Source: Salinicola halimionae (GTDB taxonomy: Bacteria > Pseudomonadota > Gammaproteobacteria > Pseudomonadales > Halomonadaceae). Taken from it: DNA of 64,000 bases. The notes beneath the pieces were generated by a model. It saw only the letters and a program-made list of their open reading frames with translations. It did not search any database and had not been told where the DNA came from. The DNA is taken from NCBI RefSeq assembly GCF_003206065.1, contig NZ_PZJQ01000004.1, forward strand, positions 1,275,965 to 1,339,964, written 5' to 3'. Numbering within the stretch: position 1 is the first letter of the stretch; the number at the start of each line of letters is the position of its first letter. The translations under genes and the position numbers were made by a program. Shown piece by piece: positions 1 to 64,000 of this stretch.

Positions 1-967
1 GCGTCACCTCATCGAGGTTGACACGGCGAACACCTTCACCCACTTCCCAGGTGATCTCCGGCCAGTCGTCCAGCTTCGGTGCCGGCAGTACCGCCGCCCC
101 GCTGCCGTCGAGGCTGAAATGAACGTGACGGGTTGCGGCACAGTTGGGAATGATCGCCACCGGTTTGTTGGCGGCATGAGTCGGGTAATCCTTGACCTTG
201 ATATCGAGTACCGTGGTCAGGCCACCCAGCCCTTGCGCTCCGATGCCACTCTGGTTGACCTTGTCGAACAGCTCCAGACGTAGCTCTTCGGCACGATTGG
301 CGGCACCGCGAGCCTGTAGCGCCTGAATGTCGATCGGATCCAGCAGCGCCTCCTTCGCCAGTTCCATCGCCTTTTCGGCGGTCCCGCCGATGCCGATGCC
401 CAGCATTCCGGGCGGACACCAGCCCGCGCCCATCTTGGGCAGCTGTTCCAGCACCCAATCGACGACATTGTCGGACGGGTTGAGCATGGCGAATTTGGAT
501 TTGGCTTCACTACCGCCACCCTTGGCGGCGACGTGTACTTCGATCGTGTCGCCCGGTACCAATTTGTGATGAATGACCGCCGGCGTATTGTCGCCGGTGT
601 TCTGACGCTTGCCGTCAGGGTCCGCCAGTACCGACGCACGCAGGATATTGTCAGGCAGCGTATAGGCGCGGCGAACGCCTTCGTTGATCATGTCGTCGAG
701 GCTCATGTCGGCTTCCCAACGCACGTTCATACCGACGTGGACGAAGACCGTGACGATGCCGGTATCCTGGCAGATCGGCCGATGGCCGGTGGCACACATC
801 CGAGAATTGATCAGAATCTGGGCGATGGCATCGCGCGCCGCGGGGTTTTCCTCCCGCTGGTAGGCCGCGTGCATGGCATCGATGAAATCCTTGGGGTGGT
901 AATAGGAGATGTACTGCAGCGCGTCTGCCACACTCTGAATGAGATCCTCCTGACGGATCACGGTCAT
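1..967 (-). CDS. fumA: Fumarate hydratase class I (Fe-S type), C-terminus cut by window edge
   Basis: Reversible hydration of fumarate to L-malate in the TCA cycle, using a labile [4Fe-4S] cluster. The reading frame runs off the left edge with 322 codons visible, against about 505-550 residues for the family, so the C-terminal beta domain is missing here. The three cluster cysteines are visible as C66 (ICQDTG), C184 (GWCPPG) and C276 (PNCAATR). Their spacing matches enterobacterial FumA/FumB. The ATG is preceded by a good CAGGAGACC ribosome site. The downstream neighbours lie outside the window. The family is certain; the choice between FumA and FumB naming is arbitrary. Confidence 0.93.
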   Translation of the reverse strand, partial: MTVIRQEDLIQSVADALQYISYYHPKDFIDAMHAAYQREENPAARDAIAQILINSRMCATGHRPICQDTGIVTVFVHVGMNVRWEADMSLDDMINEGVRRAYTLPDNILRASVLADPDGKRQNTGDNTPAVIHHKLVPGDTIEVHVAAKGGGSEAKSKFAMLNPSDNVVDWVLEQLPKMGAGWCPPGMLGIGIGGTAEKAMELAKEALLDPIDIQALQARGAANRAEELRLELFDKVNQSGIGAQGLGGLTTVLDIKVKDYPTHAANKPVAIIPNCAATRHVHFSLDGSGAAVLPAPKLDDWPEITWEVGEGVRRVNLDEVT

Positions 968-1094
968 TACTGGTCTCCTGACTGGTCACGGTAACTGCCG
1001 ACGGATCGATTGTCCGAGGGTCGGTAACTTCGAGGGCGCCAATCATACCTTAGAGAACAGAAATTGGCAGTTCGCTAAATTCGTGGCAACAAAG

Positions 1095-1112
1095 AAGATA
1101 ACGGTATAAATA
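1095..1112 (-). repeat. 18-nt element, copy 1 (3' of nei)
   Basis: Reads TATTTATACCGTTATCTT on the minus strand and begins 18 nt after the nei stop codon. An identical 18-mer lies at 18648-18665, again 18 nt after the stop of gcvT. Function unknown. Confidence 0.6.
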
Positions 1113-1130
1113 GGTTATCCGATGACACAT

Positions 1131-1964
1131 TTAAACTCGTTCTTGATCGAGCTGGCACTCGGGACAACGATAAAACCGACGAGAAGCGATGGTCTCACGC
1201 AAGACCAGAGTACCGCATGCATGACACGGTTGATTATCGCGGTTGAAGACCGCAAATCGCCACTGAGCGCGGCATTTTCCCGCTTGTTGCAGACGCTTGC
1301 GCCATGTCGGCCGATTGGTCACACCTGCTTCACGGTAAGCCTGATGAATAGTCGCCAACATGCAGTCGGCGAGTCTCGACCGCTGAGCATCAGAGAGCTC
1401 TTTAGGACGCTGCCTGGGAGCCAGGCCCGCGTAGAACAGGATCTCCGAACGGAGATAGTTGCCGATTCCAGCGTAGAAACCCTGATCCAATAGCAGCCCA
1501 CCCAGTCCCCTTCCCGCAAAGCGAGGCTCCGACAGGCGAGCGACGATATCTTCGGTCGACACATCGTGAGTTAGCAGATCTGGCCCGAGACGGGCCAGAA
1601 AAGGCTGCTGTCGTAAGGTTTCGGGGGTCCACAACGAGATATCCGAGGCGCTATAGAGACTGGCGGTGTGCCCTTTTGCCGCCAGGCGCGCCCGCAGCAC
1701 TCGACCCGTCGTGGGCGATCGATCGCTACGATGAACCCGCCAGACACCGTAGAGCTGATTATGAGAATAGAGCACATGACCGTCGGCAAAGGTGATCAGC
1801 AACGCCTTGCCCCAGCAGTCGACGCCGATCACACGGCTTCGGGTCAGGCGCCCTGCCATGCTCTCCAGTTCGGGAAAGGCGAACCAGACCTGCGTCAATG
1901 GCGCGCCGACCAGGACTTTGCCCAATCGATCCGCGACGCGGCGTATTTCCGGCCCTTCCGGCAT
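1131..1964 (-). CDS. nei: Endonuclease VIII (DNA glycosylase/AP lyase)
   Basis: Removes oxidised pyrimidines from DNA and nicks the resulting abasic site (base-excision repair, cytoplasm). The N-terminus MPEGPEI carries the catalytic Pro2 and Glu3. K53 sits in WGKALL. The stretch YSHNQLYGVWRV is nearly identical to Escherichia coli Nei. The C-terminus has a zinc finger (CHAC, then CPEC 16 residues on) and the helix-two-turn-helix region around GIGNYLRSEIL. At 277 residues it is slightly longer than the 263 of E. coli, with the surplus at the C-terminus and before the zinc finger. It stands between uvrB and the fumarase gene, all leftward. Mutator M (Fpg) is less likely because the Nei-specific YSHNQLYGVW block is present. 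Confidence 0.93.
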   Translation of the reverse strand: MPEGPEIRRVADRLGKVLVGAPLTQVWFAFPELESMAGRLTRSRVIGVDCWGKALLITFADGHVLYSHNQLYGVWRVHRSDRSPTTGRVLRARLAAKGHTASLYSASDISLWTPETLRQQPFLARLGPDLLTHDVSTEDIVARLSEPRFAGRGLGGLLLDQGFYAGIGNYLRSEILFYAGLAPRQRPKELSDAQRSRLADCMLATIHQAYREAGVTNRPTWRKRLQQAGKCRAQWRFAVFNRDNQPCHACGTLVLRETIASRRFYRCPECQLDQERV

Positions 1965-2023
1965 AGAGCGATGTGACCTTTATCGAGGTTTCTATTACTG
2001 ACTGAGTTTAGTCCAGCTCCGAC

Positions 2024-4057
2024 CTAACCCAGTTCGAGCAGCCGGGACTTGAGCGTTTGTAACTGATCACGTAGCTTGCCCGCCTGCTCGAACTCGAGAT
2101 TCTGTGCGGCCTCATGCATGCGGTCTTCGAGCTTGCTGATTTCCTTGGTCAATTGCGACGCGTTCATCGCGCCCAGGGCTTCGCGGGTGTAATCGCCCGG
2201 CGCTTCCGCCACCAGTTGCTCGCTGCGTTTACGACCGCTCTTGCGGCTACCCGGCGCCTGCGCACCTTCCATGATGTCCGCGACGGATTTGGTCACGGTC
2301 ATCGGCGTGATGCCATGACGCTCGTTGTGCTCGATCTGCTTGTTGCGGCGACGCTCGGTTTCATCCATTGCTCTGCGCATTGAGTCAGTGACCCGATCAC
2401 CGTAGAGAATGGCTTTACCGTTGGCGTTACGCGCGGCACGGCCGATGGTCTGGATCAACGAACGTTCGGAACGCAGGAAGCCTTCCTTGTCGGCGTCCAG
2501 AATGGCCACCAGCGAAACCTCCGGAATATCGAGCCCTTCGCGCAGCAAATTGATACCAACCAGGACGTCGAACTTGCCCAGACGCAGATCGCGAATGATC
2601 TCGACCCGTTCCACCGTGTCGATATCCGAATGCAGGTAACGCACCCGAATATCGTGTTCGGAGAAATATTCGGTCAGATCCTCGGACATGCGTTTGGTCA
2701 GGGTGGTCACCAGCACGCGCTCACCCACATCGACCCGTAATCGGATCTCGGAAAGCAAATCATCGACCTGTGTTGTTGCCGGACGCACCTCGATCTGAGG
2801 ATCGACCAGACCGGTGGGACGCACCACCTGCTCGACGACTTGCCCGGCGTGCTCGGCTTCATAGTTGCCGGGCGTCGCCGACACGAACACCGTCTGCGGC
2901 ACGATACCTTCCCACTCTTCGAAGGTCATGGGACGGTTGTCCAGCGCCGAAGGCAGGCGGAAGCCGTATTCGACCAGCGTTTCCTTGCGCGAACGGTCAC
3001 CGCGATACATGCCGCCAACCTGCGACACGCTGACATGCGACTCATCAATGAACAGCAGCGCATCGTCCGGAAGGTAATCGAAGAAAGTGGGCGGCGCATG
3101 CCCCGGTGGTCGGCCGGAAAGATAGCGCGAGTAGTTTTCGATCCCGTTGCAGTAACCCAGTTCGAGCATCATCTCGATATCGTAAACCGTACGTTGCTCG
3201 AGACGCTGGGCTTCGACCAGACGCTCATGCTTGCGCAGGTACTCGAGTCTGTCGGCCAGCTCCTGCTTGATCGAATCGATCGCACCCAGAATGGTGTCAC
3301 GCGGCGTGACGTAGTGGCTCTTGGGATAGATGGTCATGCGCGGCACCTGCCCCCGGACCTCTCCGGTCAGCGGATCGAACAGACGAATCGAGTCGATCTC
3401 GTCGCCGAAAAGCTCGACGCGGACCCCTTCGTCTTCGGCATCCGCGGGGAAGACGTCGATCACATCGCCACGCACGCGATAGGTCCCGCGTCGGAAATCG
3501 GCGTCGTTGCGTGTGTACTGCAGCTCGGCCAGTCGCCGCAGAAACGCGCGCTGATCGATCTGCTCGCCGCGGTTGAAGTGCAGACGCATCTTCATGTACT
3601 GCTCGGGATCACCCAGCCCGTAGATCGCCGAGACCGACACCACGATCAGCGCATCGCGACGTTCCAGCAACGCTTTGGTCGCCGACAGCCGCATCTGCTC
3701 GATATGGTCGTTGATCGAAGCATCTTTCTCGATGAACGTGTCCGACGACGGCACGTAGGCTTCCGGCTGATAGTAGTCGTAGTAGGAGACGAAATACTCG
3801 ATGGCATTGTCCGGGAAGAAGCTCTTGAACTCGCCATAGAGCTGAGCCGCCAGCGTCTTGTTGGGCGCCAGCACGATCGTCGGACGCTGCAGCTTCTCGA
3901 CCACGTTGGCCATGGTGAAGGTCTTGCCGGAGCCGGTGACACCGAGCAGCGTCTGGTGCGAAAGCCCCGCCCCCAGCCCGCGGATCAATCCCTCGATGGC
4001 GGCCGGCTGATCACCGGCGGGACGATACTTGGAGTGAATCTTGAAAGGTTTGTTCAT
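2024..4057 (-). CDS. uvrB: Excinuclease ABC subunit B
   Basis: Damage-verifying helicase-like subunit of nucleotide excision repair; it is loaded by UvrA and recruits UvrC. The Walker A motif GVTGSGKT lies near residue 40, and the beta-hairpin region [17 protein letters not shown] inserts between DNA strands. The DESH box, the helicase motifs [13 protein letters not shown] and QTIGRAARN, and the C-terminal UVR motif ([21 protein letters not shown] region) are all present. At 677 residues it is of typical length. The ATG at 4057 (MNKPFKI) was chosen over the GTG two codons upstream because it aligns with MSKPFKL of E. coli UvrB. Neither start has a strong ribosome site. It probably shares a transcript with nei, 59 nt downstream. 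Confidence 0.97.
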
Positions 4058-4171
4058 GGTCACTAATTAGGGTCCAAACTACCATCATTCAAGGGGCAAG
4101 CCGTTTTCCGTTGCTTTCCATGTCTCGCCGGCGCGGCAATTGCCGGACGACATGATCATTGGCCGACACGG

Positions 4172-4369
4172 TCACTGAGCAGAATAGCCGGCCTTCAATG
4201 AAGCGACGGCCTTGATCAGCGCCTCTCGGCTGACGCGACCCTCGACCTCCGCCCACTCCAGTCCAATATCGACGGTATCGACTCCATCCACCATCATCAG
4301 TGCCGTTGTAACACGATTGAGATCTTCCGGGGTGGAGACCCCTTTCAGAGTCAGATTGATCCGGGCCAT
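4172..4369 (-). CDS. Small HMA-fold-like protein without the metal-binding CXXC
   Basis: 65 residues with the beta-alpha-beta-beta-alpha-beta pattern of heavy-metal-associated domains: INLTLKGV, a helix, VDGVDTVDIGLEWAEVEGRV, then EALIKAVASLKAGYSA. The usual MXCXXC metal site is absent; there is no cysteine in the protein, so copper transfer by the classical route is excluded. The ATG has a good GGAGAA ribosome site. It is monocistronic between uvrB and the divergent ygfZ. The fold is an inference from the hydrophobic pattern and the DGV(D/E)xVxV signature. Function unknown. Confidence 0.7.
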   Translation of the reverse strand: MARINLTLKGVSTPEDLNRVTTALMMVDGVDTVDIGLEWAEVEGRVSREALIKAVASLKAGYSAQ

Positions 4370-4661
4370 GCCGTTTTCTCCACGAGGTTTTCCAGAACGC
4401 CGGTATGACGAACGGCGCTTTCTGATCAGTACTACAAAGCTGACAATTAACGGCGGTCAGCTCACGATACCGTCACACTCGGTTCACGGCCGAGTTCATG
4501 ACAGGGGCTTCCAGAACCGTGATTAGGAGAAAAAGTTCGAGCCAGCGATACAGCGTAGCACGCCGTTCGCCATCGCCGATGTTGCAATGGCGAGCGATCG
4601 ACACCATCTTGACGCCAGCATCAGGCATAGACTGCCATCAATGTCTTTATGGAGGGACCGG

Positions 4662-5708
4662 ATGAACGATTGGCTGGCACATCTCACGGCAGCGGGCGGG
4701 CGCCAGGTCGACGAGCGTCTCTGGCAGTTTCCGCAGTACGCTAACCCCCGTGGCGCTACCTCAAGCTGCCTGTCGCCGCTGAGCCATCTCGGCATTCTCG
4801 AATGTGACGGCCCCGATGCGGCACGCTTTCTCCAGGGCCAGACCAGCGCCAACGTCGAGCACGCGAATGGCGAATTCGCCCCGCTGACCACGTTCTGTAC
4901 GCCCAAGGGCCGCATGATCGCCAATGCCGAACTGCTCCAGGTTGGCGCAGAGCGCTACTGGCTGCTGCTGGATATCTCTCTGGTCGCCCCATTGGCGACG
5001 CAGCTCGGCAAATACGCCCCGTTCTACAAGGTGACGCTGAACCCACGCGATGACCTGGCGCTAATCGGCGCCTTCGGCACCATGCCCTCATTGCCCGACG
5101 AGGCACAGCTTCCCGCTCCGCCCGATATCGACTGGCACATGAGTCGGCAGGACGACACCGTGCTGGTCCGCCATCCCGGCGCTGAATCACGCCTGCTGAT
5201 GATTCTGCCCCAGGCGCGCGCGGTATCGGTCTGGAACCAGATGCAGCGCAGCGCCATCGCAGTCGGCAATGCGAGCTGGCAACGCGCGGATATCGACGCC
5301 GGCGTGGCCTGGCTCACTGCGGCGCACAGCGACTCGCTGCTGCCACAGATGATCAACTGGGAAGCCCTGGGCGGCATCAGTTTTCGCAAGGGCTGCTATA
5401 CCGGCCAGGAGATCGTGGCGCGCGCGCATTTTCGCGGACAGGTCAAGAAGCGGTTGCAGATCGCGGCCCTGGAGGGCGGCACTGCGGTCGAGATCGGCAG
5501 CGAGATCCGCAACGCCGAGGGCAAGCGCGTGGGCGAGGTTTTTCAAGCCACGCCTGCAGGCGACGCGGCCGTCTGCGATCTGCTGGTGGTGCTCAATACC
5601 AGCGAGTCCGAGGAATCCAGGCTCGTCGTCGGCGATCGCAAGCTGACGCTGCGCGAACTGCCCTATCCGCTGGAGCGCCTCGATCCCGAAAGCGTTGTTG
5701 CCGCTTAG
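4662..5708 (+). CDS. ygfZ: Folate-binding Fe-S cluster repair/tRNA modification factor YgfZ
   Basis: Tetrahydrofolate-binding protein of the GcvT-like family, needed for maintenance of certain [4Fe-4S] enzymes such as the tRNA-methylthiolase MiaB. The family signature FRKGCYTGQEIVARAHFRGQ, with the conserved functional cysteine, is present at about residues 240-260. The N-terminal GcvT-like part contains the conserved ARFLQGQTSANV. At 348 residues it is somewhat longer than E. coli YgfZ (326). The ATG at 4662 was chosen because GGAGGG lies 5 nt upstream; the longer upstream frame has no support. It converges with tatD. Confidence 0.93.
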   Translation: MNDWLAHLTAAGGRQVDERLWQFPQYANPRGATSSCLSPLSHLGILECDGPDAARFLQGQTSANVEHANGEFAPLTTFCTPKGRMIANAELLQVGAERYWLLLDISLVAPLATQLGKYAPFYKVTLNPRDDLALIGAFGTMPSLPDEAQLPAPPDIDWHMSRQDDTVLVRHPGAESRLLMILPQARAVSVWNQMQRSAIAVGNASWQRADIDAGVAWLTAAHSDSLLPQMINWEALGGISFRKGCYTGQEIVARAHFRGQVKKRLQIAALEGGTAVEIGSEIRNAEGKRVGEVFQATPAGDAAVCDLLVVLNTSESEESRLVVGDRKLTLRELPYPLERLDPESVVAA

Positions 5709-5737
5709 ACTTCGGGGCAACGTCTTTCAACCACTCA

Positions 5738-6550
5738 TCAGTCGGCGGCCAACCGAAACAGTCGCCGCGTATTGGCCCAGGCGTTGGCGGCTATCCGGTC
5801 TCGCTCCTGGCTTCGCAACGCGGCGATGGCGTTCAATGTTCGGGGAAGACAGGCTGGCTCGTTGCGCTGGCCCTGGCGCCCGCATAGCGGCATGTCCGGG
5901 CTGTCGGTCTCGAGCACGAAACCGTCGTCGGGGAGCGATCGCACGGCGCGATGTAGTCGTTTCGCCCGATCGTAGGTGACCGCCCCGCCGAGCCCCAGCA
6001 TGTAACCCAGATCCAGAAAGCGTCGGGCCTGCTGTGCACTGCCCCCGAAGGCATGAATCAGCCCGCCGGCCGGTAGATCGAGCTGTTTGAGCCGTTTGGC
6101 CACCTGGTCGTCGGCGTGTACACAGTGGACGATGACCGGCAGCCGGCGCTGCTTGGCCATTTGAAGCTGCGCCTCGAACAGCACCCATTGCTGCTCTAGC
6201 GTGGCCTCGAATCGCGCGTCGATACCGCATTCGCCGATGCCCACCAGGTCAGGATGCTGGTCGAACGCTTCCGCCAGCCGTTCAAGATCCCCCTCGGCGT
6301 GCTCGTCGAGAAAAAACGGGTGGAGCCCCAGCGAGACGACGACGTCGTCGCGCTTGCTCAATGCCAGCACGTTTTCCCATCGCCGTCGGGACGTTCCCGG
6401 CACCATGAAACGCGAGACGCCGGCCGCGTGGGCCCGTTCTAAAACGGCTTCGCGGTCGGCGTCGAAACTGGCGAAATCCAGATGACAATGCGCGTCGAAC
6501 AACGGGGCGTCGAATAAAGGACCGTCGAACGAGGGAGCGTCAAACAGCAT
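5738..6550 (-). CDS. TatD-family metal-dependent hydrolase (YjjV-like)
   Basis: TIM-barrel amidohydrolase/3'-5' DNase family. The metal-binding HCHLDF lies near residue 21, GIGECGID carries the glutamate, and VIVHCVHADDQ, LIHAFGGS and VLETDSPD supply the remaining ligands. At 270 residues it is about ten longer than usual. The surplus is an odd N-terminus made of four five-residue units (LFDAP, SFDGP, LFDAP, LFDAH), mirrored in the DNA as four 15-bp units at 6492-6551. The gene starts 3 nt after the mscL stop, so it is almost certainly co-transcribed and translationally coupled with mscL. The exact substrate is unknown. Confidence 0.9.
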   Translation of the reverse strand: MLFDAPSFDGPLFDAPLFDAHCHLDFASFDADREAVLERAHAAGVSRFMVPGTSRRRWENVLALSKRDDVVVSLGLHPFFLDEHAEGDLERLAEAFDQHPDLVGIGECGIDARFEATLEQQWVLFEAQLQMAKQRRLPVIVHCVHADDQVAKRLKQLDLPAGGLIHAFGGSAQQARRFLDLGYMLGLGGAVTYDRAKRLHRAVRSLPDDGFVLETDSPDMPLCGRQGQRNEPACLPRTLNAIAALRSQERDRIAANAWANTRRLFRLAAD

Positions 6551-6551
6551 G
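6492..6551 (-). repeat. Four 15-bp tandem units at the start of tatD
   Basis: On the plus strand the units are GCGTCGAACAACGGG, GCGTCGAATAAAGGA, CCGTCGAACGAGGGA and GCGTCAAACAGCATG. They encode the pentapeptide repeats that precede the HCHLD metal motif. The unit length is a multiple of 3, so the frame tolerates copy-number change. Confidence 0.85.
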
Positions 6552-6553
6552 AT

Positions 6554-7039
6554 TCAGGCTGTCGGACTCTCTTCCGCCAGCGGAAGATCGGCGGTGCAGT
6601 GGCCGCACTTGGTCGCTTTGATCGGAATCGTCATGAAGCAGTGCGGACACGCCTTGTCCGTCGGTGCCTTGGGAGCGACCGCTTCCTCGCGCTTCATCCG
6701 ATTGATGCTGCGCACCAGTAGAAAAACGACGAACGCAACGATGATGAAACTGATCACCGCGTTGAGAAACAGACCGTAGTCCAGCGTGACGGCGCCCGCT
6801 TCCTGAGCCGCTCCCAGAGAAGCATAAGGTCCCGGCGCACCGCCCTCCTTGAGCACGACATAGAAATTGGCGAAATCGACTCCGCCGATGAGCAGCCCGA
6901 GCACCGGGTTGAAGATATTCTTCACCAGGCTCTGCACGATCAGCGTGAAAGCCCCGCCGATGATGATGCCCACCGCCATATCGACGACATTACCTTTGAC
7001 GGCAAACTCTCGAAACTCTTTGAGGAATTTGGAAGCCAT
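6554..7039 (-). CDS. mscL: Large-conductance mechanosensitive channel with C-terminal zinc ribbon
   Basis: Inner-membrane osmotic safety valve that opens under membrane tension after hypo-osmotic shock. The N-terminal helix ([20 protein letters not shown]), the pore-lining TM1 ([19 protein letters not shown]) and TM2 ([19 protein letters not shown]) are clear. At 161 residues it exceeds E. coli MscL (136). The extra C-terminus holds CPHC and CGHC, a four-cysteine zinc-ribbon-like module in place of the plain C-terminal bundle. The ATG at 7039 was chosen (AGGAAA ribosome site, MASKFLKEF matches the family); the upstream in-frame extension is not credible. It is followed directly by tatD. Confidence 0.95.
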
Positions 7040-7251
7040 CGGCTTTTCCTTTTCTGATCGAACGGGTTGCTCTCGACTGAACTGGCGCTGACCACCGTGG
7101 CGGACACGGCGGTTTTCAGAATGGCTCAAGCGGCATCTAGCGGCAAGGCCAAATCACGCCATGGCTCGCATGAGTACCCTATAAACCAAGAACGCCCTGC
7201 AAGCCAGAGGCATCCTTCAAGGAGAAATGTCCAGAAACAGCTTAGCCTCGG

Positions 7252-8841
7252 TCAATGCTCGCGCGTGGCCCTGAATTCGATCTCCGGCCAGCGTTCCTGA
7301 GTCATTTGAAGGTTGACCCGCGTCGGCGCCAGATAGGTCAGGTAATTTCCGCCATCCAGCGCCAGATTGGCGCTCGCCTTGCGCCTGAATTCATCGAGCT
7401 TCTTGGCATCCTTGCTGTAGATCCAGCGCGCCGTGTGAACGTTGACCGGCTCGTAGATACAGTCGACCTTGTACTCTTCCTTGAGCCGATGCGCGACGAC
7501 ATCGAACTGCAGCGTACCCACGGCACCGACGATCAGGTCGTTATTGTCCAACGGCAGGAAGACCTGCGTTGCGCCCTCCTCCGAGAGCTGCTGCAGGCCC
7601 TTCTGCAACGCTTTCATTTTCAGCGGATCACGCAGCCGGACGCGCCGGAACAGTTCCGGCGCGAAGTGCGGAATCCCCAGGAAGCGCATGTCCTCGCCGG
7701 CGGTGAAGGTATCGCCGATCTGAATCGTGCCATGGTTGTGCAGGCCAATGATGTCTCCCGGCCATGCCTCTTCCACGTGCGAGCGATCGGAGGCCATGAA
7801 GGTCAGCGCATCCGCGATCTTGACCTCCTTGCCGATACGCACATGTCGCATCTTCATGTTGCGCTCGTACTTGCCGGAACAGATACGTAGAAACGCGACC
7901 CGATCCCGATGTTTAGGATCCATGTTGGCCTGGATCTTGAAAACGAAGCCGGAAAACCGGCCGTCATCGGCAACGACTTCACGAGCGTCGGTTTCCCGCG
8001 CCTGAGGCGTTGGCGCAAACTCGACGAAGCCGTTGAGCATTTCGCGCACCCCGAAATTGCCCATGGCAGTCCCGAAGTAGACCGGGGACAGTTCCCCACG
8101 ACGATAGGCTTCCAGATCGAACGTGTGTGAGGCACCGCGTACCAGCTCGACCTCCATGCGCAGCTCTTCCGCCGCGCTCTCACCCAGCACCCGATCGACT
8201 TCGGCGCTGGCCAGCCCTTCGATACGCTTGTCTTCAGGAATGCGATTGCCCTGGCCCTGGGTATAGAGATGAACCACATCATCGTAAAGGTGGTAGACGC
8301 CCTTGAACTGACGGCCCATGCCGATCGGCCAGGTCATTGGCGCGCACTGAATGTTCAGTACCGTTTCGATCTCGTCCATGACCTCGATCGGATCACGTGT
8401 CTCCCGATCCATCTTGTTAACGAAGGTCAGGATCGGCGTGGTCCGTAATCGGCACACTTCCATCAGTTTGATGGTTCGATCCTCGACGCCCTTGGCCGCA
8501 TCGATGACCATCAATGCGGAATCGACGGCGGTCAGCGTGCGGTAGGTGTCCTCGGAGAAGTCCTCGTGTCCGGGCGTATCGAGCAGATTGACGATGCGCC
8601 CGTTGTATGGGAACTGCATGACGGAAGTGGTCACCGAGATGCCACGTTCCTGCTCCATTTTCATCCAATCGGACGTGGCGTGGCGCTCGGCTCGCTTGCT
8701 CTTGACCGAACCGGCCAACTGAATGGCATTACCGAACAACAGCATCTTTTCGGTAATCGTCGTCTTACCCGCATCGGGGTGACTGATGATGGCAAAAGTG
8801 CGACGAAGGGCCGCTTCCTGTGCAAGCTGAGCATCTGACAT
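7252..8841 (-). CDS. prfC: Peptide chain release factor 3
   Basis: Translational GTPase that removes RF1/RF2 from the ribosome after termination. The G1 loop [14 protein letters not shown], the [14 protein letters not shown] switch, the G3 DTPGHEDFS and the G4 FVNKMDRE are all present. At 529 residues from the ATG it equals E. coli RF3 in length, and the segment before [11 protein letters not shown] has the same length as in E. coli. A GTG four codons upstream is possible. There is no strong ribosome site at either start. It is monocistronic, divergent from regB. Confidence 0.96.
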
Positions 8842-9192
8842 GAATGGCTTCACTGGCTAGAGGCGACTCACAAGCATCATGAGTCGATGGTTGAGAGTTC
8901 GCGGGGGATCGAAGATGGCGGCGATTGTACGCGCTGAACCGGCAGAGTTGTAGCCGCCGCCATGGCTGCGGCCTTTCGAAAGACGAGGCCAGGACACAAC
9001 ACCAGAGACGTCTAAACGATATCGCGAGCCCGCCCCTGTGCGACAAACGGACGCCTCTTTCTTTCGACCTGTCCACGTTCCTCGCGGCTTGCGTTACCAT
9101 GACCGCGATAACCGCGGCGATGTCGAGTCAGCCGCGCTGCTCTCGTTCGCGTTTCGAACGTCTCGCCAACCCGACTCGATACCGGAGAGACC
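8842..9192. other. Divergent prfC/regB intergenic region
   Basis: About 350 bp between two divergent genes, expected to hold both promoters. Short reading frames here are not supported by ribosome sites or recognisable products. I see no clear operator or terminator. Confidence 0.5.
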
Positions 9193-10464
9193 ATGCTGCA
9201 ACCGCTTCCGCTCTCGACGCCGAACCGTAACCTGGTTCGTTTGACGATCGTCCGCGGGATTACCTGGACCGGCTTCTTGGCCGCGATCATATTCGGCATT
9301 GAAGTGCTGGGGTTTCAGCTCCACGTTCTGCCGGTCATCAGTGTCATCGTCGCCATGGGCCTGTTCAACGTGGCGACATGGTGGCGACTGGGACGCCCGC
9401 GCGCCGTGACCGATACCGAATATCTGCTGCACTGGCTGGTCGACATCGCCGGACTGAGCTTGTTGTTCTACTACACCGGCGGTTCGACCAATCCTTTCAT
9501 CACCTATCTGCTGGTGCCTCTGGGCATCGCCGCCTCCACGCTGCCATGGCCTTATGCCTGGGTCATCGCCATGGCGGCTACCGCCAGCTACACGACCATG
9601 ATGCTGTTTTATCAACCCGTTCCTCAGTTGACCAATAGCACGATCGTGTTCGGGGTCCAGTTGCATACTCTCGGCATGTGGTTGAACTTCATTCTTTCCG
9701 GCAGTCTGCTGACTTTCTTCATTTTCAAGATGGCGCAAACCTTGCGCCGGCGTGACATGACGCTGTCTCGCACCCGTGAAGCCGCCCTGCGCAACGAGCA
9801 GATCCTGGCCGTCGCGACCCAGGCTGCAGGTACCGCTCACGAGCTCGGCACCCCGCTGTCGACGATGGCGGTGCTACTCAAGGAGATGCGCCACGAAGCC
9901 AGCCAGCAGCCAGCACTAGTGGAAGACATTGATCTGCTCCGCAGCCAGGTCGACACCTGCAAGCAACGCCTGCAGACACTCGTCGCCAATGCCGATCGAC
10001 GCCGTCTGGAGAAGCCCGAGACACGGCGCGCGACGCCCTGGCTCGAGAATCTGATCCAGCGCTGGCTGGTGCTCAGGCCGGACGTCCATCACCGGCTGGA
10101 GGTGCTCGGAAAGCGCGGCCAGCCCAGCATCGCCGTGGACGCCACGCTGGAACAGGCGCTGATCAATCTGCTCAACAATGCCGCCGACGCCAGCCCCGAG
10201 GCCATCGTGACCAGCCTCGATTGGGATACCGAGGAGGTGGTCATCGACATTCGTGATAAAGGCCCCGGGGTGCCGATGTCGATCGCCGACCAGCTGGGCG
10301 ACACCTTCATCTCGACCAAGAGCAAGGGGATGGGGATCGGCCTGTTTCTGACCCACGCCACCGTCAGTCGATTCGGTGGCGGCGTGAGTCTCTATAACCA
10401 CGAGGAAGGCGGCACGTTGACCGAGGTCAAGCTTCCCCGCGTCAGGGCTGGCGAAAGCCTGTGA
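9193..10464 (+). CDS. regB: Redox-sensing histidine kinase RegB/PrrB/ActS family
   Basis: Membrane sensor kinase that reports the redox state of the quinone pool and phosphorylates RegA. About six N-terminal membrane segments span residues 15-190. They include the quinone-binding heptapeptide GGSTNPF at 96-102, diagnostic of RegB. The H-box AHELGTPLST has its phospho-histidine at 216. C256 in VDTCKQRL matches the redox-active cysteine (C265) of Rhodobacter RegB. The ATP-binding region has the N box NLLNNAADASPE and the G boxes DIRDKGPGVP and KGMGIGLFL. The ATG is preceded by GGAGAG. It forms an operon with regA, 52 nt downstream. Confidence 0.93.
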   Translation: MLQPLPLSTPNRNLVRLTIVRGITWTGFLAAIIFGIEVLGFQLHVLPVISVIVAMGLFNVATWWRLGRPRAVTDTEYLLHWLVDIAGLSLLFYYTGGSTNPFITYLLVPLGIAASTLPWPYAWVIAMAATASYTTMMLFYQPVPQLTNSTIVFGVQLHTLGMWLNFILSGSLLTFFIFKMAQTLRRRDMTLSRTREAALRNEQILAVATQAAGTAHELGTPLSTMAVLLKEMRHEASQQPALVEDIDLLRSQVDTCKQRLQTLVANADRRRLEKPETRRATPWLENLIQRWLVLRPDVHHRLEVLGKRGQPSIAVDATLEQALINLLNNAADASPEAIVTSLDWDTEEVVIDIRDKGPGVPMSIADQLGDTFISTKSKGMGIGLFLTHATVSRFGGGVSLYNHEEGGTLTEVKLPRVRAGESL

Positions 10465-10516
10465 TGCTTACGTCCGCGATCCCCCGAACAGGATTCAGTG
10501 ACAGGAGGTTTCAGTG

Positions 10517-11071
10517 ATGAGTGACTCGCAACGGACGCCCGATCAGGAGCGTCTGCTGATCATCGACGACGACGAACAACTCTGTTTCGTCATGGAACGC
10601 GCCATGCGCCGACGCGGCTACGACGTGGTCGTCGCCCACACCTATGATCAGGCTCTGGCCGTCGCGCGGGAAACACCGCCCGCGCTGGCAACTCTCGATC
10701 TCAAGCTGGAATCCGACTCCGGCTTGAAACTGCTACCCGCATTGCTCAAGGTCGCGCCGGCATGTCGCGTCGTGGTGCTGACCGGGTACTCGAGCATCGC
10801 AACCGCCGTGGAAGCCATGAAGCTCGGGGCCGCCAATTATCTCTGCAAGCCGGCCGATGCGGACGAAATTCTGCAGTCGCTCGAGCGCGAGACCGGCGAC
10901 GGCGACGTCCAAATTGCCGACAACCCGCCGTCGGTCAACCGGGTCACCTGGGAGCATATTCAGAAAGTCCTGCAAGAGCACGACGGCAATATCTCCGCGA
11001 CCGCCAGAGCTCTGGGCATGCATCGCCGTACCTTGCAACGCAAACTGCAGAAGCGCCCGGTAAGACATTGA
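10517..11071 (+). CDS. regA: Redox response regulator RegA/PrrA/ActR family
   Basis: Response regulator partner of RegB; global control of respiration, redox balance and often carbon and nitrogen metabolism. The receiver domain has the acidic pocket IIDDDE, the phospho-acceptor D61 in ATLDLKLESDSG, VVLTGYSS and the switch lysine in YLCKPAD. The C-terminal FIS-type helix-turn-helix (ISATARALGMHRRTLQRKL) is characteristic of RegA. It has 184 residues. AGGAGG lies 8 nt before the ATG at 10517; a GTG one codon upstream is less well spaced. Because RegB/RegA are best studied in phototrophs, the role here (probably control of terminal oxidases) is inferred. Confidence 0.93.
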   Translation: MSDSQRTPDQERLLIIDDDEQLCFVMERAMRRRGYDVVVAHTYDQALAVARETPPALATLDLKLESDSGLKLLPALLKVAPACRVVVLTGYSSIATAVEAMKLGAANYLCKPADADEILQSLERETGDGDVQIADNPPSVNRVTWEHIQKVLQEHDGNISATARALGMHRRTLQRKLQKRPVRH

Positions 11072-11120
11072 TACCATTCGACTGACCCATGCCCTGTCAG
11101 TCGCTGCTTTTCACCGGCTC

Positions 11121-11146
11121 GACGAAGAGTCGTCCTATTCTTCGTC
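11121..11146 (+). terminator. Weak hairpin after regA
   Basis: Inverted repeat GACGAAGA / TCTTCGTC with a 10-nt loop between regA and the next gene. There is no T-run, so termination is uncertain. Confidence 0.35.
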
Positions 11147-11212
11147 AACCAACGCGCCCAGTTTCATCACCGAGCTGGAGAGCGCCCTAGCCCTTCCCGA
11201 CAGGAGTCCATC

Positions 11213-12034
11213 GTGGACCACACCCAGCGACTCGAGCAGATGATCCGCATCGCCCGTCAGGCCGGCGAAATGATCGTTCAGGCCCGCGAGAAACAAAATT
11301 TTTCCCGCCAGTACAAAGGCGGTGACGAGCTGGTAACCGAAATAGATGTTGCCGTGGATCAGATGATCGCCGATGAACTGGAATCGCTGTTTCCCGGCGA
11401 AGCCAGACTGACCGAAGAACTCGCGCCGGACCGCAGTCAACTCGAGCAACGAGGTGCGCTCTGGATCGTCGATCCCATCGACGGCACGGTCAACTTTGCC
11501 TACGGACACGCCCATGTCGCCGTGTCGATCGCCTGGGCGATGAATGGAGAGGTTCAACTGGGCGTGGTTCATGCCCCGTTCCTGGGCGAAACCTTCACCG
11601 CGGTGCGCGATCAGGGAGCCCGACTCAACGATGAGTCTATGCACTGCAGCCAGGCAAACACCCTGGAGAGGAGCCTGGTCGCGACGGGCTTTCCCTACGC
11701 TCGCGACAAACGCGCGCCACTGATCAAACGCCTCAATCATGTGGTCCATGCTTGCCGTGACGTTCGCCGTAATGGCTCCGCCGCGCTGGACCTCTGCCAC
11801 GTGGGTTGCGGGCGGCTTGACGCCTACTACGAAAGTGTCTTGCCCTGGGATTTTGCTGCTGGGCTACTGATCGCCCGAGAAGCCGGCGCAACAGCGAGCC
11901 ATCTCTATGAATGCCCCGAGAGTCTGCCGGTCGAACTCTATGGCGAGAACCTGCTGGTCAGCGCTCCCGACATTCACCAGTCGCTCGGGAATCTGCTGCG
12001 CGACGCTGATGCGGGTCAGCGGCTCGAGTCCTGA
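11213..12034 (+). CDS. Inositol-monophosphatase family phosphatase
   Basis: Mg-dependent sugar/nucleotide phosphatase of the IMPase/CysQ superfamily. The metal-binding glutamates lie around LTEELAPD, DPIDGT is at residues 87-92, and the C-terminal LPWDFAAGLLIAREAG motif is present. It has 273 residues. The GTG start is preceded by AGGAG with 6-nt spacing. It could be a SuhB-, CysQ- or HisN-like enzyme. Neither the SuhB region for ribosomal antitermination nor the CysQ specificity residues can be assigned by eye, so the substrate is left open. It is a separate transcription unit between regBA and grxA. Confidence 0.85.
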   Translation: MDHTQRLEQMIRIARQAGEMIVQAREKQNFSRQYKGGDELVTEIDVAVDQMIADELESLFPGEARLTEELAPDRSQLEQRGALWIVDPIDGTVNFAYGHAHVAVSIAWAMNGEVQLGVVHAPFLGETFTAVRDQGARLNDESMHCSQANTLERSLVATGFPYARDKRAPLIKRLNHVVHACRDVRRNGSAALDLCHVGCGRLDAYYESVLPWDFAAGLLIAREAGATASHLYECPESLPVELYGENLLVSAPDIHQSLGNLLRDADAGQRLES

Positions 12035-12268
12035 AGTCGGCCATGCTACGCCGTGGCGAGAACCGCGGCGTATTGCGAGACTTGCCCACAAACTTCGAGA
12101 CCGGCCAGCAACCCCTTAGACCGAAATGAGACCGATAGTGGCCTGCAATAACGAATGTAGCGAGACTCTATTGGTTCGGCCGGGTTTAATACGAAAGAAT
12201 AAGCCCCACTCTATTGATACTCTCTTCCCTTCGAAGTGAATTCATCATCCAGACCAGGAGAATCATTG

Positions 12269-12538
12269 ATGCTGACCGTCATTTTTGGCCGCCCCGGCTG
12301 CCCGTTCTGTGTTCGCGCCAAAGACCTGGCGGAAAAACTGAAAGAAGCACGAGACGATTTCGATTTTCGCTACATCGATATTCATGCCGAAGGTATCACC
12401 AAGGCCGACATGGAGAAGACAATCGGCAAGCCGGTCGAGACCGTGCCGCAGATCTTTGTCGACCAGACGCACATCGGCGGCTTCACCGAATTTGATCAAT
12501 ATGTCCAGGACAAAGCCTTGATGCCTGAAAACGCTTGA
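12269..12538 (+). CDS. grxA: Glutaredoxin 1
   Basis: Glutathione-dependent thiol-disulfide oxidoreductase in the cytoplasm that reduces ribonucleotide reductase and other disulfides. The active site GCPFC has cysteines 11 and 14, and VETVPQIFVDQTHIGGF holds the conserved cis-Pro and glutathione-binding residues. It has 89 residues. The sequence VIFGRPGCPFCVRAKDLAEK is almost identical to E. coli GrxA rather than GrxC or GrxD. The ATG is preceded by AGGAG with 8-nt spacing. It is followed by a strong hairpin terminator shared with the convergent MFS gene. Confidence 0.95.
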   Translation: MLTVIFGRPGCPFCVRAKDLAEKLKEARDDFDFRYIDIHAEGITKADMEKTIGKPVETVPQIFVDQTHIGGFTEFDQYVQDKALMPENA

Positions 12539-12555
12539 GGCATTAGACGAGACGT

Positions 12556-12591
12556 AACGACAAGAGCCGGCTTTCGCCGGCTCTTGTCGTT
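12556..12591. terminator. Bidirectional terminator between grxA and the MFS gene
   Basis: Perfect 16-bp inverted repeat (AACGACAAGAGCCGGC and its complement) with a TTTC loop, lying between convergent genes. The T-run is short, but the stem is very stable and works for both strands. Confidence 0.85.
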
Positions 12592-12629
12592 ATGGAATGT
12601 AGGTTTGCCTCGAGTATCGATCCACCTCG

Positions 12630-13946
12630 TCAACCAGGTTGATAGGCCGGCTCGTCGTACTCCTCCTCCGGATCACCTTCCAAATTCAGTTCATGTTGAT
12701 AAGGCCCGTGACGGGGATCCAGCTCATTGATGTAGTGAGTAGATTCCACCATCGGCACCAACGGCATGTAGGGCTCCTGCTCTTCCGGCGCCATGACAGG
12801 TTCGCGCCGCCACAGCCGATAGGCGATGAACAATGCCAGACCCAGCGCCGCCGCACCCAGGAACAGCCACAGACCATCCGGTCCCACACTCTGCATCAAG
12901 ATCGATGCGCTGAACGGCCCTACCACGGACCCGACGCCGTAACACATCAGGATCTTGCCGTTGGCCTGAATCGTCTCCTCGGGCTCCAGCCAATCGTGGG
13001 TATGCGCCAGGCTCAGCGAATAGAGCGTATGCAGCATCGCGGTATGGAAACTGGCCACGAACACCAGCAGCCAGTAGCTGGAACGTGCGGCAAACACGAT
13101 CAGAACGCCCGATATCGCCATGACCACCGCCATGCACAGAATGACCTTGCGACGATCGAAACGGTCCGAGACCCGCCCCAGGGTCCATTGGGCGATGAGC
13201 GCCACCAGCGTGGTTATCGACATGAACTTGGCCGTCTGAGCGGTGGTAAGTCCGATCTCCTGGCCATAGTAAGGCGTCATGGCGAAAAACGCCTGGACCA
13301 TCAACCCTGCCACGAAAGCGCCGACAAGACCGACCGGCGCTCTTGCCAGCAGTGTTCGCAGCGATATCTTGACTGGCGCGCTCTGACTGTTGCGCAGCGG
13401 CCCTTGGATCCGGTGGATCGACAGTGGCACCAGCGATAGCGCAAACAGCACGCCCGCCACCGAGAACAGCACGAACGTGCCCGGATCGGCCATATTGAGC
13501 ATCCACTGCCCGCCCGCCAGCGACAGCGTCGAGATCACCAGATACCAACCCAGCACTCGGCCTCGATTTTCATTGGTCGATTCGCCAGACACCCACGACT
13601 CCATCACCATCAGCAGCCCCGCCGTCGCGGCACCGCCGAACAGCCGCCATACCAGCCACGCCCAGGGATTGACCCATAACCCATGCAGAATGGCGGTGGC
13701 GGCGAGCAGCGCTGCACATGCCGCAAACACGCGGATGTGGCCAACGCTCCGGATGCGTTTTTCCAGCCAGTAACTGCCGGCCACGAATCCCAGCGAAAAG
13801 CAGGACATCAACAACCCCGCCATCTGCGAGGGAAAGGCCTCCAGCGACATCCGTACACCCAGCAACGTCATGATCAACCCGTGGCCGAGAAGAAAGCTGA
13901 TCTCGCACAGAAACAGAATGGGAAGGGTCGCGGGTAAGGAACGCAA
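12630..13946 (-). CDS. MFS transporter, YcaD-like
   Basis: Twelve-segment major facilitator of the inner membrane. The segment MESWVSGESTNENRGRVLGWY corresponds to VVESALMCSGTSRNRGRLL in E. coli YcaD, and the loop GRVSDRFDRRKVIL is the usual MFS motif. The C-terminal ~50 residues form an acidic, proline-rich cytoplasmic tail (EEQEPYMPLVPM, GDPEEEYDEPAYQPG) that YcaD lacks. The start is uncertain. TTG at 13946 has GGAGAG 5 nt upstream, GTG at 13952 overlaps that site, and the longer frame to 14060 gives an implausible Arg-rich N-terminus. Substrate unknown. Confidence 0.82.
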   Translation of the reverse strand: MRSLPATLPILFLCEISFLLGHGLIMTLLGVRMSLEAFPSQMAGLLMSCFSLGFVAGSYWLEKRIRSVGHIRVFAACAALLAATAILHGLWVNPWAWLVWRLFGGAATAGLLMVMESWVSGESTNENRGRVLGWYLVISTLSLAGGQWMLNMADPGTFVLFSVAGVLFALSLVPLSIHRIQGPLRNSQSAPVKISLRTLLARAPVGLVGAFVAGLMVQAFFAMTPYYGQEIGLTTAQTAKFMSITTLVALIAQWTLGRVSDRFDRRKVILCMAVVMAISGVLIVFAARSSYWLLVFVASFHTAMLHTLYSLSLAHTHDWLEPEETIQANGKILMCYGVGSVVGPFSASILMQSVGPDGLWLFLGAAALGLALFIAYRLWRREPVMAPEEQEPYMPLVPMVESTHYINELDPRHGPYQHELNLEGDPEEEYDEPAYQPG

Positions 13947-13952
13947 CGGCAC

Positions 13953-14361
13953 TCTCCAGATAGCGTCGGTAAGGGAAGACGGCCAGCGACTTGACGTCGA
14001 GGCGAATCGATATGCGGTTCTCCGTGTCGAACGGAGGCGAAAGCGGCGGCATTCTATCAATTCATGGGGGATATTGCCGAGATTTGGCGATATCGATACA
14101 CCACGACGACCGACACAAATTATTCACATCTTCTGTGGATAACGCTGTGCATTACCGGTGGCTGGGTTCGAGGGTCGTCGGCCCCACCCACGCTGGTCTT
14201 AAATTGGTCAGTTTTTCGACAATGAGAAATCTCAATCTCGGCTCACGCATAGGCTTTCTCTTCACGAAGATTTTTCGTTGACAACGGGTGAACGACTCGA
14301 GGTGCTGGGCAGCCTTGCGACATTCCAGTAACATCGAGCCAAGTCATTGATGGAGAATGGC
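13953..14361. other. Divergent MFS/acyltransferase intergenic region
   Basis: About 400 bp upstream of two divergent genes. It contains the two DnaA-box matches described separately; otherwise no operator or RNA gene is recognised. Confidence 0.5.
14120..14142. promoter_or_regulatory. Inverted pair of DnaA boxes
   Basis: TTATTCACA at 14120-14128 (plus) and TTATCCACA on the minus strand at 14134-14142, separated by 5 nt. Both fit the TTATNCACA consensus and the second is a perfect R1-type box. They lie in the divergent promoter region of the MFS and acyltransferase genes, with no dnaA, dnaN or AT-rich unwinding element near. Confidence 0.5.
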
Positions 14362-15237
14362 ATGTCGACCCTCAAAGGGTTGATCAGCGTCCTGCTGCTG
14401 ATCTTCAATACGCTTTTCTGGGGGGTTCCCCTGGTGGCGTTGACTGCGCTGAAACTGATCACGCCAACCCGGCATTGGCGCTTGCGGATACTGGGAGGAT
14501 TGCACCGCATCGCGCTCGCGTGGATAAGAACCAACAATGTCTGGATCCGTTACTGGATTCATCCACAGATTCGAGCCGATATTCCCGAGACGCTGTCGCC
14601 GCATCAATGGTGGTTGATGATTGCCAACCATCAGAGCTGGACCGATATCATGGTCATGCTCTACGTGCTGACCGGACGAGCGTCGATGCCGAAGTTCTTT
14701 CTCAAGCGAGAGTTGATTCTGGTCCCTATCGTCGGCTTGGCCTGGTGGGCGCTCGAATTTCCATTCATGCGGCGTTACAGCCGGGAAAAGCTCACGCGCA
14801 ATCCCAAGCTGGCCGAGCGAGATCGCCAAGCGACGCAGCGCATGTGCGAGCACGCCCGAGAGATGCCGATGACGATCTATAACTTCGTCGAAGGAACGCG
14901 TTTCACGAAACAAAAACAGCATCGCCAGGGAAGCCCCTATCGGCACCTGCTGCGCCCCAAGGCCGGCGGCATTGCTCAGGTGATCAGCCTGCTGGGGCCG
15001 CGACTGGACGGCATTCTCGACGTGACTCTGCATTATCGGCGCAGCACGCCTAATTTCTGGGACTTCCTCTGCGGTCGAGAGTCAGAGGTGGCGATATCCG
15101 TCAGATGTCTCGACAGGCCAGAATGGATGCTGGAGGGCCGCTACGGCGACGCCCAATACAAGGAACGTTTCTACACATGGTTGAATTCACTGTGGCAGGA
15201 AAAAGACGCAGCGCTCTCCTCTTACTGCTGGGACTGA
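14362..15237 (+). CDS. PlsC-family acyltransferase, YihG-like
   Basis: Membrane-bound 1-acyl-glycerol-phosphate-type acyltransferase. The catalytic NHQSWTD (H90, D95) and the acceptor-binding FVEGTR (175-180) motifs are both intact. N-terminal hydrophobic segment at residues 5-30. At 291 residues it is close to E. coli YihG. The ATG at 14362 was chosen for its GGAGAA site; upstream TTG/ATG codons are weaker. Its 3' end overlaps the next gene by about 60 nt, which suggests a four-gene envelope transcript (acyltransferase, LysM lipoprotein, GT4, PAP2). The exact lipid acceptor is unknown. Confidence 0.88.
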   Translation: MSTLKGLISVLLLIFNTLFWGVPLVALTALKLITPTRHWRLRILGGLHRIALAWIRTNNVWIRYWIHPQIRADIPETLSPHQWWLMIANHQSWTDIMVMLYVLTGRASMPKFFLKRELILVPIVGLAWWALEFPFMRRYSREKLTRNPKLAERDRQATQRMCEHAREMPMTIYNFVEGTRFTKQKQHRQGSPYRHLLRPKAGGIAQVISLLGPRLDGILDVTLHYRRSTPNFWDFLCGRESEVAISVRCLDRPEWMLEGRYGDAQYKERFYTWLNSLWQEKDAALSSYCWD

Positions 15238-16067
15238 TGTTCATCCTTGGAGGCTGCGCCAGCGGCGGCACTCGCATTGCCGACGGCGGTGGTTGGGTGA
15301 CGGTTCAGCGCGGCGATACGCTGGGGAAAATCGCCGACCAGGCGGGCATTCCGCTACTGCGTCTGCAACGCTTCAACCCGGGTATCGACTCTCGCCACCT
15401 GGCCATTGGGCAGCGCCTGATGCTGCCTTCCCGGCAGGAACGCGCGCCGGGGGACGGCCCTTATCGTTATCAGGTGCGTCGGGGAGACTCGCTGTATTCG
15501 ATCGGCCGCTATTTCGGCGCTAACCCTCAGCGCGTCCAGGCTGCCAACAAGGGTATCGACCCTTCGCAGCTGGCCGTTGGTCAACTGATTCAGATCCCGT
15601 TGGGCGGCGGATCTTCGTCAAACGGCACCCGACGATCAACCTCGACGCCAGCGGCGTCTCGTTCTCTGCCGGATCCCGGCCCGCTACCGTCATCCGCGAG
15701 CCGGTGGCAATGGCCATTGGCGAACTACAGCGTCGAGCGTCGCTTTGGTCGAGATTCTCACGGCACGCTGCAACCCATGATGCTTTCCACAGAGGCGGCG
15801 GCGAAGGCGAAAGCGACCACCTCGGGCAAGGTTCGTTTTGCCAGCGGGATGCGCCAGCTAGGTCAGGTCGTGATCCTTCATCACGCCGATAACATGCAGA
15901 GCGTCTACGCCTTCTGCGGCAAGCTACTGGTCACCGAGGGACAATCTGTCTCGGCCGGCGCGCCGCTATGCGACATCAGTCAGGAGAGTGACGGCAGCCG
16001 CTACCACTTGCTGTTCGATCTCCGTCATGGTGGCAAGCCCGTGGATCCCGCGCGCGTGCTACGCTAG
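15177..16067 (+). CDS. NlpD/EnvC-like lipoprotein with two LysM domains and degenerate LytM domain
   Basis: Predicted outer-membrane lipoprotein: the signal segment ends in the lipobox LGGC with C27. Two LysM peptidoglycan-binding domains follow (VQRGDTLGKIA... IGQRLMLP and VRRGDSLYSIG... VGQLIQIP), then a Ser/Pro-rich linker and a C-terminal M23/LytM fold ending in GGKPVDP. The zinc-binding residues are lost: YAHL has become YAFC and the HxH strand has become YHLLFDL. It is therefore probably an amidase activator rather than a peptidase. It has 296 residues from the ATG at 15177. It overlaps the acyltransferase 3' end, and translational coupling is likely. Confidence 0.85.
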   Translation: MVEFTVAGKRRSALLLLLGLMFILGGCASGGTRIADGGGWVTVQRGDTLGKIADQAGIPLLRLQRFNPGIDSRHLAIGQRLMLPSRQERAPGDGPYRYQVRRGDSLYSIGRYFGANPQRVQAANKGIDPSQLAVGQLIQIPLGGGSSSNGTRRSTSTPAASRSLPDPGPLPSSASRWQWPLANYSVERRFGRDSHGTLQPMMLSTEAAAKAKATTSGKVRFASGMRQLGQVVILHHADNMQSVYAFCGKLLVTEGQSVSAGAPLCDISQESDGSRYHLLFDLRHGGKPVDPARVLR

Positions 16068-16097
16068 TTCAGCGGTGTCATGAATTCGTCATCACCG

Positions 16098-16113
16098 TGA
16101 CGCATCAGCGTCA
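16098..16113. terminator. Short hairpin after the LysM gene
   Basis: TGACGC ATCA GCGTCA, a perfect 6-bp stem with no T-run, in the spacer before the GT4 gene. It is weak and could be a partial terminator. Confidence 0.3.
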
Positions 16114-16205
16114 TGGGTAACCCGCATGATCAAGGACCGGATCAATACGGTTGATGACAAGTCGGGCGCAGTGGCAGCTTCGCCAGCGTGGAAGGAGTGG
16201 TAACG

Positions 16206-17363
16206 ATGCGCATAGCCCTGGTCAGTGAAACCTGGGCGCCAGAGGTCAATGGCGTAGCTCATACCCTGAGCCATTTCGCCAGCCATCTGGTGTCCAAGGG
16301 CATCCTGCTGCAGCTGATACGCCCTGATCCGGCGGATGGTAAGCGCGACCCTCTAGCCGAACGCGACGTTCATGTGCGTGGCGTGGCACTGCCGATCTAC
16401 GCCGATGTACATGTCGGATGGCCTTGCCGGGGCCGGCTGATGCGGCTATGGCGCCAAGAGCGTCCGGATGCCATCTACATTGCCACCGAGGGTCCCCTGG
16501 GCTGGTCGGCACTGAACGCAGCACGGCGGCTTCGAATTCCGGTCGTCAGCGGCTTCCATACCAACTTCGATCAGTACGCCAGCAATTACCATCTCGGCTG
16601 GAGCATTCCCATTGCCCGCCGAGGTCTGCGCTACTTCCATAATCGTTGCGAGGCCACCCTGGTCCCCACCGCAGCGCAGCGTCAGTTGCTGGAAGATGCC
16701 GGTTACCGTAGCGTCTCGGTTCTCGCCCGGGGAGTCGATGCCAACCGCTACCATCCCTCGCGGCGAGATCCCGATCTGCGGCGTCAATGGGGGGCCGCCC
16801 CTCACCAGCCCATCGCGCTCTATGTCGGCCGTCTCGCCAGCGAGAAGAACATAGAACTGCTGGCCAGCACGATGGCGGCGATGCGACGCGCCAACCCGGC
16901 ACTGGTACAGGTCCTGGTCGGTGACGGCCCCGCCCGCAAGACGATTACTCAACGGCTGCCGGATGCCATATTTACCGGCTTTCAGACCGGCGAGGCACTG
17001 GCACGCCACTATGCCAGCGCTGACATGTTCGTCTTCCCCTCTCTTTCCGAAACCTTCGGCAACGTCGTACCGGAGGCAATGGCCAGTGGACTTGCCATCG
17101 TCGCTTTTGACCACGCGGCGGCCAAGGAACTGATCAACCACGACGTGAATGGACGTCTGGTGCCACCAGGTGACGACCAGGGCTTCATTGATGCCGCCAG
17201 CGAACTGTGCGTCCAGCCGGCGTTGTACGCCCGCTTGGGCTGCGAAGCTCGCAAACGCGTCTCGAATCTGAGCTGGTCACGCATCGGTGACCGCTTTCTC
17301 GCGCACTTGATCCAGGCTCAGGGGGCCCCACATGCTGCCACGCACACCACGTCTCAGGTTTGA
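16206..17363 (+). CDS. GT4 glycosyltransferase (MgtA/SqdX-like)
   Basis: Retaining GT-B glycosyltransferase, probably transferring a hexose to a lipid acceptor at the inner face of the membrane. The N-terminal MRIALVSETWAPEVNGVA is typical of the subfamily. The C-terminal donor site is LYVGRLASEKNIELL and the E-X7-E motif is in SLSETFGNVVPEAMASGL. It has 385 residues. The ATG at 16206 follows AAGGAG with 8-nt spacing. It overlaps the PAP2 gene by 32 nt. This arrangement suggests synthesis and dephosphorylation of a glycolipid, but the donor and acceptor cannot be read from the sequence. Confidence 0.88.
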   Translation: MRIALVSETWAPEVNGVAHTLSHFASHLVSKGILLQLIRPDPADGKRDPLAERDVHVRGVALPIYADVHVGWPCRGRLMRLWRQERPDAIYIATEGPLGWSALNAARRLRIPVVSGFHTNFDQYASNYHLGWSIPIARRGLRYFHNRCEATLVPTAAQRQLLEDAGYRSVSVLARGVDANRYHPSRRDPDLRRQWGAAPHQPIALYVGRLASEKNIELLASTMAAMRRANPALVQVLVGDGPARKTITQRLPDAIFTGFQTGEALARHYASADMFVFPSLSETFGNVVPEAMASGLAIVAFDHAAAKELINHDVNGRLVPPGDDQGFIDAASELCVQPALYARLGCEARKRVSNLSWSRIGDRFLAHLIQAQGAPHAATHTTSQV

Positions 17364-17886
17364 ACGGCTGGATCGACTCGAGAGTCGGCTCAGTCACCGA
17401 CTGGCAGAATTTTCCCGGCACATCCCGACACTATGGCTGTTTCGCGCCGTCAGTCGTCTAGGTGACTGGCCCGCCTGGGTCATGCTGGCACTGCTGCAGC
17501 CTCTATGGCACGGCAAAGCCGGATGGCTGATAGCGGTGCATTGGGGGCTGACAGCTAGCGTTGCCGCGCTGCTGTATCGCGTGCTCAAGACTCGCCTGTG
17601 CCGCGAACGCCCCTACATCACCTACTCCACGATTCGTTGCACCATGCCGCCGGTCGACCGCTATAGCTTTCCCAGCGGGCACACGTTACACGCGGCCATG
17701 TTTACGTGTCTGACCGCTGCCACCACCCCGCAGCTGCTACCGATCGTGATTCCTATCGCGATCCTGATTGCCGCTTCCCGCGTGGTGCTCGGGCTGCACT
17801 ATGTCAGCGACGTCGTCGTGGGTGCTTTGATCGGCGCGGGACTGGCCTGGTGCAGCGGCCTGATAGCATTGTTCGCCGGGAGCTAG
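17332..17886 (+). CDS. PAP2-family membrane phosphatase
   Basis: Type 2 phosphatidic acid phosphatase/undecaprenyl-diphosphatase-like enzyme. The three signature motifs are present: KTRLCRERPY, SFPSGHT and SRVVLGLHYVSDV with the catalytic histidines. About five membrane segments. It has 184 residues. It starts inside the 3' end of the GT4 gene and so is translationally coupled to it. Likely substrates are lipid phosphates (phosphatidate, phosphatidylglycerol phosphate or undecaprenyl diphosphate). The choice is open. Confidence 0.9.
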   Translation: MLPRTPRLRFERLDRLESRLSHRLAEFSRHIPTLWLFRAVSRLGDWPAWVMLALLQPLWHGKAGWLIAVHWGLTASVAALLYRVLKTRLCRERPYITYSTIRCTMPPVDRYSFPSGHTLHAAMFTCLTAATTPQLLPIVIPIAILIAASRVVLGLHYVSDVVVGALIGAGLAWCSGLIALFAGS

Positions 17887-17896
17887 GCCCGTTGCC

Positions 17897-18514
17897 ATGA
17901 TCGACACCACACGCGCCGACTGGCAATATCTCAGTGACTCTCCTTTGCTGACGCTGCTTCCCGGCTTCCTGTCGGGAGCGGAGGCAACGAGATTGCAGCA
18001 CGCGCTCGACAAAGAGATCGACTGGAGCTCTCCGTCCATTCGACTCTACGGGCGGTTGCATACGATTCCGCGCTCTCAGTGCTGGATGGGAGATAGCGAT
18101 GCCGGTTACCGCTACTCGGGACAAACGTTTCAGCCGCAGCCGTGGCATTCGCTGGTCCTCATGCTGCGAGACCGCGTGAAAGACGTGCTGCAGAGGTGCA
18201 ATCTACCGTTTACCGACTTCAACAGCGTATTACTTAACCACTACGCCAGCGGTGAGCAGCGCATGGGGTGGCACAGCGACGATGAGCCCGAGCTTGGTGA
18301 TCGACCCATCGTGGCATCGATCTCGCTGGGCAGCGAACGCCCGCTGCGCTTTCGAAGAAAGACGGGATCGGCCCGGTGCGCGTTCAACGTCTGGCTACCT
18401 CATGGCAGCCTGCTACTCATGGGCCCCGGTGCCCAGCAACATTGGCAGCATGCACTAGCCCCACGCGCAATCGAAGGTGGCCGAATCAATCTCACCTTTC
18501 GCCGGATCGTCTAG
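17897..18514 (+). CDS. alkB: AlkB-type Fe(II)/2-oxoglutarate dioxygenase
   Basis: Oxidative demethylase that repairs 1-methyladenine and 3-methylcytosine lesions. The iron ligands are H126 and D128 in MGWHSDDE and H185 in HWQHAL. The 2-oxoglutarate-binding arginines lie in GGRINLTFRRI, and the nucleotide-recognition lid has NHYASGEQRMGWHSD. It has 205 residues, close to the ALKBH2/3-like bacterial subgroup rather than to adaptive-response E. coli AlkB. It follows PAP2 by 10 nt, so it is probably read from the same transcript. It converges with gcvT. Confidence 0.9.
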   Translation: MIDTTRADWQYLSDSPLLTLLPGFLSGAEATRLQHALDKEIDWSSPSIRLYGRLHTIPRSQCWMGDSDAGYRYSGQTFQPQPWHSLVLMLRDRVKDVLQRCNLPFTDFNSVLLNHYASGEQRMGWHSDDEPELGDRPIVASISLGSERPLRFRRKTGSARCAFNVWLPHGSLLLMGPGAQQHWQHALAPRAIEGGRINLTFRRIV

Positions 18515-18617
18515 CAGACGACTCGTCGGATTTTCTGGCACTTGTCAATTTGAGCGGCATCTGTCCGATTGTCTGAAGATGTGGCTGCTGGGAAGGCCTT
18601 TTCTCTATGCCAAACGA

Positions 18618-18647
18618 AAAACGCCATCTCGAAAAAGAAGGCGTTTT
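18618..18647. terminator. Terminator between alkB and gcvT
   Basis: AAAACGCC and GGCGTTTT with a 14-nt A-rich loop, between convergent genes. The A/T ends give U-runs for both strands. Confidence 0.75.
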
Positions 18648-18665
18648 AAGATAACGGTATAAATA
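18648..18665 (-). repeat. 18-nt element, copy 2 (3' of gcvT)
   Basis: Identical to 1095-1112 and, like it, begins 18 nt after a stop codon (gcvT). Here it runs directly into the terminator hairpin. Confidence 0.6.
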
Positions 18666-18683
18666 TGGAATTTCAGGCAGTGT

Positions 18684-19796
18684 TCATCCGCGGTAGTAAT
18701 TCGCTGCCACGAACGGCATGGGGCTGATGACCATCGGCAGCCGCTTGCCGCGAACATCGGCATACAGCGTCGCGCCTTTCTCGGCGGAGTCGATGACAAC
18801 GTAAGCCATCGCAACAGGCGCTCCCACGCTGGGACCGAAACTGCCGGATGTGACGTGACCGACCTCGTGATCGTCTGCATCGAACAGCTTGGCTCCCTCT
18901 CTCACCGGCGCGCGGCCCTCGCCGATCAATCCCACCCGGCGACGGCGATGATCCTTCGCCTGCAACTGGTGAAGCACCATGTCGGCCCCAGGGAAGCCAG
19001 CTTCCCGCTCGCCGCCTACGCGACGCGGCTTGCCCACTGCCCAGGAGAGACTCGCTTCCACCGGCGTGGTGGTAGTGTCGATATCGTGACCGTAGAGGCA
19101 GAGCCCCGCTTCCAGCCGCAGCGAATCCCGTGCACCAAGGCCGATCGGCTCGACCTCCGGCTGCTCGAGAAACCAGCGCGCCAACGCTTCAGTCGCCTCG
19201 GACGGTGTCGAAATTTCGAAACCGTCTTCTCCGGTATATCCGCTACGACTCACCCATATTTCATGCCCCATCACCTCAAAGCGGGCGTGCTGCATGAACA
19301 CCAGTTCGCAAGCAGCCGGACAAAGGCGCTGCATGACATCCCGAGCTTGTGGGCCTTGCAGTGCCAGCAAGCCTCGATCCAGAACTTCGACATCATGTCC
19401 TGTCCCGAGGCCAGTGCGCATCAGCGCGATGTCTTGGTCCTTGCACGCCGCATTGACGACCACGTACAGCGACTCGCCATGGTTGACGATCATCAGGTCA
19501 TCCAGCACACCGCCTTCGCTATTGGTGAACAGCGCATAGCGCTGGCCACCTTCCACCAATCCGACGACGTCGGCTGTCACCAGGGTTTCCATCGCGACGG
19601 CGGGCGATGGCCCAGTCACTTTCACCTGGCCCATGTGAGAGACATCGAACAGACCACAAGCTCGACGCGTATGCTCATGCTCCTTCTTGACGCCCAGAGG
19701 GTACTGCACTGGCATGCTGTAGCCGGCGAACGGCACCATTTTCCCGCCAAGCTGCTGATGCAGCGCAAACAACGGTGTCTGTTTCATGTTGGACAT
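18684..19796 (-). CDS. gcvT: Glycine cleavage system T-protein (aminomethyltransferase)
   Basis: Transfers the methylene of the aminomethyl group held by H-protein to tetrahydrofolate and releases ammonia. The T-protein folate-binding core is present: FAGYSMPVQYPLGVKKEH, FDVSHMGQVKVTGP, SRSGYTGEDGFEI, LGARDSLRLEAGLCLYG, GHVTSGSFGPSVG. It has 370 residues from the ATG at 19796 (GGGAGA, 7-nt spacing). Unusually for a gcv locus, it is separated from gcvHP and lies 33 nt downstream of a glycine/alanine symporter gene on the opposite strand. Confidence 0.96.
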   Translation of the reverse strand: MSNMKQTPLFALHQQLGGKMVPFAGYSMPVQYPLGVKKEHEHTRRACGLFDVSHMGQVKVTGPSPAVAMETLVTADVVGLVEGGQRYALFTNSEGGVLDDLMIVNHGESLYVVVNAACKDQDIALMRTGLGTGHDVEVLDRGLLALQGPQARDVMQRLCPAACELVFMQHARFEVMGHEIWVSRSGYTGEDGFEISTPSEATEALARWFLEQPEVEPIGLGARDSLRLEAGLCLYGHDIDTTTTPVEASLSWAVGKPRRVGGEREAGFPGADMVLHQLQAKDHRRRRVGLIGEGRAPVREGAKLFDADDHEVGHVTSGSFGPSVGAPVAMAYVVIDSAEKGATLYADVRGKRLPMVISPMPFVAANYYRG

Positions 19797-19829
19797 CAAT
19801 GTCTCCCGTTAAGAGCAGATAGTAGAAAA

Positions 19830-21224
19830 TTACGCGTCTCGATCACGGTCTTCCAGCGCTTCACCCGGTAGCACGGTCTTACCGGCGAAGTGGTCGCGGG
19901 TCAGCTTGAATACAACCGGAGACAACAGTGCCAAGGCGATCAGATTGGGGATCGCCATCATCGCGTTGAAGGTATCTGCCACCAGCCAGATGAAATCCAG
20001 TTTTGCCATCGCCCCGATCGGCACTGCCAGCACGAATAGAATCCGGTAAAGCAGAATCGCCCGATCACCGAACAGATACTGAAAGCACTTTTCGCCGTAG
20101 AACGACCAGCCCAGAATCGTGGTAAAGGCAAATATCGACAACGCGATCGCCACGATGTGCTGACCGATACCGGGCAAGGCGCTGTCGAACGACAGCGAGG
20201 TCAGGCCCGCGCCGCTTTCGCCATCCAGCCAGTGCGTCGAGGTCAGAATCACCAGCGCAGTCATGGTGCAGACCACCAGCGTATCGATGAAGGTGCCCAG
20301 CATGGCGATCAACCCTTGGCGCACCGGATTGCGTGTCTGCGCTGCGGCATGGGCGATCGGCGCACTCCCCAAACCGGCTTCATTGGAGAAGATCCCCCGA
20401 GCGACACCGAAACGAATGGCCGCCGCAACCGCTGCGCCAGCAAAACCTCCACTGGCGGCAATGGGCTGAAACGCATGCTCGAAGATGGTCCCCAGAGCAC
20501 TACCGATCTGATCGGCGTTGATGATCAGGACGACCACACCTGCTGCGAAGTAGGCGACCGCCATCAGCGGCACCAGTTTGCCGGCGACGCTGGAGATACG
20601 CTTGATGCCGCCCAGGATGACGGCGCCCGCCAGCACCATGATGATCACGCCGGTCAGCCATGCCGGCACACCGAACGATGTGGTCAACGCATCGGCCACC
20701 GAGTTGGCTTGCACGGTATTGCCGATACCAAAAGCGGCGATGGCACCGAAGAACGCGAATAACCCGCCTAACCAGGCCCAGCGCTTGCCGAGGCCGTTAC
20801 GGATGTAATACATCGGCCCGCCGACGTGGTTTCCGCTGGAATCGGTCTGCCGGTAGCGCACGGCCAGCACGGCTTCCGCGAACTTGGTCGCCATACCCAC
20901 CAAGGCAGTCAACCACATCCAGAAAACCGCACCCGGCCCACCCAGGGCGATAGCCGTGGCTACACCGGCGATGTTGCCGGTACCTATGGTCGCCGAGAGC
21001 GCCGTCATCAGTGCGTTGAACGGTGATATCTCACCCTGGTCATGAGTGTCGGCATCGCTGCGGCGCCCACGCCATAATAAGCTAAAACCCAGCCCCAATT
21101 TGCGGATGGGCAGCAACCGGAGGCCCAACTGTAGATAGATACCGACTCCGAACAACAAAATCAGCATCAGCGGGCCCCAGACCACGCCATTGATGGCGCT
21201 AAATACAGCAGTCAGTGAATCCAT
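19830..21224 (-). CDS. Alanine/glycine:cation symporter (AGCS family)
   Basis: Sodium-coupled inner-membrane amino-acid importer with about ten to eleven membrane segments. The family signatures GGPGAVFWMWLTALVGMATKF, GGPMYYIRNGLG and FSNEAGLGSAPIAHAAA are present. It has 464 residues. The ATG at 21224 (MDSLTAVF) is preceded by GGAG with 6-nt spacing; the upstream ATG at 21236 lacks a site. Co-transcription with gcvT (33-nt spacing) argues that glycine is the physiological substrate, feeding the cleavage system. The leader is long, and direct repeats lie just upstream. Confidence 0.92.
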   Translation of the reverse strand: MDSLTAVFSAINGVVWGPLMLILLFGVGIYLQLGLRLLPIRKLGLGFSLLWRGRRSDADTHDQGEISPFNALMTALSATIGTGNIAGVATAIALGGPGAVFWMWLTALVGMATKFAEAVLAVRYRQTDSSGNHVGGPMYYIRNGLGKRWAWLGGLFAFFGAIAAFGIGNTVQANSVADALTTSFGVPAWLTGVIIMVLAGAVILGGIKRISSVAGKLVPLMAVAYFAAGVVVLIINADQIGSALGTIFEHAFQPIAASGGFAGAAVAAAIRFGVARGIFSNEAGLGSAPIAHAAAQTRNPVRQGLIAMLGTFIDTLVVCTMTALVILTSTHWLDGESGAGLTSLSFDSALPGIGQHIVAIALSIFAFTTILGWSFYGEKCFQYLFGDRAILLYRILFVLAVPIGAMAKLDFIWLVADTFNAMMAIPNLIALALLSPVVFKLTRDHFAGKTVLPGEALEDRDRDA

Positions 21225-21241
21225 GGCGAACTCCATTGGCA

Positions 21242-21271
21242 CGTTATTGTGTATTGGTAACGCTATTGTGT
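21242..21271. promoter_or_regulatory. Direct repeats upstream of agcS
   Basis: CGTTATTGTGT at 21242-21252 and CGCTATTGTGT at 21261-21271, 19 bp apart (about two helix turns), ending 18 nt before the agcS start codon. Possible operator; the binding protein is unknown. Confidence 0.45.
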
Positions 21272-21510
21272 GTCGATCACATTAGAGCGTCTTGCGAACC
21301 GGCAGGTGAATTTCTTTCCATCCGGGTCGATCTTCTGAAGTAAAGCGTCGCAACAATAGAGGATTCGACTGTCTGCCTACAATTATCCCATGGCATCCAC
21401 CTGGCAAGATGGCTCATGGGCCTGTCCGACGATCGCTCGCATTGAGTCGGGTGGCGGGTACGTCAGGTCGTATGGTCCGTACTCAAGGCACCATAGCGAA
21501 AAGCATCTTT

Positions 21511-21526
21511 GTTTCCAATAAGAAAC
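21511..21526 (-). promoter_or_regulatory. Palindromic operator candidate, agcS side
   Basis: Reads GTTTCTTATTGGAAAC on the minus strand. It matches the gcvH-proximal site in 15 of 16 positions and in the same orientation relative to the gene it faces. It lies about 290 bp before the agcS start. Confidence 0.55.
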
Positions 21527-21798
21527 ACCGGCTTCCCGATGCGGGGTCGGTTGACGTCGGCGTTTTTTTCACCCTACCCGATGTCGGGATAGACAAGAAT
21601 GGAGCCCTACGACTCTACGCAAGTGACGCCGTGACACGCTCGAGGTGGAGTTAGTCGTCGCAGGACTGGACGTTTTTGGGATCTAGGCCCAACCTAGAAG
21701 CGCGATTCGCGAGAAGCTGCGATGGAAGCACGTGAGACTATGCCATTCGATCCCGCATTGAGGCATAATGCTCGCCAAAATCCCCCGTATCGAAAATT

Positions 21799-21814
21799 GT
21801 TTCTTATAGGAAAC
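21799..21814 (+). promoter_or_regulatory. Palindromic operator candidate overlapping the gcvH ribosome site
   Basis: GTTTCTTATAGGAAAC. Its right arm contains the AGGAAA ribosome-binding sequence of gcvH, 4 nt before the ATG. It could act as a repressor operator or as a hairpin that masks the ribosome site. Confidence 0.55.
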
Positions 21815-21817
21815 CTC

Positions 21818-22222
21818 ATGAGCGAAATTCCTAATAACCTGCTCTATACCGACAGCCATGAATGGGTGCTGGACAACGGCGACGGTACCGTGACCGTCGG
21901 CATTACCGACCATGCCCAGGAAGCACTGGGTGATGTCGTTTTCGTCGAACTGCCGGAAGCAGGCCGAGAACTGGATGCTGGCGACGAGTTCGGCGTTATC
22001 GAGTCGGTCAAGGCGGCGTCCGATCTCTTCTCTCCGCTGGCCGGCGAAATCGTCGAAGTCAACGAGGCGCTGGAAGATAGTCCCGAGACGGTGAACGACT
22101 CTCCCTACAGCGACGGCTGGATTCTCAAGCTGCAGCTGGCCGATCAGGGCGATCTTGAATCACTGATGTCGGCCGAAGCCTACAGCGACCTGGTCGCGGC
22201 CGAGGAAGATCAAGACAGCTGA
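21818..22222 (+). CDS. gcvH: Glycine cleavage system H-protein
   Basis: Lipoyl carrier that shuttles the aminomethyl intermediate between P-, T- and L-proteins. The lipoylated lysine is K65 in FGVIESVKAASDL, the same position as in E. coli. It has 134 residues with the hammerhead fold strands GTVTVGITDHAQEALGDVVF. The ATG at 21818 was chosen (AGGAAA site, MSEIPNNLLY); the upstream in-frame ATGs are in the palindromic control region. Upstream of gcvP by 105 nt in the same direction, it forms gcvHP. Confidence 0.96.
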   Translation: MSEIPNNLLYTDSHEWVLDNGDGTVTVGITDHAQEALGDVVFVELPEAGRELDAGDEFGVIESVKAASDLFSPLAGEIVEVNEALEDSPETVNDSPYSDGWILKLQLADQGDLESLMSAEAYSDLVAAEEDQDS

Positions 22223-22327
22223 TCGCCGGTCTTTCTCGCCACCTGCTGGCCTGACCGTTCGGTGCCTCTCCACCGGACGGTCGCGTCCCTTTCCTAGCAA
22301 TCTCTTGCCAACCTCGCCGGATAGATT

Positions 22328-25225
22328 ATGCCCACCGAAACTCGCCCATTGACCGAACTGGCCAACCACGCCGATTTTCTTCAGCGTCACAATGGCCCGA
22401 CCCGACACGATGTCGCCGAGATGCTCAAGGCTCTCGATATGACGTCGATGACGACGCTGATCGATCGAACCATTCCCCAGGGGATTCGTCTCGATGGCGA
22501 GTTGGCACTGGACGGCCCTCGAGGCGAGTCGGAAGCGCTGGACTATCTGCGGGGTCTGGCGCGGCAGAACAAGGTATTCAAGAGCTACATCGGACAGGGG
22601 TATTACCCTACTCACCTACCGGCGGTGATTCAGCGCAACGTGCTGGAAAATCCGGGCTGGTATACCGCCTATACGCCGTATCAGCCGGAAATTGCCCAGG
22701 GTCGACTGGAAGGACTGCTCAATTTTCAGCAGATGGTGATGGATCTGACCGGTATGGCGATCGCCAACGCTTCGCTGCTCGACGAGGCAACAGCGGCAGC
22801 CGAAGCGATGGCACTGTGTCGGCGCTCGAACAAGAAGCAGAAGAGCCAGCGTTTCTTCGTCGCCGATGACGTCCTCCCGCAGACGTTGGACGTATTGCGC
22901 ACCCGTGCCGCCTACCTGGGATTCGAGCTGGTCGTCGCACCCGCAGCTCGGTTGGCCGATGAAGAGGTCTTCGGGGCCCTACTGCAGTATCCCGGCGTCG
23001 ACGGTGATATCGGAGATCTCGAGAATCTGGTCACCACGGCACGCTCGCGCCAGATCATGACCTGCGTGGCGGCGGATCTGATGAGTCTGGTCATGCTCAA
23101 GGAACCTGGCGCCATGGGTGTCGACATCGTGCTGGGCAATTCTCAGCGCTTTGGCGTGCCGATGGGGTACGGCGGTCCTCACGCTGCCTTTTTCGCTACC
23201 AGTGAGTCACTCAAGCGTTCACTGCCGGGGCGTGTCATCGGCGTTTCCAAGGACAGCCGTGGTCGACCTGCCCTGCGCATGGCCATGCAGACGCGCGAAC
23301 AACATATTCGCCGCGAAAAGGCGACATCCAATATCTGTACCGCCCAGGCATTGCTGGCGAACATCGCCGGTTTCTATGCCGTCTACCACGGTGCCGAAGG
23401 CCTTCGGACCATCGCCGGGCGCATCCATCGCCTGACAACGCTTCTGGCGGCAGGCCTGGTGCAGCATGGCATCACGCTCAAGCACGACAGCTGGTTCGAC
23501 ACCCTGACATTGACCGGCGTCGACAGCCATCGTATTCAGGGCCGAGCCTTGACCCGCGAGCTCAATCTTCGCTATCCCGTGGATGGTGAAGTCGGCGTGA
23601 GTCTCAACGAAACCACGACGGCGGCCGACCTGGCGGTACTTTTCGATGTACTGATCGGCGAGGAGCATGGCCTATCGGTGAGCGAACTGGACCGCGAAGC
23701 CGTCGAACAGGGTTCCAGCGGTATCCCCGTCGCCTACCGTCGCGACAGCGAGTTTCTTCAGCATCCCAATTTCCAGCGCTTCCGCAGTGAAACCGAAATG
23801 CTGCGCTACCTCAAGCGCCTGGAAAACCGCGATCTGTCGCTCACCCACGCGATGATTCCGCTGGGGTCGTGCACCATGAAACTGAATGCCACCAGCGAGA
23901 TGATCCCGATCACCTGGCCGGAATTCGCCAATATTCACCCATTTGCACCAAATGATCAGACGTCCGGCTATCGTCAGATGATCACCGAGCTCAGCGACTT
24001 CTTGATCGAAATTACCGGCTACGACGATATCTCGATGCAGCCAAATTCCGGTGCCCAGGGCGAGTATGCGGGACTGGTCGCCATTCGTCGCTACCAGGCC
24101 GCGGTCGGCGAAGGACATCGTGATATCTGCCTGATACCCAGCTCGGCCCATGGCACCAACCCGGCCTCTGCCGCCATGGCGCAGATGAAGGTCGTCGTCG
24201 TGGAATGCGATCGAGACGGCAATATCGACATGGCCGATCTTGAGACCAAGGCCACCAAGCACTGTGACAGTCTCTCGGCGATCATGTTGACCTATCCCTC
24301 GACTCATGGCGTCTTCGAGGAAAACATCCGCCAAGCCTGCAAGCTCGTTCACGACAATGGCGGACAAGTCTACATCGACGGTGCCAACATGAATGCGCAG
24401 GTCGGTCTATGTCGCCCCGGCGATTACGGCGGCGACGTCTCGCATCTCAACCTGCACAAGACGTTCTGCATCCCGCATGGCGGCGGCGGGCCAGGAATGG
24501 GGCCGATCGGCGTGAAGGCACATCTCGCACCCCACCTGCCCAATCACGTCGTGACGCCGCAGGAGGGCATCGACAAGAACTCCGGCGCCGTCTCGGCTGC
24601 CGCCTTCGGCAGCGCCTCGATCCTGCCGATCTCGTGGGCCTACATCAAGATGATGGGCGCTCGCGGGCTCCGTGAAGCCACCGAGCTGGCCATACTCAAT
24701 GCGAATTACATTGCCAAGCGGCTCGAGGCGCACTATCCCGTGCTCTATCAAGCCGCCAATGGCACGGTTGCCCATGAGTGCATTCTCGACATCCGCCCTC
24801 TCAAGACGGCTTCAGGGATCAGTGAAGAAGACATCGCCAAGCGTTTGATGGATTACGGCTTCCACGCCCCGACGATGTCTTTCCCGGTCGCCGGCACCCT
24901 GATGGTCGAGCCCACCGAGTCCGAGTCACGCTACGAAATCGATCGCTTCTGCGACGCCATGATCGCCATTCGTGAAGAAATTGCACGTGTCGAATCCGGC
25001 GAATGGTCGAAGGATTCGAACCCGCTGGTGCTGGCGCCCCATACCATGGCGGATGTAACGGAAGAGACTTGGGAGCGCCCCTACTCGCGTGAGCGAGCCG
25101 CCTTCCCGACAGAAGCCGTGCGTGACGCCAAGTATTGGCCAGCGGTCAACCGTGTAGACAATGTCTTCGGCGATCGTAATCTGATCTGCAGCTGCCCGCC
25201 GATCGATGCCTACCGGGATGCCTAG
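22328..25225 (+). CDS. gcvP: Glycine dehydrogenase (decarboxylating), P-protein
   Basis: PLP-dependent decarboxylation of glycine with transfer of the aminomethyl group to lipoyl-H-protein. It is the long, single-chain P-protein (965 residues; E. coli 957). The Schiff-base lysine is K711 in [18 protein letters not shown]. The N-terminal half carries [16 protein letters not shown] and [16 protein letters not shown], and the C-terminal half [14 protein letters not shown]. The ribosome site is weak (GGATAG). It is followed by a strong terminator. The pyridoxal enzyme is clear. Confidence 0.97.
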
Positions 25226-25259
25226 CAAGTCATTATCGAAACCGCAGTAGCCAGAACCA

Positions 25260-25286
25260 AAACGGCCGCTCATGGAGCGGCCGTTT
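25260..25286 (+). terminator. Rho-independent terminator of gcvHP
   Basis: 12-bp perfect stem (AAACGGCCGCTC) with an ATG loop and a following TTTG. It lies 35 nt after the gcvP stop. Confidence 0.85.
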
Positions 25287-25378
25287 GTCGTTGAATATCT
25301 CATGCCCCACCGAAATCTCGTCCCCGCACTGAAGACAAGCAGCGAACGAATAAGTTGAACGGATATCGGGTGTCAGGG

Positions 25379-26293
25379 CTATTCCAGCGTGGGGAGCTCG
25401 CTGTATCCATAAAGGGCATTGAGACGCTGCTGGCGAAAGGATGACAACAACTGACGGTAGCGCTTGGGCAATTCCACATCCGTACGCGACACCAAGTGCA
25501 GTGTTTCGTAGACCGGCTGCGCCAGCGGCATCTCCTTGACCTGACGTTGCCATGGCGACGTCTCCAGAACCGGTCGCGATACCACCGTGAATCCCAGCCC
25601 TCGGGCCACCGCATCCAGAACCTGACCCACTTCGTTGGTGAATCCCTGTCGCGGGAAATGGCTCATGCTGCGAAACTCGTTGCCGAAGTTGCTTCGCAAC
25701 AGCAGACCCGCATTGGTATTGCCGTCGTTGTAGTTGACGAAACCCAACGCCAGCAGCTCGCTCAGCGTGGTGCCGGTAAAATCGGCCGGTACGACCAGGC
25801 ACAACGGCTCTTGATGCCAGGCCTCGAAACTCAAATCGGGCTGCTTGCCGACCTCGGTGACGATGCCCACGTCATAGCGCCCTGCCATCACGTCCTGAGC
25901 GATCTCATGATCGAAAGCGAAACTATAGTTGACCGTCAGCCCCGGATGCATCTGCTGATAGCCCAGCAAAAAAGGATAGAACATCAGTCCTACGCTGCCA
26001 GGCGATGCGATACGACACTCGCCACTGTCGGGCGAGTCGTCATCCAGCGAGCGGCGAAAATGCTCATGCTCGGCAAATAGCTTGACCGCGTAGTCATAAG
26101 CCCGACGGCCAGCATCCGTCAGCGAAAATCGGCGACCATGACGATTGAGCAGAGATCGGCCGAGATACTCTTCCAGCTTGCGCACATGCTGACTGACCCC
26201 GGGCTGCGTCATGTCGAGCTTGCCCGCCGTCTGAGTAAAGCTCCCCGTTTCGACGAGCATCATGTAAGTACGGAAATACTGAGCGTTGAACAT
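25379..26293 (-). CDS. LysR-family transcriptional regulator
   Basis: DNA-binding regulator. The N-terminal winged helix (YFRTYMMLVETGSFTQTAGKL, QPGVSQHVRKLEEYLGRSLL) is followed by a substrate-binding domain with VNYSFAFDHEIAQDVMAGRYD. It has 304 residues from the ATG at 26293; a GTG five codons upstream is possible. There is no adjacent divergent target gene: the upstream neighbour yfcL-like starts 340 bp away in the other direction. The ligand is therefore unknown. The gene converges with gcvHP, so a role in glycine control is only a guess from position. Confidence 0.9.
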   Translation of the reverse strand: MFNAQYFRTYMMLVETGSFTQTAGKLDMTQPGVSQHVRKLEEYLGRSLLNRHGRRFSLTDAGRRAYDYAVKLFAEHEHFRRSLDDDSPDSGECRIASPGSVGLMFYPFLLGYQQMHPGLTVNYSFAFDHEIAQDVMAGRYDVGIVTEVGKQPDLSFEAWHQEPLCLVVPADFTGTTLSELLALGFVNYNDGNTNAGLLLRSNFGNEFRSMSHFPRQGFTNEVGQVLDAVARGLGFTVVSRPVLETSPWQRQVKEMPLAQPVYETLHLVSRTDVELPKRYRQLLSSFRQQRLNALYGYSELPTLE

Positions 26294-26631
26294 GGAAACG
26301 CAGATCACTCACACTGTTCGGCTGGTAAAGCGTCTCGAAATAGCCAACCTTGCATGCGGCACTTCGATAACGCCTCGTTGTCGCCCATAGGCGTTCTAAT
26401 CATAACAGTTTATGGACATTGCCGCATTGCCACTACGGTAGAAAATCGTTCGGAAACCGTGGTAGGAGACGCAAACAAGGCCTGATCGGTCGAGCGCAAC
26501 GCCGCGGTTTCTGAACCGAGCACGAAACTTGGAAACGCCGTTCACGGCTTCCTATAGCTGCGGCTCTGCTCTGCGGCGAGCTACCTCGCATGTTAGCATT
26601 GACCCACTTTCAACCAGGATTGAAGAACCCT
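26294..26631. other. Intergenic region upstream of LysR and yfcL-like genes
   Basis: About 340 bp between divergent genes, presumably with both promoters. No operator, terminator or RNA gene recognised. Confidence 0.45.
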
Positions 26632-26919
26632 ATGTCTGATCCCTTCGCGCAGCGCGCCAAGGCCGTGCAGCAAACGCTACTTGTCATGGAAGAGAACGCC
26701 GATGATGGTGAACTTTTTGCTCTCGGCTACATGATCCCGCAAATCGGTCTGGTTCAGGAAATGGCCGACTACGACCCTGCCGATGTCGACGCCTATGATT
26801 TCGACGCGACTTACTGGCAATGGCTGGAAAGCACTTTCGCTCAGGACAACATGAGCCAAGCCGATCGCGAACAGATTGCCGCTCTATGGCAGACCGCCGC
26901 CGCACGCGCCGAGCACTAA
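26632..26919 (+). CDS. YfcL-family protein
   Basis: 95 residues, soluble and acidic. The pattern ENADDGELFALGYMIPQIGLV ... MSQADREQIAALWQTA corresponds closely to E. coli YfcL (ASDDELFASGYLRGHLTL ... LSPRDQALVTDMW). Function is unknown in any organism to my knowledge. The start MSDPF was chosen over the in-frame ATG at 26590, because the shorter protein matches the family length (92). It is followed 33 nt later by ppnN in the same direction, so both are probably co-transcribed. Confidence 0.75.
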   Translation: MSDPFAQRAKAVQQTLLVMEENADDGELFALGYMIPQIGLVQEMADYDPADVDAYDFDATYWQWLESTFAQDNMSQADREQIAALWQTAAARAEH

Positions 26920-26952
26920 TTTACGATTTTCATTGCCATGAGGATGCCGTCC

Positions 26953-28317
26953 ATGCCAGAGACGCTATCAACCATCGTTTCCCCCGAGGGTAGTCTCGAG
27001 GTGCTGTCCCAGTCCGAAGTCAACCGGCTGAGGGATACCTCGACGAGCGGTCTTCACGACCTGGTCAGACGCTGTGCACTGGCCATTCTCAATTGCGATA
27101 CCCCCACCGACGATGGCTTGGCGGTCATGGAAGCCTACAAGGACTTCGAGATCGAGGTCCTGCAGCAGGATCGCGGTATCCGGCTCAAGCTTTCCAATGC
27201 CCCGGCCTGCGCCTTCGTCGACGGGCGCATGATTCGTGGCGTGCGCGAACAGCTCTCCGCCGTGCTGCGCGACATCGTCTACGTCTACAACGAGATCCAG
27301 AACAACCCCAAGTTCGACCTCAAAACCAACGAAGGCGCCACCAACGCTGTATTTCATATCCTGCGTAACGCCAGCACGCTGCGTACCGCACAGGAGCCGA
27401 GCATGGTCGTCTGCTGGGGCGGCCATTCGATCACGCGTGAAGAGTATGATTACACCAAGGCGGTGGGCTACCACATGGGTCTGCGCGGGCTCGATATCTG
27501 CACCGGATGCGGCCCCGGCGCCATGAAAGGGCCAATGAAAGGCGCCAATCTGGCCCATGCCAAGCAGCGGCGCAAAGGCAGCCGATACCTGGGGATTTCC
27601 GAACCGGGCATCATCGCCGCTGAATCACCCAACCCGATCGTCAACGAACTCGTCATCATGCCGGACATCGAGAAGCGCCTGGAAGCGTTCGTGCGTGTCG
27701 GTCATGGGATCGTTGTGTTTCCCGGCGGCGTGGGAACCGCGGAAGAGATTCTCTATTTGCTCGGCATTCTGATGCACCCGGACAATCGCGACATTCCCTT
27801 CCCGGTCATTTTTACCGGACCGGACAGTGCTCACGACTACTTCCAGCGCATCGATGAATTTCTGCGCTACACATTGGGCGAAGAAGTTCGCCAGCACTAT
27901 CGTATCGTGGTCGACGACCCGGTCAGCGTCGCGCGCCTGATGCGCGACGGCATCCAGGAAGTGGCGGAGTTTCGACGGGAACAAAACGACGCGTTCTACT
28001 TCAATTGGCGTTTGAACATCGAGGGTGGTTTTCAGCAGCCCTTCGAACCCACTCATGAGGCGATGTCGGCGTTGGCGCTACACCACGACCAGCCCAATCA
28101 TGAGCTGGCAGCCAACCTCCGACGGGCGTTCTCGGGCATCGTCGCTGGCAACGTCAAGGAACCCGGCGTGCGCGCCATCGCGGCTCGCGGCCCCTTCCGA
28201 TTGCATGCCGAGCCAGAATTGATGAAACGTCTGGATACGTTGTTGACCTCATTCGTGGCGCAGGGACGCATGAAGCTGCCGGGCAGCGAGTACGTCCCTT
28301 GCTACACCCTTGGCTGA
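26953..28317 (+). CDS. ppnN: Pyrimidine/purine nucleotide 5'-monophosphate nucleosidase
   Basis: Cleaves nucleoside monophosphates to base and ribose 5-phosphate; (p)ppGpp-regulated in E. coli (formerly YgdH). The LOG-type catalytic motifs are VVCWGGHSI, CTGCGPGAMKGPMKG and FPGGVGTAEEILYLLG. The flanking N- and C-terminal PpnN domains are present (RLRDTSTSGLHDLVRRC; RAFSGIVAGNVKEPGVRAI; MKLPGSEYVPCY). It has 454 residues, exactly the E. coli length, from the ATG at 26953 (AGGATG, 8-nt spacing). The ATG at 26938 would place the ribosome site inside the gene. Confidence 0.95.
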   Translation: MPETLSTIVSPEGSLEVLSQSEVNRLRDTSTSGLHDLVRRCALAILNCDTPTDDGLAVMEAYKDFEIEVLQQDRGIRLKLSNAPACAFVDGRMIRGVREQLSAVLRDIVYVYNEIQNNPKFDLKTNEGATNAVFHILRNASTLRTAQEPSMVVCWGGHSITREEYDYTKAVGYHMGLRGLDICTGCGPGAMKGPMKGANLAHAKQRRKGSRYLGISEPGIIAAESPNPIVNELVIMPDIEKRLEAFVRVGHGIVVFPGGVGTAEEILYLLGILMHPDNRDIPFPVIFTGPDSAHDYFQRIDEFLRYTLGEEVRQHYRIVVDDPVSVARLMRDGIQEVAEFRREQNDAFYFNWRLNIEGGFQQPFEPTHEAMSALALHHDQPNHELAANLRRAFSGIVAGNVKEPGVRAIAARGPFRLHAEPELMKRLDTLLTSFVAQGRMKLPGSEYVPCYTLG

Positions 28318-28390
28318 GGCTTGCTGCCTCGGGGAGAAGTTCGACCCCGGTGAGCACGACACCCGGAGGCGTATGGAAGACGCCAAACGC

Positions 28391-28427
28391 GAAGACGGCG
28401 AGCCAAAGGCTCGCCGTCTTCGTTTTT
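28391..28427 (+). terminator. Rho-independent terminator of ppnN
   Basis: 14-bp perfect stem (GAAGACGGCGAGCC) with an AAA loop and the T-run GTTTTT. It also faces the convergent membrane protein gene. Confidence 0.92.
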
Positions 28428-28516
28428 ATGTCGCAACTGGCAACGATCCCAGATGAAAACCGCGCTGCTCGTTTGGCACGACAGGTTCGGCCAGAACAAA
28501 TTTAACGAGGCAGAAC

Positions 28517-28900
28517 TCAACGACGACGCCAGATTCGAATGACCACGTGCAGCAGCAACCCCAGCGCCGCGCCCTGTGACACGATCACGGACCAGTGGTC
28601 GGCAGCGACATCGAACCAGTGCCAGATAGCCATCAGCGCCATACCTCCAATCAGACATCCCGCGAGATGCCGGAACGCTGCAGGACAACGCTGCCGCTCC
28701 GTCGTCGCCATCAAACGCCAGAATCCGATCAACGCCGTGACGACCGCAAGCGCCAGGATGGCCAGCAGCGTCAATCGAGTGGTGTCGTGCAAGAACCAGT
28801 AACGGGGCAGCGAAAGCAGCATGACCATAGCCAGACCGAGCAACGTACTCCACCGCGTTGCGGTCAGCGTTCGCGGCAAAGACACCCGTGACTCGGTCAC
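28517..28900 (-). CDS. Small integral membrane protein coupled to mioC
   Basis: 127 residues with about four membrane segments (TLLGLAMVMLLSLPRYWFL, LTLLAILALAVVTALIGFW, LAGCLIGGMALMAIWHWF, VIVSQGAALGLLLHVVI) and a basic C-terminus IRIWRRR. The GTG start at 28900 overlaps the mioC stop in a GTGA arrangement, which is strong evidence for the start and for co-translation. I do not recognise a family. The link with a flavodoxin suggests a membrane redox or anchoring role, but that is speculation. Confidence 0.75.
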   Translation of the reverse strand: MTESRVSLPRTLTATRWSTLLGLAMVMLLSLPRYWFLHDTTRLTLLAILALAVVTALIGFWRLMATTERQRCPAAFRHLAGCLIGGMALMAIWHWFDVAADHWSVIVSQGAALGLLLHVVIRIWRRR

Positions 28901-29358
28901 ACCTTGAGCCCCTGCGATTCGATCCAGGCTTCTATCCAGGGAATGGCAGCGTCGTCCGCCATGAAGGTCTCCATCGCGTCGATTTCGAGACGCTCTCCCA
29001 AGCGTTGCGCGCCCAGATCGGCCAGGATATCGTCCAGCGCTCTGCCGGAACCGCAAAACGTATCGCCATATGAACTATCACCCAGCGCGATCAAACCGTA
29101 TCGAAGCGAGACGAGGCTCGGCGACTGGGCCTTGAGCTGACGAACGAAGGGAACGAAGTCACCGGGGAAATCACCACTGCCGGTGGTCGACACGCAAAAC
29201 AGCACCAGATCCGACAGCTCATCGACCATGTCACTCGCCGACGGCTGTTCGATGATGGCAACCTCGTAGCCCGCCTGTTCGAACAACGGCGAAACCTGCT
29301 CCGCCACGTCGAGCGCACCACCGTAGACGGTGCCGACGACAATCTTTAGCTTAGGCAT
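28897..29358 (-). CDS. mioC: Flavodoxin-like protein, MioC family
   Basis: FMN-binding electron carrier fold of 153 residues. The phosphate-binding loop is VGTVYGGALDVAEQV, the isoalloxazine loops are CVSTTGSGDFPGDFV and ALGDSSYGDTFCGSG, and the length fits MioC (147) rather than true flavodoxins (about 170). E. coli MioC supports biotin synthase in vitro; the physiological role here is unknown. The ribosome site is weak. It is the first gene of a two-gene unit with the membrane protein, downstream of the ihfA terminator. Confidence 0.85.
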   Translation of the reverse strand: MPKLKIVVGTVYGGALDVAEQVSPLFEQAGYEVAIIEQPSASDMVDELSDLVLFCVSTTGSGDFPGDFVPFVRQLKAQSPSLVSLRYGLIALGDSSYGDTFCGSGRALDDILADLGAQRLGERLEIDAMETFMADDAAIPWIEAWIESQGLKV

Positions 29359-29435
29359 AACACTCAGTCAGCAATTGATTTGCGCGGGAGCTTAGCACAC
29401 CCCCTACCTGGGCTCACCTGGTGCGAGGCCCAAAG

Positions 29436-29474
29436 CATGACCGCCCGCCAACGAATCGCTGGCGGGCGGTCATG
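29436..29474. terminator. Terminator after ihfA
   Basis: 15-bp perfect stem (CATGACCGCCCGCCA) with a 9-nt loop, 18 nt after the ihfA stop. It ends the thrS-ihfA operon, though the T-run is short. Confidence 0.8.
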
Positions 29475-29491
29475 AAAATCACGAGGCCGGC

Positions 29492-29800
29492 TCAGTCCTC
29501 TTGCAACTCACCGTCGAAACTCTCGACCTTGGCCTTGAGTTTCTGCCCGGGGCGAAAAGTCACCACCCGCCGAGCGGAGATCGGGATCTCTTCGCCGGTC
29601 TTGGGGTTACGACCGGGCCGCTCCCGCTTGTCTCGCAGGTCAAAGTTGCCGAAACCGGACAGTTTTACCTGCTCGTTTTCGCGCAGACAGCCACGAATCT
29701 CCTCGAAGAACGTCTCCACCATGTATTTGGCTTCCCGCTTGGAGAAACCAAGTTCCGTGTGCAGATGTTCCGCAAGCTCAGCTTTCGTCAGCGCTCCCAT
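29492..29800 (-). CDS. ihfA: Integration host factor subunit alpha
   Basis: Nucleoid-associated DNA-bending protein that works as a heterodimer with IhfB. The HU-fold signature [20 protein letters not shown] and the DNA-inserting arm [17 protein letters not shown] are nearly identical to E. coli IhfA. It has 102 residues. The ATG at 29800 has a GGGAG site; the longer frame has no support. It is the last gene of the thrS operon, 28 nt after pheT, the same order as in E. coli. Confidence 0.97.
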
Positions 29801-29828
29801 GATCGCTCCCTTCGCGCAGGATGACGGA

Positions 29829-32210
29829 TCAACTCCGCAGCGTGGCCCCGAAGCGCGTTTGCGCAACTTCCACGACGTCTGCGATTAACTGATTGATTTC
29901 TTCGTCATTGAGAGTGCGCGAAGGATGCTGCCAGGTCAAGCCCATGGCAACGCTCTTGAAGCCTTGCTCTACCCCTTTGCCATGGTAGACATCGAACAAC
30001 TGCCACTGAGTGAGCCACTCGCCGGCCCGGACTCGAATGGCATCCAGCAGCGGCGCGACCCCCACCTCGTCGTTGACCACGAATGCCAGATCCCGACGCA
30101 CCTCCGGATAGCGAGAGAGTGGCATAAAGCGAGATATCACACCCTGGGTCAAAGCATCCTGCTCGACTTCGAAAACATATACTTCGGGCTTGATGTCGAG
30201 CTGCGCGCGAATGGCGGGATGCAACGCTCCCAGCCAACCCACGGCCTCACCCTTGCGATAGACGCGTGCTGACCGTCCCGGATGCAGCGCGGGATGGGTT
30301 TCACCCACAAAACTCCACGCATCGGCTTCACCGCTCAATGCGATCAGACTCTCCACGTCACCCTTGAGGTCGAAGAAATCGACACCGTCACGTGAGGAGA
30401 ACCAACCTTCGACTTCTCGAGAGCCACAAATCAGACCACCGAACATCGAGGTCTGTACCAGTTCGTCCAGTTCGCCCTGAAAGACCAAACCGGTTTCGAA
30501 CAGTCGCACACGATGCTGCTGACGATTGAGATTGTGTATCAGCGCCTTGATCAACCCGGGAAAGAGGCTATGTCGCATGACCGACATGTCGCTAGAAATC
30601 GGGTTGGCCAGTACCGGAGACACGCCGTCCGGCGTTATCAATGCCTGCAACTCCGGTGACACGAAACTGTAAGTCACCGCCTCCTGGTAGCCCCGGGACA
30701 CCATGTGCCGACGCAAACGACGAAGTGGCTGTGACGCCTCGTCATCGGCCGCCAGACTCAGACGTGCCTGAGGCCGTCGCACCGGCAACTGGTTATAGCC
30801 GTGAATGCGAGCGACCTCCTCGATCAGGTCTTCCTCGACCGAAATATCGAAACGCCAACTCGGGATCTCTACGCGCCAGCTCTGCCCGGGCGCGGAGCTG
30901 GCCATGCCCAGCGAACGAAAGATGCGATGGATTTCCTCGTCGGGCAGACGAACGCCCAGACAAGCGGACAACCGCTCGCGACGCAGCTCGACATCCGGTC
31001 GCCGAGGCAGATGCATCGGCTGCCTCACCTCGGTGATCGGCCCTGGTGCTCCCCCGACGATAGCGATCAGCAGTTCGGTGGCACGCTCCATCGCGGGGCG
31101 CGTGATATCCGGATCCACGCCACGCTCGAAGCGGTGCGACGCGTCCGTATGCAGCCCGAAATCGCGCGCCTTACCGGCAACGGCGAGCGGCGAGAAGTAG
31201 GCGGCTTCCAGGAACAGGTTGCGCGTTTCGCCTGTTACCCCGGTCGCTTCCCCTCCCATCACACCGGCGATCGCCAACGCACGATCATGGTCGGCGATGA
31301 CGAGCGTGTTCTCGTTCAGCACTACTGCCTGTCCATCCAGCAGCGTCAATCGCTCATTCTCCCGCGCCCGGCGAACTTCGATCCCACCTTTCAGGGTATC
31401 GAGATCGAAAGCGTGCATCGGCTGTCCCAGCTCGAGCATGACATAGTTGGTGACATCGACTGCCGGATCGATACTGCGAATTCCACTACGACGTAGACGC
31501 TCGCACATCCATAACGGTGTACTCGCTGTGACGTCGACGTCACGAATGACACGGCCCAGATAGCGCGGGCATCGTTCTCCATCACTCACGCCGACCGGGA
31601 ACTGGGCGTTGTTGCGAGCAACGACCGGCGCGATGCTCGGTTCGTTCACTTTGGTTCCCGTCACGCAACCGACTTCGCGAGCCATCCCACGCAGACTGAG
31701 GCAGTCGCCGCGGTTGGGCGTCAGGTCGACCTCAATGGTGTGATCGTCCAGTTGCAACCAGGTCCGGAAGTCCTTTCCGACAGGAGCCTCCGCCGGTAGC
31801 ACGTAGATACCCTCGGAACGCCCTTCTTCCAGGCCCAGTTCGGATGCGGAGCAGATCATGCCGCAGGATTCGATGCCACGAAGTTTGGCTTTCCGGATCT
31901 TGAAATTATCGGGAAGTACCGCTCCAACACGCGCGAAAGGCACTTTCTGACCGATATCGACATTGGGTGCACCACAGACCACCTGCACGGGTTCGTCGGA
32001 GCCGTCGTCAACCAGGCAGACATTGAGCTTGTCGGCATCGGGATGCGTCGACTTGGCAACGACCGTCGCCACGATAACGCCCTCGAAGATAGCACCAACG
32101 GGGGCGACCGCGTCGACCTCCAGGCCAGCCATGGTAATGGCATCGGCCAGCTCCTGGGTTTCGAGAGCCGGTGATACCCACTCGCGCAGCCACGCTTCGG
32201 AAAACTTCAT
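29829..32210 (-). CDS. pheT: Phenylalanyl-tRNA synthetase beta subunit
   Basis: Forms the alpha2-beta2 PheRS, charging tRNA-Phe. Domain order is complete: the tRNA-binding/EMAP-like domain ([19 protein letters not shown]), B3/B4 editing domain ([18 protein letters not shown]), B5 DNA-binding-like domain, and the C-terminal ferredoxin-fold anticodon-binding domain ([14 protein letters not shown]). It has 793 residues against 795 in E. coli. The ATG is preceded by AGGAG with 8-nt spacing and lies 28 nt after pheS. Confidence 0.97.
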
Positions 32211-32238
32211 CGGGATACTCCTTGACTGGGCGAGGAAA

Positions 32239-33757
<1,519 letters not shown>

Positions 33758-33793
33758 AGTACTCTCCTGACGTTAAAGACTGACTACCAAGTG

Positions 33794-33988
33794 TTACAGG
33801 TTGGGCAGCATGCGAGTTACGAGCTGCTTGTCGGCAGCGTGTACCTGCTTCATGCCACGCAGCTGACGCTTACGCTTGGTGGACTTCTTGGTCAGGATGT
33901 GACTACGAAAAGACTGCTTGTGCTTGAAGCCATTACCAGTCTTCTTGAAGCGCTTGGCAGCACCACTGTTACTCTTGATTTTCGGCAT
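33794..33988 (-). CDS. rpmI: 50S ribosomal protein L35
   Basis: 64 residues, highly basic: [40 protein letters not shown]. Component of the large subunit. A GGAG ribosome site lies before the ATG. It lies between infC and rplT in the conserved order. Confidence 0.97.
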
Positions 33989-34029
33989 GGGAAAAACTCC
34001 ACTCCGCTTTTTTTAGAAAACCCGAGGCC

Positions 34030-34061
34030 GGAAACAGCGAGCGCTGCCGCTCGCCGTTTCC
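34030..34061 (-). promoter_or_regulatory. Stable hairpin in the infC-rpmI spacer, possible L20 leader
   Basis: 14-bp stem (GGAAACGGCGAGCG with one G-U pair) and a 4-nt loop, 41 nt upstream of rpmI. The T-rich stretch is too far away for a standard terminator. Position matches the E. coli site where L20 represses rpmI-rplT translation, so an autoregulatory RNA is a reasonable guess. Confidence 0.4.
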
Positions 34062-34080
34062 CGTTCGACTTGCCCGCGGA

Positions 34081-34620
34081 TCACTTCTTCTTGGGCGCAA
34101 GAATCATGATCATCTGCCGGCCTTCCATCTTGGGGAAGGATTCGACAGCAGCCAGCTCTTCCAGGTCGGCGGCAATCCGTTCCATCAGTCGACGACCGAT
34201 ATCCTGGTGTGCCATTTCGCGACCACGGAAACGCAGCGTGACCTTACCCTTGTCGCCACCTTCGAGGAAACGTATCAGGTTTTTGAGCTTCACCTGATAG
34301 TCGCCCTCGTCCGTGCCAGGACGGAACTTGACTTCCTTGACCTGGATCTGTTTGGTTTTCTTCTTCTGAGCTGACTTCTGCTTCTTCTGCTCGAAGAGAA
34401 ATTTACCGTAATCCATGATTTTACAGACGATAGGATCGGCATTGGAAATCTGAACGAGATCCATCCCGGCTTCCTCGGCGCGCTGAAGCGCCTCCTGCAT
34501 GGGAACGACTCCCAACTGCTCGCCCTCGGCATCGATAAGGCGAACTTCGTCTGCATGAATACGGTCATTAATGGGCGCGCGCTTTTCCTGAGGACGCCCG
34601 CGCTGATTATTACGCTTGAT
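34081..34620 (-). CDS. infC: Translation initiation factor IF-3 with ATC start codon
   Basis: Binds the 30S subunit and proof-reads initiation codons. It has 179 residues. The reading frame opens [20 protein letters not shown] and continues through [32 protein letters not shown] and [14 protein letters not shown] to the usual end [11 protein letters not shown]. The only start that fits the family and a ribosome site (GGAG, 8-nt spacing) is ATC at 34620. A non-canonical start codon is typical of infC and underlies IF3 autoregulation. An ATG-only gene caller would begin at the internal ATG at 34515 and lose 35 residues. Confidence 0.95.
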
Positions 34621-34641
34621 CGTTAGATCTCCATTTGGCGA

Positions 34642-36555
34642 TTAACGTTGCTGCTCCGGATGGTTGGACTGCTGTAGCTGCGCTATCAGCGCATCGACAG
34701 CTACCGACCCTAAATCCTCACCGGACCGAGTGCGTAATGCAACGGCACCCGATTCGACTTCCTTATCGCCGACAACCAGCAGATAAGGAATCTTCTGCAG
34801 CGTATGCTCGCGGATTTTAAAGCCGATCTTCTCATTCCTCAAGTCCGACTCGACCCGAAAACCAGCTTCACGCAAGCGTTTGGCAAGATTTTCGGCATAT
34901 TCACGCTGAGCATCCGTGATATTGAGCACTACAGCCTGGACCGGAGAGAGCCACAAAGGCAAGGCCCCGGCGTAATGTTCAATCAAAATACCGATGAAAC
35001 GTTCCATCGAGCCGACGATCGCCCGGTGCAGCATGACGGGTACCTGGCGAGAACCATCCTCGGCGACATACTGCGCGCCTAGGCGGCTGGGCATCATGAA
35101 GTCGACTTGCATGGTACCGACCTGCCACTCGCGACCCAGGCAATCCTTCATATGGTACTCGATCTTCGGACCATAGAAGGCACCCTCGCCCGGCAACTCC
35201 TGCCATTCGACATCGCAGTTGCCCAAAGCGGCGCGCAATGCATCTTCGGCACGATCCCATGTTTCATCGCTACCCAGACGTTTTTCAGGCCGAAGCGCAA
35301 TCTTGACAGCGATGTCCTCGAAGCCGAAATCGCCGTAAACCTTCAGCGCCTGACGGTGAAACGCCGTGACTTCGGGTTCGATTTGCGTCTCGGTACAGAA
35401 AACATGCCCATCATCCTGCGTGAAGGCTCGCACGCGCATGATACCGTGTAACGCGCCCGAAGGCTCGTTTCGATGGCAACCGCCGAACTCGCCATAACGA
35501 ATCGGCAATTCGCGGTAACTTCGCAGACCAGAATTGAAAACCTGAACATGGCCCGGACAATTCATCGGCTTAAGCGCGTATTCACGCTTCTCCGACTCGG
35601 TGAAGAACATGTTGTCGGCGTAGTTGTCCCAATGTCCCGACTTCTTCCACAACGCCACGTCCATGATCTGCGGACACTTTATTTCTTGATAGCCACTGCT
35701 CTTGTAGACGCCCCGCATGTACTGCTCGACGGCCTGCCATAGTGTCCATCCGCGGGGATGCCAGAACACCATACCCGGCGCTTCTTCCTGCATATGGAAG
35801 AAGTCGAAGCGGCGAGCCAGCTTGCGATGATCGCGTTTTTCGGCCTCCTCGAGACGCAGCAAGTAGGCCTTCAACGCCTTCTTGTCTCCCCAGGCCGTAC
35901 CGTAAATTCGGGTCAGCATCGGCTTGGTGGCATCACCGCGCCAATAGGCGCCCGCCAATTTGGTCAGCTTGAATGCCTTGAGATGGCGCGTATTTGGCAC
36001 ATGAGGACCGCGACACATGTCGATGTATTCCTGATGATGATAGAGACGAATCGCCTCGCCTTCAGGAATACTCTCGACGATCTCCTGCTTGTAAGGCTCA
36101 TTCCTCGACGCGAAGCTCGCCAACGCTTCTGACCGATCGACATACTCTCGAACGACGTCATACTCCTGATCGATCAGCGACTTCATACGCGCCTCGATCG
36201 CTTCCAGATCTTCGGAGGAAAGAGAGGCCTCGAAGTCGATGTCGTAATAAAAGCCATCGTCTATGACCGGACCAATGGCCATTTTGGCGTCCGGATACAG
36301 CTGCTTGACCGCGTGCCCCAGCAGATGAGCACAGGAGTGGCGAATGATAGCCACGCCTTCGTCGTCTCTGGCGGTCAGAATAGCCACTTCGGCATCATGA
36401 CCGATAATATCGGCGGCATCGACTTCGATGCCATCTATCTTGCCGGCGATACATGCCTTGGCAAGTCCAGGACCGATGGACTCGGCCAATTGCATGACCG
36501 TAACGGGCTCTTCGAAAGTTCTCTGACTGCCGTCCGGCAGTGTCACAATGGGCAT
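34642..36555 (-). CDS. thrS: Threonyl-tRNA synthetase
   Basis: Class II synthetase charging tRNA-Thr. Domains: N-terminal TGS ([19 protein letters not shown]), the editing domain with the [16 protein letters not shown] and [10 protein letters not shown] motifs, the catalytic core ([44 protein letters not shown]) and a C-terminal anticodon-binding domain. It has 637 residues from the ATG at 36555 (AAGGA, 8-nt spacing). It is the first gene of the operon and ends 21 nt before infC. Confidence 0.97.
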
Positions 36556-36871
36556 GAAACATTCCTTACGCTCAGTGGTGGTCCACACCAAGGATCACAT
36601 GAACTCGTTTATGAAGCAGAAACACCTCCCTTGCGACGGGCTCGCATACGGGCAAATCCATTGATGCTCGAGAGATGTCGTTTCGCGAAGCAGGCTGGTG
36701 ATCGCGAGAACGTAGACTAACAGCGAAAAAACGCCCTCGCCATCACTGGCAAAGACGCCGAATCCCAGGGTTATTTTCTCTTGCAGCTATCAACCCGGTT
36801 TTTTCTCACCAAACAATAAGGGCGCCCGAAGGCGCCCTTATCATCACATCAACTACGTGTCGGGATAAAAC
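36556..36871. other. thrS leader and ompA-like 3' region
   Basis: About 315 bp. The part next to thrS would be its leader; a small hairpin (TGGTG / CACCA) lies just before the ribosome site, but the E. coli thr operator structure is not recognisable. The ompA-like terminator lies at its other end. Confidence 0.45.
36816..36841 (-). terminator. Terminator of the ompA-like gene
   Basis: 11-bp stem (ATAAGGGCGCC) closing a TTCG tetraloop on the minus strand, followed by TTGTTT. It lies 30 nt after the stop. Confidence 0.85.
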
Positions 36872-37753
36872 TTATTCCCACTCACCCAGCTCAACGCGAC
36901 GGTTCTGAGCGCGACCTTCAGCAGTATCGTTGCTGGCGACCGGCTGCTCTTCACCATAACCCATGGTCATGATGTTGCTTCCGGAGAACCCTTTGCTAAC
37001 CAAATAGGCTTTCACGGAATCAGCACGACGCTGGGACAGCTCCTTGTTGTAGGCCGCCGGACCGACAGAGTCGGTGTGGCCTTCAAGGCGGATGCGCAGC
37101 TTGTCGTTGGTCATCAGCTTGTCGGACACACCGTCCAGAATGGATTCGGCGCTGGAAGTCAGCTTGGCAGAGTCAAACTCGAAGTTGACGTCGCGCAGGA
37201 CGAGATCTTCCTGGCAACCCAAGGAGTTGACTTCTGCACCAGCCGGGGTGTCAGGGCACTGGTCCTGATAGTCCGGCACGCCGTCGCCGTCGGAATCCAG
37301 CGGGCAACCCTGAGCGTTGACTTCAACGCCAGCCGGCGTTCCCGGGCACTGATCCATGTAGTCCGGCACGCCGTCACCATCGGTGTCGAGCGGGCAGCCA
37401 ACGGCGTCCACTGCTACACCAGCAGGCGTATTCGGGCACTGGTCACGATCGTCAGGCACGCCGTCGCCGTCGCTGTCCATGACATTCGACGAGTAATCAG
37501 CACACAGCAGAGCGCCAGCAGTCGCGCCAGCAACACCACCAACCGCAGCACCGGTATCTTCATCGGAGCTACCGCTAGTTGCGTAACCGACACCGCCACC
37601 GATCAAGCCGCCGGCGATACCGCAGACGAACGGGGACTGGTACCAAGCTTGGTCGGACGAGCTACCAGTGGATTCCATACCGGAACTGGCACAACCAGAA
37701 AGACCGACTACCAGAGCAGAACCTAGTAGCAAGCCAGTCGTTGATTTTTTCAT
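36872..37753 (-). CDS. OmpA-family lipoprotein with three TSP3-type calcium repeats
   Basis: Predicted outer-membrane lipoprotein anchoring the envelope to peptidoglycan. The lipobox LSGC gives C21. A glycine-zipper segment follows (GIAGGLIGGGVGYATSG, GAAVGGVAGATAGALL). Next are three tandem ~32-residue repeats DSDGDGVPDxxDQCPxTPAG of the thrombospondin type-3 class, with calcium-binding aspartates. A C-terminal OmpA domain (EGHTDSVGPAAYNKELSQRR) closes the protein. It has 293 residues. The ATG has AGGAG with 7-nt spacing. It is monocistronic and probably highly expressed. Confidence 0.92.
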   Translation of the reverse strand: MKKSTTGLLLGSALVVGLSGCASSGMESTGSSSDQAWYQSPFVCGIAGGLIGGGVGYATSGSSDEDTGAAVGGVAGATAGALLCADYSSNVMDSDGDGVPDDRDQCPNTPAGVAVDAVGCPLDTDGDGVPDYMDQCPGTPAGVEVNAQGCPLDSDGDGVPDYQDQCPDTPAGAEVNSLGCQEDLVLRDVNFEFDSAKLTSSAESILDGVSDKLMTNDKLRIRLEGHTDSVGPAAYNKELSQRRADSVKAYLVSKGFSGSNIMTMGYGEEQPVASNDTAEGRAQNRRVELGEWE

Positions 37754-38153
37754 GTAAGACTCCTTCTTAACACAGCGCTAGTCGTAACGGGCGTTACCCA
37801 GCGGCTTCGAGTATAGAAGCCGAATTCATCAAGAGGAAGGGTTCCCCTCCTCCTGACAACAAAGAAAACTCTCGCCAACGTCGTAGACGCCGATTTGAGC
37901 GGTAGTCAATGTTCCCATTGCCCCTTTTCTTTGCAGCTCCGTAACAGCATTATCGATTCCAGCCCGAGATGCAAACCCGTGTCGGGAAACACTGTTCTTT
38001 TTTAGCATCATTTACCAGATTGGCAAAGTGGATTAGCAAAAACTTTGCACTTTTTCTTTGTACTTTCGCATTCTGGATCTTGCATTTCTTCGGGAGAAGA
38101 GCATTCATTCTCCGAGCTCGTCGCCAAGCCTTCTTGAGCCGCGAGCGAGCGTT
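37754..38153. other. Region upstream of the ompA-like gene
   Basis: 400 bp without a convincing gene. It holds the promoter and leader of the ompA-like lipoprotein. A 60-codon minus-strand frame (37829-38011) has no clear ribosome site and no recognised product. Confidence 0.45.
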
Positions 38154-38636
38154 TCAGTCGTTGAAAGCCTGCTCGTTGTGCCCTATCCAATCCCGGCAGA
38201 ATATCCGAAGCTCGACCGCCGCCAGATGCAACCGATGATCATGACGCTTTGCCATCTCTTCACGCTGAAGATCCTCACGGTGACGTTCACGCGGGGAGAG
38301 CTCGCGACGGGACTGGTGGGTGTGCAAGTGTTCGGCTTCGACCTGCACTTCGCCAAGCACCCGCCAGACTTCCCGGTCGACCAGGCGATTGTCGATGATA
38401 TCGAGCAGCACCTTGCAACGTAACGCGCCCTCCACCATGTCCACCTGACGTTCGACCATCGCCTGTGATAGCGCGTCTAAACTATCGATGCAGTTTTGGT
38501 TAGCGCGATCGATTTCAGCGACTCGAAACGCTCGGCGCCGTTTGACCTCGCCCCATAAACGCCAGGCATAGATCGAGAGCCCGGCAATGATCAGAACGGC
38601 AAGGATCGTGAATCCGATTGCAAGAGGTAACGACAT
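38154..38636 (-). CDS. DUF2489-like membrane-anchored protein
   Basis: 160 residues: an N-terminal membrane helix (IGFTILAVLIIAGLSIYAWRL), then a charged helical cytoplasmic part with CIDSLDALSQAMVERQVDMVEG and CKVLLDIIDNRL. This resembles the DUF2489 family found in gammaproteobacteria, for which no function is known. It is divergent from the SLC13 carrier. The family assignment rests on memory of the conserved xxIxxLAxAMxxxQxxxxEGxLRxKxLLD pattern, so it is moderate. Confidence 0.65.
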   Translation of the reverse strand: MSLPLAIGFTILAVLIIAGLSIYAWRLWGEVKRRRAFRVAEIDRANQNCIDSLDALSQAMVERQVDMVEGALRCKVLLDIIDNRLVDREVWRVLGEVQVEAEHLHTHQSRRELSPRERHREDLQREEMAKRHDHRLHLAAVELRIFCRDWIGHNEQAFND

Positions 38637-38978
38637 ACAGTTAACGCGGCCTTATAGGAAGAATGTCCGATCGTGGACAAAGAGTCGTGGCCAAAAGAGT
38701 AACAGCATCTCTAGGGCTCACCTACCTTTCCACTGGCTCACTCGCCACTACCAACCGGCGATATCTCCAGTTCAAGACCACGATACGCCGCCAGTGCCAA
38801 TGACCTCGCCGGGGCATCATTCGCCTGGTAAGGGTAGAGCACTATCGTGTTTAGCCTGCTACCCACCAGAAAGATCAACGCCCACCCTAGACCAAAGACT
38901 AAGGAGGGGTCGCATCGATAGGGCTACATCTTAAGTAGAATAGACAGAACTCAAGCCACCCGAAAAGGATTTCCTCTG
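38637..38978. other. Divergent DUF2489/SLC13 intergenic region
   Basis: About 340 bp expected to hold two promoters. No repeat, hairpin or operator was recognised. Confidence 0.4.
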
Positions 38979-40433
38979 ATGGCGGAAACGACTGAACAGA
39001 CGCCAAAAGCGCCTTCGATGGCCGCGCAAATCGGTCTCGTTCTCGGACCGATCTGGATTATCTTGACGCAGGTCTTACCGGCGCCAGCCGGTATGGAACC
39101 GGCCGCCTGGCACTGTATCGGGCTAGCACTATTATTGGCGACCTGGTGGGCAACCGAAGCCATCCCAATCCCGGCAACGTCCCTACTTCCCATTCCGCTG
39201 GCGCCCGCGCTCGGTATTGCCGACCTGAAAAGCACTGCCGCTAGCTATGCCAACCCCACGATTTTCCTGTTTCTCGGCGGTTTTCTGCTCGGCATCGCCA
39301 TGCAGCGCTGGAATCTGCATCGACGCATCGCGCTACGGATTCTCAATGTCGTCGGCCAGAAGCCCAAGCAGCAGATCGCAGGCTTCATGCTGGCGACGGG
39401 GTTCATCAGCATGTGGGTCTCTAACACCGCAACCGCCATCATGATGCTGCCCATCGGCATGTCGGTGGTTTCGCTGTTTGCCAGTGCGGAATCGGACGAA
39501 GTCAAACGCTACGCGACCGCTCTGCTGCTGGCCATCGCCTACTCCGCCAGTATCGGGGGCATCGCAACGCTGATCGGTACGCCACCCAATGCCATTCTCG
39601 CGGGCTACCTGTCGAGCGAGCAGAATATCGAACTAGGTTTTGCCCAATGGATGGTCGTCGGCCTGCCGGTCAGCATCGCGATGATGGCCGTGGCCTGGTG
39701 GTGGCTGACTCGCGGCGGCTTCGAGCTGGAGCTCGACGATGGTAGTGGCAATGTCATCGGCGATGAACTGGCCAAACTGGGCAAGCTCAGCCCGGCGGAA
39801 GCCCGTGTCGGTATCGTTTTTCTACTTGCAGCACTGGCTTGGGTAACACGTCCGCTTCTCAATGACTGGGGGATCGAATGGCTATCCGATACTTCGGTCG
39901 CGTTGCTGGCCGGGGTAGCGCTTTTCCTGATCCCCAGCGGCAATGAACGCCATCGACCGCTGTTGCTATGGGACGATGCCAGGGATCTGCCCTGGGGAAT
40001 TCTGCTGCTGTTCGGCGGCGGCCTGGCTCTTGCCAGTACCATCAGCAGTTCAGGGCTCGCTGACTGGATCGCCAATCAACTGAGCGTGTTTGGTGCTTTA
40101 CCGCTGTTACTGTTGATCGGCATCGTGGTGCTGGTGATCATCTTCTTGACCGAACTGACATCCAATACGGCAACGGCTGCCGCCTTTTTGCCACTGCTCG
40201 GCGCACTGGCCATGTCGCTCGGCGTCGATCCACTGCTGATTACCGTGCCAGCCGCGATCGCCGCCAGCTGCGCATTCATGATGCCGGTAGCCACGCCCCC
40301 CAACGCCATTGTATTCGCAACCGGCCACATGAAAATTCAATCGATGATCCGAGCCGGGTTTCTGTTGAACATCGCGGGTACGGTACTGGTCACGCTGATC
40401 TGCATGGGGCTGATCGAACTACTCTGGCTCTAG
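38979..40433 (+). CDS. DASS/SLC13-family sodium:anion (dicarboxylate/sulfate) symporter
   Basis: Inner-membrane carrier of 484 residues with about eleven to twelve helices. The two SNT substrate/sodium signatures are visible as MWVSNTATAIMMLP and ELTSNTATAAAFLP, and the family motifs ATWWATEAIPIPATSLLP and GGIATLIGTPPNAI are present. Likely substrates are C4-dicarboxylates or related anions; divalent sulfate cannot be excluded. AAGGA precedes the ATG. A terminator shared with the tRNA gene follows. Confidence 0.9.
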   Translation: MAETTEQTPKAPSMAAQIGLVLGPIWIILTQVLPAPAGMEPAAWHCIGLALLLATWWATEAIPIPATSLLPIPLAPALGIADLKSTAASYANPTIFLFLGGFLLGIAMQRWNLHRRIALRILNVVGQKPKQQIAGFMLATGFISMWVSNTATAIMMLPIGMSVVSLFASAESDEVKRYATALLLAIAYSASIGGIATLIGTPPNAILAGYLSSEQNIELGFAQWMVVGLPVSIAMMAVAWWWLTRGGFELELDDGSGNVIGDELAKLGKLSPAEARVGIVFLLAALAWVTRPLLNDWGIEWLSDTSVALLAGVALFLIPSGNERHRPLLLWDDARDLPWGILLLFGGGLALASTISSSGLADWIANQLSVFGALPLLLLIGIVVLVIIFLTELTSNTATAAAFLPLLGALAMSLGVDPLLITVPAAIAASCAFMMPVATPPNAIVFATGHMKIQSMIRAGFLLNIAGTVLVTLICMGLIELLWL

Positions 40434-40569
40434 GTCGGAGTCGACCGAAGACGCTCAGACCGCCGACATCGGCGCGACAATTACCGCTGTGACGATGCCG
40501 GCTTTTTAGCTGCGCGGCTATCGATGCCAAGCACTCTTCTACATTCGAGAGAATTCAAAAAACGCAGAC

Positions 40570-40605
40570 AAAAAAAGGCCATCAGAAAAAATCCGATGGC
40601 CTTTC
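40570..40605. terminator. Bidirectional terminator between the SLC13 gene and tRNA-Pro
   Basis: GGCCATC / GATGGCC stem extended by A-T pairs, with seven A on the left (T-run for the tRNA) and TTT on the right. Confidence 0.88.
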
Positions 40606-40612
40606 TCATATT

Positions 40613-40689
40613 TGGTCGGAGCGACAGGATTCGAACCTGCGACCTCTGCAACCCCATTGCAGCGCGCTACCAAGCTGCGCCACGCTCCG
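40613..40689 (-). tRNA. tRNA-Pro(GGG)
   Basis: 77-nt cloverleaf: acceptor stem CGGAGCG/CGCTCCG, D arm GCGC-AGCTTGGTA-GCGC, anticodon arm CTGCA-ATGGGGT-TGCAG with anticodon GGG, T arm GCAGG-TTCGAAT-CCTGT, and an encoded CCA end. The first base C pairing with G72 is usual for bacterial tRNA-Pro. A terminator follows 8 nt later. Confidence 0.96.
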
Positions 40690-40935
40690 GTTTCGGTCAG
40701 TCACCAAAGTTCGGTCCCTGCGAAACGCTGCGTATACTACCTTGCACCTCGAGAAATGAAAAGCGCTTCTTAAGGCTTTTTTTTCAATCGCTTGCGAAAG
40801 CGTGCCACTACAACCTCCGGGTTCGTCAGGGCACTGCATCCCTACCGCGTTCATGACTCGCCCATGAGCCTCGTCTCCTGGTCGGGCCACGGGTACAATC
40901 TATCGTCATTACGACCAAAGTCTAAAGGTGGCGAT

Positions 40936-41304
40936 ATGGGATTGATCATCGGGATGAGCATCCTGCTCGGCTGTCAGTTTCTAGGCGAGATCATTAGCCG
41001 CGCTCTTGCGCTTCCCGTTCCCGGCCCCGTGCTCGGCATGTTGATTCTCCTGATCGGCTTGATCACACGGGGCAGTGTTCCAGGCAGTCTGCGGACGATG
41101 GGAGAAGGTCTGCTCAAATATCTAACGTTGTTGTTCGTACCCGCCGGCGTCGGTCTTATCCAGCATTTCGGTCTGATCGGTCGGGAAATCGGGATCCTGA
41201 TCATTACGCTGATCGTATCCACGTCGGTGACCCTTCTGGTGACCAGCCAGATCCTGCAGCGCGTTGCGAAAAAAGCGACTTCCTCCAGGGAAGGTGATGC
41301 ATGA
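40936..41304 (+). CDS. CidA/LrgA-family membrane protein
   Basis: 122 residues, four membrane helices. It has the family signature ALPVPGPVLGMLILLIGL and LKYLTLLFVPAGVGLIQHF. These proteins resemble phage holins. In gammaproteobacteria they act with LrgB in murein-hydrolase control or in export of small organic acids. The ATG at 40936 (AGGTGG site) is preferred to upstream codons. It overlaps the next gene in an ATGA arrangement. Confidence 0.9.
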   Translation: MGLIIGMSILLGCQFLGEIISRALALPVPGPVLGMLILLIGLITRGSVPGSLRTMGEGLLKYLTLLFVPAGVGLIQHFGLIGREIGILIITLIVSTSVTLLVTSQILQRVAKKATSSREGDA

Positions 41305-42029
41305 ACGATTTCGGTCTCGCAAAGGTGTGGGTCTATCTGGCCGCCAGTCCGCTGCTGCATCTATTCGCCACCCTGCTGGCATTCATCGTTGCCAGCAGGA
41401 TCAACCGTTGGGCAGGCAGAACTCCACTTCTTCATCCGGTCATCGTGGCCATTGCTCTGTTGATTGGTTTTCTGTTCCTGACCGACACAGATTACACCAC
41501 CTATTTCGAGGGCGCCCAGTTCCTGCATTTTCTACTGGGTCCGGCCACGGTTGCGCTGGCCATACCGCTCTACGATCACCGCGAACGCGTGCGCCGCATG
41601 CTGTGGCCCATCGTCGTCGGTACGCTTACCGGTGTCGTCACAGCGGTGATCTCCGCCGTCGGCATCGCCATGATTTTGGGCGCCGGCCCCGAAACGGTGC
41701 TATCGCTGGCTCCCAAATCGGTAACATCCCCGATTGCGATGGGGGTTGCCGAGAAAATCGGCGGAATTCCTTCACTGACGGCCGGCCTGGTGCTGCTGAC
41801 CGGCGTCGTGGGGTGCATCGTCGGGCCCTGGATTTTCCGACTTACCCGAATCACGGACCCCACCATTCAGGGCTACTCCATGGGGCTGGCGGCTCATGGC
41901 TTCGGCACCGCCTACTGTTTTGCCTCCATCGGTAGCGTGGCCGGCGCCTTCTCGGGGCTGGCAATGGGGACGTCCGGTTTGGTCACGGCTTTCATACTGC
42001 CGCCCATTGTGCATTTATTCGGGCTCTAG
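41301..42029 (+). CDS. LrgB/CidB-family membrane protein
   Basis: 242 residues, about seven helices. It has the family motifs YFEGAQFLHFLLGPATVALAIP, LSLAPKSVTSPIAMGVAEKIGG and YSMGLAAHGFGTA. It is the partner of the upstream LrgA-like protein; the 4-nt ATGA overlap shows translational coupling. Whether the pair affects autolysis or transports pyruvate or glycolate cannot be told. Confidence 0.92.
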   Translation: MNDFGLAKVWVYLAASPLLHLFATLLAFIVASRINRWAGRTPLLHPVIVAIALLIGFLFLTDTDYTTYFEGAQFLHFLLGPATVALAIPLYDHRERVRRMLWPIVVGTLTGVVTAVISAVGIAMILGAGPETVLSLAPKSVTSPIAMGVAEKIGGIPSLTAGLVLLTGVVGCIVGPWIFRLTRITDPTIQGYSMGLAAHGFGTAYCFASIGSVAGAFSGLAMGTSGLVTAFILPPIVHLFGL

Positions 42030-42100
42030 CAAACGCCAGCAGGAACTCAAAAGGGCGTGGGCACTCAACTGAACGTGCGAATCGTTTCAAGGATCGAGGT

Positions 42101-42466
42101 ATGAAAGTAAAAATTGTGGCGCCCGCTCTAGCGGCCGTGTTGATAATACTCGCGGCCGGCACACTCATGCCCGGTGAGTACGAGGCTTCGATCCAGCGCT
42201 GGCTGGGCGCGAGCAATACGATTCAACCGGCATCACACTTCGTGCTCTTCGTCATGATAAGCGGTTTACTCTCCTGGCTGATGCGTCATCGCGCGCCCTG
42301 GCTTCCATTGGCCCTTTGCTTGATCCCCGCCCTGGGTACCGAGTGGCTGCAACACTTTTCGCCCCACCGGCATCCCAGACTCAGCGATGTCGGCATCGAT
42401 ATGCTTGGCGCCAGCCTGGGCTGGCTCCTCGTGCAACTGACTCGACTTGCGACATCGGATTCCTGA
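42101..42466 (+). CDS. VanZ-like membrane protein
   Basis: 121 residues, three to four helices: a hydrophobic N-terminus, HFVLFVMISGLLSWLM, LALCLIPALGTEWLQHF, and SDVGIDMLGASLGWLL with the VanZ-type DxxxNxxG-like end (here DMLGASLG). Despite the name, no glycopeptide resistance is implied. It lies between lrgAB and the tailspike-like gene and may belong functionally to the polysaccharide region. Ribosome site GAGGT. Confidence 0.75.
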   Translation: MKVKIVAPALAAVLIILAAGTLMPGEYEASIQRWLGASNTIQPASHFVLFVMISGLLSWLMRHRAPWLPLALCLIPALGTEWLQHFSPHRHPRLSDVGIDMLGASLGWLLVQLTRLATSDS

Positions 42467-42497
42467 TTCGTGTCGTTAACCTTTGTCGATTCACGCT

Positions 42498-42549
42498 TGC
42501 AACCCGTCTCCACAGCCCGTCTTTACAACCTGCCCTTACAAAATGACAA
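42498..42549. repeat. 13-bp degenerate tandem array (4 units)
   Basis: TGCAACCCGTCTC, CACAGCCCGTCTT, TACAACCTGCCCT, TACAAAATGACAA in unbroken 13-bp phase, between the VanZ-like and tailspike-like genes. A TGGATGATG direct repeat follows at 42597 and 42612. Confidence 0.5.
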
Positions 42550-42624
42550 CGACTCGCTAAGGTGATCATGAACCACTCTGGGGATAATTAGACCATTGGA
42601 TGATGGCCTAATGGATGATGTCTC

Positions 42625-45000
42625 ATGGAAGTCAAAACGTTCTTTACACAAGACACCGATGGACAAACCATCTCTAACGCTCGAGTCACCGTGCGCCATC
42701 AAGGAAATGCCGAGCCGGCACCGGATCTACAGGATGTCTCGGGCGCCCCGCTTTCCAACCCTTTTACATCGAACTCAGAGGGTCTCATCCAGTTGGCGGC
42801 ACCCAATGGCCACTACGCCATCGATGTCGAAAAAGGCGACTCCCGCCAAAGCCTCACTGCTCAATTTTTCGATCAAGACGCCGTGGCGTCGGCCTCTGGC
42901 ACACAAACCCTTGCGGCAGCTCTGAATCAGCGCCTGATCGTTGTCGACTCCGTCGACATGCTGAAAAGCTGGCCAGCGGATCACGTTACTGATGGTGTTC
43001 GGCTGATCTGCAAGCGCTTCCATCATGACCTCCCCGACGAAATCAACGTCGAACTACAGCGACGCACTCATCTCGACGACACAAGCCGGGCGGGCCAAAT
43101 GGCGTGGCTCGCCATCGACGGGAATCGCCCCGACTTTCATCACTTCACGCTGTGGAGCGACGATGGCGCCGCCTACGTTCACGAAAGTCACGACGTCCAT
43201 CTTCTGAAAGTTGGATTCCGTGCCGACTATAACGCCAAGGCTACCTCTGGCTCGCGAGGCACGGACGAGTCGGCATGGCTGCAGGAGACGATCGACAAGA
43301 CGCCCTTTCGCAACAAGTACTTGCCTGACCTACCGGATGAGCGAGGGCTGTACGTTGGCGAGGGCCAGATTCGGCTGTGCTCGGGCACACGGATTATCGG
43401 AGACGGACCAGCAACCAACAGCCGCATCGTCAGCGATTACGTCGGTGCGTCTTTCCGTGACGGCCTGTTCTGGATGCGAGAGCCACACGTGATCGATGCC
43501 TGGGCCAAAGGGCGACCCGCCGGTGACATCGACCAAGCCTTCAGCCACGACATTCGAATCAGCGGCCTGACGTTCGAGGCAACCGATTTCGCCAGCGCTG
43601 CCGTTGCCCTGGTCTGCGTGCGTGGAGTCGACTACCACGAGAATCACCACATCCGCTGCGGCGGCATCAAGTTTTTCCACGAGCTGGAATTGAATGATCG
43701 CTACTCGCTGGGCCATGAGGATGATCCAGCGACCGACAATGCCGTCATGGCGGGCTTTCATGCGCAGACACCGGACGACCTCAACCAGCAAATCCGTATC
43801 AGCCATCTCTCCGGCGGTACCGACCGGTACAGCTACTCTCCGGGAGATGGCAAGGCTGCCTGTGCCGTGCGTCTGAATTTTGTGCGTGATTTCAGCATCG
43901 CGCATATCCACATGGACTATTGCAATATTTCTGGCTGGGGAGGCTCGGCGAGACCGGGCAAGGGAGGAGAACTACGCTGGATGCGACGGCTTCGTGACGG
44001 CTACATTACCGATGTCCACTGCAACCGCTCTAATGGCGCGATTTATTTCAACAACGCTCACAACATCAAGATTTATGGCTGCAGTGCCAAGGATGTCAGC
44101 GATACTGCCTTCGACTTCGAAGGTTGTACCTACTGCCTGTTCGATGGGATTTACTCGGTGAATGCCGGCAACTTCGGCATATCGATCTTCTATGCCACTC
44201 GTGGCAACGTGATCAAGAATTTCTACGCACTACAGACATCCGAAGCCGCAGAGTTGCGCAGCCGCTACGCAACCGAGAGGTTCAAGCCGGGATTGGGGAA
44301 AACCCTGTTTCGTCGTCTGGCGGGATTCGAGGATCCGGATTTCGAGCAGGACGTCGTACTCGACACCGGGTCTTTCGTCTATGAGGGGGAAGGTTTCGGG
44401 CTGGTAGCGGTGGACTCGTGGGTGAACGTGACCTATCGCAACGTACAGCACCATAACGTGCTGATGGACCTACGCGCCCACAGCAACGCCCGGGAACAGC
44501 AGCTGCACGACAATCGCTTTACCTTTACCAAGAAGGCGACAGACGGTGACGTGTTTGTCGCGATAGGGCCCAACAGCACCCAATATGGCTGCTGGAAAGG
44601 CGGGACGATCGAATCTACGGTCGAACAACCATCGGGAGTGATCCCCCTTTTGGTTCAGGCTCGCGCCTATGCGGGAACAACCATCGTGGACATCATGGAA
44701 AGCCGCATCGACGTACCAGGGGTAGAGACCTCGATCGCGATCAGTGACGCTCGTAGCACCGGGCGTCGTCCTGCTCACGCCTTCCGTCTCAATGGCAATC
44801 TCATCACCGCGGGTAGCCGAATAGAGAATCTAAACCTCAACCAGCGCGCCGGCGGCGATGCTTTACAGTTCGAGTCGCTAAACAATCGAGATTTGACTTT
44901 CAAACCCGTGGACGTCGAAACGACGAAAGGCGACAGTGCGGAACGCTATGCCGCACTCCGCATTGGCCTCAAGGCGACGCGACCACGTGAGCAGGATTGA
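42625..45000 (+). CDS. Tailspike-like right-handed beta-helix protein
   Basis: 791 residues without signal peptide. Residues 1-85 resemble the particle-binding modules of phage tailspikes: VTVRHQGNAEPA, GAPLSNPFTSNSEGLIQLAA, PNGHYAIDV. A long beta-helix region follows (GLYVGEGQIRLCSGTRIIGDG, IRISGLTFEA, NNAHNIKIYGCSAKDVSDTAFDFEGC), typical of pectate-lyase-fold proteins that cleave polysaccharide. It stands alone, with no other phage genes, and converges on the end of the EPS operon. A role as a depolymerase or a surface polysaccharide-binding protein is inferred from fold and place. Catalytic residues cannot be assigned by eye. The ribosome site is weak. Confidence 0.75.
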   Translation: MEVKTFFTQDTDGQTISNARVTVRHQGNAEPAPDLQDVSGAPLSNPFTSNSEGLIQLAAPNGHYAIDVEKGDSRQSLTAQFFDQDAVASASGTQTLAAALNQRLIVVDSVDMLKSWPADHVTDGVRLICKRFHHDLPDEINVELQRRTHLDDTSRAGQMAWLAIDGNRPDFHHFTLWSDDGAAYVHESHDVHLLKVGFRADYNAKATSGSRGTDESAWLQETIDKTPFRNKYLPDLPDERGLYVGEGQIRLCSGTRIIGDGPATNSRIVSDYVGASFRDGLFWMREPHVIDAWAKGRPAGDIDQAFSHDIRISGLTFEATDFASAAVALVCVRGVDYHENHHIRCGGIKFFHELELNDRYSLGHEDDPATDNAVMAGFHAQTPDDLNQQIRISHLSGGTDRYSYSPGDGKAACAVRLNFVRDFSIAHIHMDYCNISGWGGSARPGKGGELRWMRRLRDGYITDVHCNRSNGAIYFNNAHNIKIYGCSAKDVSDTAFDFEGCTYCLFDGIYSVNAGNFGISIFYATRGNVIKNFYALQTSEAAELRSRYATERFKPGLGKTLFRRLAGFEDPDFEQDVVLDTGSFVYEGEGFGLVAVDSWVNVTYRNVQHHNVLMDLRAHSNAREQQLHDNRFTFTKKATDGDVFVAIGPNSTQYGCWKGGTIESTVEQPSGVIPLLVQARAYAGTTIVDIMESRIDVPGVETSIAISDARSTGRRPAHAFRLNGNLITAGSRIENLNLNQRAGGDALQFESLNNRDLTFKPVDVETTKGDSAERYAALRIGLKATRPREQD

Positions 45001-45020
45001 AAGGTGCCTCGCTCGCCGTT

Positions 45021-45203
45021 TTAGCGGAGCACGATCACGCTATCAGCAGACACGACCCGGGCGATGCGCTGCTCTTGCCCGGGGACGACTCGCTCTGGTG
45101 TCCGAGTCATGGGGCCAGCAATTGCCCCGCTCACCCATGGCGGCAAAAGCGTCACCGTCAAACAGCCAAGCCCGGCGGTCAAGAATTGGCGTCTGGTTGG
45201 CAC
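45021..45203 (-). CDS. 60-residue protein with a Tat signal peptide
   Basis: The GTG start at 45203 is preceded by GGGAGG with ideal 8-nt spacing. The product opens MPTRRQFLTAGLGCL with a clear twin-arginine motif (RRQFL). A hydrophobic core and a likely AIA cleavage site follow, leaving about 31 mature residues (ending VSADSVIVLR). It lies 94 nt after the SGNH acyltransferase gene in the same direction. It could be a small exported protein or the surviving 5' end of a larger Tat substrate. No family recognised. Confidence 0.55.
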   Translation of the reverse strand: MPTRRQFLTAGLGCLTVTLLPPWVSGAIAGPMTRTPERVVPGQEQRIARVVSADSVIVLR

Positions 45204-45297
45204 CAAGGCATCCTCCCTCAGTCGATAAACATGTCGAACGAATCGAGTTTGAGGAGAACGCGCACTCGCCACATTCTCGAGTGCGCGACACCCTCTC

Positions 45298-47304
45298 TCA
45301 GTCTCGCAGCGCAAGCCCCGCGCTCGAGCGCTGTTCGAATACCAGGTCCGCCTGGTGCAACGTTTTCTCGATTCGATCCGCCGTCAGATAGGAAAACGTG
45401 TTGGTGATGTGATGGTCATCGCGGTAGATCAATACATTGCCGTCCAGCGGTGAGCAGCGCTCATCATCACAGAAGAGATCACTCAGATCGGCGAAATAGA
45501 CGTTGGGCAAATGCACGTCATCGGTTGGCGAGTGCGCTTTCAGCACGGACTGCCGCGGAATCGAACAGGCAGAAGCAGGATCATCGTGAAGATCGACGCA
45601 TTCAGGAACGTCAAAGCCGTACCATGGATTATCGCGCAGCGCCAAAACGTTGATGCTGCTTTTTGCCAGCCTGTTCCAGACTTGCCGATAACCCGAAGGG
45701 ACACGCTCATCTTCGCCTTGCCCCCGAGTGCTGGTAGTGAAGACCAGATCCGGATTGATTTCGATCAGCCTGTCAGTCGCCTCCCGATTCCAGGTCAGGC
45801 AGGAAGGATTCACCTGGTAGCGAGCATGCGGGTCCATGGACAACATGCAGGCGCCTTTGGTCAGCGAGACCAATCGAAAATTTTCCCGCTCGGCAATGAC
45901 CTTCAACGCGGCCAGCCAATGCTGCGCATGCGATCCCCCTGCCAATACCACCGTGTGGTCTGATTGAGGGTTGCCATACTCGCATTCGATCAACTTGGAC
46001 TCGAGATAGCTCTGGTGGCAGCCATCATAGGAAGATTCCGGCAGATCCTGACTTGCGATCAGCGTCGACGGGGACAGATCCTGACTCTCGACCGAGCCAC
46101 CTTCTGAAAAAGTCGTCGATGGCTCGTGCATGAACTCTTGAAGGTCGGCCTTGGCGTCGGCACTCCTGCCTTGGTAATCCTGATACCAGGCAAACAGCGA
46201 CCCTAGCGGCAACAACATCAACACGGCACAAGAGGCGTAGGCGTAAATTCGGCGACGAGACAACAGTGCCGAACGACGCACCGGCGTTTCAAATCCCCAG
46301 GTAGTCAGAAATGCCAATATCCCCGACGTCAGGATTATCGTCAGCCCCACCACGAAACTGACCTCGAACTCTCCGGTCACGTAGCGATAGAACGACAGTA
46401 ATGGCCAGTGCCATAGATAAAAAGAGAACGAGATGTTGCCAAACCAGACGACGAAACGGTTATTCAACACCCTCATGTCGCCCTGATTCCGCGCGGCAGC
46501 GATGATGCCGGCCGCAGCCAGCACCGGCACCAATGCCACGATGCCGGGAAACAGCGCTGACACGTTGAGAAACAACGCGAATGTCAGTAACACGATCAAC
46601 GACACCCAGCCCAGCAGCTTGGCCGTCAGCATCGATAACGTGAACCGGGAGACAAACAAAGCCAGCAAACCGCCCAACGAGAACTCCCAGGCACGGGCGA
46701 ACGTATCGAAATAGGCCCAGGGCTGATTCTTCTCGGTGATATAGATGCTGTATGCAAGCGAAGCGACAGTGATGATCATCAACAGCAAGGCGCAGAAACG
46801 ATGATCTCCCCGGTCACGACGAGAATCGAGCTTCAAACCCACCCATAGAATGAGCGGGAAGAAGAAATAGAAATGAATCTGTACCGCCAGCGCCCACAAT
46901 TGCTGGAACGGCGAAGGCGGAGACCCCTGCTGCAGATAGTCCGTGGCCGTCATTGCCAGAGACCAGTTCTCCATGAACGCGATCGAGGCCAACGCATGCT
47001 TGATCTGGTTGCGCCACATTGAATCTGGCATTAACCACATCGATATTAGAATGGTCGAAAAGATCACCAACGCCGCGCTCGGGACCACACGACGCAGCGT
47101 CTTGCCGTAGTAATCCAGCACATCACCTAACGTTAATGACTCCCGTCGCGTCAATGACCCCACGATAAAAAAAGCGGCAACAACGAAGAAGACATCGACG
47201 CCCCCGGACACGCGCTGAATCCAGATGTGATAGATGGAGACCATCAACGCCGCAACAGCACGCAACCCCTGTATTTCGTAAAGATACCCACGATCCTTGT
47301 CCAA
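45298..47304 (-). CDS. Acyltransferase-3/SGNH polysaccharide O-acyltransferase (OafA-type)
   Basis: N-terminal acyltransferase-3 domain with about ten to eleven helices (GLRAVAALMVSIYHIW has the catalytic R-X10-H pattern; WALAVQIHFYFFFPL). A C-terminal periplasmic SGNH domain has block I VVLAGGSHAQHW and block V DDHHIT. Such proteins O-acetylate polysaccharide repeat units. It has 668 residues from a TTG at 47304, chosen because AAGGAG lies 7 nt upstream. The track to 47367 also opens with TTG but has no site. It is near the 3' end of the EPS unit. Confidence 0.88.
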   Translation of the reverse strand: MDKDRGYLYEIQGLRAVAALMVSIYHIWIQRVSGGVDVFFVVAAFFIVGSLTRRESLTLGDVLDYYGKTLRRVVPSAALVIFSTILISMWLMPDSMWRNQIKHALASIAFMENWSLAMTATDYLQQGSPPSPFQQLWALAVQIHFYFFFPLILWVGLKLDSRRDRGDHRFCALLLMIITVASLAYSIYITEKNQPWAYFDTFARAWEFSLGGLLALFVSRFTLSMLTAKLLGWVSLIVLLTFALFLNVSALFPGIVALVPVLAAAGIIAAARNQGDMRVLNNRFVVWFGNISFSFYLWHWPLLSFYRYVTGEFEVSFVVGLTIILTSGILAFLTTWGFETPVRRSALLSRRRIYAYASCAVLMLLPLGSLFAWYQDYQGRSADAKADLQEFMHEPSTTFSEGGSVESQDLSPSTLIASQDLPESSYDGCHQSYLESKLIECEYGNPQSDHTVVLAGGSHAQHWLAALKVIAERENFRLVSLTKGACMLSMDPHARYQVNPSCLTWNREATDRLIEINPDLVFTTSTRGQGEDERVPSGYRQVWNRLAKSSINVLALRDNPWYGFDVPECVDLHDDPASACSIPRQSVLKAHSPTDDVHLPNVYFADLSDLFCDDERCSPLDGNVLIYRDDHHITNTFSYLTADRIEKTLHQADLVFEQRSSAGLALRD

Positions 47305-47379
47305 CGACTGGCTCCTTTCCAATGACTTGGGACAACACACCTCTTCCGTTGTGACCGTTAATTTCAAGCTGAATCAGGA

Positions 47380-48438
47380 TCAAGCCCGGCTTTCGAGGCG
47401 CTCCTGACGGCTTTTCAGGTTGTAAGCAAACAGGAACCTCACCGCCGGCCAGCGCTGAGCCATCCATGCCAGAACACAGCAACAGATGAAAGCGGTTCCG
47501 AACAGCAATCCGAATACCAGGTTGGCGTTGGAAGCTGGCATGGCTTTCGATAGCACGGTGATGACAACGAGAATGATCGGCATGTGCGCGACGAAAAGCA
47601 CGATGGATTGACGGCCGCACCACTGCAGCAACATCGTGCAACGCTGCACCCAACCGAGCATGGCAAGCCGCGCCAGCGGCACCAGCGAGGCCAGAGAGAT
47701 CAATAGATAGACGGGAGAAAAAGGATGCAACGGCATGAGATAACCCGTCGCGCAGATTGCCACGAGAAGCCATACGATAGCCGGATTCAGGCGCGCCAGA
47801 CCTTCTGCGAAACCGTTCAGATTCTCGCCAAACCACCCGCCGAGCATGAAGAAGACCGCATAGAAGACGATCTTGGTCGGTAGGGTCGGCACCATGCGAC
47901 CATCGTCATCGGGCACCATCAGCCAGTCGGGTGCCAGATGCTGGGCAAGATAATAGTAGCCAACGTAGCAAATCAGCGTCAGCGCGACCGCCCACTTGGC
48001 GCTCAGCTTGAACAGAAAGAACGCCGCGATGTAATAGATGAACAAACAGTAAAGGAACCACAGATAGTTGTACGGCAGAATAAATAGAGGAAACAGCTCA
48101 TCCGGCATTGGCTCGTTCATCAAGACCCAACGCAGCGAGTAAAGCACGAAGGCTACGAGTGTCCACACGACGTAGGGATGAGCAATATTCTTCAGCTTTC
48201 CTCCGAAAAACCTGCGCGGCCCCTTCTGTAGCGAGCGCGCGACCATCAAGCCGGAAAGGAACATCAATACCGGCATACGAAATGGCGCCAGATATTCCGA
48301 CATCAGCGGCAGCCAGGACCAAAGACCTTCATAGCGGATGGAAATACCATATTGAGAGTGGAGCACGATCACCAGAACGACCGCCGTCCCTCTGACCAGA
48401 TCAATCCATCGATATCGTGATGCTGTCGTCTGTCCCAC
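47380..48438 (-). CDS. Acyltransferase-3 family membrane protein
   Basis: 352 residues, about ten helices, without an SGNH domain. The N-terminus WIDLVRGTAVVLVIVLHS carries the conserved Arg and His, and FRMPVLMFLSGLMVARSL follows. It belongs to the same superfamily as its neighbour and as sugar O-acetyltransferases of EPS clusters (WcaF/ExoZ-like roles). The GTG start has AAGGAAAG upstream. Acyl donor and sugar target unknown. Confidence 0.88.
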   Translation of the reverse strand: MGQTTASRYRWIDLVRGTAVVLVIVLHSQYGISIRYEGLWSWLPLMSEYLAPFRMPVLMFLSGLMVARSLQKGPRRFFGGKLKNIAHPYVVWTLVAFVLYSLRWVLMNEPMPDELFPLFILPYNYLWFLYCLFIYYIAAFFLFKLSAKWAVALTLICYVGYYYLAQHLAPDWLMVPDDDGRMVPTLPTKIVFYAVFFMLGGWFGENLNGFAEGLARLNPAIVWLLVAICATGYLMPLHPFSPVYLLISLASLVPLARLAMLGWVQRCTMLLQWCGRQSIVLFVAHMPIILVVITVLSKAMPASNANLVFGLLFGTAFICCCVLAWMAQRWPAVRFLFAYNLKSRQERLESRA

Positions 48439-48585
48439 GAAAGCTTTCCTTCTGCGTCATCTATTGAATGCGGAGATCGCCGCTCCGCCACGAATGTGGC
48501 AGCGCAACGACGTAACGGCAGCAAGCGTGCCGCCGACGGGGAGGAGGCAACCGTCAACCATGGTCACCGCATTGAGAAAGCAGCC

Positions 48586-49947
48586 TTAGTAGGCGTTGTT
48601 ACCGGCAAAACCCTTGAACACGGTCAGAAAAATGATCTTTAGATCAAGCAGTAGCGACCAGTTATTGATATACCAGAGATCGTGCTCGACGCGATGCTGC
48701 ATCTTGTCCAACGTGTCGGTCTCTCCGCGAAAACCACGAACCTGGGCCCAACCGGTAATACCCGGTTTCACCATGTGACGCTGCATGTAAGATTCGACCA
48801 GATCCTTGTAATATTCGTTGTGTGCCAGCGCATGAGGCCTCGGCCCAACGATCGACATATGCCCTTGGATGACATTGAGGAACTGCGGCAGCTCGTCCAG
48901 TGACGTACGCCGGAGAAATGCTCCGACTCGCGTAATCCGAGGATCTCGGCGCGTTGCCTGGGCAACCTGTCCGTTCTTCTCCTGATGTATTTTCATCGAG
49001 CGAAATTTATACACCTGCACGTCGTGGCCATTGGCCCCCGTGCGTAGCTGCTTGAACAGCACCGGGCCCGGCGAAGACAACTTGACGGCCACGGCACAAG
49101 CAACGCAAACCGGCGCAATCAGCAGCAGGATCAAACCGCCGATGACGATATCTTCGAGCCGCTTGGCCCATAGCGCACTGCCGGATATCGGACTGACACT
49201 GAGATCGATCGCATGCGTACCTGCAATGTGGCTGACTCGATGATTGAGTAATGGAATGTCGGCAAAATGCGGAATGAAACGGATTTCCAGCGGCAGATGA
49301 CGAAGGTTGTACATGATCGCCTTCACATGTTCGCCTTCGGAAACCGACAGGCAAATCCAGACTTCATCGGCACCCGATTTCTCGACCCGACGTGCCAGAT
49401 TCCGTGGCGTTTTCTCTGCTCTCAGCACTCGCCCCCGGCACACCCCGGCAATCGCGTATCCCTGTTCCTGGTGCTGACGCAGCGAACGAGCCACATCAAG
49501 CAGGTTCTCCTCCGGCCCCACCAGAAAAACCTTACGCCGATTCTTGATCCGTCCGTTGTGATACATAGCCAACATCATCAGCAATGCGCGAGAAGCCGCT
49601 ACCAGACAGAACGACAACATGAAGGTGAACACCAGCCATTGCCGGGAAACGGCATCTGACAGCTTCAGCAGGAACATCAAAATGCTCACCGCCGCGAACA
49701 CGGCCGTCCACACCCAGAGCAGTCGGTAGATACGACTGCGTAGCCGCGTCGAACGCCATTTACTGTATCCCCCGCCGAAGAGATTGATCAGCACGACGGC
49801 CAACGCCATGACGATCAATACCAGTGCATTGACACTGTCCAGCTGCGACGTTTGAAAACGGATTTCATTCGCTAGAACCCCCGCCATCACGATCGCCATG
49901 ACGTCGATTAACGGCGCCAGCCGCCTTACAGGATTTAGACTTTTCAT
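48586..49947 (-). CDS. Undecaprenyl-phosphate sugar-1-phosphate transferase (WcaJ/EpsE type)
   Basis: Starts each repeat unit by moving a sugar phosphate to undecaprenyl phosphate. It has four N-terminal helices, a central Rossmann-like domain ([18 protein letters not shown]) and a C-terminal phosphoglycosyl transferase domain. The latter has a membrane re-entrant helix, [35 protein letters not shown] and [10 protein letters not shown]. It has 453 residues from the ATG at 49947 (GGGAGA, 8-nt spacing). The donor sugar (glucose or galactose) is not predictable by eye. Confidence 0.92.
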
Positions 49948-49992
49948 GTTCGTTCTCCCGATACCATCCTGGTAACCCTTGAGATGTCTTTC

Positions 49993-50028
49993 GTTGAAGC
50001 CTGTTGTTGAAATTGATGTTGAAATCGC
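49993..50028. repeat. GTTGAA tandem repeats upstream of the initiating transferase gene
   Basis: GTTGAA starts at 49993, 50006 and 50018 (13- and 12-bp spacing), the last two extended as GTTGAAAT. It lies in the kdsD / initiating-transferase spacer. Confidence 0.4.
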
Positions 50029-50098
50029 TAACGACAATCAATAATTGAAAGTCCTCTCGGAAGTGGCTTCCCGCCCCGACAGAGGGACTCCGTTCCGG

Positions 50099-51031
50099 TT
50101 ATTTCTTGAATACGCCAACCAGTTTTTCGTTGTCGAAGACCAGCAGAGCATTGATTTTCTTGGATTCCATTAGTACTAGTGCATCCTCGACCCGGGCCGT
50201 GGGGGAAATCCTGGATGCCTCCGGCGTCATGAAGTCGTAGGCTTTCTTGGAGAACACATACTCGCCGTATTTTTCGATGCCGCGACGTACGTCACCGTCA
50301 GTGATGACGCCCCAACTGCCATTGTGCTGAACGACCGCCATCCCCAGTTGCGCACGCGACATCGCCTGAATTACGTCGAGCACTTCCGCCTCAGCCTTGA
50401 CGACCGGTAGGTTCTCGCTGCGCATTTCGTGTTCGACGCGGCTTAGCAAGCGACGCCCCAAGGAGCCTCCAGGATGAAAGCGGGCAAAATTTTCGGGTTG
50501 GAAGTCTCGCGCTTTCATTAACGTCACCGCCAGCGCATCACCCATTGCCAGCGTGGCGGTAGTCGAAGAGGTCGGTGCCAGCTGCAGCGGGCAAGCCTCC
50601 TCGATGACACCGATATCCAAGTGACTGTGGGAAGCCCGGGCCAACGTGGAGCCGCGATTCCCGGTCATCCCGACAAGATAATTGCCGTTGTCCTTGAGAT
50701 AGGGGATCAGCTTGATCACCTCTTCCGTTTCGCCGGAATTGGAAATCGCGAGGAACACATCATGCGGCGTGACCATGCCGAGATCGCCGTGATAAGCCTC
50801 TCCCGGATGCATGAAGAAACTCGGGGTCCCGGTGCTGGCCAGCGTCGCCGCGATCTTGCGACCGACGATGCCGGATTTACCCATCCCGCAGATGATGACC
50901 CGTCCCGGTGTTTCCAGGATCGCGTCAATCGCGGTGCTCAAATCGTTATCCAGCTTGCGAGACACTTCCAGCAGCGATTCGGCTTCCTTGACGAAGACCT
51001 GCCTGGCCGTTTCCAGATATTCCAGATTCAT
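50099..51031 (-). CDS. kdsD: Arabinose-5-phosphate isomerase (KdsD/KpsF type)
   Basis: First step of Kdo synthesis: ribulose 5-phosphate to arabinose 5-phosphate. N-terminal SIS domain (GRVIICGMGKSGIVGRKIAATL, GEAYHGDLGM, ISNSGETEEV, LAPTSSTTATLAMGDALAV) and two C-terminal CBS domains. It has 310 residues. The ATG at 51031 (MNLEYLETA) is preceded by GGGAGG with 8-nt spacing. Its place in an EPS locus with kdsC and kdsA suggests a dedicated (KpsF-like) copy rather than the housekeeping LPS one. Confidence 0.93.
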   Translation of the reverse strand: MNLEYLETARQVFVKEAESLLEVSRKLDNDLSTAIDAILETPGRVIICGMGKSGIVGRKIAATLASTGTPSFFMHPGEAYHGDLGMVTPHDVFLAISNSGETEEVIKLIPYLKDNGNYLVGMTGNRGSTLARASHSHLDIGVIEEACPLQLAPTSSTTATLAMGDALAVTLMKARDFQPENFARFHPGGSLGRRLLSRVEHEMRSENLPVVKAEAEVLDVIQAMSRAQLGMAVVQHNGSWGVITDGDVRRGIEKYGEYVFSKKAYDFMTPEASRISPTARVEDALVLMESKKINALLVFDNEKLVGVFKK

Positions 51032-51171
51032 GATGATTCCCTCCCTGAGTCTGAATGAGATCAATGGGTTCGAGACCGATGGCCCTCAGATCGAAAGAGA
51101 GCATTCGAGGTCGAGATAGGACATTCCAGATGGAGCATTACCGAGGGTGCCGTGGCCAGGATCAGACCGTG

Positions 51172-51241
51172 CCATTGCGCAAAGGCCATTCCGTGAAGGC
51201 CACTCCAGGAAGACCATTTTGGAAAGACATTGCGGTAAGAC
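51172..51241. repeat. 14-bp degenerate tandem array, block 1 (5 units)
   Basis: CCATTGCGCAAAGG, CCATTCCGTGAAGG, CCACTCCAGGAAGA, CCATTTTGGAAAGA, then a shortened CATTGCGGTAAGAC. Adjacent full units share 9-11 of 14 positions. Confidence 0.6.
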
Positions 51242-51334
51242 GCAGGCGCAAGATCTCACGCATGACGTCAGAACACGCGCAAAGGCACGTCACCGTCAGA
51301 CGACCGAGGCTCCGGAAGAACCCGGATCGATCGC

Positions 51335-51375
51335 AGCTCAGAGATTGAAGTTCAGAAATTGAAGCTCAGAAAAGG
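51335..51375. repeat. 14-bp degenerate tandem array, block 2 (3 units)
   Basis: AGCTCAGAGATTGA, AGTTCAGAAATTGA, AGCTCAGAAAAGG. The first two share 12 of 14 positions. Confidence 0.65.
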
Positions 51376-51398
51376 CCACCACCCGGGCGGGTGATGGC
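51371..51398 (-). terminator. Terminator after kdsC
   Basis: GCCACCACCCG / CGGGTGATGGC (one non-Watson-Crick pair) closing a 2-nt gap, with TTTT following on the minus strand. It would separate kdsD and the downstream genes from wza-kdsC unless antitermination (ops/RfaH) overrides it. Confidence 0.6.
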
Positions 51399-51421
51399 GA
51401 ATGCACTAGGTCTTACAACTA

Positions 51422-51463
51422 GCACCTAGGGCTCAGCATCCGAGGCTTAACGCCTGAGGCGAA
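51422..51463. repeat. 14-bp degenerate tandem array, block 3 (3 units)
   Basis: GCACCTAGGGCTCA, GCATCCGAGGCTTA, ACGCCTGAGGCGAA, running up to the kdsC stop codon. Adjacent units share 8-9 of 14 positions, so this block is weaker. Confidence 0.45.
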
Positions 51464-51467
51464 AGCC

Positions 51468-52042
51468 TTACTGCACGACGCGACGCAGGGCGTCGGCATC
51501 CCCCAGCATGTGCGCATACATCTCGGCGAGATCGAGACCGCGAGCCGCTAGCAGATCTTCGGCGATTTCCCGCGCGACACCACGTCCGCCCAGCGCTTGC
51601 GTGACATGATCAGCCACCTCGATGACCAATGGATGCGCGTCCGCCGGCGCATAAGCAACGGCCACTTCCTGCATGACCGGAATATCGATGATGTCATCCC
51701 CCACGAAACCGATGCGTTCAGGAGCAATCCCCTGCTCTTCGGCGATCTGGCGAATGGCTTCGAGCTTATGGCTGAATCCGATCTTGATCACGTCCATGCC
51801 CAGCTGGGTCGCTCGAGTAATCAGCGGCTGGCTCGATTTCGCCGACAGCACCCCACTCTTGATGCCGTGCTGGCGCAGCAGGCCGATCGCCACACCGTCA
51901 CGCACATTGAACGGTTTCAGCGACTCGCCTTCTGGCCCGATCAACAACGTGCCATCGGTCAGCACGCCATCGACATCGAACAGCATCAATTCGATCTGGT
52001 CACGACGATCCGGGCGTGCCATCAATCGATCTCGGCTTGTCA

Positions 52043-52043
<1 letters not shown>
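51468..52043 (-). CDS. kdsC: Kdo-8-phosphate phosphatase
   Basis: Haloacid-dehalogenase-type phosphatase that converts Kdo 8-phosphate to Kdo. The nucleophile motif is MLFDVDGVLTDGTL, motif II SGVLSAKSSQ and motif IV GFVGDDIIDIPVM. PADAHPLVIEVADHVT and GGRGVAREIAEDLL are typical of KdsC. It has 191 residues. Its ATG overlaps the kdsA stop (TAATG), so it is translationally coupled. Confidence 0.93.
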
Positions 52044-54105
<2,062 letters not shown>

Positions 54106-54121
54106 AGCACTGTCCACTTAT

Positions 54122-54216
54122 GCTGGTAGCGTTTTTAAAGGCTGATATCGCTTGATGAAGCTAATAGCGCCTCATGATGCTGGGAGCAGTTCGTGGGGCT
54201 GATAAAGCTTCATGAG
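54122..54216. repeat. 19-bp degenerate tandem array (5 units)
   Basis: GCTGGTAGCGTTTTTAAAG, GCTGATATCGCTTGATGAA, GCTAATAGCGCCTCATGAT, GCTGGGAGCAGTTCGTGGG, GCTGATAAAGCTTCATGAG with no gaps. Units agree with the consensus GCTGATAGCGCTTCATGAG in 13-17 of 19 positions. It covers the spacer and the last 45 bp of the GT4 gene. Confidence 0.8.
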
Positions 54217-55260
54217 TTCCGCGTTCATGCTGGTGGGCGAAAAGTCACGTTCATAGCAATCGCGGCACCGCTGCCCCATTACCTGCTGATCACACTCGTC
54301 GAACTTGGTCATGACCGTGGCCAGAGACGCCGCGAAATCATCGAAATCGAAGACGAAGCCCGTCTCTCCATGGCTGACCAGCTCGGGCAATGCGCCACGG
54401 TTCGAACAGATCACCGGCGTCCCGTTGCGATAGGCTTCCAACACCACCAATCCGAAACCTTCCCAGCGACTAGGCACGATCAACGCTTTGGCACGAGCGA
54501 TCAGTCCGTCGAGCGTGGCGTTGTCGAGCCAACCGAGAAACTCCATATTGTCGCGATCCGCAAAGCCGGCTTCGGCGTCGACGACGTTTCCGCCAACGAT
54601 CTTCAGGGGAGGACGATCCTCACCCCAGAACTCATAGAGGTGATCGAAACCTTTCTGACGATCAAAGCGTCCGATAAAGAGATAGAAATCTTCCTTACGC
54701 CCTTCACCGATAACTTCTCGCGTGTCACGTACGCAGTTCTTGATCAGCAAGGACTTGTCGCCCATGCCTGCCTGCGCCAGCAACGCCTGCTCATACTCGG
54801 AGATGGCGACCACCCCATCAGTGCGCTGATAAAGCGCTTTCTCGACCCATTGAATGCCGTGCTTCTTGAGGCCGGAGATTCGATGAGGGTCGAATGCAAC
54901 GCCATGGGGTTGATAGATCAACTTGGCGCCATGGAACGAAATGGGCAGCGTACGGCATAGAAATCCTGCAAAGGTGCTATGGACGTGAACTACATCGGGC
55001 CGCGCGTCCCCGATGGCACCACGCAGGCGCGATGCGAGGTGACGTAAACGCTGTAGCCGGCCGTCACCGCCGAATCCCAGCAAATGGATCTTGCTATTCA
55101 GACCGCCGATATCGCCCAGATTGATCTCATCCAACTGAGAGCTCGGCAACAGCACCGACACTTCCTCGACCTCCGGCCGGCGAGCCTGCTCTCCAACCAC
55201 GTTATTCAGGTAGGTGGCGATGCCACCCGTCACCGTCTCGCAGACATGCATGATTTTCAT
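54172..55260 (-). CDS. GT4-family glycosyltransferase
   Basis: Cytoplasmic GT-B transferase that adds a sugar to the lipid-linked repeat unit. N-terminal HVCETVTGGIATYLNNVV (Gly-rich loop), C-terminal FYLFIGRFDRQKGFDHL and the E-X7-E motif in VPSRWEGFGLVVLEAYRNG. It has 362 residues. It starts 4 nt after the wzy stop. Its 3' end runs into the 19-bp repeat array, so the last 15 residues or so derive from repeat units. Donor and linkage unknown. Confidence 0.9.
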   Translation of the reverse strand: MKIMHVCETVTGGIATYLNNVVGEQARRPEVEEVSVLLPSSQLDEINLGDIGGLNSKIHLLGFGGDGRLQRLRHLASRLRGAIGDARPDVVHVHSTFAGFLCRTLPISFHGAKLIYQPHGVAFDPHRISGLKKHGIQWVEKALYQRTDGVVAISEYEQALLAQAGMGDKSLLIKNCVRDTREVIGEGRKEDFYLFIGRFDRQKGFDHLYEFWGEDRPPLKIVGGNVVDAEAGFADRDNMEFLGWLDNATLDGLIARAKALIVPSRWEGFGLVVLEAYRNGTPVICSNRGALPELVSHGETGFVFDFDDFAASLATVMTKFDECDQQVMGQRCRDCYERDFSPTSMNAELMKLYQPHELLPAS

Positions 55261-55264
55261 GAGA

Positions 55265-56425
55265 TCACTCGCTGAAAGAGAGCATTACCAACAGGGAATA
55301 GATAATGAAGGTCGGAACGAGCACCAGTGCCGCATCGGAAAACGTGGCGACTCCGTACATCACACAGCCAATACACGCCGCCCGACTGACCGGGCGCGTT
55401 ACGTCGAACAAGCTTCGCGCGATGACGATATTGGAGAAGAACATGAGAAAGGGAACGAGCCCGATCAGCCCCATGAACTCGGCAATCGACACATAAGGAA
55501 TTTCATAGGACCAATACAGCGGAGTACTGGAAATGAAGCCGGCGTCAAAGAAATAATCGAGATAAGCGGCGCGCCCGCCAAGGTTGCTATCGAACAGGAA
55601 AGTCATATCCTTTCCCATCATGCCCAGCAACCCCACGATACCCGGCACGACAAGGCACAGAGCAAAGCAAATCAGGATCAACTTTTTGACCGAAATCGCC
55701 TTGTTGAATACCAAATACTCGAACACGCAGTAGATCAGCAGCAACGCCCAAGCCGTACGCGATAACGTCAGCATGATCGACAGCATCAGCGCCACAACCC
55801 AGAGACGGTTTTTCTCGATTACCGTATAGATCGGAACCAGCATGATCATGCATACCGCATAGATATTGCCGTTGTTATAAGTGGAAAATAACTTAAAGAT
55901 CCCACCCCGGTCGTTCATCCTGGATTCCAGCGTCTTCTCGGCGCCAAAGGTTGTGGTGAGTGCCGGTATCGAAAAATACTGACCTGTGGCGATCTTCAAA
56001 ACAAAAAGGAAAAGACCAAAAGCCACCGCGAAACGAATACAGTTTCGCAAACAGCCCAACAGATATTGGATACTGTCAGCAGGTAGCTGCTTTGACCATA
56101 CGTAGAAAAAAATCGGCACGACAACCAAAGCCATGACATAACCGAAATACATGCCGACACTGTCGATTCCATTGAGCGTGGTAACTGCAATGAATAGCGC
56201 CCAGAAAGGCGCCATCATCCAGATGTAGATGGAGTAGCGATCTTGCCGTGCGAGCTGGCCCGTTCCCAGCATCCCTTTGATAAAGAGAATGGGAAAAGTC
56301 GCCACGATCAGCAGATAGATGGTGTTCAGCGGAATGCCACCCAAAGCGACACCCGATTTCGGCAGTGCAACGGCAAAAATGACAGGTGCCGCCACCAACA
56401 TTCGTTTGGTATTGATTACCAGCAT
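55265..56425 (-). CDS. wzy: O-antigen/EPS polymerase (Wzy-like)
   Basis: 386 residues, about eleven membrane helices with one large periplasmic loop (VLKIATGQYFSIPALTTTFG ... RGGIFKLFSTYNNGN) and LSRTAWALLLIY, as in O-antigen ligase/polymerase proteins. Sequence conservation in this family is low; identity rests on topology and on lying between wzx and the glycosyltransferase. It would polymerise repeat units at the outer face of the inner membrane. Confidence 0.78.
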   Translation of the reverse strand: MLVINTKRMLVAAPVIFAVALPKSGVALGGIPLNTIYLLIVATFPILFIKGMLGTGQLARQDRYSIYIWMMAPFWALFIAVTTLNGIDSVGMYFGYVMALVVVPIFFYVWSKQLPADSIQYLLGCLRNCIRFAVAFGLFLFVLKIATGQYFSIPALTTTFGAEKTLESRMNDRGGIFKLFSTYNNGNIYAVCMIMLVPIYTVIEKNRLWVVALMLSIMLTLSRTAWALLLIYCVFEYLVFNKAISVKKLILICFALCLVVPGIVGLLGMMGKDMTFLFDSNLGGRAAYLDYFFDAGFISSTPLYWSYEIPYVSIAEFMGLIGLVPFLMFFSNIVIARSLFDVTRPVSRAACIGCVMYGVATFSDAALVLVPTFIIYSLLVMLSFSE

Positions 56426-56488
56426 ATCAGCGCTATTCCGTTAGCCAATTTGGCGCTTTCGTACGGTCGGCCATCTGCGCATAAAGAA

Positions 56489-57883
56489 CTATCTAGGCCC
56501 AGAAGAATCGGTTTCGTCAGCCTTGGAAGAACGGTTTAAACCCAAACGAACCGGAAGCATGACGATTCCCATCCGTCGCCATACGAACATTGCGGCCACG
56601 AGGTTTTGCAACATCAAGACCATGGCCAGCGAAATCGCTGCCCCGATGGCCCCTAGCATCGGTATGAGCACCAGGAATGCAAGCAATCCGAGTGCACTAC
56701 AGATCAGGGAAATGTTACGCATGATCTTCTCGCGCCCAGTCATGGTCAGTAGAAAGCCAACGGAACCGAACATGACATTCACCAGGTGTCCGATCACAAT
56801 GATGCGAAGCAGATTGGCTGCATGGCGAAACTCTTCGCCGAACCAACTCAATACCCACTCAGGAAATACAAAGCAGATGATAGCGAGCGGCATCGCCATG
56901 GTAGCCGCCACCAGTGAGCTCTGGCGCGCAAGGCGACTCAGCTCGGCGTGCTTGTTTTGATGAAATAATCTGGCGAAGCGCGGCGGAAAAACAGCATTGA
57001 TGACCAGCAATATAAAGCTGATGATCATTCCGACCCGTTCGGCTGACTTGAAGAGCCCGAGATCGCCATGGCTGAGCAATACCCCCGCGATCAACATGGC
57101 GACCACCTGCTGAAGAAACATCGACAAATTCAGAACGATGAAACTCTGTGCCGTGGCAAAAAAGTCACTTCGTGTCGAAAGGGTCTCCAGATCGGGGCCT
57201 TGGGCTCGGCGCACCTGAGGTTTCCGATACAGCCATAGCGCGGTCTGTAATGCACCCTGAGTAAAGACGACCCATGCAGCCGCGCAGAATGCCCAACCTG
57301 CCTGGGGCAGAGATCGCGCATCTCCAATGAACACTACAACCAGGATGCAGATGGCCGCCAGCAACGAAATCGAGCCATTTTCCTGAAGACTGGCTCTCGC
57401 CGGCATATTGACGCCCTTGAGAAATCCGGCCAGCACAAAAGACAGCGTGAACGCGGGCACCGCCACCGCGATGCTGATCAGCAATGTCGATAAATCTGGA
57501 GAATCAAACGCGTTGGCGATGCCTTGGTGAAATACGCCAATCACCGCGCCAAACAGTAGACTCAGGGCTCCGGCTCTCAACAGCGCCCAGCGCAGATAGC
57601 ACAGGATGTTGGGGCTATCGTTGTCTTGGCTGATGTAGCGCATCAGAGAGCCGTTGAGCCCGTAACATGCAATGATACCTGCACCGAAAATCACACTCTG
57701 CGCGAGAGCGAAAACCCCGACACCCTGAGCTCCGTACAGACGGCCCAGCACGACACCAAGGAAAATCGTCCCCAGTGCCGCGACTCCACGTGCGGCGAAG
57801 GTACGGCATAGGGAGGCGAACAACTCTCCGCGGAAATGCGAGGCAAGTCGGCGTGGCAAGGCTGCCATCGACGTTTGATTCAT
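56489..57883 (-). CDS. wzx: Repeat-unit flippase (Wzx, MATE-like/PST family)
   Basis: 464 residues, twelve to fourteen helices. N-terminal RTFAARGVAALGTIFLGVVLGRLYGAQGVGVFALAQS has the typical start of polysaccharide transporters, and SAERVGMIISFILLVINAVFPPRFARLF lies in the second half. It moves the undecaprenyl-linked unit across the inner membrane. It follows wzc by 78 nt and precedes wzy by 63 nt. Confidence 0.88.
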   Translation of the reverse strand: MNQTSMAALPRRLASHFRGELFASLCRTFAARGVAALGTIFLGVVLGRLYGAQGVGVFALAQSVIFGAGIIACYGLNGSLMRYISQDNDSPNILCYLRWALLRAGALSLLFGAVIGVFHQGIANAFDSPDLSTLLISIAVAVPAFTLSFVLAGFLKGVNMPARASLQENGSISLLAAICILVVVFIGDARSLPQAGWAFCAAAWVVFTQGALQTALWLYRKPQVRRAQGPDLETLSTRSDFFATAQSFIVLNLSMFLQQVVAMLIAGVLLSHGDLGLFKSAERVGMIISFILLVINAVFPPRFARLFHQNKHAELSRLARQSSLVAATMAMPLAIICFVFPEWVLSWFGEEFRHAANLLRIIVIGHLVNVMFGSVGFLLTMTGREKIMRNISLICSALGLLAFLVLIPMLGAIGAAISLAMVLMLQNLVAAMFVWRRMGIVMLPVRLGLNRSSKADETDSSGPR

Positions 57884-57961
57884 GCGTTATCGACCTCGCA
57901 ATCGCTTTTGAAACGACGATTCACGCCGCAGCGACACGGCTTCTGAGCAGATGGCATCACG

Positions 57962-60181
57962 TCACTTGTAGCTGTAATGGTAGTAACCGTACCCGTATTC
58001 AGTGGCGGCTTTGCGCTCCACTGCATTGAGGATTGCCCCACGAGGCTCCACACCCGCCGTTTTCAAGCGATTGATCGCCAATTCCAGCTCCTTGGGCGGA
58101 TTGAGCTGGAATCGCGCCAGTATCAGAGTCGTGCCAACCTGGTCGCCAATGATCGCAGCATCAGTAACCGCGAGGACCGGCGGCGAGTCCACGATCACCA
58201 GATCAAAGCGCTCGCTGACAGCGGCCAAAAACTCGCTGAAGCGCGAGCCCATCAGCAATTCGGAGGGGTTGGGTGGCGCCATGCCACGCGATACGTACTG
58301 CAGGTTGTCGACGCCATCGACATCGCGAATGACCTGATCCAGCGGTAATTTGCCGGACAACACATCGCTGAGCCCGTTTTCCGAAGGCGCACCGAAGACG
58401 CTATGAACCTGGCCCTTGCGCATGTCGGCATCGACGACCAGTACGCGTTGACCGGCCTGGGCACACACTGCTGCCAGATTGATGCTGACGAAGCTCTTGC
58501 CGACGCCGGGGCTCGGTCCGGTGATCATCAGCCGATTATCCTTGGCCTCGAGCATGGCGAAATGCAGGCTGGTGCGTAGACCCCGTAATGCCTCGACTGA
58601 CATATCCGCCGGATTGCGGGACGCCAGCAGGCCTGCGAGCACACTACGGCTCTGATCCTTATCCGAGCGTTTGACGCGGCGGTTCAATTTGCTCTGCTCA
58701 TCGGATAGCGGAATCGTGGCGTAGACCGGCAGCCCCAATTCCTCGATCTGCTCCTGTGTCTCGATACCCCGGTTGAACAGTGCACGCAGGAAGACCCCGG
58801 CGACGCCAACGACCAAACCCAGGATGATGGCAACGGCAATCAGTAGCGGCTTGTTGGGCGCCACCGGCGCGGACAACACTTCAGCCGTGTCGAGAACGCG
58901 CACATTACCCACCGTGCTCGCCTCGGAAATCTTGGTTTCCTGAACCTTGTTCAGCAGTTGGACGTAAATCTCGTTGGTGACCTGGACATCACGCTGCAAC
59001 CGCAGGATTTCCTGTTGCGTCTCCGGCAAGCCCTTGACCTGCTTGTCGAGATTGTCGCGCTCACGCTGAAGCTGCGCCTTCTTCTCGAGTAGCGCCTGAT
59101 AAGTAGGATGACTCTTGGTAAAGCGCTGGGAGATTTCAGCTTCGTTCATCTCCAGCTCGTTCAGCTGAGATTCCAGATTGACGATACGCTCGAGAACGGA
59201 TTTCGTTTCCAGCGACAGGTCGACACTATCCTTGGACTCACGATAGGCGTTGAGCTTCTCTTCGGACTGATTGAGCTGAGCGCGAATCTCCGGCACCTGG
59301 GTATTGAGGAAGTCCAGGCTCTTGCGTGCCTCTTCCGACTGACGCTGAACGTTCTGCGAGTAATAGATATCAGCAATGGTGTTGAGCGCCTTTTCGGTGG
59401 CGTCAGGATCCGGCCCGGTGAGACTCCATCGCAGAATGCCCGTTTCGCTGCCTGCTTCGCCAACGTTAAAGCGACCTTTCAGACCGTTGATCGCCGCCAG
59501 TCGGGAAATATGCTGGATCGTGAACTCGGCACCGCTGGCCGCCTGGATCGACGTCACACGCATCGAGACATTGCCATCGAGGAAAGTGCTCAACTGCCCG
59601 ACCTCGCCGGTTCCCAACTCGCTGCCATCGCCATCGAACAGTTTATATGTGTAGCTATCCTGCACCTTGAGCGTAAACGTCTTGCCGAGGTAGTCATCAG
59701 AGACAGGCATCTCACTGACCGCGACGCTCTCGTCGCTGAACGCATATCCCCAGCCATCGGCAAAGCCGGGCCTACCGACACTCTGTCGCTGAAGGAAGGT
59801 ACCGATGACGGGCATCGTAACCGGCGCCACGTTGACATCAAGGTTGAGCAGACTGACCGCCTGACCCAGCACCATCCGCGAGCGAATGATCTCGATCTCG
59901 GAGAGCGTTGGTGGCTTCTGTCCAAGCAGACTGGAAACCTCTTGAAGCGGATTGTTGCCCTGGCCAGAATTCTCGATTTGCACCAGAGCATCGGCCTGAT
60001 AGATAGGTGTCGCCAGACTGCCGTATACGAAGCCGATCAGCGCGAAACCGAAAACACTCGCCAGCACCCATTTCTTGTGGTCCAGCAAGATCCCCAGCAA
60101 CCGACGAATGTCGATCTCTTCGTGGTTGCGGGCTGCCGATGTCGTCGGTGTATTGCTTGTGTTCATGTGGGCGTTTTGCAT
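57962..60181 (-). CDS. wzc: Polysaccharide co-polymerase/BY-kinase (Wzc)
   Basis: Controls chain length and export together with Wza; autophosphorylating tyrosine kinase. It has a Wzz domain with two membrane helices (KKWVLASVFGFALIGFVYG; LLIAVAIILGLVVGVAGVFL) and a coiled-coil periplasmic part. The C-terminal kinase has Walker A GPSPGVGKSFVSINLA (about 551-566), Walker A' VLVVDADMRKG and Walker B VIVDSPPVL. The tail EYGYGYYHYSYK is a tyrosine cluster, the autophosphorylation site. It has 739 residues. The start at 60181 is favoured over the ATG five codons on, but neither ribosome site is ideal. Confidence 0.94.
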   Translation of the reverse strand: MQNAHMNTSNTPTTSAARNHEEIDIRRLLGILLDHKKWVLASVFGFALIGFVYGSLATPIYQADALVQIENSGQGNNPLQEVSSLLGQKPPTLSEIEIIRSRMVLGQAVSLLNLDVNVAPVTMPVIGTFLQRQSVGRPGFADGWGYAFSDESVAVSEMPVSDDYLGKTFTLKVQDSYTYKLFDGDGSELGTGEVGQLSTFLDGNVSMRVTSIQAASGAEFTIQHISRLAAINGLKGRFNVGEAGSETGILRWSLTGPDPDATEKALNTIADIYYSQNVQRQSEEARKSLDFLNTQVPEIRAQLNQSEEKLNAYRESKDSVDLSLETKSVLERIVNLESQLNELEMNEAEISQRFTKSHPTYQALLEKKAQLQRERDNLDKQVKGLPETQQEILRLQRDVQVTNEIYVQLLNKVQETKISEASTVGNVRVLDTAEVLSAPVAPNKPLLIAVAIILGLVVGVAGVFLRALFNRGIETQEQIEELGLPVYATIPLSDEQSKLNRRVKRSDKDQSRSVLAGLLASRNPADMSVEALRGLRTSLHFAMLEAKDNRLMITGPSPGVGKSFVSINLAAVCAQAGQRVLVVDADMRKGQVHSVFGAPSENGLSDVLSGKLPLDQVIRDVDGVDNLQYVSRGMAPPNPSELLMGSRFSEFLAAVSERFDLVIVDSPPVLAVTDAAIIGDQVGTTLILARFQLNPPKELELAINRLKTAGVEPRGAILNAVERKAATEYGYGYYHYSYK

Positions 60182-60199
60182 CCTTTCAGCACGTCCTTA

Positions 60200-60640
60200 T
60201 TAACGACCGGGCATCTTGTCGACCCAGGCATCCGCAGCTTTCACCAGCAGTTGATGAACGTGTTCAAACGCGCTCTGGCTTTTGCGGTAGGGGTCGGGCA
60301 CTTCGTTTTCTTCGATCCATCGTGTGAACAGCATCGTCTTGCCGGTCGCGGCGGGATAGCGCTCGGCCACGGACCGACGTTGGCCATCCGACATCACCAG
60401 GATCAAGTCGGCCGACTGCAGCATCGCTTCGTCGACCTGACGTGCCACATGCGAAGAGAGATCCAGTCCATCGGCGTCGGCCAGCCGCCGCGCGGTCGGC
60501 TCGGCACCCTCCCCGACCAATGCCCCCAACCCGGCGGAAGACACCTGTTTGTCCGGAAAGCGCTGCGTGAGCAGCGCTGCCGCCACCGGGCTGCGGCAGA
60601 TATTGCCGGTACACAACACCAGTATTCGATCGAACATCAT
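60200..60640 (-). CDS. wzb: Low-molecular-weight protein-tyrosine phosphatase (Wzb)
   Basis: Dephosphorylates the Wzc tyrosine tail, which cycling is needed for polymerisation. The CX5R loop is LCTGNICRSP, and the general-acid aspartate is in EVPDPYRKS. It has 146 residues. Its ATG overlaps the wza stop (TGATG). The wza-wzb-wzc order is the classical one. Confidence 0.95.
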   Translation of the reverse strand: MMFDRILVLCTGNICRSPVAAALLTQRFPDKQVSSAGLGALVGEGAEPTARRLADADGLDLSSHVARQVDEAMLQSADLILVMSDGQRRSVAERYPAATGKTMLFTRWIEENEVPDPYRKSQSAFEHVHQLLVKAADAWVDKMPGR

Positions 60641-61818
60641 CAGTTGCCGTCGCGCAGTTCATCGAAGTCACGCGTAGCACGCGTCACCTGGTAGACCGAG
60701 CTTATCGTTGGCGTCAGCTGATTGACGACACGGTTCCAGCGGCTGAGCGGTGCGGCGGTGACGTACACAATGTCGGTCGGCTGGAGCATGAACTGCGCCC
60801 CGAGGACCAGTGACGTGGCGTTGCGCGCATCCAGTTGGTAAACAGTGGCAAGCTTGCCGGTATCCGGCGCAGCCTGACGGATGACGAAAATGCCTTTGGC
60901 ATCGGCCTGAGCTTCGTCCATGCCCCCGGCCTCCGACAGGGCGTCCGTCAGTGACAACCGCGAATTGCCCATCGGCAGCGTGACGGGATCCATCACCTCA
61001 CCCATGACGAAGACCTTCTGATTGCCGATATCGGGGATATGCAGAACATCGCCGTTTTCGAGCAGCTGATTCTGACGCATGTCCCCGCTCTGCAGCATCG
61101 AATAGACATCGATGTGAGTTTCAGTGTCTCCGCGGGAAAGCACGACATCATGCCAATTGGCATCCCCATTGAGACCGCCGACGAGGTTGATGGCGTCAAG
61201 GATCGTCATCGGTACATTTGTAATCGGCATCACCCCCGGGCGTTCTACCTGCCCGGTGACGTAGGCTTTTTGAGAATTGAAACCAACGACTTTGACATCG
61301 ACCTGCGGCTCCGTGACATAGGTCGCCAGGCGGCTCTGCAACTGGGATCGAACGTCTTCGATCGTTCGACTCGCAACCTGGATACGACCGACATAAGGAT
61401 AGAAAATAGTGCCGTCGCTATAGACGGTATTGCCCGTATCCTCGGTAGGACGCTCACTACCTGCAGGAATAGTCAGTTCGGGGTGGTCGTAGACGATGAT
61501 CGACAGCACATCGCCGATACCGATGTGATACTCGTAAGGATCGCTGGATGCTTGGCGCTGCGGGTTGGCAACCGCTCGGGCCAGCGCCGTTTCTCCACTG
61601 CCATCAACGCCAGCATCCCCAGCCTGGCCAGAAGCCGCCTGCTGTGTCCGCACCAGACCCAGCGTGATCGGCTCTACATCGACCAGATCATCGACAGGCG
61701 CAGAGTCAGTGTCGTAATCGATATGCCCACCGGGTGCGAAGGCACAGCCCGACACCGCAACGGCTATAGACAACGACAGAATTGGAAAACACCACCAGCC
61801 TCTGCGTAATTTCATCAT
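60640..61818 (-). CDS. wza: Outer-membrane polysaccharide export lipoprotein (Wza)
   Basis: Forms the octameric export channel. Signal peptide with lipobox VSGC (C25), the Poly_export domain (YHIGIGDVLSIIVYDHPEL, GTIFYPYVGRIQV) and two SLBB domains (QKAYVTGQVERPGVMPI; QKVFVMGEVMDPVTLPMGN). Near the end lies WNRVVNQLTPTI, as in the C-terminal amphipathic outer-membrane helix. It has 392 residues; a linker of about 50 residues after the signal is longer than in E. coli Wza (379). First gene of the EPS unit, with a leader of about 270 nt between the ops element and the start. Confidence 0.95.
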   Translation of the reverse strand: MMKLRRGWWCFPILSLSIAVAVSGCAFAPGGHIDYDTDSAPVDDLVDVEPITLGLVRTQQAASGQAGDAGVDGSGETALARAVANPQRQASSDPYEYHIGIGDVLSIIVYDHPELTIPAGSERPTEDTGNTVYSDGTIFYPYVGRIQVASRTIEDVRSQLQSRLATYVTEPQVDVKVVGFNSQKAYVTGQVERPGVMPITNVPMTILDAINLVGGLNGDANWHDVVLSRGDTETHIDVYSMLQSGDMRQNQLLENGDVLHIPDIGNQKVFVMGEVMDPVTLPMGNSRLSLTDALSEAGGMDEAQADAKGIFVIRQAAPDTGKLATVYQLDARNATSLVLGAQFMLQPTDIVYVTAAPLSRWNRVVNQLTPTISSVYQVTRATRDFDELRDGN

Positions 61819-61839
61819 CCCCGCTGACCACCCTTTCTT

Positions 61840-61929
61840 TCGTCCATGTAGCTCTCGTCCCTATTGCTTTGGTTTCAGTCGCTCTGGTTTCTGGACTTCT
61901 GGTTGACGCTCTCGTTCTCGCCGATCTCG
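61840..61929. repeat. 15-bp degenerate tandem array in the wza leader (6 units)
   Basis: TCGTCCATGTAGCTC, TCGTCCCTATTGCTT, TGGTTTCAGTCGCTC, TGGTTTCTGGACTTC, TGGTTGACGCTCTCG, TTCTCGCCGATCTCG, in unbroken phase between the wza start and the ops element. Neighbouring units share up to 11 of 15 positions. Confidence 0.6.
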
Positions 61930-62049
61930 TCCCGGCCGCGCCCTGAATGCCAACAACAGCTGAAGCCCTTCTTGCCATACATCCTTTGCCAAGAAAATGT
62001 TGGCAGCCACTTCGCAGCCAAACATGTCTTGCCACAGAGGATGACGCAT
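61861..62049 (-). CDS. Possible small leader ORF upstream of wza
   Basis: 62-codon frame (MRHPLWQDMFGCEVAANIFL ...) starting 35 nt after the ops element and ending 42 nt before wza. Its C-terminal third is a charged pentapeptide repeat (RDRRE, RERQP, EVQKP, ERLKP) that simply reflects the 15-bp DNA array. No clear ribosome site. It may be a chance frame. Confidence 0.25.
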   Translation of the reverse strand: MRHPLWQDMFGCEVAANIFLAKDVWQEGLQLLLAFRARPGRDRRERERQPEVQKPERLKPKQ

Positions 62050-62083
62050 CAAAGACAATGAAAATTATCTAATAAATTTTAAA

Positions 62084-62130
62084 CACGCTACCGCCCCAAG
62101 GTAATAACGGCATTCCCCGAAGCCACTTTC
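62084..62130 (-). promoter_or_regulatory. JUMPstart/ops element for RfaH-type antitermination
   Basis: The minus strand reads GGCGGTAGCGTG at 62095-62084, a perfect ops core. Upstream, AGTGGCTTCGG and CCTTGG resemble the rest of the JUMPstart consensus. It lies in the wza leader, 266 nt before the start codon, the usual setting of ops in long surface-polysaccharide operons. Confidence 0.85.
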
Positions 62131-62999
62131 ATCATTCATGCACAAACTTGATTCAAACAAACCAACATGACATCAAAATGTCTCTGACCTGCTGGCTTCC
62201 TTGCTAATCAAATTTTATCGAATACTAAAAATCGAACGTAACACTACTAACGACTGACCGACGCAAAGCGCACTAAATTTGAGTGAGACCAATCCTTGTC
62301 TCAGCCTGCCTACAAAGCAACCAATGCCAATTTCGTGCCAAGTTTATAAAAAAACACAATAAGATTACTATGTGGATACAAAACCACATAAGGAACTGTG
62401 CAAAAACCAAGGCTTTGATGTTTTCACACCATCTAGACGTATTACTGATAGCGCCAAGGTGTGACGATTTCGCGACACGAAAAATGAAAAAACAGATTGG
62501 AAAACACATACATGCTCATTAAAAAACAACAAAATAACACTATTTACTTTTAGAAACACATTTCCACAACCCCATATCCACGGCATATTTTTCATAAACT
62601 TACGGACTTTTTGGTCCGAAACCGCATGTCCTGTAGGCAAAACGCGGAAAAAATCTACGCTACACAATAGACACAGAACCTGGATCAGCGAGCTGGATAG
62701 CGCTTTTCCTTAGACTTACGAATAAGGCATGTCGCCGATTATAGACAAATTAATTTTTGGCGAAACCATATACTAACGCATTGTTTCATAAAGACACATT
62801 TAAGTTTTCTTGCATCGCCATCAAAAATTTGCACCAGTATGAACAAAGCTAATTTTACTTGTTGCTTATCAGTGCAGGGTGATACACAAGCGCACCCAGG
62901 AAGCCGGCGACTCATTCCTGACACATTGCCTTTATTCGCTAGATACGAGATAAATCACAAGTTATAATTGCCCCATCGTCTAATATTGGTAAGAATAAA

Positions 63000-63035
63000 G
63001 GTGGTCTTCGGACCACACTCGTTGGTTTAACCAAC
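63000..63035 (+). promoter_or_regulatory. Two hairpins in the yjbE leader
   Basis: GGTGGTC-TTCG-GACCAC (UUCG tetraloop, 63000-63016) and GTTGG-TTTAA-CCAAC (63021-63035), immediately before an AGGAGGT ribosome site at 63041. They may stabilise the mRNA 5' end of this short, probably abundant transcript. Confidence 0.55.
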
Positions 63036-63051
63036 AATTCAGGAGGTACTT

Positions 63052-63285
63052 ATGAAGAAGCTAGCCATCATGGCAGTCGCTTTAATGGCTGTCTCTTCTC
63101 TCGCCGCCGCCCAGGAAGTTGCAACGGGCAGTGCCGCCGGTGCCGGTACCGCTGCTAGCGCGTCGACAGCTTCGGCTGCCGGCACAAGCGCTGCAGCGTC
63201 GTCGGTCGGCGCACTGGCTGCTGCAGGTGGTAGTGATGGTACTACCGGAACGACCGGTACCACCGGTACGACCGGGACCCGGTAA
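63052..63285 (+). CDS. yjbE: YjbE/GfcA-like small exported protein
   Basis: 77 residues: signal peptide MKKLAIMAVALMAVSSLAAA, an Ala/Ser/Gly-rich middle (GSAAGAGTAASASTASAAG) and a Gly-Thr-Thr repeat end. E. coli YjbE has the same layout (Ala/Ser/Gly-rich, then GGGDGSNTG and a Thr run). In E. coli yjbEFGH and gfcABCD govern an extracellular polysaccharide. Excellent ribosome site AGGAGGT. The 3' end has five 9-bp units (GGTACTACC type) that can vary in number without frameshift. First gene of the rightward operon. Confidence 0.85.
   Translation: MKKLAIMAVALMAVSSLAAAQEVATGSAAGAGTAASASTASAAGTSAAASSVGALAAAGGSDGTTGTTGTTGTTGTR
63238..63282 (+). repeat. 9-bp in-frame tandem repeat in yjbE
   Basis: GGTACTACC, GGAACGACC, GGTACCACC, GGTACGACC, GGGACCCGG: five units encoding Gly-Thr-Thr, the last Gly-Thr-Arg. 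Confidence 0.8.
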
Positions 63286-63983
63286 TGACAGCAGCACGTC
63301 ATTTCCGCTTGGAAGGCCGCCCTCGGGCGGTCTTCTTTTGTTTCCCCATGTTCGGCCTAACCGCCGCGAGTCTTGCCCTTTCCGGGTGCTCGATCGGCAG
63401 TGGACAATCGCCTCTGGACGTCGTCCCTGGGTTTTCCGGCGACGATACATCTGCTCGAGCGGAGTCGATTTCCTACGCATCATTGGATTTCCACGTCGCA
63501 GGCTTCGGCGGATTGGTCATTCTGGCGAGTCAGGCAGAGGACATGACCTATTGGCAGTTCCGCGATGAAGCGACGATCGCTTTGAAGGATGGCTATCTGC
63601 ACAGCAGCGCTGGCCTGGAACAAAACTTGATAGATACCCGGATTACCGACAGGGACGGCAATGACCTCGACAGGCTCCCCTGGCGTCAGGCGTCATCGTC
63701 GGTCTCCTACCGCATCACTCGCGAGTGGCGAACGTCGGAAGGCTACGCGCATCGTGGACAGGCAGACGCCACGCTGAGGTGCGAAGCCAGCACCTCGAAC
63801 ACCGAACTGCCGTTAACCTCTCGCGCACTGCAAACCTGCCACGAGACGCTCGACTGGGATACCGGCGACGTCACGCAGAGCACGCTATGGCGGGCTCCGG
63901 GGGATGGGCGTCTATGGGCCGTTGAAACTCAGCCGTGGCCTGATGCACCAACATTCGACTGGAAAGTGGCGCGTCCGTGGTGA
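63285..63983 (+). CDS. yjbF: YjbF/GfcB-like lipoprotein
   Basis: Predicted lipoprotein with lipobox LSGC and a globular periplasmic part. It contains YASLDFHVAGFGGLVILASQ, SSAGLEQNLIDTRI (the family's heading G-X-x-x-DL-type segment), an RTSEGYAHRGQADATLRCEA strand and a C-terminal VETQPWPDAPTFDWKV. Of 232 residues. The ATG overlaps the yjbE stop (TAATG). Oddly, an intrinsic terminator lies inside the first 20 codons. A second in-frame ATG at 63348, just after it, would give a much shorter signal peptide lacking basic residues, so the first start is preferred. Confidence 0.85.
   Translation: MTAARHFRLEGRPRAVFFCFPMFGLTAASLALSGCSIGSGQSPLDVVPGFSGDDTSARAESISYASLDFHVAGFGGLVILASQAEDMTYWQFRDEATIALKDGYLHSSAGLEQNLIDTRITDRDGNDLDRLPWRQASSSVSYRITREWRTSEGYAHRGQADATLRCEASTSNTELPLTSRALQTCHETLDWDTGDVTQSTLWRAPGDGRLWAVETQPWPDAPTFDWKVARPW
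63312..63339 (+). terminator. Intrinsic terminator inside the start of yjbF
   Basis: Stem GAAGGCCGCCC / GGGCGGTCTTC (one G-U pair) followed by TTTTGTTT, 27 nt after the yjbE stop. It should end most transcripts after yjbE and let only a fraction read into yjbF. Confidence 0.75.
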
Positions 63984-64000
63984 CTAACTGCACGCCCATA
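63980..64000 (+). CDS. Possible start of yjbG/gfcC, cut by window edge
   Basis: A GTG overlapping the yjbF stop (GTGA) opens a frame that runs off the window after seven codons. The yjbEFGH order predicts yjbG here, but seven codons cannot confirm it. Confidence 0.3.

Follow-up and report, generated by a model that had tools for sequence, protein, structure and literature searches.

A leaderless phage-derived tailspike gene beside the exopolysaccharide locus of Salinicola halimionae, with a putative role on the producer's own polymer

Two described proteins come closest to the one analyzed here. WceF of Pantoea stewartii is a glycanase encoded in an exopolysaccharide (EPS) cluster, with a tailspike-like fold, a Tat signal peptide and a P22-like head domain (PMC7949094; PDB 6tgf). 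It is described in that report as a slow hydrolase clustered with its own EPS, whose N-terminal domains matter for solubility, and a role of the head domain in trimer stability is reported (PMC7949094). TspA, which belongs to the GTA of Rhodobacter capsulatus, is a detachable tailspike degrading the biofilm of its producer. The tspA gene is located away from the structural genes at a conserved place next to lysS, and the authors of that report suggest that soluble TspA is freed at lysis (PMC13420450).

In this study, a window of 64,000 nucleotides from Salinicola halimionae (contig NZ_PZJQ01000004.1) was analyzed, which harbors a tailspike-like gene next to an EPS operon (Table 1). The open reading frame is a genuine gene; it covers 791 codons, while 500 mononucleotide shuffles of that DNA gave open runs of up to 275 codons. 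On the same strand, 5' of the spike gene, lrgA/lrgB-like genes and a VanZ-like gene are located. The EPS operon on the 3' side encodes an AT3-SGNH acyltransferase, a second acyltransferase, a sugar transferase, KdsD/C/A, a Capsule_synth protein, a GT4 protein, a Wzy-like protein, Wzx, Wzc and Wza; kds, lrg, wzc and wza are the names which we take to apply to these genes. A reading of the DNA made without database searches (the sequence-only reading) had placed the spike gene at the end of this operon. It is found beside it instead, on the opposite strand, convergent and with a conserved upstream block of its own. The absence of other phage genes noted in that reading holds, as none was seen among the ORFs read between 36 and 64 kb, and tail and capsid protein queries, the only means by which phage genes were sought between 1 and 34 kb, matched nothing else across the window. 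Three further features of the region are mentioned here. The genes presumed to be kdsD, kdsC and kdsA (50099-52891, minus strand) lie inside the EPS operon, and the polymer may contain Kdo. The tRNA-Pro(ggg) gene is a possible old integration place. A small ORF directly after the spike gene on the opposite strand (45021-45314) has a twin-arginine-like leader, belongs to no Pfam family and had no match above the score used in the congener loci.

Table 1. Coordinates of the spike gene, its parts and neighboring features (positions in the window unless another contig is given).
Feature	Position	Strand	Remark
tRNA-Pro(ggg) gene between transporter and lrgA, about 1.9 kb from spike	40613-40689	-	
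lrgB-like flank marking the insertion place (name presumed)	41301..42029	+	
VanZ-like gene between lrgB and spike	42101..42466	+	at this place in G012 and G007 only, among congeners searched
Conserved block 5' of spike, promoter- or operator-like	42538..42588	+	ACAAAA and GATAAT invariant
Spike gene, 791 aa	42625..45000	+	full-length matches in 12 other Salinicola genomes, two frameshift-split
N-module, residues 1-84, homologous to baseplate-proximal phage spike ends	42625..42876	+	pLDDT of residues 1-80 about 79-90
Predicted right-handed beta-helix, residues about 169-675	43129..44649	+	structure model, low confidence outside core
Most conserved stretch, residues 436-510, candidate active region	43930..44154	+	60/75 positions invariant, 11 orthologues
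AT3-SGNH acyltransferase, end of EPS operon	45298..47367	-	divergence tracks that of spike
wzy-like polymerase candidate	55265..56425	-	Pfam Wzy_C below cut-off
wzx flippase	56489..57883	-	present in 13/13 spike-bearing, 0/5 spike-less Salinicola genomes
wzc- and wza-like export genes, EPS locus (names presumed)	57962..61818	-	
Second spike-like protein, G002	L090 (G002:C81 from 13000), 7956-9854	-	N-module profile

In the block upstream of the spike gene, the elements ACAAAA and GATAAT are invariant in 10/10 aligned Salinicola regions. A longer motif occurs once in the window (at most three mismatches) and in none of 100 shuffles, and its exact form is present in five Salinicola genomes. A sigma-70 scan of positions 42000-45600 returned no site, so that the block is not a plain consensus promoter, and since it is not repeated in the window, no operator common to the spike gene and the EPS operon was found. 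The block is a candidate site for a dedicated regulator.

The N-terminal module of phage type claimed in the sequence-only reading is present and was confirmed by tblastn homology to the starts of phage spikes. Out of 50,697 phage records, 25 matched the spike, none of them over its full length (best E 1e-10); the 20 matches listed all fall within query residues 1-134 and are mostly annotated as tail spike or tail protein. The N-module is located directly behind Tail_P2_I (gpI) in phage ZRG1, in the prophage of genome G182 and in the viral contigs L103, L105 and L111 (Pfam), and after a Phage_base_V protein in two other Pfam-tested viral contigs (L091 and L097). These positions point to the baseplate-proximal end of contractile-tail spikes, where the module may dock to gpI. 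A scan of viral contigs yielded 21 relatives with the N-module and none with the full spike alignment. Of the PHROGs families, two matched four and two members, respectively, of a set of 12 N-modules, that of the S. halimionae spike not being among them, and the whole protein had no significant PHROGs match. Searches of NCBIfam with four spikes and of plasmids with the spike were without match, and the Pfam profile PF12708 matched no protein of the own genome, the spike included.

Pfam Beta_helix matched the spike with an E value of 3.5e-5, yet with 23.9 bits, below the curated cut-off of 25.9. The structure model reached a mean pLDDT of only 49, with 79-90 in the N-module and mostly 65-86 in the helix core; the linker (residues 85-168) is poorly modelled, and the N-module resembles small beta-sandwich folds in Foldseek. 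Residues about 169-675 gave VIA-align Z scores of 20.6-24.6 among the 50 best rows, and the matches listed are mostly polysaccharide lyases, epimerases and galacturonases, besides the spikes of Sf6, P22 and CBA120. WceF is absent from these 50 rows; with Foldseek it was found at rank 2 (PDB 6tgf, E 1.2e-3). The match at rank 1, an Sf6 portal:gp7 complex (E 7e-4, TM 0.14-0.16), was judged to be probably spurious. In BFVD, 31 matches with E < 0.001 were obtained, several of them named phage spikes. The predicted beta-helix is close in fold to WceF, RbmB and the K1 and K5 lyases. The fold comparison with phage tailspikes, which the sequence-only reading had proposed, thus revealed a resemblance to such spikes and to WceF, and the polysaccharide-lyase-like beta-helix stands as a prediction, based on the sub-cut-off Pfam match, VIA-align and a low-confidence model. 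A second model, made for the spike of G035 from two sequences, had a mean pLDDT of 40, and the fold is therefore claimed for the Salinicola C-terminal type and not for the four other types described below. Judged by its N-terminal attachment domain and its predicted right-handed beta-helix, the protein is probably a phage tailspike by evolutionary origin.

The spike gene is found in 13 of 18 Salinicola genomes and is open in 11 of them. The copy in G013 (L031, 8447-10808, minus strand) is split by one frameshift, and so is that in G014, where wcaJ is also broken and wzx is found in several pieces, so that a sequence error is possible in this genome. All 13 copies are located between lrgB (or vanZ) and the EPS operon. 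Orthologues confined to full prophages, which the sequence-only reading had named as speaking against it, were thus not found, the 12 other Salinicola copies having the same place at the side of the EPS genes. In the five spike-less genomes, lrgB is directly followed by kdsC-kdsA and the EPS block is absent at that place; wzx is present in 13/13 spike-bearing genomes and has no genome-wide match in 5/5 spike-less ones (Fisher p 1e-4, kinship ignored). The spike-less genomes are found in three places of a tree of seven marker proteins (Fitch 3), in which some supports are low (0.57-0.86) and some markers are missing in some genomes. These positions suggest about three joint gains or losses of the spike and the EPS block. 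The spike is under purifying selection with a dN/dS of about 0.1 (0.08-0.19 for the whole gene in seven pairs and 0.09-0.25 for the N-module, dS being near saturation in distant pairs). For residues 436-510, dN was 0 in three and 0.006 in one of four close pairs.

With the N-module profile, 18 of 275 genomes of the family were recovered, comprising the 13 Salinicola genomes and five others, and in all 18 the module is encoded at EPS loci. In G112, G035 and G044 the spikes are located inside EPS clusters; in G235 and G267 they separate yjbFGH-like genes from other genes of that locus. Next to these five non-Salinicola spikes, no intact phage gene was seen, and tail and capsid queries at these loci matched only the N-module and remnants of gpJ and gpI. 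In a sample of the class, the N-module was found in 1 of 369 genomes, which is the own genome, and in a sample of the order in 7 of 390. Three of these seven belong to the family and three to one genus of another family (G182, G843 and G862), in which the N-module follows gpI in P2-like prophages; the remaining match (G172) is weak. Five C-terminal types can be distinguished at the EPS loci (Salinicola; G112/G035; G044; G235; G267), which do not match each other in BLASTP, while their N-modules are 39-97% identical. The second spike-like protein of G002 has a weakly similar N-module (positions 13-70, E 6.7e-5) and is encoded in another EPS-like cluster.

The spikes of G235 and G267 are directly preceded by gpJ and gpI remnants that contain several stops (gpJ in G267, E 2e-8; gpI in G235, E 8e-7), with weaker matches for gpI in G267 (E 0.03) and gpJ in G235 (E 0.001). 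The remnant regions of both genomes are homologous, with 86% identity over 844 columns from yjbH into the gpJ piece and 82% over the last 103 bases, which makes one capture before their split most likely. Seven Salinicola loci and those of G112, G035 and G044 have no gpJ or gpI remnant (E < 0.05) in their upstream 2 kb. An 18-residue match on the minus strand in G017 was taken as noise. Inheritance together with the EPS island and the two split copies out of 13, which are also counted against the explanation favored below, would fit a functionless passenger of the island left over from a prophage. This is highly improbable in view of the low dN/dS of the whole gene, the conserved upstream block, the possible sequence error behind the G014 frameshift and the spikes of G235 and G267, which are still open beside decayed tail genes.

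Two cases were found in which the spike has been replaced alongside EPS genes. The spikes of G235 and G267 are 97% identical over residues 1-90 and 44% over the next stretch, and do not match from residue 160 onwards. At the same loci, identities of 84-98% were found for yjbF, wza, wzc, wzx, three sulfate-activation-like genes and manC, wzx (84%) lying outside the replaced block, while the intervening polymer block, with five ORFs in G235 and nine in G267, is unmatched in both directions. In the sister pair G002/G008, identities are low for the beta-helix (69%), N-module (63%), wzx (69%), wzy (71%) and acyltransferase (66%), compared to 93-100% for wcaJ, kdsD, kdsC, kdsA, Capsule_synth, GT, wzc and wza. 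As the N-module of G008 has been replaced too, the whole spike gene came along there. A single transferred segment is insufficient to explain this case, since wzy and wzx are 10-13 kb away from the spike, while the acyltransferase adjoins it and its co-divergence is explicable by simple linkage.

Covariation within Salinicola was analyzed by partial Mantel tests of beta-helix distance given core distance, with 6-12 genomes with data per gene; G014 was left out of these tests and of the EPS gene comparisons, and genes with too little match were dropped per genome. The correlation was highest for the acyltransferase (0.91), wzy (0.77) and wzx (0.67), each with p 0.0001, and for the second acyltransferase (0.90, six genomes, p 0.002). 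Significant values were also obtained for wcaJ (0.44 at p 0.001) and wza (0.30 at p 0.025). It was not significant for GT (0.09), kdsD (-0.07), Capsule_synth (0.14), wzc (0.13) and ompA (0.20). With G008 removed, values of 0.50 (wzx), 0.68 (acyltransferase), 0.81 (wzy), 0.35 (wcaJ, p 0.045) and 0.69 (wza, p 0.0005) were obtained, and when near-identical genomes were removed as well, p < 0.05 was reached only for wzy (0.74), wza (0.70) and wcaJ (0.43). The covariation leans much on the one event in G008, and the firm evidence consists of the two replacement events and a weaker trend, which is not confined to repeat-unit genes. These data bear on a role as phage-defence decoy, raised in the sequence-only reading, in which host spikes would displace the phage's own during assembly, giving progeny with the wrong adsorption protein. 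A cytoplasmic, leaderless protein with a phage-type docking domain is what such a decoy needs and what is found here, and this domain is under purifying selection. A decoy need not track polymer genes, however, as the spike does; moreover, the spike matches no PADLOC family and no defence gene was noted among the neighbors read, so that this role is improbable.

The absence of a signal peptide noted before was borne out. The N-terminus of the spike has no hydrophobic stretch, only two in-frame codons precede the ATG, and a Tat signal peptide as in WceF is absent. A strongly hydrophobic leader is missing from all 16 open spikes at EPS loci, in which the hydropathy over 13 residues is at most 1.3, compared to 2.0 and 2.4 in two leader-bearing controls from the window. 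Such a lack is odd for a matrix enzyme and counts against one. As a leader was not acquired in any of the five C-terminal types, carriage by a tail or a type VI secretion system (T6SS) is kept in play. One such route would be riding on the contractile tails of resident prophages or tailocins, to which the spike would be supplied in trans. The location of the N-module behind gpI in phages and prophages fits this route, and so do the sheath-bearing tails, which are commoner in spike-bearing congeners: Phage_sheath_1, gpI and Baseplate_J are present in 10 of 13 genomes with the spike and in 1 of 5 without it (Fisher p 0.047 with kinship ignored). All three families are absent, however, from G011, G013 and the own genome (G000), so that loading onto a tailocin encoded elsewhere, as proposed in the sequence-only reading, is not supported in this strain. 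Baseplate_J had no match in G267 and G112 either. Six tail loci of congeners (one in spike-less G015) gave no significant match to the spike or its N-module, and in G006 and G007 the fibres encoded behind gpI match a different N-terminal family, Phage_tail_fib (below cut-off in G006). Taken together, tail riding is quite unlikely. In G235, two weak Baseplate_J matches were found in open frames of 1096 and 1221 codons (G235:C8:116403-119758), perhaps part of an extracellular contractile injection system.

Alternatively, the spike might be an EPS maturation enzyme like WceF, which is exported without a signal peptide, e.g. by a T6SS, and shortens chains either in the course of secretion or in the matrix. 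Within Salinicola, the T6SS protein VipA was found in 12 of the 13 genomes with the spike and in 2 of the 5 without it (Fisher p 0.044, kinship ignored), and outside the genus in 4 of the 5 other family genomes with the N-module, and the sole spike-bearing Salinicola genome without a VipA match, G013, has a split spike. On the other hand, G112 combines an open spike with no VipA match and the N-module is tied to no T6SS part, so that this export is rather unlikely.

The explanation favored here, with a probability of roughly 0.55, is that of a domesticated, leaderless phage spike acting as enzyme (or lectin) on the EPS of the adjoining locus. A self-EPS-directed, phage-derived beta-helix protein with putative depolymerase activity is the most likely description, as the spike comes, goes and changes with EPS genes. 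Support for the proposal of the sequence-only reading, that a captured tailspike is aimed at the host's polymer, is partial and indirect, and comes from the fixed place in 13/18 genomes, the joint presence with the EPS genes, the purifying selection, the gpJ/gpI fossils and the co-replacement. On the other side stand the reliance of the covariation on G008, where the N-module was exchanged as well, the wzx gene left in place in G235/G267, the covariation of wcaJ and wza, and the sheath-bearing tails of spike-bearing congeners. An ancestor would have captured a spike with a contractile-tail docking domain beside its EPS locus; the tail genes would then have been lost and the spike retained by host selection as an EPS enzyme or lectin, being replaced or diverging whenever certain polymer genes do. 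Expressed from its own promoter, the presumably trimeric protein would accumulate in the cytoplasm, and partial lysis of the population, which is the simplest exit for a protein without leader, would free it into the matrix, where the producer's EPS might be trimmed or cross-linked.

A broader interpretation can be offered as a tentative possibility only. The EPS loci of the family might contain a slot, in which a constant tail-type docking domain is combined with an exchangeable polymer-specific domain and never with a leader, coupling the breakdown of the kin matrix to cell death. The constant domain would be kept because the spike is made to be freed when some cells lyse, or to be carried on tails. 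If so, these bacteria would have taken a dispersal trigger matched to the EPS type from phages.

Compared to the described systems, WceF and the Salinicola spike have in common a bacterial gene at an EPS synthesis locus that is conserved in relatives, a beta-helix, predicted for the spike, and an N-terminal domain of phage type. The two differ in the Tat leader of WceF, the spike being leaderless, and probably also in the N-terminal part, with a P22-like head domain and a neck domain in WceF and another N-module in the spike; PDB chains of the WceF kind have no sequence match to it. TspA is similar in that its gene is apart from the structural genes at a conserved place, but according to its description it is tied to GTA regulation rather than to an EPS locus and has another N-terminal beta-sandwich (PMC13420450). 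The Vibrio polysaccharide lyase RbmB (PDB 9ozd) is also a beta-helix protein acting on the matrix polysaccharide of its producer. It aligned to the spike model with a VIA Z of 24.4 and an rmsd of 3.4 over 298 residues at 11% identity. RbmB is presumably secreted and without a phage N-module. The spikes of MyoSmar-kind Serratia phages, of the E. coli phages ep3/ECO1230-10 and of Pseudomonas phage ZRG1 share the homologous N-module, but are encoded within phage genomes and their C-terminal parts have no match to the Salinicola spike. A literature search on WcaM of the colanic acid cluster as a further comparison yielded nothing, and in the open-licence literature no report of EPS-locus spikes in Salinicola or its relatives was found. 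EPS-linked enzymes with tailspike fold (WceF) and a spike encoded outside the structural cluster (TspA) are already known. As judged from that literature, a leaderless EPS-locus spike with a tail-type N-module recurring in one family is new, and so are the fossil capture and the replacement of the spike together with EPS genes. How and why a leaderless matrix protein gets outside is the question raised by these spikes. Their replacement together with polymer genes makes the prediction of substrates testable, and they are polymer-matched candidate depolymerases for the EPS of halophiles. The crystallized case of WceF is thereby extended to several spikes at EPS loci which lack a leader and bear a docking domain of phage type.
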